The notes under the pieces: model-generated
Told to the model about the DNA's origin: nothing
Seen by the model: the letters and a program-made list of their open reading frames with translations, nothing else
Database searches by the model: none
Virus record (IMG/VR): IMGVR_UViG_3300030116_004741
Span: 2,507-31,759 of that record
Reading direction: 5' to 3' (one strand)
DNA from: a virus
DNA: 29,253 nucleotides
Shown here: piece by piece, positions 1 through 29,253 of the stretch
Layout of the letters: the number at the start of each line of letters is the position of its first letter
Numbering within the stretch: the first letter of the stretch is position 1
Program-made: the position numbers and the translations under genes

Positions 1-725
1 AACTTAACTCCTTGAAACTTAATTAAGTTTTGACCCCATTGTCTTTTAAGCAATGCAGTTAGATATAACTTTAAAAAACTATCATTATAGACACTAGTAA
101 AATTATCAGGATCTAAAATCCTATCACATTGAATTACTAAAAATGTTCCTACCTCCTGTGCAGCCCAATCAATATCTAAGTATAATCTATTCTGTCTTTT
201 ATTAAATCTTATTTGCTTATCTGTTGTCAGTAAGAAATCTATATCCTCCAAATATGTTTTTGTCATAGAATATTGTAGAAGATTCACTGAATTAAAGTAG
301 TATAAATCATTCAAAAATAATTGATACTTAATACTGAACATTCCACCAGATATTGAACTCGTATCAAATTTGAATATCTTATCAATTCCAACAACTGAAT
401 CTGGAACCTGAATAAAGTTGGATGTTTCATAAAAATTAGAAGTAACTGTTCCTAAACCACTTACACTTGTAGAATTTCCAGTAGTAGTAACAATTCCAAC
501 CCCTGATGTTCCTGATGCTTTTCCACGATCTATATCTTCTTGAGTTAATTCATATTTAAGATACATTCTCTCAATACCATCAAAATGTCTTTCATTAAAT
601 AATTGAAGAGCATCATCAACCAAATCATCTGCTTGATCATCATCCACGTTAATTTCTAATACTGGTGCACCTAACTTGCGAAAACAGTAATCAATTAATT
701 CTTGTCTAGTGCTTGGTTTTGCCAT
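1..725 (-). CDS. 13: Neck protein gp13, N-terminal 241 residues (cut by left edge)
   Basis: Head completion (neck) protein that, with gp14, closes the portal so that a finished tail can join the head. I translated the frame from ATG at 725: it opens MAKPSTRQELIDYC and continues with KLGAPVLEINVDDDQ and ALQLFNERHFDGIERMYLKY. This pattern matches my recollection of T4 gp13 (RLGAPIINVELTPDQ, ALELYGEYHFDGV). The last visible part, KLYLTALLKRQWGQNL, resembles the T4 gp13 stretch near residue 260 of 309, so roughly 40-60 C-terminal residues probably lie outside the window. A small Gly/Thr/Ser-rich insert sits near residues 70-90. The start overlaps the previous stop by one base (TGATG) and has a strong Shine-Dalgarno, TGGAGGATC, about 10 bases upstream. 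Position downstream of the baseplate genes agrees with the T4 order. Confidence 0.88.
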   Translation of the reverse strand, partial: MAKPSTRQELIDYCFRKLGAPVLEINVDDDQADDLVDDALQLFNERHFDGIERMYLKYELTQEDIDRGKASGTSGVGIVTTTGNSTSVSGLGTVTSNFYETSNFIQVPDSVVGIDKIFKFDTSSISGGMFSIKYQLFLNDLYYFNSVNLLQYSMTKTYLEDIDFLLTTDKQIRFNKRQNRLYLDIDWAAQEVGTFLVIQCDRILDPDNFTSVYNDSFLKLYLTALLKRQWGQNLIKFQGVK

Positions 726-1348
726 CAGAATGATCCTCCATCTATAAGTCCAGCAGTAAGTGTTCCAGTTACATTAAGAGCATCAGTAAATGTGGAAACT
801 CCAGCAGTAACAACTAATCCCCCAGTATTAATTCTTATTCCAGATCTAGCAGTAATAAGACCGACAGAATCGACATTTGTTACATCTTCATAAGTAAGTG
901 TTCCTGCAATAGAAACATTACTCTTAAATTCAGCAAGACCTGTAAAAGTAGATAATCCTGCAATATTTAGATTTCTTGCATTAAACTCATCAAAAGTTAC
1001 GTCACCTTTGATGAATAAATTTCTACCAACGTATAAATCACTAACTGTGGTAGTAATTCCAGTAAACGTAGAAAGACCACTTACACTCAATGAGTTTAAA
1101 GTAGCACCACCAATTACATCTAAACCACTATTAATATCAACTAAGGATGAGAATGTAGAGAGACCAGTTACATTTAGTTCTTCAAGGTTTAAACTAGATA
1201 GAGTTGATATTCCAGATACATCTAATGAAGTAACTGATGCAATACCACCAATTACATTCTTAGCATTAACAGCACTGATTGACCCACCACCTGCACTGGC
1301 AAGTATTTTTACCGCATCTGATTGTCCGACCCTAACTTTGATAGGCAT
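725..1348 (-). CDS. Short fibre-like repeat protein, 207 residues
   Basis: Probable virion structural protein of tail-fibre type. It is built of short repeats centred on G-x-S-T-F/L followed by a hydrophobic strand: SGISTLSS, TGLSTFSS, SGLSTFTG, AGLSTFTG and AGVSTFTD, spaced by about 18-40 residues, which suggests a trimeric beta-helix or beta-prism shaft. Near the C-terminus is TNVDSVGLITARSGI, a segment I recall from many T4-like cyanophage fibre proteins, where it usually lies in much longer chains. The protein ends in TAGLIDGGSF soon after and lacks any obvious receptor-binding head domain. A good Shine-Dalgarno (AAGGAG) lies about 10-12 bases before the ATG, and the start overlaps the upstream stop by one base (TAATG), so translation is coupled. 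It could be a short tail fibre, a whisker-like collar protein, or a shaft module to which other proteins attach. The family call is fair; the exact role is inference. Confidence 0.72.
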   Translation of the reverse strand: MPIKVRVGQSDAVKILASAGGGSISAVNAKNVIGGIASVTSLDVSGISTLSSLNLEELNVTGLSTFSSLVDINSGLDVIGGATLNSLSVSGLSTFTGITTTVSDLYVGRNLFIKGDVTFDEFNARNLNIAGLSTFTGLAEFKSNVSIAGTLTYEDVTNVDSVGLITARSGIRINTGGLVVTAGVSTFTDALNVTGTLTAGLIDGGSF

Positions 1349-1689
1349 TATCGAGTTACTCCTTCTCTTACGAGCACAGAACCCTCTACGACTCTTGTTT
1401 TCTCACCCCCTGCATTTGTTATCACAATATCATACACATATCGACCTGATTTAGGTACAGCAGACTCTGTAGCTGTTAAAGAGATTATTATTTTACCTGC
1501 TGTGGCGTCTGCTACAACACTAGTAAAATCGTGTTTTGTACTACTTCCAGCATGTTTTCTAAATTGAGCTGCGACTGTATATCCACTTAAATTTAAGGGA
1601 GCAGAATCATCACTCTCTGCCAATTCAAAAGTTTGACTGAAAGTTGAACCTGCATTCACAACTATATTCGAAACATATACGGCTGCCAT
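1348..1689 (-). CDS. Small beta-sandwich structural protein, BppU-N-like, 113 residues
   Basis: Unidentified small protein, probably part of the virion. The sequence is almost all predicted beta-strand: FSQTFELAESDDSAPLNLSG then YTVAAQFRKH, a middle ATAGKIIISLT, then GRYVYDIVIT and RVVEGSVLVR. This strand order (a D/N-rich loop, PLNLSGYTV, a turn at SGRYVYDI) resembles the N-terminal domain of phage upper-baseplate BppU-like proteins, an Ig-like sandwich that often tethers fibres. That is a resemblance seen by eye, not a verified match. It lies between a structural coiled-coil gene and the fibre-like gene, and its stop overlaps the fibre start by one base, which fits a connector for the fibre. 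A late-promoter-like CATAAATA lies 27 bases before its ATG. Confidence 0.65.
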   Translation of the reverse strand: MAAVYVSNIVVNAGSTFSQTFELAESDDSAPLNLSGYTVAAQFRKHAGSSTKHDFTSVVADATAGKIIISLTATESAVPKSGRYVYDIVITNAGGEKTRVVEGSVLVREGVTR

Positions 1690-1715
1690 CTACTTAAAAT
1701 AATATTTTCTAATTA

Positions 1716-1723
1716 TATTTATG
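1716..1723 (-). promoter_or_regulatory. Possible T4-type late promoter (CATAAATA variant)
   Basis: The minus strand reads CATAAATA, one base from the T4 late consensus TATAAATA, 27 bases before the ATG of the 113-residue gene. It overlaps the end of the 68-residue gene. It would let the 113-residue, fibre-like and gp13 genes be expressed apart from the long upstream unit. The one-base mismatch and AT-rich context make this tentative. Confidence 0.4.
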
Positions 1724-1925
1724 TCTTATTATTACCATCTACTAGAATTTTAAGTAATGACTTAATTTCATCAATGTCTTTCTTCATATTCTCAATTTCA
1801 TTTTTTCGATTTTGTCTAACCTCTAATGATTTTACATATTGATTATAACCTTGATCATCATTGTTAATAATCGCACCTGTTTGAGGATCTCTGTATAAAT
1901 GTGAGTGACCTTTAACTTTTATCAT
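1719..1925 (-). CDS. Small coiled-coil protein, 68 residues
   Basis: Conserved small protein of unknown role. It starts MIKVKGHSHLYRDPQTGAII, followed by NNDDQGYNQYV, a pattern I recall from small proteins next to structural genes in T4-like cyanophages. The second half, from about residue 35, is charged and heptad-like (QNRKNEIENMKKDIDEIKSL) and is very likely a coiled coil, so the protein may oligomerise or clamp onto a larger partner. Its ATG overlaps the stop of the 2484-residue gene by four bases (ATGA), so it is translationally coupled to it and probably made in stoichiometric relation. A scaffold, chaperone or minor virion part are all possible; the sequence does not decide. Confidence 0.72.
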   Translation of the reverse strand: MIKVKGHSHLYRDPQTGAIINNDDQGYNQYVKSLEVRQNRKNEIENMKKDIDEIKSLLKILVDGNNKT

Positions 1926-4900
1926 TTTACTGCAATGGTTCTTAGTGAGGATATTCTTGGTGGTTGTGCCTGACTTGTTCCTGACATGACTATCTTAATA
2001 GTATATCCTATAAATTCAGGTAAATTATCAGCAGTGAATTGATATTCTTTCATATCAGACTCAGTAAAGGTAATACCAGAATTTGGAGTTACAATACTGT
2101 CAGGTCTACCATCATTTTTTGATGTATCGACCACTGTAAATCCATCATCATTTATAGTAGTTATGTTTCTAAATCCAGGAAATAGTTCAAATGCTTGATC
2201 AATCTCACTTGAATCTGGTCTAATCAAACTATATAAAACCCTAAAGTCGGATGATGCTGGTCTAAATGCTGATAGTATAACTTTCAAAGAAGTTGCAGGT
2301 TTTGTTAATTGTACAGTATTTGAAACATATATTGCAGCATGTGGGTCATCTAAAATTGAATTTACTCTATTATCATTAGCATAATTATCAAGATCAATAG
2401 GATTGTTTAACCTATTACTTACAAATTCTGTTTGTGAACCACCATCAACATAAACTATTGGTGATATATTTTCATCATTAGTTGTTAAATTTAAAACTGT
2501 AGTGAATGATTTGGATGATGGTAACTCAGATAGATACTGATTTTCATTTACCTTTGATGCAACAGTTCGAATTGAATCTAAAACATTTAAAGTGTTAAGT
2601 TGTACACTTTCAAATCCCTCATCAACAAATGATTTTTCACTACCATCAACACTTGTTCCTGAAACTGTCCTCATTATGGCATCTATGCCTGTTCTAGCAC
2701 CAGCTACACCTGTAGGTGTCTCTATCTCATATCTAGGAATTAAAGAACCAAATAAGATGTTTTGAGATGCTTTAACGTTATTTCCACCAACAAACGATTC
2801 ACTATTGAATGATAGTTGTGGTTCAGTAGCAGAGTCAGATGATCTATCTTTTCCATTTGTCGATCTATCAAAAGCAACATAGTAATCATCAAGTCCAGAT
2901 AGAGATGAATTTGATAGTTGATTTGTTCCAACCTCTAATCTTCTAATAGATACACCACTAATTTCATGTTTTCTAATTAAGGAATTAACTCTGTGATCAG
3001 TAACAATACTACCATCAACACCTCTCTGATTTCCAGATACATTTGAAATGTTTAAAACACCAGCTCCAACAGATCTATATCCAATAATTTCATTTCCAAC
3101 TTTAACATAACCTGTATTTGCTGCTCCAACAGCAAGTCCTTCAAAATTAACAAATTGTGCTGTAGAACCAACACTTATAACAGCAGTTTCAGTTTTTGAA
3201 AGTGGAGAAGTTAAAACGGTAGGTGCTACATCAGATTCGATATCAATAAATTCAATCTTATTATCGTTGGAATACATACCATGATTAAAATGAGAAACAT
3301 TAATTACGTTACCCGAATTTATTCCACCAGTAAATGCAACTGTGTTGTCACGAATCTGACCCGTTGAACCCATTGCAACCTTAGTTACAACTCCTGCAGA
3401 TTGTTCATCAAAATATTTAATTTGAGCGTCAGTTTTATATGAGTTAGTATCTCCTTGAATATTTGTTAGATATAGTGTATCAACACCTTGTATGGCTGAA
3501 ATTGTTACAGTTCCATCTCTACCTTGACCAGCAGCAGTGCTTGTAACAATACCAACTACATCACCTACTTTATAACCATTTCCTGCTTCAATGATAGAGG
3601 CAGCAGTAATAGTATCAGTTCCTACAGGCACAGTTAAATCCAATTTCAGTCCAGAACCTTGTCCTGTAATCGCAAATGTATCAACATTATTGGTGGCAGT
3701 GACTGAACTTGAGTAATTAGTTCCTCCAGTTAGAAGTGTAATACCATCTGCAGAACTTCCAGTTCCTACAATTACAGCAGTACTGCTATCATTCGTAGCA
3801 GATATTTTTCTACCTGCTGCAAGTTTTTCATTTACTACTGTATCATAATTAGTTGAAATACCAATTGAACCTGTTTTTGGTAAAGTTAAAATTGGATTTT
3901 CAAGTAATGTTGGAATGTAACCATTTCTTGTGTTTAATTTAGGATTATTAAAGAATACAGATCCTTGAGTTGAAGTAAATTTTGCTTTGTATAATTTAAA
4001 TGTTATATCTTGAGTTTGATCCTCAGTCCAAAGAGAACCATTTTGTGATTTGAATAATGCACCAGCACCATACTGAGTAGTATACAATAAAGATGCTCCA
4101 GGTGATGCTCCTGCGATGGTATCTCCATTGACTGCAGCTTTACCATGTCTTGCTGTCCAGACGTTATATGCGGTGCTCTGAGGGGCAAGTAATACAAATG
4201 AATATGTTTCACCTGGTGGTAGATAAACAGGGTCAGGGAACGTAAATTTAGTAGGTATACTTGCTCTATCAGGATCGGCCTGAATTAATTGAACAGTATT
4301 ACCATTTGCATCAGTTCCTTGTGGTTTTAGATTTCTACTTCTTCCGATAATTGTATTGGATGGTCTAGCATCACCTGTTGTGGTTCTTATTTCACAACGA
4401 ATAGGTGTATTAGCAACAGTATCCACTGTGGCAAAATAAACTTCTACTGCAGTTAAGAAAACACCATTTTTATCTTTATTTGCATCTTTAGCACTTGGTG
4501 CTTCAACATTACCACCGAGGATAAATGTTTGTGCTAAAGGATCTCTATTTCTACCTCTTCTACCAGTTCTCACAACTCTAGTATTAATAATGGTTGTAGT
4601 TTCAGTTATTGTTGTAGTTAACGTAATTGTATCTTGGAATTGTTCTACAGTTCCAGTGGCAGTGTAATCACCCTCTGCAAATATCACACCAAATTTTTGA
4701 TTTTGTTCTACATTTTCATTTGTAGGACTTGTTGTGATTTTAACTGTTTTAGATCCTGTTTGAATTTTTACTGGTGGAGATGGTTGTGTATGAGGATCAC
4801 GAATAAACATTGAACCAATAACTTCTCCAAATGAATCTGTTATCAATCTCACATCTTTTACATATGCAGTTGCTCCACTCTCCTGTCCAATCAATTGAGT

Positions 4901-7900
4901 ATTTTTGGATACATAACCATAATATTGACCCTGTGCCTCTTCAGACAATGCTTTGGTGTCTATGTTTAGAACAGTTGATGACTGACTATAATTTTTAGAA
5001 ATTTTATTTACACCTAGAGAATATGGATCACTGAAATATGCCTCTGAAGGATTGTTAAATGATCCAGCTTTGTGGTCAGGTTGACATACTCTAAATATAC
5101 CAATTATATTTCCTTGATCATCTAATGCTCTTACGGTTTCTCCTATCTTAAATGTTCCACTTGATCCATACTCTGTGCCATTTAAAACTGGTGTAATTTC
5201 AAGTAATTTTGGAACTACATCAAATATTCTTTGTCCATCCATGAATAAGTATGTTTGAACATAGTCTACAAATCCTTCTGCAATGAACTGTATGTTACTG
5301 GATCTTATGAAATCGTCTGCACCACTTGATACTAAATTATTTTGAACTTCTCTTGTGGTATTTGATGTTGATTCAACTTGGATTTCCTGAAAAGTATTAT
5401 TACCAATATTTGTTCCAACAATACCCAGTCTGTTACCAAATCCAAATCTAAATCTATTTCCTCTTCTAATGAGCCCGTTATTTTGTCTAATTACTCTATT
5501 TTGAGTTTCTCCTTGCCTTCGAACAATTCCTGTCTGTCTTATAATTCTGTCTGGAAGTTGAACTGATCTTGTCCAACTATCTCTCTGTGGTTCTAACTCA
5601 ACATCACCTGTAAAAACTGGAAGTTCATAAGGGTTAACATTACAAGGTTCTGTTGCATAGAGTTGTGTGATCCATTCAACTTCTTCATAGTTTAGTGTGA
5701 CCATACTTCCTGTCTTTTTAACATTTGGATCAAATAATTCAAAGTCAGTATTATAATCTAAAGTATCAAGGTTAACACTTGATGCTGGTGTTAATTCAGA
5801 TGCTAATGTATCTCTAGTTCTAAAAGGTGTTAGTAATCCTCGGTCTGGATTTACATTAATGGTTGATAAATCTGTATTAACGAAATCGTAATTGTTAAAA
5901 GGATCTACAAAAAATCCAGTTTTAAATCTGTTTCTACCCTCTTCATCTTGTATTTGTAAAGTTTCAGCATTTACTTCTAAGAGAGATAATGTAGTTGTTT
6001 CTTCTAAATTTGAAACTCTTGATTCAATATCACCAATATCTCTCATCGTAAATCTTCTATTATCCACCAGACTGATTGATGCATCTTGAGGATTATAAAG
6101 ATATGCTGGCAATGTAATTGTTGCCAAATCCATCGCATCATTAATAGTTGCTGGTGTCTTTGGACTGAGTGTTGATGTACCTTTCTGGTATACAAAATCA
6201 CCAAATTTATTAAGATAAACTTTATCTATTCTTGGTAGATAATATGAATAACTAACTACTGAATTTTCATTTGGAGTTAGATATCTAGATACTGATGTGC
6301 CACTAAAATCTCTTTGAGAAAACTCAAAAGGAGAACCAGTATCTGTAGAAGGATCATATACAGAAACTCTAGGTCTAAAATCAAATGTGTCTGTAGCTCT
6401 TATACCACCTACTGTAGGAATATCGTTTGAATATCTTTCTTTATCGTAACTTCTAACAGTAAATACATCACCCTCGTCATCACTTGCAACACCATAATAA
6501 TCAAATACAATTATCAATTGTTTACTAGGTTCTGGGACTGTTCTATTTCTAACTAGTCTAGAATAATCATAATATTCATTTTTCTGTCCCTTATCTAAAG
6601 TAAATGAACTAGTAATATTCTTATATGTACCAACTGTAATTGATTCAATATTAGTCTTAATATTTGATTCTTCAAATACAACTGAGTCTCCTTCAGAAAA
6701 TTTACCAGAAGTAAGATATACTATCTCCAGTGTATTTGATGTTGGTTTTGAAACAACTCTTGCAACTACTTTTGAATCTTGATTTACTATGTTTTCACCA
6801 ATAACAGAATCTTCATTTACATTTGCGGTGACGTTAAAAACTAATTTGTCTAATGTTGGAGCATTGACATCAGTAGATTCATATACTGCTAAAAATTTGA
6901 CAACATCAGGATAGTTTAAAGATATTTCTTCATCTTGAACTCTTAATCCATATCGAGCATCAAAAACTAATCCGTCCTCAATTTGAGCACTTCCGTCTCC
7001 TTGAGCACCTGCAGCAATACTTCCAGATGTATCATATTTTGATCTAGTTACACTTATTTTTTGACTTCTAATATAATTTTTTAGTTTTGATTTTATTTTA
7101 CTTTTTGTAAGAGTAACCTGTACATTTTGTGAACCACTTCCACCAGCAACATCTGTAATTACAATCTCACTACCATTGCCATAATCAAAAGTATCATTTG
7201 TTATAGATGCTGGAACTCCAGAAGATGCATTAAAAACAGAATATTTTTCTTGATCAAACGTATCGAATATCACATTTGATATATCTGGAATGTCGTTTGT
7301 CGCATTAATAGTTAAATCACCATTACTATCAGTGCTTTTAGTTAATTGGTGAGTAATTGTTAGTTTAGATTCTGATAAGTCAACACTTGCTACATTAGGA
7401 TCTGCTAAAGGAACTACAAGAGATCCAGTACCTCTAATAAGAGGTGCACCCAAGAACATTGTAACTGTTTCTTCCTCTGGGAAACCACCATCAAATAGAC
7501 CAGTAACAGTTCCAATACCTGTTATTGTCATGGAGGTTCCTGCAGTTCCAACAGTCACAACTTTATTATAAGTTTCTGTGCTAAATCCTGATCTAGTATA
7601 TCTAACTATCGAACCTGGAGTTACACCATTAAATGATCTTTGTCCTGATGTGACAACATTATTTTTAATTGATACCTCACTAATACCATTAGGCATCTGA
7701 AATGTTTCTAAAATTGTATCAACGTTAAAAGTACCTACATTAGATAATCCTCTTACATCTTGTAATGTATGTGCTGTTACAACTCCTACAGTTCTTGGAA
7801 AATCAACACCATTTATTTGTAATTGTTCACCAACAGAAAAAGTTCCTGAAGTTTCATTTAATGTAATTGTTTGAGAAGGACCAGAACCAACAGCAAATCC

Positions 7901-9376
7901 ACTTGCTCCACTTCTTTTTCCTTTAACAAAAGAACCATCTGGTAATTCTGCAGCACTAACAGATTGATTTAAAAATATATCAGTATTTGTTTGAATATCA
8001 AATAATCTTAATTCCCAACTTGTGTTACTACCCTCATACGGTGCATCTTCTAAATTAAATGAATATACCCTTGCACTTCCTATATTTCCTCTACCAGCAT
8101 CAGATTTAAAACCATCATGTAATTTAACTACATCTCCTTGAGGAGCATATCCTTCAGCACCACCCGATGAAGGAACGTTAACTCTTAACATATTACCCAT
8201 TTCAAAACCAATACCAATATCAGTTCTAACACCAACATCTCTTGGTTTATCAACATCTATGATGGTACTTGAAATTTTTTCAATTTCATATCCTTTTACA
8301 TATGCTTCACCTGCAGATAGTTTTAAACACATTAAATCATCTGATGGTGTATTATTTTCATCTGTTGTATCGTCACTAAAGAATAATCCGTTATTTCCTA
8401 AACCATTATTCAATGAATTGAAGATGCCCATTTGAAATGGTGTTACACTATAATCTCCAGATTCATCGAAAGTTCTTCCTGCAATATAATCACGAATTTT
8501 ATTATATTCAGATTTTGTTTGTATTTTTTTTAATTTTCCTTCATCTGTTCTTAATAATTCTATAAAATCTGCACTAGTAGCATCTGATAGTGGTCTTTTA
8601 GATAAGGTTAATGATATTTTTAATCTATCGGCACCAGGTGCTGCAAAGTTACTAAATCCTTTAGCATTATCAAATAAACTATTGTCCTCTTTTGCATTAA
8701 CAATTGTTTCTTCAATATCTAATCCAACTTTATATGAAGGTTCATTAGTATAATGATCTAATATTATAGTTTGATCCGTCACATTTACAAAATATCCTCT
8801 TACAAAATATACTCCAGATGAAATAAAGGCAGCAGAACCCACTGCAGTTGCATCTGTAGGAATTAAAGATGCGAAAGGAGTGTTAGCATTGATTGTTGTA
8901 TTTCCATATACTACATTCTCATTACAAGTTAAATTTTCACCATCACTAAAACTATTAAATTCTGAATTTTTATCAGCACTTAAATAATTTACATATAATG
9001 TAACATTATCAACATCAACCCCATCTGGAAGTGCAATAAATTTAACAATAGCTTCAATTCCAGAATCACTTCCTTTAATTCTCTTTCCTAAAAAATTATT
9101 AATATAAACAGATACATCAACATTAAAATTTGTATTATTTAATTTTACGGCACTAAATTGTGTGTCAAATCCAACTCCACCAGGTATTACTACTGAACCT
9201 TCTTTAAAAATATGATCTCCAAAATTTTCAACTTGATTCTGTAATATTGATTGTAACTGTGTTAATTCTCTAGCTTGAACTGGAAATCCAGGTTTATATA
9301 ATACCTTATAAAAGTTCTTATCACTTTCGAAGTCATCATAGTATGGACTTGCATTTAAATTAATTTTTTGTGCCAT
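1922..9376 (-). CDS. DUF4815-type giant virion structural protein, 2484 residues
   Basis: Large structural protein, probably in the baseplate periphery or fibre attachment. The N-terminus (LNASPYYDDFESDKNFYKVL, then PGFPVQARELTQLQSILQNQ and FGDHIFKEGSVV) is the pattern I know from DUF4815 proteins of cyanophages. Further landmarks are an Arg/Asn-rich patch near residues 1290-1320, FIRSSNIQFIAEGF with MDGQRIFDVV near 1360, a basic RTGRRGRNRD followed by PLAQTF near 1610, and GVFLTAVEVYFAT near 1640. Near 2100 is a module (VGNEIIGY, NQRGVDGSIVTDHR) that is also found in the 4315-residue neighbour. The C-terminal ~200 residues carry DPHAAIYVSNTVQL and end in PPRISSLRTIAVK, a common tail of these proteins. 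It occupies the place where T4 has genes 9-12, none of which I recognise here. The gene starts five bases after the gp8 stop, has no clear Shine-Dalgarno and probably shares the gp8 late promoter. T4-like gp9/gp10 function is plausible but unproven. Confidence 0.82.
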   Translation of the reverse strand: MAQKINLNASPYYDDFESDKNFYKVLYKPGFPVQARELTQLQSILQNQVENFGDHIFKEGSVVIPGGVGFDTQFSAVKLNNTNFNVDVSVYINNFLGKRIKGSDSGIEAIVKFIALPDGVDVDNVTLYVNYLSADKNSEFNSFSDGENLTCNENVVYGNTTINANTPFASLIPTDATAVGSAAFISSGVYFVRGYFVNVTDQTIILDHYTNEPSYKVGLDIEETIVNAKEDNSLFDNAKGFSNFAAPGADRLKISLTLSKRPLSDATSADFIELLRTDEGKLKKIQTKSEYNKIRDYIAGRTFDESGDYSVTPFQMGIFNSLNNGLGNNGLFFSDDTTDENNTPSDDLMCLKLSAGEAYVKGYEIEKISSTIIDVDKPRDVGVRTDIGIGFEMGNMLRVNVPSSGGAEGYAPQGDVVKLHDGFKSDAGRGNIGSARVYSFNLEDAPYEGSNTSWELRLFDIQTNTDIFLNQSVSAAELPDGSFVKGKRSGASGFAVGSGPSQTITLNETSGTFSVGEQLQINGVDFPRTVGVVTAHTLQDVRGLSNVGTFNVDTILETFQMPNGISEVSIKNNVVTSGQRSFNGVTPGSIVRYTRSGFSTETYNKVVTVGTAGTSMTITGIGTVTGLFDGGFPEEETVTMFLGAPLIRGTGSLVVPLADPNVASVDLSESKLTITHQLTKSTDSNGDLTINATNDIPDISNVIFDTFDQEKYSVFNASSGVPASITNDTFDYGNGSEIVITDVAGGSGSQNVQVTLTKSKIKSKLKNYIRSQKISVTRSKYDTSGSIAAGAQGDGSAQIEDGLVFDARYGLRVQDEEISLNYPDVVKFLAVYESTDVNAPTLDKLVFNVTANVNEDSVIGENIVNQDSKVVARVVSKPTSNTLEIVYLTSGKFSEGDSVVFEESNIKTNIESITVGTYKNITSSFTLDKGQKNEYYDYSRLVRNRTVPEPSKQLIIVFDYYGVASDDEGDVFTVRSYDKERYSNDIPTVGGIRATDTFDFRPRVSVYDPSTDTGSPFEFSQRDFSGTSVSRYLTPNENSVVSYSYYLPRIDKVYLNKFGDFVYQKGTSTLSPKTPATINDAMDLATITLPAYLYNPQDASISLVDNRRFTMRDIGDIESRVSNLEETTTLSLLEVNAETLQIQDEEGRNRFKTGFFVDPFNNYDFVNTDLSTINVNPDRGLLTPFRTRDTLASELTPASSVNLDTLDYNTDFELFDPNVKKTGSMVTLNYEEVEWITQLYATEPCNVNPYELPVFTGDVELEPQRDSWTRSVQLPDRIIRQTGIVRRQGETQNRVIRQNNGLIRRGNRFRFGFGNRLGIVGTNIGNNTFQEIQVESTSNTTREVQNNLVSSGADDFIRSSNIQFIAEGFVDYVQTYLFMDGQRIFDVVPKLLEITPVLNGTEYGSSGTFKIGETVRALDDQGNIIGIFRVCQPDHKAGSFNNPSEAYFSDPYSLGVNKISKNYSQSSTVLNIDTKALSEEAQGQYYGYVSKNTQLIGQESGATAYVKDVRLITDSFGEVIGSMFIRDPHTQPSPPVKIQTGSKTVKITTSPTNENVEQNQKFGVIFAEGDYTATGTVEQFQDTITLTTTITETTTIINTRVVRTGRRGRNRDPLAQTFILGGNVEAPSAKDANKDKNGVFLTAVEVYFATVDTVANTPIRCEIRTTTGDARPSNTIIGRSRNLKPQGTDANGNTVQLIQADPDRASIPTKFTFPDPVYLPPGETYSFVLLAPQSTAYNVWTARHGKAAVNGDTIAGASPGASLLYTTQYGAGALFKSQNGSLWTEDQTQDITFKLYKAKFTSTQGSVFFNNPKLNTRNGYIPTLLENPILTLPKTGSIGISTNYDTVVNEKLAAGRKISATNDSSTAVIVGTGSSADGITLLTGGTNYSSSVTATNNVDTFAITGQGSGLKLDLTVPVGTDTITAASIIEAGNGYKVGDVVGIVTSTAAGQGRDGTVTISAIQGVDTLYLTNIQGDTNSYKTDAQIKYFDEQSAGVVTKVAMGSTGQIRDNTVAFTGGINSGNVINVSHFNHGMYSNDNKIEFIDIESDVAPTVLTSPLSKTETAVISVGSTAQFVNFEGLAVGAANTGYVKVGNEIIGYRSVGAGVLNISNVSGNQRGVDGSIVTDHRVNSLIRKHEISGVSIRRLEVGTNQLSNSSLSGLDDYYVAFDRSTNGKDRSSDSATEPQLSFNSESFVGGNNVKASQNILFGSLIPRYEIETPTGVAGARTGIDAIMRTVSGTSVDGSEKSFVDEGFESVQLNTLNVLDSIRTVASKVNENQYLSELPSSKSFTTVLNLTTNDENISPIVYVDGGSQTEFVSNRLNNPIDLDNYANDNRVNSILDDPHAAIYVSNTVQLTKPATSLKVILSAFRPASSDFRVLYSLIRPDSSEIDQAFELFPGFRNITTINDDGFTVVDTSKNDGRPDSIVTPNSGITFTESDMKEYQFTADNLPEFIGYTIKIVMSGTSQAQPPRISSLRTIAVK

Positions 9377-9381
9377 TTTTT

Positions 9382-10974
9382 TTAGAATTCCAGAATGATT
9401 TTAACGTCTTCTTTTTGTCTTACGTTTCTAGTGACCTCTTTTCTATTATCAATGTAAATTACTTCACCAGTCTTTTTATTTATTTCAGAATCAGCTAGAC
9501 CATTTTTAAACTCAACTCCTAAGTTGACATTTTTACTACCAACAGTTGTTGTTATACCTGAAAAATTTTGATCTACTGATCCTGTAAACACAGTTGAACC
9601 ACTATTTAATTTACAGAAAATTTCATCTCCACTAGATTTAAAAGACAATTGACCCGCAGTAGCGTCCATATTTGTATAATCAGTGGTGTCGAACAATGTA
9701 GGATTTAAATTTAAAGTTCTGTCTTGAATATATTTCAAAACAAAAGTATCCTGATCATATGATGCAATTGTTCCTGATGCAATTGTCGTGTCTGATAATC
9801 TTTGAGTAATACCCAAACCAATTAATCCATCATATGTAGTACCAGCTGGAGTGATTCCAGAACTTAATTTTATAGATGATAGAGATGAGAATTGTGCTGT
9901 TGTTAAAATACCTGATGTAGGTTTCTCTGGATTTTTAATTATTCCTACTTGACCAAAGTGAGTATCAGTTGGAAAATCCTTTGTAGAATCGTCAAAACGA
10001 GAATAAACTAAAACTTTATCAGCACCAAGTTCAGTGTAAATATCAAAACCATGACCCTTGGATGGAGGAATAATTGGTACTAAGTTAGCACGTTGATCTT
10101 CAGTGCCATTAAAAGATATACCTTCTAAATCAACCATTGCAAAAGTATAACCAGATCCACCAGCAGTGACTACAACATTTGTAATTTTTTTACCATCAAC
10201 TGTAACTAATGCCCTAGCACCAGTACCATCTCCAAGAATATTACATGAATATGAACCATCAGTATAGTTAGCACCTTGATTTTTTATATAAATTGTTTTT
10301 ATTTGGTTCTTATTAATATTAGAGTCTCCTGCTTCTCTTACTGCTTGTATTTGAGGATCTGTTGATGTAGACCAATCACTTGGCAAAACAATATATTCAA
10401 TAGAGTCAAATTTTACAACATCACTAGGATTAACTGTAAATAGATATTTCCATATGTAAGGATCCTGTGTTCCAGCAGCAGCTGGTTCCAAATCAGTGAA
10501 TGTTGGTTCATCTAAAGACTCAACAGCTTTTGCATCTGCTGTTCCTGGTTCACCAAAACTACCATTATCTAAACAAATATAAACTTTAAATTCAGAAGTT
10601 ATTACATAATAATTTGTTTTATATAAACTTCCACTCTTTGAAGTAGGTGCTTCATTAACAACTGGTTGATAGTCATGTCGATACATGTCATAGGACTGAT
10701 TAGCAGTCCATGTGTGTTTTTTAACAACTCTTCGAAGATTTGCGGAAGTTATTTTTTTACCGAATAGAGAGGTATTTCTATACTGAGATAAGTATTGCTG
10801 ATTATCAACAGGACTTGGAGTATTTTCATCCCAGTTTGTAGTTCTTCCGAATCCAACACTATTTGGATCTGGTAGTCCTAAAAATACATAATAAGAATTA
10901 TCAGAACCTAATACAGAGTCTACAAAATTACCTGCGTTCGCTATTCTAAATTGATCTGTTACTACAGCTGGCAT
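9382..10974 (-). CDS. 8: Baseplate wedge protein gp8, enlarged (530 residues)
   Basis: Baseplate wedge subunit; in T4 a gp8 dimer joins the wedge with gp7 and gp10. The N-terminus (VTDQFRIANAGNFVDSV, then YYVFLGLPDPN) and SYDMYRHDY near residue 95 fit gp8 of T4-like phages. The region PYIWKYLFTVNPSDVVKFD followed by EYIVLPSDW near 175-200 corresponds to T4 EYLFEIPPDV and EYIVVPW. The C-terminus KTGEVIYIDNRKEVTR followed by VKIILEF matches T4 SGEMIYMENRPPI and INILFTF. T4 gp8 has 334 residues; the extra ~200 are mostly in the middle and include two copies of the G-x-x-Y beta repeat (QGANYTDG near 235, GGSGYTFA near 272) that also fills the giant neighbour. A perfect late promoter lies 18 bases before the ATG; no clear Shine-Dalgarno is visible. 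Confidence 0.9.
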   Translation of the reverse strand: MPAVVTDQFRIANAGNFVDSVLGSDNSYYVFLGLPDPNSVGFGRTTNWDENTPSPVDNQQYLSQYRNTSLFGKKITSANLRRVVKKHTWTANQSYDMYRHDYQPVVNEAPTSKSGSLYKTNYYVITSEFKVYICLDNGSFGEPGTADAKAVESLDEPTFTDLEPAAAGTQDPYIWKYLFTVNPSDVVKFDSIEYIVLPSDWSTSTDPQIQAVREAGDSNINKNQIKTIYIKNQGANYTDGSYSCNILGDGTGARALVTVDGKKITNVVVTAGGSGYTFAMVDLEGISFNGTEDQRANLVPIIPPSKGHGFDIYTELGADKVLVYSRFDDSTKDFPTDTHFGQVGIIKNPEKPTSGILTTAQFSSLSSIKLSSGITPAGTTYDGLIGLGITQRLSDTTIASGTIASYDQDTFVLKYIQDRTLNLNPTLFDTTDYTNMDATAGQLSFKSSGDEIFCKLNSGSTVFTGSVDQNFSGITTTVGSKNVNLGVEFKNGLADSEINKKTGEVIYIDNRKEVTRNVRQKEDVKIILEF

Positions 10975-10991
10975 ATTAATAGTTTTTTAGA

Positions 10992-10999
10992 TATTTATA
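10992..10999 (-). promoter_or_regulatory. T4-type late promoter for gp8 unit (TATAAATA)
   Basis: The minus strand has a perfect T4 late -10 element TATAAATA in the 51-base gap between the giant gene's start-side neighbour and gp8, ending 18 bases before the gp8 ATG. In T4 this element is read by host polymerase carrying gp55 and gp33. The leader would be very short. The gp25 promoter has the same distance to its start codon. Confidence 0.8.
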
Positions 11000-11025
11000 C
11001 AACATTTTTTAGTTACATTCATTTA

Positions 11026-14000
11026 TCAATTTTGAGCAAGTGGTTTTTCTAATATAGAACCAGTCTGATCGAATGTTTTATCTCCACCAGTTCTCTTAAT
11101 TGTTGGGAATGTTGATATACCAACTCCCGTTGTTATTCCAACAGTATTACCAGTCACTCCAATTGATATTGGATTTGATCCTCGTACAAAACCACTTATT
11201 TTACCAAGTGAATATTTACCAACTGGAATTGCTGCACTACCTGTGCTACTCAAACCAGCATGAACGGTTCCTGAGTGAATTAAGCATGTAATAACCCCAA
11301 CCCTTGCTGGACTTGTTGCACTTGTATGCATTCCTGCCACAACGTAAATGTTATCAGCAAATGAAACACCAAGTCCCACAGTATCAGTATCAACACCACT
11401 GGTATTAATAGAAATAACACCAGACCCACAACGAGTATCAAAGATATAAATTGGACTTCCAATATTTATTGGTGCAAATGTGGATAAAATATCACCTTGA
11501 ATATCGAATTTAATTCCTAATTTACCTGATAATGTTGTTGTTCCTATACCAGTGATAATTCCAGTATTTGTAGTAATTCCCAATCCACTACCTTCAGTTG
11601 CAGTTGATAAATTTTCAAATGTAGTAGAATAAGTGAATGGACTTGATATTAAAACTTGAGGTGCTATGGTATATCCTAAACCTGGATTATTTGGAACAAT
11701 GGATGTAATAGTGCCACCAGCACCAATGGTTGCGGTAGCTGTTGCAGTGCTTCCAACTCCAACAATTGGATTCCCAACATCTATTTTACCCAAATTAGAT
11801 TGTACAGTAACTGGTGGTGCTGATAGTTTGACAGTAGGTGCAACTGTATAACCAGAACCAAAATTAGAGGTGCTAAATCCTGTTACCGTTCCTGCTACAG
11901 AAATAGTGGCAGTTGCCTCAGCTGTTGTAAAATCAATTTGTTCTCTCTTAGAGAGTGAGAACCCTAATTTAGGTGCAGTATCACCTTCATAATTAAATAT
12001 GTCTGTACTATCAACAAATAAAGTAGTATCGGAAGCTGATAAATCACTAATGACTTTTGCTATAGGTGTAATTCTTGGTTCAAGACTTCTTCTCTGTTTG
12101 GAAACTAAGTTTTTATTGATTACCATATCTTCTTTTTGTTTAATTAAAGATATAGGACGGAAAACATTATCATTTATACCCTTTCCAAGATAAACATTTG
12201 TTTGTATCTTTCTAGATGTATTTAAATTAAGCACTGTTCTCTTATCTTGAGGTTTAACAGTTCCAACTCCAGCTATTTGAACTTCATCACCAGCTTCAAT
12301 AGTTAAAGTTTCCGCAAGATTCACCACAGAATCTTCACCAGTGGTTCCTTTATAGAATAATATGGTAACATCATCTTCCTCCAATAATGGTTCTGCAAAG
12401 GTTATCAGATTACCACCAACAATCCTATAACCTGAAACAGGTTCTTGAATCACTCCATTTATGACAACTAAGAATACATCTTCAATATTAACATTTGGAT
12501 TCAGTGATTGATTTAATTCCACACTTACCAATTGAGCATTGACAAATAGTGAAAAACTACGTTGTACTCCGTTTTGAAGACCTTTAATTGAGTCAATATA
12601 ATCAAAGTCACCAAATTGCCATAGTGCAAAAGCATCACTATAGATTTTATCTATAGTTAACCTAGATCTTTCAATAAGATTACTCAAACCTCTTTGAGTA
12701 ACTAATCCAACTGGTTCTACAACATCTCCCTCTTTAAATGCAAATCCTTTATTGACAATTTCATATTCAGATACTTCAAACATTGTTGACCCTATACCAG
12801 TCACTGGTTTTACTATCGCATTAACTCTCAAATCTGTTCCTGTCTCTGATGTTAATCCATCTGCACGTCTTGAAATACCTCTAACTGATAAATTCGAGTA
12901 TGATGGTTCAGAAACAAATATTTGTGGATCTTGATAATCAGTTCCTCCACCACCTACAATTGTAAATGCCAATGTTCCACCAACACCTACTGATGCAGTA
13001 ACGGTTCCTCCAGTTCCAACATTAACTCCAACATTAACACTGAATTTATTGTCATCTATTTTTGTGACTGTTAATACACCATTGTTTAATGCTGATGTAT
13101 TAACAGATGCTGGATCTGTTGATCTCGGATATACGTGAGTAGTTTCAAAATTATCTCTTGAACATGAGAAAGATAAACTTGCATCATCTATTGTAATAGT
13201 ATTGGAATTAGTTAATCCATGGTTAGGAACTGTAAGAATCAATATTCCAGTTGCAGGAGTATATGAAGCATTTGTAGGAGTTAACTGTGAACCACCTGTT
13301 ACATTGATTGCATTTGTATTTGCAGATATGAAACGATGCTCATATCCAAGATCTTGAACAGTAACTCCAATTGAAACTATATCATCATTATATCCAGATC
13401 CAAATGTTAGATTAGGGAAGAATGGATATGCTTCACCAGCAGTTGCACCTGCACCAGTGTAATCAAATGTTCCATCAGTTTTTCCAACACTGATACCAAA
13501 AATATTTGTTGCACCTACAGATACAATTTCAAATGGTGATGTTTTTAATGATAAAGATGGACTGAAACCTATATTATTAACTAATACAAAATCATTTGAA
13601 TTTTTAAATCTATGTTCTCCTTTTGTTCTTATTGACATTATTCCAGTAGAACCATTATAAACTGCATTTTCAACTACCAAATCAGATCCACTAAATGCTA
13701 CACCAACAATCTCTGTTATTGATCCACCTACATTCACAAGTGGTTTAACTACAGCAGGAACTAAAGGAGCATATCCTAATCCATTTATAGTATTTCCTAT
13801 TGATATGGGTATACCACCTCTTGGTAATTCATTAGTATTAATATTATTTGAGGTAAATACATCACCATTACTTGATGTGATACCTGTAAATATAACAGTC
13901 GTTACACCAGTTGCACCACTACCACTCTCAACTAATTTAAAGTTTTTATTTGGATTAAAGTCTGTAGATGGTGATTGGAATATTCCATTTATAAACAATA

Positions 14001-17000
14001 TACCAGATCCACCAGTTGTTCCAATTCCAATCGTATTTGCACCACCAACTCTTAAAGTAAAACTTGATGAAACTCCTGTAAATTGATCTGATATATCATC
14101 ATATATGGCATTTGATTCATAATTATTTCTAAGATATACCCTTCCAGAAAACTTAGATGTTGCAATATCTAAGTCATTTATATCTTTATTTTTACTTATA
14201 TCACCTCTTGGTGGTTTGGTAAAGAATATATCTTTACCTACAATATTATATGATCCTCTTAGTCTACTAACTTCTGTTCCATCTGAATGTATTGTTGATA
14301 TTGTTCCAACAAATCCTCTAGTAACTTGAACAGAATTGAATGTTCCAGCTGTTGCAACAGGACCTCCACCTGTAGTGGCAAAACCAACTCGAACAACTTC
14401 CATAAGTTCATCATCTACTTTTAAAACATCAGTTACAGAGATTGTAGATATTCCACTTAAATGAATTATAGTTGTAGCTGCTCCAATCTGTGATCCCACA
14501 TTACTATTCAATTCATGTGTCACATCACTTCTTATTAATGGATATTGTGCTACATCATCAATTGTAATCAAAGTTTTTTCATTTGATTTTGTCATACTGA
14601 ATTCATGAGCATTACCCTCACCAGGACTCATGAAGGTAACAGCTGTTCCTGCTTTTACAGTTGATATAAAGAATGAATCTTTATCAGGATTTACCACAAA
14701 TACTTTTGAAGGTAATGTATGAATACCAACTCCAGATAATTTATATTGAAGTGCTGTAGATCCAACTCCTACAAAAGTTGATTTAGGTTCATAAACTAAT
14801 TCTTCATTGGGTCTAAAGAAATGATTTTCTATTGTAAATTTACCAGTTCCTAAATTCAATACTGAAGAATTTGATGGATTGAAAGATTTACCAAATATTG
14901 GTATGGAATTAACTTTAGGTGTAAACTGTGTTCTTTCTATTCTGTTACCACTTATGGAATTGTATAATTCAATAGAAACATTTTCAGTGACAACACCATA
15001 ATTCAAATCTTCTGGGATATTTACCGTATCCATTTTTGTGTAGAAACACTGATTGAATGAAACTACTGTTGATACTCCAACTTCATTATCAGGGAAAAAT
15101 TCAGTTAAAAAATTACCTCCAGACAATCTAGCACCAAAGGTTCCTAAACCAGCTGCTGAATCATATTCAGATGTTTTATCTTTTGTAAGTGATAATGATC
15201 CAGACGGTTGTACATATCCATCCACTCCATCGTGTATGGATAACACCTCATAAATTGCTTTAGATGAACCTATACTTACCTCAACAGTAGATTTTACAGC
15301 ATTAAAGAGTAATGAATTTAATTTGGTTAGTGTTGAAATACCAGTATTGCTAGTTGATACACCTGAATATATTAATGTTCTCTCAGATTCATCTTGTTGA
15401 TCTATTGATTTAAATCTATATGTTCCGTCTTCAACACCAGTAGTTCCTATACCAATTATTTTTGATTTTAGTTTTAATCCTGTTGAACCATTGTTTTCAT
15501 AACTTAAAATTAAATTACCACCAGATACTGACGAAGTAACAATTCCTAATTTATTTAATGACAGAGGAGTATTATCAGAAGATACATATCTTTCTGATAG
15601 GAAAGTATCAGTATTTAAATGAGATACAAATGTTTCTACCAGATTACTTTCAACTTGAACACTATCCACTACATGTATCATTGCATATACAGATTCAAAG
15701 TTAGTCACAGGGAAAGCAGCAATAGTGGTGGCGGTTCCAGCAGGGCAGATTTGAATTTTAGAAGTAAGATTAATTGGTCCTATAGAAGTAGTTCCAACAC
15801 CTATAGAAGTAGTGTTAAATTGTGAGGATGCTATTTTTAAATCATAATCCACATTATTTGTTGGATCAGGACTTGTGCTAGGTGTGAACCTTAATTTTGT
15901 TATTTCAGTTAATTCATTTTCATTTAAAGAATATCCAACAAAATTATCATTCTCACCATTTAGTAGATCAGTTCCTAAATTGTTTAAATTAGATTTTTGT
16001 ACTAAGAAATTATTATTACCATCACCTAATAATAATAATTCTGATATTTCTATTTTATTAAACAGTGAAGTATTACTCTTAGTTACTATTAAAAGATTAT
16101 TTAATAATTCTGATTGATTATCAGTCGGAAATTCAAATATATTTAAGAAATTATCAGGATTACCTTGAAGGTTAGTAAATTCATTACTAATATCATCTAT
16201 TGTAAGAACATCATTTGTTTTACAATCGATATAATCTGTCAATCTTATATCTTTGAATAGGATAAGTCTTCCAGTATCATCAAAAACTTCAGTATCAACA
16301 ACTAAATCTATATCTTTTATCTCATCAACTCGTTTTTCATCAAATAAATCAACTATAATATTAAGACCACTAGTTACACCAACTGTAGAGGATGTTGTTG
16401 AAGTTATGCCAGTATCAGCAAAATTCTTCATACCACTAGTGTGTAAAATATTATTAACAGGAGTTTTTAAATCATCCCACTCAATTGGACTCTGAATTGA
16501 GTAAGACATATTTTGATAATAATCATTATCAGGTGTTACTTGAAAATCTTCGTTTAATTTACCTACACTATCATTCCATCCAAGATTTTTCAATATAGAG
16601 ACATCTGTTTTAAATCTAGCAGTATTTCCAACAATTTTTGATATTTCACATTGAACACCTGAAATTTTACCTGTAAGAATATCTCCAGACTTTAATTTAC
16701 CAGCATTTAGTATTTTTAATTTTCCTACATTTATTCTTGTAATTTCAAAATAACCACTTATTTCAAAACCATTTCTAGAAACAGTTACTGTCTCACCTAG
16801 TATAAAATCAGATTGTTTTTCAGATATGAAGAAACTAGGATAATCTGATTCATTAATGATATTTGTAAAAGTTGTTGGAGTTGTTTGTGCTAGACCAGTC
16901 CTGACAGGATTATCAGGAGTTGAAAATTCTGATAAATCAATCGTAACAACTCCTTGACCATTTACATCAGGATCATAATTAGAAACTTTAAGCAACTTAA

Positions 17001-20000
17001 ATCCATAGTCACTTGAATTAAATCCAGACTCTGTATTGGGATTTACAACACCAGTGGTTCCTATACCTACTATACCTTCTATATAAACTCTATCATTAAT
17101 TTTGAAAGGATTAACTGGAAATATAGGATTTGGTGTTGCTATTGTACATGTATATGATGATCCAGCATTTGTTGATTCTATTTTAGTGATTTCAATACCA
17201 TTAGTATTATTAACTGTTCTTAGAACCACTGAATCTGATGGTAAACCTTTTGGTACCTCGACTATATCTACTGATTGAATACTATTTCCTAACATAACAG
17301 GTTCTAAGAACCCACTGTTTATTTGTTCACCAGAATTATCATTAACAATTATAATGTCAGGTGGAGTAATATAATTTGATCCTCCATCAGTTACGCTAAC
17401 AATACCTAAAGTAGATGTTTTTACTATATTTACATTTGAAGGTATGAGACTTTCTGGTTCTAAAGTTTTATCTGAAGAGTATTCAAAACCCTCATTGATA
17501 ATTCTAACTTTCTCAATATTTCCAATACTAGTTGATTTTGGAACTATTACAGCACCTGTTCCCCCAGATGTTGCACCAAATCCAACAAAATTAGGTAATT
17601 TTTTATAGTTTGACCCTTTAGATGTAATTCTTACTTTACTTATTGTTCCTTCTGTATTTTTAGAATTAGTAGTGTAACTTAATGAACTTGTTTCTGTGCT
17701 ACCATAAGATAATTTTTCTGGCACATCTTTTATAAAGAAACTGAATGTAGAGACTCCCGTTCCGATTACTTTATATTCATTACTGTAAATACTATCAACA
17801 AAAGATATTTTTGAGTAATCTTTAACATCAAAATCAGATGTTCCTATGGTTCCTGATTTTTCTAAATTGTAAAATAATACATTTGGAATACTAGTACCAT
17901 ATCCTATCGATAATTTAGCTCCAGATAATCCTGCTGTACCTACTCCCGAAATATTAAAGATTGAAGATTCACCATCAGATATGAAATTATTTTTAAATTT
18001 ATTATCATAATATATTTTAAATTCATATCCACTTAATGAAGAGTCTGAAAGATTAAAAACTAAATTATTATTATTAATTGATGTAATACTAGGATTAATT
18101 AATGATATAGTTTGAGAATTTCCACCAGTAGATGCAATACCTACAATATTAGGTATTAATTTTGATAAATCAAATGTAGTTTCACATAATTTAAAATTAT
18201 TGTCATCAATTTTATATACAAAATAATCTTTATTTTCAAGTCCCTCTGGTAAAAGATCAGATGAATATTTTACTTTATCACCAGTTTGTAGTCCATGTTT
18301 AGTAATATTGAGTGAGTTTGATGCGGGAATAACATTTGTAGAAGTAAATCCTATAGGATTTATTAAGATTTGACCTGTTACAGTATCTCTAATAACCCTT
18401 ACATCAGTTGAAGTTCCTATACCCACTGATAAATTTGGTTGAACAGTTAAGGATATTTTATCACCAGTGGATAATTTATGAGATTCAGTTGTAGTGACAG
18501 ATGATTTAATTCTCTCTACCTTTGATGTAATTTCATCAAATACAGTTTCAAATTGGTATTTACCACGTTGATTTTCTGCAACATTTGATGTTACATTTGA
18601 TATATTTACAATATAAACTTCTGAAGTACCAACCCCTGTTTTAATACCAATATGATTACTATCTTTACTTACGGCATATACAGTTTCTGGTAAGGTAAAA
18701 CTACTTGCTCCATTATCTGAACTTACTAATAAACTTTCGTTAACGGCTCCTGTAGGAGTGGAAAATTTAAGTTTTTGATTTGTTTTGAATGGGTGATTAT
18801 TAATAAAAATTTGTTTTTTAGGAAGGTTTCTTGTAATGTCTTTACCAGCAAAATCAAATGTCCTTGTTAAATCCTCTCCATCTTCGGTTCCCACTCCAAC
18901 AGTTTCTAATGGGTTGAAAAATACTTTTTGGTTTAATTCTGTATCAAAGAAAGAAATATTTTTGGAAATTGTAAATTTATTAGGTAGATAATTGACAATA
19001 GATCCTGCAGGATGAGTTGTTCCTTCAGAACTATCAGCAGCCCGTTCAACAGTAAGAATATTTTCGTTTCCGTAAATATTAAGAATTTTTAGAGTTTCTG
19101 TTCCTATTCCAATACTACTTCCAATTGTTACCGATGTTGGTATATCAGAAACAAATATTTCAGTAGATAAACCTGCTGACGGAGATCCAGTAATAGTTGA
19201 AATTGTTTTGGAAGAAAAAGTTGTTACACCAATTGAAAATGAATCATTCAATATAGAAATATCTGTTGATAATCCTGATATTTTAACGATATCACCAGTT
19301 TCAAAAATGTGATTATTTGGAGTGACAACAGTTACATTTTGTTCTGACCATAAAATAACAGAATCTGTTATTTCAATAATTTCTGTTTCAATTTTACTAA
19401 CAGTTTTACCTTCAACATCAGAAATAGCAGCTTCGAAACCTTCACCATCTTGGTCATCAAATATTAAAGGTTCACCCACTTTATAATTTTGTCCACCTTC
19501 AACAATGTCAAAATCAGTAACTGTTCCAGTTGATAATGACTCAATTTCTATTTTTTGATTTTCAATTTCATTTGTTTCAACTAAAAAATCGTTATTTGCA
19601 AATTCTTCTGATACTTTGTATGGAAAAGTGTTTCTCAATAAACCACTTAAATTAAAATCAAAAGTTGTTTGATCATTATCAATTATAAAATTATCTTCAA
19701 TTAGTTCAGACCTATAATTATCACCTATAAAATAAGGGAATGTTGGGACATTAAGATCATCTACTGTTGCATGATAAGCATATACACCATTTGGAAACTC
19801 TTTTGTTTTTTCAAATCTTCCGTTATACACGTCTAAATTCGCATCAGATGCGTTAAATTTATGATCCTCAAGGAAAGTCCCCACCTCAAATCCAGAGGGT
19901 CTATCCTCCACGTTAGAGGCATCTACGGTGTATCCTGATTTTAATCTAATAATAGTTCCTGGATTATTAACAGAATTTTCTGGATTTTTAGATCCAAAAG

Positions 20001-23000
20001 GACCATATATTGGATTACCATCATAAGCCCAACCTATTATATTACTAACATTGTCTGGACTTCCCGCATAATCTCCAAATAGACTGGTGCTATATCCAGT
20101 TACAGAATACTTTAATTTATTACTAGAATCACGTAATTGTTGATAATCGGGAGAATTTACTTTAAAATTATTAAGAGTGAGTGATCTAACTTCAGAATCA
20201 AAAAATGCATTCTGACCTGCTGATTTTACATTAATTGATGTATCAGTAGAATATCCAATACCAGCACTTACAATTACAACATCAGAAATAACAGAATCAT
20301 TTGTATTTGTGTTTATTCCAATAACAGGTTTTAACTTAGCACCTGCACCAAGTCCTGTAGGATCTACAATTTCAAGATCAGGTGCTGAAAAATATTCTTG
20401 TCCCCCAAAATCAATATTTACGTCAATTATTTGACCATTTGAAATGACAGGTTTTAGAACAGCATTTTTACCATTTTTTAAAGTTATTAATGGTTTTTTA
20501 TGATTATTAATTATAGTTGATCCATATCCTGTACCTGTTTCATAAAGATATGATTGTATAATTGAACCTCTTGCTTTTACTGTTAATTCAATTTCTGTAG
20601 GAACTGCACTTTCTGATGCTACACCAACAGCAGAAAATCCTACAAAAGCTTTTATATCAGGGTATTTGAATACTTGATATCCTGCTCCAATTGAAGATAG
20701 TGAAACAAATTTACCTCTTTCCAAATTAGATGTAATAGTTCCACCGATTCCAGCATTTGCTAATTTGAAAGAATTATCATCTTGTTTTAAAACATAATAT
20801 GAAGTTAGGGTGTTTAATCCTACAATTGATTCTAGATTTGCAATATCAGTTATACCGTCTCCAAGTTCAGTAGAATATTCTATTAAGTCTCCAGTTTCAA
20901 ATCCATGATTATTAAAATTAATTTCATTAAATGACGTTGATATTCCTGAAGTTTTTACTCTTAATTTTCTATTTGTGTATCCACTACCTTGATTAATTAC
21001 TTTTACATCTGTTAATGTTTTTCTTAAACCTATTTTGAATGAATGTGTTCCTGATGCTGTTTCATTACTATTAGCAAAATTTACAGTATTAATTCCTGCT
21101 ACCAAATCATCAAGAGTTTCAAATATTCTAATTACCCTAGAATTACGAACATCTGCAAAATATAATGCATTATCAAGTAAAGTTCTAGTACCATCTCCAA
21201 TTTTAATTTGAGCATTAACTCCAGAATCATATATTATTGGTTCATTTTGAGAAAAATTGTGGTCAGATTCAAATTCAATGAATCCCATATTACTAGAAGA
21301 AGAAGTTGTTAAACCACCCAAATTAGTTGTTGGTCTAGCATCAAAAAATTCTTGTCTAAATCTTGTTCCTATAATAGGTTCTAATACACATCCACTACCA
21401 TTTCCACCAGTTACACCTATTGAAATAATTTTGTCAACATCAAAATTCTGTGGGTCTACAAATACATCTAAAATTTTACCAGTAACTACAGGTTGAACTA
21501 AAGCAGTTTGTCCAATACCATTTGATACTGATATTTTTGGTAAATTTACAACATCAAAATTATCACCACCACTTAACGTATCAACTTTTGTTAGTGGTCC
21601 AAAAAACATCTTTTCATTTGATTTGTAGTTAGATATTTCAACACCATTAATCAACATTCCAGTTTCACCTATGGGTGTTGCATTACTACCACTATTAGTA
21701 ATTTTTTGCTCTAGAGGAAATTTTTTAATTAATTTTTGAGCACCTATTATTGAGGATTTTTGATTTTCTAAGACTAAATTATGAACTCCATCATTTATAC
21801 TTTGTGTAAAAGTTAATTTTTTATCATCTTCAATGCTTCCTGCTGATCCATATAATTCAATACTACTAGCAGTAATTTCTTTAACATAATAAACTCCCGT
21901 ATCCAATCCAACAAGAGTATCACCATTTATAGTGCTATAAAATACTCTATCTCCTGTTTTAAATGAGTGATTACTAGCAAATTCTATCGTAGAAAAACTA
22001 GTTTTATCCAAACTGGCACCACCAAGTATGGCTCCATCTGGTTGAACTGGCACTGGAGGATTACCACTTACCTTTGATAAATCAAAATTTTTATTATTAA
22101 TGCTTATATTAATTTCTTTTGTAAAATTAGTAGGTACATTTGATAAAGAAATAAGATTAGATGGAAGTGAGTTTGATGTTACATATGCTTCTTTATCTTT
22201 AAAATATACATTTTGAATATCTGAAATTACAACATCATTTCCAAATTCTAATGGTGTTCCACTACTTTTTGCCTTATTTAACTTCTTTCTAATTTTATAA
22301 TTTCTACTGGTGTCAAAAGTAAATCCACTAGTATTGGTTAGGAAAATTCTACTTTGCGATACTTCATTAACTACTTCATTTACAATATTTTTTATGACTG
22401 CAGGTTTATCCCATAAAATAACATTACTATCACGATCAACAATTTGTACAGCATCTCCAATTTTTAAACTGGACCTATCAACCATACTTAAAACTGTAAC
22501 AATATCATCGTTTTCTCCTGAATTATCAATAATTTCATTTATAAAATATGATGATGAGGTATTATAAATCCATGAATTTGCAAATATTTCTTTGTAAGTT
22601 TTATTATCAAAATTATCATGATCATTAGATAAATTTTCAACTTTATCACCAATTGATTTAACTGAAATTATTTCACCTTCTTCAACATCTACTTGTTCAG
22701 TTTGTTCAAATTCTGATAATACACCAGTAAGTCTAAGAGTTACTTTTTTATCAGAATCTCCATCTTCAAATCCAAAATAAGTTATATCCGATCTTATATT
22801 TTCAATAGGTAATATTGGACTGTTAAATGAGTCTGTGCTAGTTGCCGTACAACCTAAAAATTGGTTAACCGTTTTATCAGTATATGAAATTACATTACTA
22901 TTAGTTATGATTGTGCCTGTAGTACCAAATCCAACTGTAGAATCGACAGTTATAACACTAGCCCCTGCTGATACATTTTCTATAGCTTTGGAGTTAGGAA

Positions 23001-23973
23001 CAACTATAAAATCATCCCCTACATCGGAACCCTCATCATATCCAACAAACAATGCAATTTTATAATATGTTGTTATCCCACTCAATCCAGAATCAACTCT
23101 TTGGAAAGGTTCAATTTCTGATATTGATGCATTAATATCAGGATCTATATCACTTCTGAATAAAGATTGCCCTACTAAACCTTTTAGTAAATTTTTTGCT
23201 GCAAGATTAGATGTATTTTCTTCTATTAATTCACCTACACAAATTCTACGTCTAACATAATTTGCAGATGATGGTTTGATTAATCTTTCTTCTAAGTTTA
23301 ATATATTAGAATCTACACCATATAAAACATTAAATAAAATCCTAAATGATTCATTTGTTCCCTTTGTCTGATATAAAGAACGTGCTTCACCAATAAATGT
23401 TCCAACATCAAGTTTAGGTTGAAAATTAGTTTCTTCTAATCCAGGTAAGAAAGTTTTTTTAAATTTTTTATAAAATTCTTTTAAAAATAAAGAACTTAAG
23501 TTTTGAATCCTAGATGCTCCTTCATGCTCTGCTGCAGATGAGGAGTTAAATACTAAATCTTCTTTATTTGTATCTGAATGATAACTAGTAATACCACTAA
23601 ATCCACGAACACATCCAGTAAAAGAATCTGTAGTAATTCCAGTGTAAGTGATTATTTCATCATCTATCTTTAATAAACCATATTCATTTGGAAATCCTTT
23701 TGTACTAGTAACATTAATTGTTTCGTCACCAACAGTGGTAACACCGACTGTAGTGGAACTATCAACTATAACTTCTGGTGTTAAAGAATTAAAATCTAGA
23801 TATTTGCTTAAATTCTCTGATATATCTGCTATACCACCTTGATACTCTTGAGAAATATAATATTGCTTTAAAAAATCAACAGTCCTAGGACTCTCATCCT
23901 TAATGAAATTAGGAAGTTGATTTGATAGGATATCTTGAATTTTTATTTTACTTACAATCCCTGTTTCTATCAT
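11026..23973 (-). CDS. 7: Giant baseplate wedge protein in the gp7 position, 4315 residues
   Basis: One uninterrupted frame between gp6 and gp8, where T4 has gene 7 (about 1030 residues). Near residue 195-215 it reads ARSLYQTKGTNESFRILFNV, which resembles T4 gp7 SRSYDFYSTKG and FLFKVLY, normally near the gp7 C-terminus; the preceding region (NFIKDESPRTVDFLKQYY at 22, FLKEFYKKFKKTFLPG at 165) also fits a gp7-like helical domain. The remaining ~4000 residues are Gly/Ser/Thr/Ile-rich beta repeats: about ten H-x-F/L-x-T-G-D units, about fifteen G-x-G-Y units, four E-I/M..RG..H modules and two INGxxQ modules (LFINGIFQSP near 3330, VVINGVIQEP near 3830). A YHYH domain spans about 1285-1420. No signal peptide or catalytic site is evident. 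The ATG overlaps the gp6 stop (ATGA). It presumably forms the wedge core plus a long extension towards fibres. The gp7 assignment is positional plus the short similarity. Confidence 0.75.
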   Translation of the reverse strand: MIETGIVSKIKIQDILSNQLPNFIKDESPRTVDFLKQYYISQEYQGGIADISENLSKYLDFNSLTPEVIVDSSTTVGVTTVGDETINVTSTKGFPNEYGLLKIDDEIITYTGITTDSFTGCVRGFSGITSYHSDTNKEDLVFNSSSAAEHEGASRIQNLSSLFLKEFYKKFKKTFLPGLEETNFQPKLDVGTFIGEARSLYQTKGTNESFRILFNVLYGVDSNILNLEERLIKPSSANYVRRRICVGELIEENTSNLAAKNLLKGLVGQSLFRSDIDPDINASISEIEPFQRVDSGLSGITTYYKIALFVGYDEGSDVGDDFIVVPNSKAIENVSAGASVITVDSTVGFGTTGTIITNSNVISYTDKTVNQFLGCTATSTDSFNSPILPIENIRSDITYFGFEDGDSDKKVTLRLTGVLSEFEQTEQVDVEEGEIISVKSIGDKVENLSNDHDNFDNKTYKEIFANSWIYNTSSSYFINEIIDNSGENDDIVTVLSMVDRSSLKIGDAVQIVDRDSNVILWDKPAVIKNIVNEVVNEVSQSRIFLTNTSGFTFDTSRNYKIRKKLNKAKSSGTPLEFGNDVVISDIQNVYFKDKEAYVTSNSLPSNLISLSNVPTNFTKEINISINNKNFDLSKVSGNPPVPVQPDGAILGGASLDKTSFSTIEFASNHSFKTGDRVFYSTINGDTLVGLDTGVYYVKEITASSIELYGSAGSIEDDKKLTFTQSINDGVHNLVLENQKSSIIGAQKLIKKFPLEQKITNSGSNATPIGETGMLINGVEISNYKSNEKMFFGPLTKVDTLSGGDNFDVVNLPKISVSNGIGQTALVQPVVTGKILDVFVDPQNFDVDKIISIGVTGGNGSGCVLEPIIGTRFRQEFFDARPTTNLGGLTTSSSSNMGFIEFESDHNFSQNEPIIYDSGVNAQIKIGDGTRTLLDNALYFADVRNSRVIRIFETLDDLVAGINTVNFANSNETASGTHSFKIGLRKTLTDVKVINQGSGYTNRKLRVKTSGISTSFNEINFNNHGFETGDLIEYSTELGDGITDIANLESIVGLNTLTSYYVLKQDDNSFKLANAGIGGTITSNLERGKFVSLSSIGAGYQVFKYPDIKAFVGFSAVGVASESAVPTEIELTVKARGSIIQSYLYETGTGYGSTIINNHKKPLITLKNGKNAVLKPVISNGQIIDVNIDFGGQEYFSAPDLEIVDPTGLGAGAKLKPVIGINTNTNDSVISDVVIVSAGIGYSTDTSINVKSAGQNAFFDSEVRSLTLNNFKVNSPDYQQLRDSSNKLKYSVTGYSTSLFGDYAGSPDNVSNIIGWAYDGNPIYGPFGSKNPENSVNNPGTIIRLKSGYTVDASNVEDRPSGFEVGTFLEDHKFNASDANLDVYNGRFEKTKEFPNGVYAYHATVDDLNVPTFPYFIGDNYRSELIEDNFIIDNDQTTFDFNLSGLLRNTFPYKVSEEFANNDFLVETNEIENQKIEIESLSTGTVTDFDIVEGGQNYKVGEPLIFDDQDGEGFEAAISDVEGKTVSKIETEIIEITDSVILWSEQNVTVVTPNNHIFETGDIVKISGLSTDISILNDSFSIGVTTFSSKTISTITGSPSAGLSTEIFVSDIPTSVTIGSSIGIGTETLKILNIYGNENILTVERAADSSEGTTHPAGSIVNYLPNKFTISKNISFFDTELNQKVFFNPLETVGVGTEDGEDLTRTFDFAGKDITRNLPKKQIFINNHPFKTNQKLKFSTPTGAVNESLLVSSDNGASSFTLPETVYAVSKDSNHIGIKTGVGTSEVYIVNISNVTSNVAENQRGKYQFETVFDEITSKVERIKSSVTTTESHKLSTGDKISLTVQPNLSVGIGTSTDVRVIRDTVTGQILINPIGFTSTNVIPASNSLNITKHGLQTGDKVKYSSDLLPEGLENKDYFVYKIDDNNFKLCETTFDLSKLIPNIVGIASTGGNSQTISLINPSITSINNNNLVFNLSDSSLSGYEFKIYYDNKFKNNFISDGESSIFNISGVGTAGLSGAKLSIGYGTSIPNVLFYNLEKSGTIGTSDFDVKDYSKISFVDSIYSNEYKVIGTGVSTFSFFIKDVPEKLSYGSTETSSLSYTTNSKNTEGTISKVRITSKGSNYKKLPNFVGFGATSGGTGAVIVPKSTSIGNIEKVRIINEGFEYSSDKTLEPESLIPSNVNIVKTSTLGIVSVTDGGSNYITPPDIIIVNDNSGEQINSGFLEPVMLGNSIQSVDIVEVPKGLPSDSVVLRTVNNTNGIEITKIESTNAGSSYTCTIATPNPIFPVNPFKINDRVYIEGIVGIGTTGVVNPNTESGFNSSDYGFKLLKVSNYDPDVNGQGVVTIDLSEFSTPDNPVRTGLAQTTPTTFTNIINESDYPSFFISEKQSDFILGETVTVSRNGFEISGYFEITRINVGKLKILNAGKLKSGDILTGKISGVQCEISKIVGNTARFKTDVSILKNLGWNDSVGKLNEDFQVTPDNDYYQNMSYSIQSPIEWDDLKTPVNNILHTSGMKNFADTGITSTTSSTVGVTSGLNIIVDLFDEKRVDEIKDIDLVVDTEVFDDTGRLILFKDIRLTDYIDCKTNDVLTIDDISNEFTNLQGNPDNFLNIFEFPTDNQSELLNNLLIVTKSNTSLFNKIEISELLLLGDGNNNFLVQKSNLNNLGTDLLNGENDNFVGYSLNENELTEITKLRFTPSTSPDPTNNVDYDLKIASSQFNTTSIGVGTTSIGPINLTSKIQICPAGTATTIAAFPVTNFESVYAMIHVVDSVQVESNLVETFVSHLNTDTFLSERYVSSDNTPLSLNKLGIVTSSVSGGNLILSYENNGSTGLKLKSKIIGIGTTGVEDGTYRFKSIDQQDESERTLIYSGVSTSNTGISTLTKLNSLLFNAVKSTVEVSIGSSKAIYEVLSIHDGVDGYVQPSGSLSLTKDKTSEYDSAAGLGTFGARLSGGNFLTEFFPDNEVGVSTVVSFNQCFYTKMDTVNIPEDLNYGVVTENVSIELYNSISGNRIERTQFTPKVNSIPIFGKSFNPSNSSVLNLGTGKFTIENHFFRPNEELVYEPKSTFVGVGSTALQYKLSGVGIHTLPSKVFVVNPDKDSFFISTVKAGTAVTFMSPGEGNAHEFSMTKSNEKTLITIDDVAQYPLIRSDVTHELNSNVGSQIGAATTIIHLSGISTISVTDVLKVDDELMEVVRVGFATTGGGPVATAGTFNSVQVTRGFVGTISTIHSDGTEVSRLRGSYNIVGKDIFFTKPPRGDISKNKDINDLDIATSKFSGRVYLRNNYESNAIYDDISDQFTGVSSSFTLRVGGANTIGIGTTGGSGILFINGIFQSPSTDFNPNKNFKLVESGSGATGVTTVIFTGITSSNGDVFTSNNINTNELPRGGIPISIGNTINGLGYAPLVPAVVKPLVNVGGSITEIVGVAFSGSDLVVENAVYNGSTGIMSIRTKGEHRFKNSNDFVLVNNIGFSPSLSLKTSPFEIVSVGATNIFGISVGKTDGTFDYTGAGATAGEAYPFFPNLTFGSGYNDDIVSIGVTVQDLGYEHRFISANTNAINVTGGSQLTPTNASYTPATGILILTVPNHGLTNSNTITIDDASLSFSCSRDNFETTHVYPRSTDPASVNTSALNNGVLTVTKIDDNKFSVNVGVNVGTGGTVTASVGVGGTLAFTIVGGGGTDYQDPQIFVSEPSYSNLSVRGISRRADGLTSETGTDLRVNAIVKPVTGIGSTMFEVSEYEIVNKGFAFKEGDVVEPVGLVTQRGLSNLIERSRLTIDKIYSDAFALWQFGDFDYIDSIKGLQNGVQRSFSLFVNAQLVSVELNQSLNPNVNIEDVFLVVINGVIQEPVSGYRIVGGNLITFAEPLLEEDDVTILFYKGTTGEDSVVNLAETLTIEAGDEVQIAGVGTVKPQDKRTVLNLNTSRKIQTNVYLGKGINDNVFRPISLIKQKEDMVINKNLVSKQRRSLEPRITPIAKVISDLSASDTTLFVDSTDIFNYEGDTAPKLGFSLSKREQIDFTTAEATATISVAGTVTGFSTSNFGSGYTVAPTVKLSAPPVTVQSNLGKIDVGNPIVGVGSTATATATIGAGGTITSIVPNNPGLGYTIAPQVLISSPFTYSTTFENLSTATEGSGLGITTNTGIITGIGTTTLSGKLGIKFDIQGDILSTFAPINIGSPIYIFDTRCGSGVISINTSGVDTDTVGLGVSFADNIYVVAGMHTSATSPARVGVITCLIHSGTVHAGLSSTGSAAIPVGKYSLGKISGFVRGSNPISIGVTGNTVGITTGVGISTFPTIKRTGGDKTFDQTGSILEKPLAQN
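13205..22000 (-). repeat. Protein-level repeat family H-x-F/L-x-T-G-D in the giant gene
   Basis: About ten dispersed units share a His, a hydrophobic residue, then T-G-D or similar and a beta-strand: NHSFKTGDRVFY (~671), DHNFSQNEPIIY (~908), NHGFETGDLIEY (~1024), NHIFETGDIVKI (~1557), NHPFKTNQKLKF (~1728), SHKLSTGDKISL (~1833), KHGLQTGDKVKY (~1896), NHFFRPNEELVY (~3054), EHRFKNSNDFVL (~3454) and NHGLTNSNTITI (~3586). They are usually followed by a YYV or Y-V-type strand and an E/K-L element. Spacing is irregular, so this is a divergent domain repeat rather than a DNA tandem repeat. Confidence 0.75.
19720..20110 (-). other. YHYH domain inside the giant wedge protein
   Basis: Residues about 1285-1420 of the 4315-residue protein contain IIGWAYDGNPIYGPFG, then NLDVYNGRFEKTKEFPNG followed directly by VYAYHATVDD and FPYFIGDNY. 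This order (DGxPIYGP, LDxxNGRF, P-x-GxYxYH, FPYxxG) is the signature of the YHYH domain, found in bacterial secreted or surface proteins and possibly metal- or ligand-binding. The first His of the usual YHYH is replaced (YAYH). Its role in a baseplate is unknown. Confidence 0.78.
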
Positions 23974-25907
23974 GTTCTAATTATTTGTCCGTTTGGGTAA
24001 CTTGATGAATAAAAATCTCTTGTGAATTGAACTCCAGAAACTTCATCACCAGACGATATAACATCTCTAACCATATTTAGAGAACTATTTGAGATGTCTA
24101 ATGACACATACAAATCTTTTAACCCAACTACGTCATTTGATTCTGGAAAAGCTTGAATTTCAATGATATTATTTGGTTTTGTAGTAGATAATATGTTTAT
24201 TGTTGAAAGATTTACTTCACCTTTAATATAATCTATTGATCCTGCCGAAGATACAATATTTCGAATTGTTCCATCACCTAATACTTTAATTATTCTCAAA
24301 ACTCCCGTTTTAAGATCAGAATTTGGAATATCTGACAAATATACTACTCCTGATGTTCCTAAAATGGTAAAACCAGTTGATTTAATGTTATATCCGTTTG
24401 GATCAACGTAAAATCTATTACCAAAACATAATTCATATTGAGCAAACTTATTTATGGATACCTGTAAATTTCTTCTCATTCTAATTTTTGTAATATTTGA
24501 AGTAATTCCTTGATTTGTATCATCAATGACCTTAAGAAGTTTACTATATTTCAATCTTCCACCAAATTTATTCAAATTTATCGATTTTGAGTAGTCTGTT
24601 AAGGATTTTGTAACACTTGTCTTTAATTCTTCTGCAGTAGAAACAAAAGAACTATTATAATAGATGTTTGAATCAAGTTCAATGTATAATATTTTTAAAT
24701 CTACAATTCTTTGGTTGATTCCTGATATTGAATACTGTTTTAACTTGGATAAAATTTGACTTTTAGAAAAATCAGATACTAAATTACCATTTTTTGGTTT
24801 TATACTGATTGCAACTGTTCCAAACTCAGGAGGATCAAGTTCTTCTCCCCCAATTACTGAAACTGACTCTGTATTTGGATAAATTTTCTTAATTATTGCC
24901 TCATAATCCCTTGCAGTGACTGCACGATTCTGTGATGAATATGAAAGTGGGGAATAGTACTTGATAGAATCTAATGTTTCAATATCTGAACCATTTTGAG
25001 ACTTTAAAATTGTAGATACAGTGGAACCTACAAGATTTGCAGAAATACCATCTTCCCTTGTTAATTTTCCTGAGAAAACAAAAAGTTGAGCATCGTTTCC
25101 ATCAGCACCATCAGTCGTAATATATCTAACGTTTATCTCATCACCATCTTCTCCTGTACCAGTACCTAATTTTTTACCAAAATATCCATCTCCAAACTTT
25201 AATTCATACCTTTCATCTTGAACTTCCTTTATTAAGAAGATTTTTGAAGTTGAATCGACAGTTATAATGTCATCCACGAGTGTATATTCCGTTCCTTTTC
25301 CAGCAGTTCCTGCTGCTTTTACATTTACAACAATTTTAGAGGTATCTATTGAAGGATTATCTAAAATAAATCTCTGATCAAGTGACCCATCATATAAAAA
25401 TCTACGTTCAAGGTAAGTTCCTTGAAAAATACTAATGTTTTCAAACGTTGCTATTTTTTGATTTGGATTACTATCAGGTGCATTTGGATCAGTTTGAGTT
25501 AAAACTGTAATTGGTTGAGTAATTGCAAATGTATACGTCTCATTATCAACGTCTCCAGTGCACACTATACCTGGTTCTAAGGTCAATGTATCAGTATTAT
25601 CACTAACAGTAACATTAATCGTTATTTGTGCGTTTGCTGCCGTTTTAGACCGTGGTGTGTATCCAATATTTGAAGATAATGACACCACATTTTCTCTTAA
25701 AGTTGCAGAATCTAGAAAAGATTCATTCACAACCATGTTTGAGTTGAATGCGGTGATATAAGTATTGTATGCTAACGTGTCAATTAAGACAGAAAAGTTC
25801 GAACCATCAAAATCAAAGTCCGTAAAACTGGAATTTGCACGAAGATAGTCCTTAATTGATGTTTTTATCTGATCGAAATCAAGATTTGTGAAATTTGAAA
25901 AAGGCAT
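23970..25907 (-). CDS. 6: Baseplate wedge protein gp6
   Basis: Central baseplate wedge subunit; in T4 gp6 dimers form the continuous ring that ties wedges together. Length (645) is close to T4 gp6 (660). The N-terminus FTNLDFDQIKTSIKDYL, SNFSVLIDTLAYNTYITAFN and ESFLDSATLRENVVSL is the standard gp6 opening in T4-like phages, and residues ~315-360 (YSSQNRAVTARDYEAIIKKI, then YPNTESVSVIGGEE, FGTVAISIKP) are the conserved baseplate-J-like core. The C-terminal part contains IDYIKGEVNL, also usual. Its ATG lies one base after the gp25 stop with AAGG as Shine-Dalgarno inside the gp25 end, and its stop overlaps the giant gene's start by four bases. It is therefore the middle gene of the gp25-gp6-gp7-like wedge operon. 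Confidence 0.95.
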   Translation of the reverse strand: MPFSNFTNLDFDQIKTSIKDYLRANSSFTDFDFDGSNFSVLIDTLAYNTYITAFNSNMVVNESFLDSATLRENVVSLSSNIGYTPRSKTAANAQITINVTVSDNTDTLTLEPGIVCTGDVDNETYTFAITQPITVLTQTDPNAPDSNPNQKIATFENISIFQGTYLERRFLYDGSLDQRFILDNPSIDTSKIVVNVKAAGTAGKGTEYTLVDDIITVDSTSKIFLIKEVQDERYELKFGDGYFGKKLGTGTGEDGDEINVRYITTDGADGNDAQLFVFSGKLTREDGISANLVGSTVSTILKSQNGSDIETLDSIKYYSPLSYSSQNRAVTARDYEAIIKKIYPNTESVSVIGGEELDPPEFGTVAISIKPKNGNLVSDFSKSQILSKLKQYSISGINQRIVDLKILYIELDSNIYYNSSFVSTAEELKTSVTKSLTDYSKSINLNKFGGRLKYSKLLKVIDDTNQGITSNITKIRMRRNLQVSINKFAQYELCFGNRFYVDPNGYNIKSTGFTILGTSGVVYLSDIPNSDLKTGVLRIIKVLGDGTIRNIVSSAGSIDYIKGEVNLSTINILSTTKPNNIIEIQAFPESNDVVGLKDLYVSLDISNSSLNMVRDVISSGDEVSGVQFTRDFYSSSYPNGQIIRT

Positions 25908-25908
25908 T

Positions 25909-26310
25909 TTACCTTGTTGCCTCTAATATGAATGAATATTCTTGAGTTGGGAACTCTTGTCCGACTATATCATATATAACAACAATTTCAAATTCATTGT
26001 CATCTGGTGATGGTTCAACTTCAACCCTTACATTATCAACTCTTGGTTCAAAATTGTTAATTGCGGTCTTAATTTGTTCTTGAATGATGTTGGCTGTACC
26101 AAAATCAACAAAATCAAAGAGACTTTTGTATACATCTGACCCAAAATCTGGATTAAAAAATTTTTCAGTCGGTATGGTTTCGACAATATTACGCACAGAT
26201 CGACTAATTGCTCTCTCATTTTTGAGAATTGGTAAATCTTTTGTAACTGGATGGGGTGTAAACGATAAACTTATGTCTTTAAAAGATTTCGAAACCCTTT
26301 TATATGCCAT
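25909..26310 (-). CDS. 25: Baseplate wedge protein gp25
   Basis: Small baseplate wedge subunit of the gp25/lysozyme-like family, which joins the inner baseplate ring to the first sheath layer; equivalents occur in all contractile tails and in type VI secretion (TssE). Length 133 equals T4 gp25 (132). Visible landmarks are SLSFTPHPVTKDLPILKNE near residue 15, RAISRSVRNIVET, FFNPDFGSDVYKSLFD, and the family hallmark E-P-R at 88-90 (NNFEPRV) followed by a V-x-V strand. It heads the wedge operon: a perfect late promoter sits 18 bases before the ATG and gp6 follows after one base. No strong Shine-Dalgarno is seen (leader AAAACTTGGTTC). Confidence 0.96.
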   Translation of the reverse strand: MAYKRVSKSFKDISLSFTPHPVTKDLPILKNERAISRSVRNIVETIPTEKFFNPDFGSDVYKSLFDFVDFGTANIIQEQIKTAINNFEPRVDNVRVEVEPSPDDNEFEIVVIYDIVGQEFPTQEYSFILEATR

Positions 26311-26327
26311 GAACCAAGTTTTATATT

Positions 26328-26335
26328 TATTTATA
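26328..26335 (-). promoter_or_regulatory. T4-type late promoter for gp25-gp6-gp7 operon (TATAAATA)
   Basis: Perfect TATAAATA on the minus strand in the 43-base gap before gp25, ending 18 bases from the ATG, followed by AATATAAAAC. Both the motif and the spacing match the element before gp8, which supports a real sigma-gp55-type late promoter rather than chance in AT-rich DNA. Confidence 0.8.
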
Positions 26336-26353
26336 CCGTTTTTTTAACAAAAA

Positions 26354-27085
26354 TTATCCCAATAAATGATCAATGTTAATATTTACGTGGTCTTCTTCTA
26401 GATTTGCTGTATTTCCTGCTCCAATATTCATGTCAACTGACCTTTCTTTTGCTGTTTTCCAAAAATAATTCTCTTCTGAACCCAATCCATCACGATCATG
26501 ACCATTTTCCACCTGATAGTACACGGTTGATACCTTAAAATCAGGAATCTTAGGTGTCTCAGGAGTGATACTGTTGTCATATATCCTCATTCTGTTGTTT
26601 GGATAAAGACAAAACTGCCCATTGTCCAATTCTATGAGGTTATGAGACTTATGTTCGGCAGGTTGTTCACTTGTTGAGTAGTCAATTGCGTCTACATCGG
26701 AATGATAGTTGTCAAGAGTACATATGTACGTGCCCGTCTGAGTACCATAGTCTCTTGTATAGACTTCATAGTGCATTGAACCGATAAATTGCTTCTGAAC
26801 GGAGATTACACCATAGTCCATACAGTTCCAAAACTGTAGATTATGAAGAGTCATATCAGGGTCTGGTGTCTCTGGAGATGAAACAAATGCAGAAATCGGT
26901 AACTTATCAAACATGGCGGCATACTCAGGTAAATAAGTCTCAAAATAAAAGGCACGACCAGGTATACTTTTGGCAGATACCCAGACTCCCTTGACAAATT
27001 CACCATGACCACTCTTATGGTCAGTTAAATATTCTTTTCGAACCCAAACTTCATAAGAGGGTAGATTTGTAATTAATGTACTCAT
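26354..27085 (-). CDS. Conserved unknown protein, 243 residues, upstream of gp25
   Basis: I do not recognise a named family. The protein starts MSTLITNLPSYEVWVRKEYL, which I recall as strongly conserved next to gp25 in T4-like cyanophages. It is rich in Tyr, Trp, His and Asp: FVKGVWVSAKSIPGRAFYFE, LHNLQFWNCMDYGV, HYEVYTRDYGTQTG, NGQFCLYPNNRMRIYD and EENYFWKTAKERS. This looks like a compact soluble enzyme-like or beta-rich domain rather than a fibre, with a short disordered-looking acidic tail (NLEEDHVNINIDHLLG). It does not resemble T4 gp53 or gp5. The ATG overlaps the upstream stop by four bases (ATGA). It lies before the gp25 late promoter, so its expression may follow the glycosyltransferase promoter instead. 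Structural, assembly-factor and early functions all remain open. Confidence 0.8.
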   Translation of the reverse strand: MSTLITNLPSYEVWVRKEYLTDHKSGHGEFVKGVWVSAKSIPGRAFYFETYLPEYAAMFDKLPISAFVSSPETPDPDMTLHNLQFWNCMDYGVISVQKQFIGSMHYEVYTRDYGTQTGTYICTLDNYHSDVDAIDYSTSEQPAEHKSHNLIELDNGQFCLYPNNRMRIYDNSITPETPKIPDFKVSTVYYQVENGHDRDGLGSEENYFWKTAKERSVDMNIGAGNTANLEEDHVNINIDHLLG

Positions 27086-27255
27086 TCTTCATATTCTTTT
27101 TGAATTTCAGTTGTTAAATCGAGAGGGTTAGGAAGATTGCCATCATAAAACTGTTGGGCAAGGTCTTCCATTAAATCAAGATACTCCTCTTCTGTGAGAT
27201 TCTTTCCGAGAATCTCTTGTCCACGACGGACTTTATATAACTCTTGTCTTTTCAT
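27082..27255 (-). CDS. Small unknown protein, 57 residues
   Basis: A short frame read directly from the sequence: it begins MKRQELYKVRRGQEILGKNL and ends IQKEYEE. The N-terminal half is basic and the C-terminal half acidic, with an EEEYLDLMEDLAQQFYDG helix-like stretch, so it is probably a small helical protein. The start codon lies inside the end of the glycosyltransferase gene (23-base overlap), with AGGA just before the ATG, and its stop overlaps the next start by four bases (ATGA). That arrangement links it to both neighbours by translational coupling and is the best evidence that it is real. Function unknown. Confidence 0.75.
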   Translation of the reverse strand: MKRQELYKVRRGQEILGKNLTEEEYLDLMEDLAQQFYDGNLPNPLDLTTEIQKEYEE

Positions 27256-28009
27256 GTCCTACACGAATTCGAGGATCGCACCATATCTCAAATCCTGCTT
27301 CTTTTGCATCGAGACAAAACGAGACATCCTCGCCGCACATGTCCTGTACCTCACCAGACTCAAAGACCTGCATCTTTGGAGCAAACCATGGATAAGGCAT
27401 ACCTTCGTGTTCAAAAACTCCATTTCGAATTAATAACCATCCGAAACCTGTATAGTCTACGGTGAAAGGTTGTTTTCTTTTTGATATACTTTCGAGTGTC
27501 TCGTGATTCATTACACCACCATTATTTCGAAAATCATCTTCCTCTAACCAATGTGCCACCGATGTTGTCTTACCATCTTCGGTGCAGTACCAACCTGCCA
27601 CAATACTTCTTTCTTCTTTTCCTTGTGGATTGGCATCTAATATTAACTGAAAGAATTTCTCTGAGTTAAAAACAATGTCAGAATCAATCCAAAGTTGGTA
27701 ATCATACTTTAACTTTCCATCCCATGGAATTTGGTTTGGTCCTCGAAGAACGTTTGCACCTAAACACTTACAACGGGCAAAATTGACCATTGATGAATAG
27801 TCCTGTGATATTTGTATACTTGCTCCTGCTTGAACAAGATCAAAACACAATTGGACGAATGCCTTTAAAAATGTGTAAGATACTCCTCGACCTGGTAAAC
27901 AAAATACAATCTGTTTACCTTTTACTAATTCTTTTGCCCTCGCATAGTCCCATTCTGGTTTTTTCTGAACTGAGGGTTGTTTTGCTTTTACTGTAAATCC
28001 TTTAGCCAT
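27233..28009 (-). CDS. Putative GT-A glycosyltransferase, 258 residues
   Basis: Probable nucleotide-sugar glycosyltransferase of the GT-A/GT2 type. Visible elements are a first Rossmann strand IVFCLPGRG at 34-42, LVQAGASIQIS near 58-68, RCKCLGANVLRG, the D-x-D motif in LWIDSDIVF (D109 and D111; metal and sugar-nucleotide binding), a substrate-loop region GWYCTEDGKT, TGFGWLLIRNGVFE near 187-200, and GEDVSFCLDAKEAGF at 226-240 followed by DPRIRVGHEK, a typical catalytic Glu/Asp plus terminal His pattern. The first 20 residues (Lys/Gln-rich) are probably a flexible tail. It could modify phage DNA, virion proteins or host surface polysaccharide. A consensus sigma-70 promoter precedes it, unlike the late promoters of the baseplate genes, suggesting earlier expression. 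No Shine-Dalgarno is obvious. Confidence 0.72.
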   Translation of the reverse strand: MAKGFTVKAKQPSVQKKPEWDYARAKELVKGKQIVFCLPGRGVSYTFLKAFVQLCFDLVQAGASIQISQDYSSMVNFARCKCLGANVLRGPNQIPWDGKLKYDYQLWIDSDIVFNSEKFFQLILDANPQGKEERSIVAGWYCTEDGKTTSVAHWLEEDDFRNNGGVMNHETLESISKRKQPFTVDYTGFGWLLIRNGVFEHEGMPYPWFAPKMQVFESGEVQDMCGEDVSFCLDAKEAGFEIWCDPRIRVGHEKTRVI

Positions 28010-28029
28010 AATAGATTGATATCAATTCA

Positions 28030-28058
28030 ATTATACATTATTATATAGTGGTTGTCAA
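28030..28058 (-). promoter_or_regulatory. Consensus sigma-70 promoter (TTGACA-17-TATAAT)
   Basis: On the minus strand, TTGACA (28058-28053) and TATAAT (28035-28030) are both perfect and separated by exactly 17 bases. The glycosyltransferase ATG lies 20 bases after the -10 box. The -35 box overlaps the last codons of the preceding 57-residue gene. It should be readable by unmodified host RNA polymerase, so it marks an early or middle transcription start. Confidence 0.85.
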
Positions 28059-28228
28059 TAAGAATGTTCTACCGTATTATCCACAACTTCTTCAACATAT
28101 TCATATGAGATATCATCCATATAGTATGATTTGTATATACGACCCCAAATTAACTGAAACTCCTCTTCATCCAAATTTTTAAATATACATTTGTTCTCAA
28201 AATAAATGTGGTAAGTCTTTTTAATCAT
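28055..28228 (-). CDS. Small conserved acidic protein, 57 residues
   Basis: Small soluble protein beginning MIKKTYHIYFENKCIFKNLD, followed by EEEFQLIWGRIYKSYYMDDI. I recall close relatives (KxYHIYFxxxCLFKNLxEEEF) in many T4-like cyanophages, all without assigned function. A longer frame with an ATG at 28264 exists, but the start at 28228 is preferred because it matches the recalled family start and overlaps the upstream AbrB-like gene by only eight bases. The C-terminal third is acidic (EYVEEVVDN). It is likely co-expressed with the AbrB-like gene. Confidence 0.78.
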   Translation of the reverse strand: MIKKTYHIYFENKCIFKNLDEEEFQLIWGRIYKSYYMDDISYEYVEEVVDNTVEHSY

Positions 28229-28397
28229 TGTTCTCTGTAATAATGATGTCTCCACTGCCATCAATATTCCATTTTAACACAAGGTCTTCGTACCAGTCAA
28301 ATTCATTAATGATTTCTTCGGGAATTGTGATGTGATACCTATCTGTTACTGGGTCAATCTCTATAGTCGAATAAATTTGGTCAAAATTTTTTTTCAT
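28221..28397 (-). CDS. AbrB/SpoVT-like small protein, 58 residues
   Basis: Read directly from the sequence: it starts MKKNFDQIYSTIEIDPVTDR, continues YHITIPEEIINEFDWYEDLV and ends with DIIITENND. The layout (a strand, then D-x-x-x-R-Y-H-I-x-I-P-x-E-I-I, a short helix and a Gly-rich final strand) is that of the swapped-hairpin AbrB/MazE/SpoVT DNA-binding fold, where the I-P-x-E segment is the core. Many T4-like cyanophages carry such a protein. It may bind DNA as a dimer and act as a regulator. Its Shine-Dalgarno is AAGG about 10 bases before the ATG. It overlaps the following gene by eight bases. The start region (ATGAAAAAAAATTTT) is duplicated 49 bases upstream. Confidence 0.8.
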   Translation of the reverse strand: MKKNFDQIYSTIEIDPVTDRYHITIPEEIINEFDWYEDLVLKWNIDGSGDIIITENND

Positions 28398-28448
28398 TCA
28401 ATGAACCTTTACACTTGATTTTATATATGCGAAAATTTTTTTTCATTC
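28383..28448 (-). repeat. 17-bp direct repeat containing a duplicated start codon
   Basis: GAATGAAAAAAAATTTT occurs twice on the minus strand, at 28448-28432 and 28399-28383, offset 49 bases. The downstream copy holds the start of the AbrB-like gene. The upstream copy opens a 21-codon frame (28446-28381, MKKNFRIYKIKCKGSLNEKKF) that runs in another frame past the real start. Confidence 0.7.
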
Positions 28449-28452
28449 TTGG

Positions 28453-28460
28453 AATTTATA
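28453..28460 (-). promoter_or_regulatory. Weak late-promoter-like site (TATAAATT)
   Basis: Minus strand TATAAATT, one mismatch from the T4 late consensus, in the 161-base gap before the AbrB-like gene, 56 bases from its ATG. Only suggestive in such AT-rich DNA. Confidence 0.25.
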
Positions 28461-28512
28461 TCTGCCTTTCGTAACACTTTGTAGACTAGGTTCCCATGCC
28501 GTTTTTATACAC

Positions 28513-28531
28513 GGGGGGCATCAACGCCCCC
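28513..28531 (-). other. GC-rich hairpin (terminator-like, no U-tract)
   Basis: GGGGGC at 28514-28519 pairs with GCCCCC at 28526-28531 around a six-base loop; on the minus-strand transcript a G-U pair can extend it. It is the most GC-rich spot in the window. The transcript continues GUGUAUAAAAACGG with no U-run, so it is not a classical Rho-independent terminator; pausing, RNA protection or processing are alternatives. Confidence 0.6.
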
Positions 28532-28554
28532 ACTGCTGCAATCACGAACGAATG

Positions 28555-28583
28555 ACCCCTACACGTTTGAGAGTGTAAGGGGT
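28555..28583 (-). terminator. Hairpin over the stop codon of the 118-residue gene
   Basis: ACCCCTACAC pairs with GTGTAAGGGGT with a single bulged base, giving about ten pairs around an eight-base loop, and it includes the TAG stop of the 118-residue gene. Position at a gene end before a 161-base gap suggests termination or mRNA 3' protection. No U-tract follows on the minus strand, so termination efficiency is doubtful. Confidence 0.45.
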
Positions 28584-28915
28584 TTGCTGAATACTACCAT
28601 GCTGTCATAGAAGTCAATCGTTGCTGTGGTGCGGTTGTCATGTAGGAACCATTGCCAGTTCTTTTGGAATACAGACACACCGTGGGCAACCTCATACAAA
28701 AATGCGTTGAGTCTGCTTTTGGTTGTGACTGTCTCCCATCCCGCACTTGAAATCCATGCTTTGCCTTTTGAGTGGTCATAATCTGCAATGCAGTTACCAT
28801 GTAAGAAAACGGAACTCATGTTCGCATCTTTGTCATAACGCACCATGGTGTTAGACTTGGAGAAGTTCTGCTTGTTGCGAACTGCTGAATTCATTTGCTG
28901 TTCAATTAAACGCAT
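28559..28915 (-). CDS. Conserved unknown protein, 118 residues
   Basis: Unknown function. The sequence has VRYDKDANMSSVFLHGNCIA, ISSAGWETVTTKSRLNAFLY and NWQWFLHD, a pattern (a Leu-His-Gly-Asn strand, a Gly-Trp-x-T/S...T-K-S-R-L-N motif, then an x-W-x-W strand) that I recall from small uncharacterised proteins in many cyanophages of more than one family. It looks like a single compact beta-rich domain. The ATG at 28915 gives MRLIEQQ before MNSAVRN; a second ATG at 28894 is an equally likely start, as neither has a clear Shine-Dalgarno and the recalled relatives start near MNSAVRN. A possible sigma-70 promoter precedes it and a hairpin covers its stop, so it may be a separate transcription unit. 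GC content looks higher than in the baseplate genes. Confidence 0.78.
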   Translation of the reverse strand: MRLIEQQMNSAVRNKQNFSKSNTMVRYDKDANMSSVFLHGNCIADYDHSKGKAWISSAGWETVTTKSRLNAFLYEVAHGVSVFQKNWQWFLHDNRTTATIDFYDSMVVFSKPLTLSNV

Positions 28916-28947
28916 GTTGGGAAAGAGGGTGAATTGCTTATATACCT

Positions 28948-28975
28948 ATTATAACCGATAGGTCTACGGTGTGTA
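28948..28975 (-). promoter_or_regulatory. Possible sigma-70 promoter for the 118-residue gene
   Basis: Minus strand TATAAT (28953-28948) is perfect; TACACA (28975-28970) matches four of six -35 bases with a 16-base spacer. An inverted repeat CCTAT/ATAGG (28945-28962) flanks the -10 box and could be an operator. The -35 lies in the end of the 60-residue gene. Confidence 0.45.
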
Positions 28976-29146
28976 GTCAGTATGTGCCAGTTTATTAATT
29001 GGTCTACGCATGTCCCGAACGTATAACTCTTTTGTTATCATGTCATCAAGTTCGGGTGTTATGTCCTCTTTGAGACAACTGCGTAAGTAATTACTTGACG
29101 CTCTGCGTACGTCGTCAAGTGTTAAATCCTCCATCTGATAATTCAT
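28964..29146 (-). CDS. Small unknown protein, 60 residues
   Basis: Unrecognised small protein starting MNYQMEDLTLDDVRRASSNY, with LRSCLKEDITPELDDMITKE after it. It appears helical, mixed-charge and soluble. A strong Shine-Dalgarno (GGGAGG, minus strand 29163-29158) sits ten bases before the ATG at 29146, which fixes this start over the internal Met at residue 5. The ATG overlaps the stop of the upstream 32-residue gene by four bases (ATGA), so the two are co-translated. No function can be assigned. Confidence 0.72.
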   Translation of the reverse strand: MNYQMEDLTLDDVRRASSNYLRSCLKEDITPELDDMITKELYVRDMRRPINKLAHTDYTP

Positions 29147-29241
29147 TTCTTATTAACCTCCCTATAATCAAGATGGGTGGCGATTGCCATGCCCACAGTA
29201 TAAAGAGCATAGCAACCACCGACAATAATAAGAAGTTCCAT
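29143..29241 (-). CDS. Small membrane peptide, 32 residues
   Basis: A short frame read directly: MELLIIVGGCYALYTVGMAI, then ATHLDYREVNKK. Residues 2-24 form one hydrophobic membrane segment with Gly and a Cys, followed by a charged cytoplasm-like tail, giving N-out/C-in by the positive-inside tendency. Its stop TGA overlaps the following ATG in ATGA, and the next gene's Shine-Dalgarno lies in its last codons, both signs of a real coding unit. It might be a small inner-membrane effector, but this is inference only. Upstream signals fall at the window edge. Confidence 0.6.
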   Translation of the reverse strand: MELLIIVGGCYALYTVGMAIATHLDYREVNKK

Positions 29242-29253
29242 TAGTGTAATACT

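Follow-up and report, generated by a model that had tools for sequence, protein, structure and literature searches.

YHYH domains are a known component of phage baseplates. In a study of jumbo phages published in 2021, they were found fused to tail and baseplate proteins; from a His triad described as conserved, together with an Asp, the phage YHYH domains were predicted to be Zn hydrolases (PMC7824862). The residues are unnumbered in the text of that paper, and we infer that they correspond to the site formed by an Asp, a His and the name-giving YHYH (the D-H-YHYH site). In the literature searched, no tested function was found for YHYH-family modules, and no description of a wedge protein version missing the name-giving site was found among open-licence papers.

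In full-length bacterial members of the family, the name-giving motif reads as in D-x4-H-V-Q-P-G-G-V-Y-H-Y-H-G and is located about 25 residues upstream of a DG-x-P-x-Y box. D174, H179, Y186, H187, Y188 and H189 (P0002 numbering) were invariant in the close bacterial alignment, which comprised 73 close members and three others, and YHYH was present in all 80 close bacterial loci. A wider sample combined genomes belonging to the same phyla as two of the loci with five handles; here, YHYH was scored by script in 40 of 50 ORFs and a further eight had YHHH or YHSH, giving 48 of 50 with YHxH. The two exceptions were one N-truncated fragment, found in two overlapping loci; one other protein was also counted twice. 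HupE/UreJ-type genes follow the bacterial YHYH genes in three tested neighbourhoods (L093, L128 and L157). Both this occurrence (three of ten tested neighbour proteins) and a sub-threshold match to the zinc-uptake protein ZrgA in one bacterial neighbour protein were considered too thin to serve as functional clues.

The window, that is, the whole 29,253-nucleotide stretch of viral DNA analysed here, belongs to a 42.5-kb virus record in which a single YHYH match was detected. The match falls within a very long ORF flanked by two further wedge genes:

11026..23973, minus strand: giant baseplate wedge protein of 4315 aa in the gp7 position, carrying the YHYH-family module (ORF; PHROG 2885)
23970..25907, minus strand: gp6-like baseplate wedge protein, the upstream neighbour (PF21379, E=3.9e-17)
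9382..10974, minus strand: gp8-like baseplate wedge protein, the downstream neighbour (PF09215, E=2.4e-12; PHROG 438)

Two observations identify the 4315-aa ORF as the giant baseplate wedge protein that occupies the gp7 position in a marine, cyanophage-like virus of the T4 type: its place between gp6 and gp8 in the order gp25-gp6-ORF-gp8, and a full-length match to the PHROG 2885 'baseplate wedge subunit' profile, spanning residues 2-4295. The original prediction had likewise placed the domain in a baseplate wedge protein. An NCBIfam search with the ORF assigned no family. The gp6-like protein shares 63% identity with the wedge protein of Synechococcus phage S-SKS1. Both gp6 and DNA comparison make this phage the closest named relative of the virus among the listed records, from which very near ones may be absent. 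The wedge protein (11026-23973) also contains about seven repeats of the H-x-[FL]-x-T-G-D type, one of which gave a sub-threshold E1_FCCH match (residues 1544-1592), and eight GxGY repeats.

The similarity to the YHYH family is confined to a short part of this protein, in which the following features were located:

19759..20091, minus strand: residues 1295-1405, aligned to PF14240 (YHYH) over profile positions 80-183 of 193 (74.6 bits, E=1.3e-20)
19708..20046, minus strand: the conserved module (residues 1310-1422), a homologue of the YHYH C-terminal half, with columns that are invariant across 81 sequences
20002..20034, minus strand: box 1, GWAYDGNPIYG, residues 1314-1324, with invariant D1318 (100% in 81 sequences)
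19816..19836, minus strand: box 2, LDVYNGR, residues 1380-1386, with L1380, D1381, N1384 and G1385 invariant in the alignment
19765..19794, minus strand: PNGVYAYHAT, residues 1394-1403, aligned with the C-terminal bacterial strand
19723..19740, minus strand: FPYFIG, residues 1412-1417, with P1413, F1415 and G1417 invariant

The peptides on which the prediction had been based were all recovered on the minus strand in the expected order, with GWAYDGNPIYGPFG starting at residue 1314, LDVYNGRF at 1380, PNGVYAYHAT at 1394 and FPYFIG at 1412. The Pfam search that had been proposed as a check was significant, its score lying far above the cut-off of 25 bits. When the module region was isolated, the PF14240 match reached E=9e-23, and E=1.2e-34 was obtained when its profile was compared with one of 65 YHYH sequences of full length, most of them bacterial. 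Judged by these comparisons, the homology is not a product of chance. The expectation of a full YHYH signature thus held for the family relationship but not for its completeness, as profile positions 1-79 remained unmatched; the region 1215-1290 aligned weakly, at low posterior, with the N-terminal half of YHYH in the HMM alignment.

The C-terminal boxes DGxPxY, GxFxxD, LDxxNG, PxGxYxY and PY were all present, and were invariant or nearly so in both the phage and the bacterial alignments. Across the 81 phage sequences, the invariant residues were S1310, I1313, G1314-G1324, R1358, P1359, G1365, F1367, D1370, L1380, D1381, N1384, G1385, G1396, Y1398, Y1400, P1413, F1415 and G1417. The module therefore retains three invariant Asp (D1318, D1370 and D1381) and one invariant Asn (N1384), together with an aromatic and Gly framework. 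Of the His and Asp residues whose conservation in related phages had been put forward for comparison, these Asp were invariant, but the His were not conserved.

The His site itself is absent. YHYH was found in none of the 80 window-type viral loci, which had been chosen for matching the module of the window best and hence sample its own type. No conserved His was found in their upstream region, and 68 of the 80 had no His at all across the 55 upstream residues examined. The counterpart of the bacterial motif was placed as follows:

20095..20109, minus strand: Y1289-S-V-T-G1293, at the position of bacterial YHYHG, with both His absent (HMM alignment, low posterior)

The two His columns are occupied by S/T/G/A and S/V/C/T in the phage alignment. 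The residue-by-residue pairing of Y1289-G1293 with YHYHG is tentative, which does not apply to the absence of the motif. A second, short type of giant wedge protein keeps one His (EYAH, 80 of 80) and likewise has YHYH in none of 80 loci. Weak bacterial relatives displayed the opposite pattern, with the His site kept and little of the C-terminal half matched.

These results change how the sequence YAYH (1398-1401) should be read. It had been interpreted as the name-giving motif with one His replaced; it aligns instead with bacterial IYHYYAT / TYYYAVT in the C-terminal strand, and residue 1401 is F in 36 (44%), H in 30 (37%) and Y in 15 (19%) of the 81 phage sequences. The YHxH motif with its upstream Asp and His is missing from the wedge module as a whole, and with it go the likely ligands for the proposed metal binding. 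The site is also missing from another phage YHYH protein (L176:4001-4888), which has GYY in place of YHYH, possibly as an independent loss.

The remainder of the module is strongly conserved. It shares 63.9% identity with the corresponding region of S-T4 and 56.5% with that of P-SSM2, compared with 38.9% and 40.3% over the whole protein. In the S-T4 comparison, no other window of equal length along the protein equalled the module, while in the P-SSM2 comparison 2.4% of such windows did, part of them overlapping the module. By this measure, few parts of the giant protein are as well conserved as the module. YHYH homologues are also widespread in cyanomyophages, as they occurred in 457 phage records, nearly all of cyanophages. 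The 366 Synechococcus and 61 Cyanophage records compare with 373 and 61 for gp6, these counts being a proxy for presence per gp7 gene, since some records also hold non-wedge YHYH proteins. Other cyanophage wedge-region proteins (L181:27946-31500, L182:26117-30253 and L264-L343) carry long insertions within the YHYH domain or ahead of it, with a type-1-copper-like C-x2-H-x(2-4)-M motif in 41 of 66 cases; Pfam recognised none of those tested as cupredoxins. A YHYH-related protein of Actinomycetia phage DSL-LC01 (L082:1795-3165) carries a cupredoxin-like insert with a sub-threshold Cupredoxin_1 match (E=0.025).

A tree of 62 C-terminal halves, built on 134 columns, midpoint-rooted and with some long branches meeting, grouped the window type with support of 99/93 and joined it with the short type (94/82). 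Both wedge groups were placed among YHxH-bearing sequences. Because the two groups join there, loss of the site in the phage line is likely, though short of proven, compared with the site never having been present.

The AF2 model of the wedge region had a mean pLDDT of 78.3; for residues 101-200 of the piece that was modelled, averages taken over blocks of 10 residues were 86-92. The model of a full-length bacterial member reached 91.5. Searched against a viral structure library, the wedge model gave clear matches of which all those with a domain name were YHYH proteins (best E=1.5e-12), and several top matches carried no name. Foldseek searches of the PDB with the wedge and bacterial models returned nothing at E<=0.001. 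Sequence searches of the PDB likewise gave nothing significant, whether the query was the module, a bacterial member of full length, the phage member with the intact motif, the entire ORF or a profile.

The explanation that we favour, with some confidence, is that marine T4-like phages acquired a module of the YHYH family at an early stage and that it became fixed within their giant wedge protein at the gp7 position, with loss of the D-H-YHYH metal-type site and retention of the C-terminal half. The module would now be a non-catalytic, rigid, beta-rich structural or interaction part of the wedge and would probably maintain a contact between proteins of the baseplate. Its conservation across phages of different hosts is more in keeping with a contact for structure or assembly than with a receptor tip, which would vary. 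For the same reason, the suggested sensor role at the host surface is less favoured than a structural one, as the module is 56-64% identical where the whole protein is 39-40% identical. A fuller version, which we regard as plausible but somewhat doubtful, is that an ancestor of the marine T4-like phages took up a YHYH domain that was once an enzyme or a metal binder, and that this domain, deprived of its metal site, is now an essential wedge part; the same guarded judgement covers its companion proposal that other proteins of some such phages kept the intact site.

What counts against the favoured explanation is the invariance of D1318, D1370, D1381 and N1384, since a site for a cation or a sugar may have been kept. 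The module might accordingly be exposed and bind a conserved surface sugar or cation through its invariant Asp, Asn and aromatic residues, aiding adsorption or triggering. Conservation by itself fits a structural role and the binding of a conserved ligand alike. Receptor-binding parts, however, usually vary, whereas this module is among the most conserved across Prochlorococcus and Synechococcus phages, and its fold has no PDB match; we consider ligand binding unlikely. With the histidines of the proposed metal site gone, the module probably serves as a conserved part for structure or binding and not as an enzyme.

A metal-dependent hydrolase attacking the cell wall during entry, following the proposal in PMC7824862, is far less probable. 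It draws on the Zn2+ site predicted there from the His triad and Asp of phage tail YHYH domains, and on the intact motif in other cyanophage proteins (P0004 in S-ShM2). It does not fit the wedge version because the proposed His/Asp site is missing: the aligned site has no conserved His here or in any of the 80 window-type homologues, which largely refutes the hydrolase role for this version. It is equally improbable that an unrecognised wedge part or a partner subunit supplies the N-terminal half and the metal ligands, so that the site would form again once the baseplate is assembled, since the weak alignment of 1215-1290 with that half and the single EYAH His of the short type stand against an upstream region of low alignment posterior and with no conserved His in the window type.

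The findings bear on a highly abundant group of marine viruses, in which the number of cyanophage records with a YHYH-family module comes close to the number with the core gene gp6. A wedge version without the proposed metal ligands corrects both a reading based on the family name and the published hydrolase prediction as applied to this version, and marks the proteins with an intact motif as those worth assaying as enzymes. If the module is indeed a decayed former domain, the prediction of a Zn hydrolase for baseplate YHYH domains would be wrong for wedge proteins.

In comparison with the known systems, the jumbo-phage domains (PMC7824862) are alike in that a YHYH-family domain is fused to a tail or baseplate protein, and differ in possessing the His triad and Asp, the His being absent in the wedge version. 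SShM2_094 of S-ShM2 (573 aa, annotated as gp7) is similarly a phage YHYH domain adjoining wedge genes, but has a near-full-length domain (profile 7-184), an intact RYHYH and a hydrolase-like C-terminal stretch. In this protein (L181:24940-26661), the stretch shows a resemblance to polyhydroxyalkanoate depolymerases of the short-chain type (NF050058, E=4e-7), with a score that falls far short of the cut-off. The bacterial PF14240 members are significantly homologous and share the box order DG-x-P-x-Y, RP, GxFxxD, LDxxNGR, PxGxYxY and PY, whereas the wedge module has no matched N-terminal half, D-x4-H or YHYH and is embedded in a 4315-aa structural protein. The closest counterparts are P-SSM2 gp7 and the S-T4 gp7-position protein (Kyanoviridae), which follow gp25 and gp6 and carry the same module without YHYH; the P-SSM2 gene order gp25-gp6-gp7-gp8 is that of the window. 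These proteins differ from the wedge protein in length (5195 aa and 4749 aa, respectively) and share 39-40% overall identity with it.

Follow-up and report, generated by a model that had tools for sequence, protein, structure and literature searches.

A Conserved, Predicted GT-A Glycosyltransferase With an Early-Type Promoter Beside the Baseplate Genes of Cyanomyoviruses: Tail Proteins as a Tentative Acceptor

Introduction

The DNA glucosyltransferases of T4 are early phage glycosyltransferases with a GT-B fold, and they need hydroxymethylated cytosine. Sugars may also be carried by the virion: the mycobacteriophages Che8 and Rita have glycosyltransferase genes together with virion glycans, the targets there being the major capsid proteins, and in Maravista the glycosyltransferase genes lie near the genome end (PMC11256854, in the portion at hand). 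Virion glycosylation as such is not new. Among viral proteins of known structure, the best match to the one described here is A197 of STIV, also a small, soluble viral GT-A protein with recognisable sequence similarity, although it comes from a different class of virus whose host domain is archaeal; the acceptor of A197 is itself unproven, and STIV has a glycosylated coat protein (excerpted text of PMC4187194). LH3, COLGALT1, and mimivirus R699 also reach high structural scores (Z 13.9–16.9), but with identities of just 10–16%, a likeness at the level of the fold only.

Here we analyzed a window (the whole stretch of 29,253 nucleotides presented above) from a 42.5-kb IMG/VR virus fragment, a record with one match to the glycosyltransferase. 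The same gene is found in P-SSM2 as PSSM2_106 ("T4-GC: 102," phrog_1574), with 83.7% identity and likewise upstream of gp25. Its family, phrog_1574, is listed without function, a text search on the family name returned no paper, and the available parts of the cyanophage glycosyltransferase literature (PMC7029224, PMC9602691, PMC8557907) do not describe this gene.

Gene, Family, and Predicted Fold

The features of the window used throughout are the following:

27233–28009, minus strand: GT-A glycosyltransferase gene, phrog_1574, 258 aa (phrog_1574 profile, predicted fold, invariant motifs)
28030–28058, minus strand: putative sigma-70 (early-type) promoter of the glycosyltransferase gene, TTGACA-N17-TATAAT, 12/12 match
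27082–27255, minus strand: small ORF of 57 aa, phrog_3252, with a tblastn homologue in 89 relatives
26354–27085, minus strand: 243-aa protein, phrog_3704 (labelled "ferredoxin," doubtful), E 9e-113
26324–26335, minus strand: T4-type late promoter motif, two overlapping TATAAATA-type matches upstream of gp25, at the start of the late baseplate block
25909–26310, minus strand: gp25 baseplate wedge subunit (PF04965, phrog_261)
23970–25907, minus strand: gp6 baseplate wedge subunit (phrog_219, PF21379)
11026–23973, minus strand: gp7-type baseplate wedge protein, 4315 aa (phrog_2885)

The glycosyltransferase ORF starts with ATG, and the plus-strand reading of the same interval is interrupted by stops. 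Its product matches the phrog_1574 profile over residues 20–258 (E 5.3e-117), with a weak second match to phrog_34859, "glycosyltransferase" (E 3.7e-06). No Pfam family was found for it at E ≤0.1, and it does not reach the curated cut-off of PF00535 (GT2-type), which a jumbo-phage relative barely clears (24.0 vs 23.3); 22 family members likewise gave zero matches to Pfam and NCBIfam at E ≤0.01.

From the letters alone, the earlier note had predicted an active GT-A-like enzyme on the basis of a DSD motif and a GEDVSFC...GH pattern, and had proposed structure-based family assignment as the check. The window protein was aligned with 21 proteins from IMG/VR (22 in total), and the alignment was used as input for an AlphaFold model (mean pLDDT 90.0, pTM 0.86), which has a GT-A fold and whose top PDB matches are GT-A enzymes, so that neither a missing fold nor a broken metal site was found. 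The best of these matches is STIV A197 (2c0n; Z 17.3, rmsd 2.6 Å, 166 residues aligned, 22% identity), which the family profile detects by sequence too (E 3.4e-05), with the DxD and ED motifs aligned; further ones are human LH3 (Z 16.9), mimivirus R699 (16.3), Mnn9 (15.8), and COLGALT1 (13.9). The motifs are present as described (DSD at 109–111, GEDVSFC at 226–232, GH at 251–252), and D109, D111, G188, G190, E227, D228, and H252 are invariant in all 22 aligned members, position 226 being G in 13, S in 8, and W in 1.

In GT-A enzymes the active site has the DxD, the xED, the G-loop, and the C-His as conserved elements, the Asp of the xED being the usual inverting base (PMC7185993, in the text available). 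By this scheme G188 and G190 would belong to the G-loop. A figure legend (excerpt of PMC4187194) names Asp151 as the catalytic base of A197, and in our alignment D228 appears to be its equivalent; since the Asp of the GED motif occupies the catalytic-base position of inverting enzymes, an inverting mechanism seems likely. The protein lacks a membrane segment (its highest hydropathy mean over 19 residues is 1.3). It is very probably a soluble, metal- and nucleotide-sugar-dependent GT-A glycosyltransferase. Several members (L016, L041, L212 from P-TIM68, and L085 from B23) have an insertion of ~30–45 residues at ~125, located between the region of the DxD strand and the strand that follows.

Distribution and Conservation

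Among 50,697 records of a phage collection, 103 match the glycosyltransferase at 1e-5, nearly all of them (101) with ≥80% of the protein covered and 94 with identities of 60–90%. By name they are 83 Synechococcus, 6 Prochlorococcus, 6 Cyanophage, 4 Marine, and 4 other, many being isolates of one species. Most of the matches listed are called "hypothetical protein" and few "glycosyltransferase." The gene appears restricted to a subset of cyanomyoviruses, because gp25 is present in 451 records of the same collection at the stricter 1e-15. A scan of IMG/VR gave at least 600 matches. In S-SKS1 (L207, ~3501–4258) the match is split in two pieces in different frames, by a frameshift or a sequencing error, and tandem copies occur in L183 (5363–6714), L157 (2392–3834), and L258 (6418–7648), the first two with methyltransferase-type genes close by.

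The glycosyltransferase is much more conserved than its structural neighbors. For hits that cover ≥70% of the query, the median identity to the window is 82.7% (157 loci), vs 59.6% for gp25 (148) and 55.8% for gp6 (124), and it exceeds that of gp25 in all 149 loci with both. Median pN/pS values are 0.11/0.81 for the glycosyltransferase, 0.27/0.68 for gp25, and 0.27/0.67 for gp6; some contigs are counted twice, and these figures refer to loci rather than to independent viruses. The gene is under strong purifying selection, with few replacement changes and saturated synonymous sites. Recent gene transfer as the cause of the high identity was rejected on account of this saturation (median pS 0.81).

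As to a host origin, a pattern-based scan of genome contigs gave 19 loci. Ten of them, at 73–91% identity, lie on contigs of MAGs with unrelated taxon labels and are probably misbinned cyanophages; six (L178–L183) have 36–41% identity, and the last three are weak or partial matches. None of the 19 loci of this single scan carried a picocyanobacterium label, which does not in itself prove absence. A viral-contig scan with the L183 protein gave zero matches. Taken together, the ORF is a real gene, well beyond what chance would give, and phrog_1574 a conserved, mostly unannotated phage GT-A enzyme that is probably active, going by its model and its motifs.

Genomic Context and Promoters

The earlier note had placed the gene next to baseplate genes, and as to position this is true and conserved: gp25, gp6, the gp7-type gene, gp8, and fibre-like ORFs all lie nearby on the minus strand. 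Considering the 137 loci with the glycosyltransferase and at least 2.5 kb downstream, gp25 is found within 4 kb downstream on the same strand in 117 (median 1.2 kb) and at 4.25 kb in two more (one contig counted twice), the remaining 18 being relatives of ≤51% identity. The same holds for 12 of the 13 named gene-bearing cyanomyoviruses, the exception being S-CAM7. What has to be amended is the expression, which seems to be separate. In T4, sigma-70 promoters are classed as early and TATAAAT as late (methods of PMC3037559, in the part seen). A sigma-70 site with at most one mismatch is found upstream of the glycosyltransferase in 101 of the 141 distinct upstream stretches of the window's clade, vs 1.0 in shuffles, and TATAAATA in none of the 141. 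Upstream of gp25, TATAAATA is found in 76 of 142 relatives, vs 3.2 in shuffles, and a sigma-70 site with at most one mismatch in none. For 13 named phages, the best sigma-70 site upstream of the glycosyltransferase has at most one mismatch in 5 and at most two in 11 (among them ACG-2014f, 117 nt upstream), S-CAM7 and S-SCSM2R being without one (best, 4 mismatches). Ahead of gp25, an exact TATAAATA occurs in just 5 of 12 named cyanomyoviruses with the gene, and several others, outside this count, show CTAAATA-like words there. With separate early and late promoters, the gene seems to close an early block that adjoins the late one. The predicted early-type promoter corrects its reading as part of a baseplate operon, and adjacency to the baseplate genes alone is therefore no pointer to a tail target.

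Downstream, the glycosyltransferase gene and the 57-aa ORF share 23 nt, where the former ends and the latter starts, and an ATGA combines the stop of the small ORF with the next start (27085); this arrangement suggests a translationally coupled three-gene unit. In 53 of 135 loci an ORF of 40 aa or more runs across the end of the glycosyltransferase gene. The 57-aa product (phrog_3252, function not listed) is conserved and acidic and might be a partner protein. The 243-aa protein that follows probably shares a transcript with the glycosyltransferase. It has zero Pfam hits and just 3 Cys, and the "ferredoxin" label of phrog_3704, copied in the Bellamy record, looks like a transfer error.

The cargo between the gene and gp25 varies and includes 2OG oxygenases, phrog_3704 proteins, PurM, ferredoxin, CP12, PrnA, and, in 26 of 135 loci by eye, S-adenosylmethionine decarboxylase-like ORFs. 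In one contig (IMGVR_UViG_3300020459_000017, loci L042/L125) this interval contains ~4 kb of ORFs that by eye look related to sugar nucleotides (cupin isomerase, nucleotidyltransferase, phosphatase). On the other side of the gene, a GC-rich inverted repeat (GGGGGC-loop-GCCCCC) was seen by eye between early ORFs at 28510–28535 of the window; the terminator listing does not contain it.

Tail Proteins as a Tentative Acceptor

Our preferred reading, held tentatively, is that the acceptor could be the phage's own virion tail proteins. The glycosyltransferase and the two small genes downstream would be transcribed early from their own sigma-70 promoter, as predicted from the sequence, so the enzyme would be ready in the cytoplasm once the late tail proteins appear. 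There it would add a sugar to Ser or Thr of the large baseplate or tail-fibre proteins, at the latest while these assemble, and would itself be left out of the particle, going by the labels of one GenBank record. In that record, S-SCSM1, the glycosyltransferase is SSCSM1_8, a "hypothetical protein" without virion label, while the note "virion protein" stands on gp25, gp6, the gp7-type wedge protein, and numerous further structural proteins, and also serves as the name of some proteins of unknown function. For this phage 45 virion proteins were found by mass spectrometry (PMC9602691, in the excerpt available), and SSCSM1_8 was apparently not detected in particles.

The 4315-aa gp7-type protein may be one acceptor. 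Of 20 records examined, 13 carry the glycosyltransferase; the N-terminus of the gp7-type protein matches at 5e-133 to 3.5e-51 in 12 gene-bearing cyanomyoviruses vs 1.3e-32 to 1.0e-23 in 7 without the gene, and S-TIM61 has the glycosyltransferase and no gp7-type match. The gene tracks a baseplate type, a pattern that common descent alone would also give. Taking the window proteins alone, without a control set, Ser plus Thr amounts to 24.2% in a 207-aa fibre-like ORF, 21.2% in a 113-aa ORF, 20.3% in the gp7-type protein, 20.0% in gp6, 19.1% in both gp8 and a 2484-aa protein, and 13.5% in gp25.

S-CAM7 shows a different arrangement. The glycosyltransferase sits at 182 kb of the 216-kb record, ~100 kb from the gp7-type match (70 kb); gp25 is not nearby, and the gene has presumably moved to its present place. 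On the same strand, 444 bp upstream and separated by a single small ORF, a 1041-aa gene ends; its best PHROG lacks a function label and the next matches are tail-fibre and collagen-like tail families. PHROG tail-fibre genes also lie within two ORFs of the divergent relatives L179, L181, L188, L189, L194, and L204 (L189 and L204 being one lineage), and an annotated tail fibre lies near the gene in S-TIM61. The MW202711-type branch has a tail-tubular-A homologue no more than two ORFs after the gene in 30 of 33 loci, and a major-capsid homologue no more than three ORFs before it in 16 of 29.

Fibre adjacency was put to three successive tests on a growing set of loci, with one locus per lineage and the other small ORFs of the same locus as background. 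The first test gave 5/12 lineages vs 1.18 expected, with two tandem pairs counted twice; the second 7/25 vs 3.58 (P 0.018), with three clusters dropped for too few flanking ORFs; and the final one 14/46 vs 9.71 (P 0.044), with four clusters dropped and a fibre definition widened by a BLAST set that includes fibres already seen beside the gene, hence biased upward. The statistic is weak, marginally above background. In the window's own clade only 2% of the loci have such a neighbor, and none was found in the L158–L163 and L196–L205 group, L091–L096, L190, or L193; many lineages have instead terminase/portal, kinase, DNA-metabolism, or queC/queD genes. In a PHROG tally of 115 neighbor ORFs from 34 divergent loci, tail-fibre families come first (6 and 5 members), then terminase (4), with QueC among those with 3, for the best 25 of 132 families.

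Some individual arrangements can be described. In L179 (5965–7572) and L181 (1801–3242), both bacterial MAG contigs, a relative is directly followed by a tail-fibre-like gene, and because a PEP-utilising-enzyme gene lies upstream in L181, the pair of relative and fibre may be chromosomal. L248 (1527–11259) has in a row an epimerase/dehydratase (PF01370, E 1.1e-61), a glycosyltransferase relative, and a fibre-like ORF of >2,200 residues. To mycobacteriophage glycosyltransferases, tblastn gave only 35-residue matches (14% of the query, E ~4–5), those listed being from phages other than Che8.

A collagen-type system was considered because of the LH3, COLGALT1, and R699 matches and the 2OG oxygenases near the P-SSM2 gene, some cyanophages carrying such oxygenases beside the glycosyltransferase. 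Hydroxylation plus glycosylation in the manner of LH3 was set aside: the interval to gp25 contains a homologue of the P-SSM2 oxygenase in no more than 7 of 135 loci, and ORFs that look like oxygenases by eye in 6 others, which form two clusters of 3. The LH3 alignments fall on chain residues 293–521, which we take to be a non-catalytic accessory domain, and the match therefore indicates fold resemblance only. No Gly-X-Y run of more than 3 triplets was found in the window proteins scanned; collagen-like tail matches were found among the neighbors in S-CAM7 and L194.

Alternative Acceptors

The close rival of tail-protein glycosylation is modification of the host surface, as part of an early host takeover in which the enzyme would add sugar to envelope glycan precursors (lipopolysaccharide or exopolysaccharide) at the cytoplasmic face of the membrane and, for example, block the adsorption of other phages. 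We consider it possible, if on balance unlikely. The early-type promoter suits a host target as well, as does the lack of a virion label on SSCSM1_8, and host-surface change is the usual reading of pelagimyophage and cyanomyophage glycosyltransferases (PMC7029224, in the available text). S-SCSM1 has 13 cell-wall/sugar genes (the excerpt of PMC9602691), and in one relative contig the sugar-nucleotide-type ORFs seen by eye are beside the gene. The lack of a membrane segment speaks to some degree against it, although a peripheral enzyme needs none, and the fibre and tail-gene neighbors of the divergent relatives would be left unexplained. The variable cargo of the interval (PurM, ferredoxin, CP12, PrnA, 2OG oxygenases) and, again, the promoter would also fit a gene that belongs to this early cargo and glycosylates a host protein or small molecule, e.g., for metabolic reprogramming, but this has no specific candidate target, and the gene is constant while the cargo varies, which makes it distinctly unlikely. 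That the protein is an inactive structural or regulatory GT-A-like protein and no transferase would agree with the LH3 alignments falling on the presumed accessory domain; with D109, D111, E227, D228, and H252 invariant in 22/22 and strong purifying selection, we give this hardly any credence. The rest of the odds, after these readings and that of DNA below, goes to other possibilities.

Phage DNA had been listed among the targets in the earlier note, and it is very improbable that the enzyme glycosylates a modified base in it: the idea is disfavored in the window's clade, less so in some distant relatives. The window's record is a 42.5-kb fragment; the DNA-modification families covered, in other cyanophage records, were PF00303, PF00145, TGT, and QueC. 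PF00303 (the dCMP hydroxymethylase family, which would have to supply the hydroxymethylated cytosine that the T4 enzymes need) and PF00145 are absent from 10/10 gene-bearing cyanomyovirus records, as they are from 3/3 cyanomyovirus records without the gene; S-TIM61, a more distant gene-bearing cyanophage, has both. In the T4 control PF00303 matched at three places, and we take one of them to be gene 42. TGT (PF01702) is absent from all 21 cyanophage records, 13 of them gene-bearing cyanomyoviruses, and QueC gave only short partial matches in 3 of the 21, all gene-bearing (Bellamy, P-TIM68, and S-SSM6a). What favors the idea elsewhere is that in L156/L239, L246, and L238 the relative lies among QueC (PF06508), QueD/PTPS (PF01242), and radical-SAM genes, the radical-SAM neighbor exceeding the Pfam cut-off only in L246, and that in L243 QueC is 6 ORFs from the relative.

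These clusters (L239 5994–9250, on the L156 contig; L246 6028–9306; L238 5309–9985; L243 3683–7660) resemble 7-deazaguanine DNA-modification clusters, and a glycosylated 7-deazaguanine base is a testable idea. The single mention of a glycosyltransferase in the available part of PMC12028318 is not tied to a 7-deazaguanine cluster. One phrog_1574 family might have been reused on different polymers, in cyanomyoviruses and further aquatic phages on tail-fibre and baseplate proteins, and in the phages whose copy has queC/queD/radical-SAM neighbors on 7-deazaguanine DNA, a proposal that we regard as rather improbable.

Biological Implications

The carriers of this gene are mostly viruses of Synechococcus and Prochlorococcus, yet among the matches listed its product is mostly "hypothetical"; they include isolates such as P-SSM2, S-SCSM1, and Bellamy. 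If the family has indeed been reused, marine cyanophages with the gene would make glycoprotein tails with an enzyme that is in stock early and absent from the particle, and a glycosylated 7-deazaguanine base would occur in some phages. If tail proteins are glycosylated, marine phages would widely carry sugar on their adsorption machinery, with a bearing on host range and on competition between phages.
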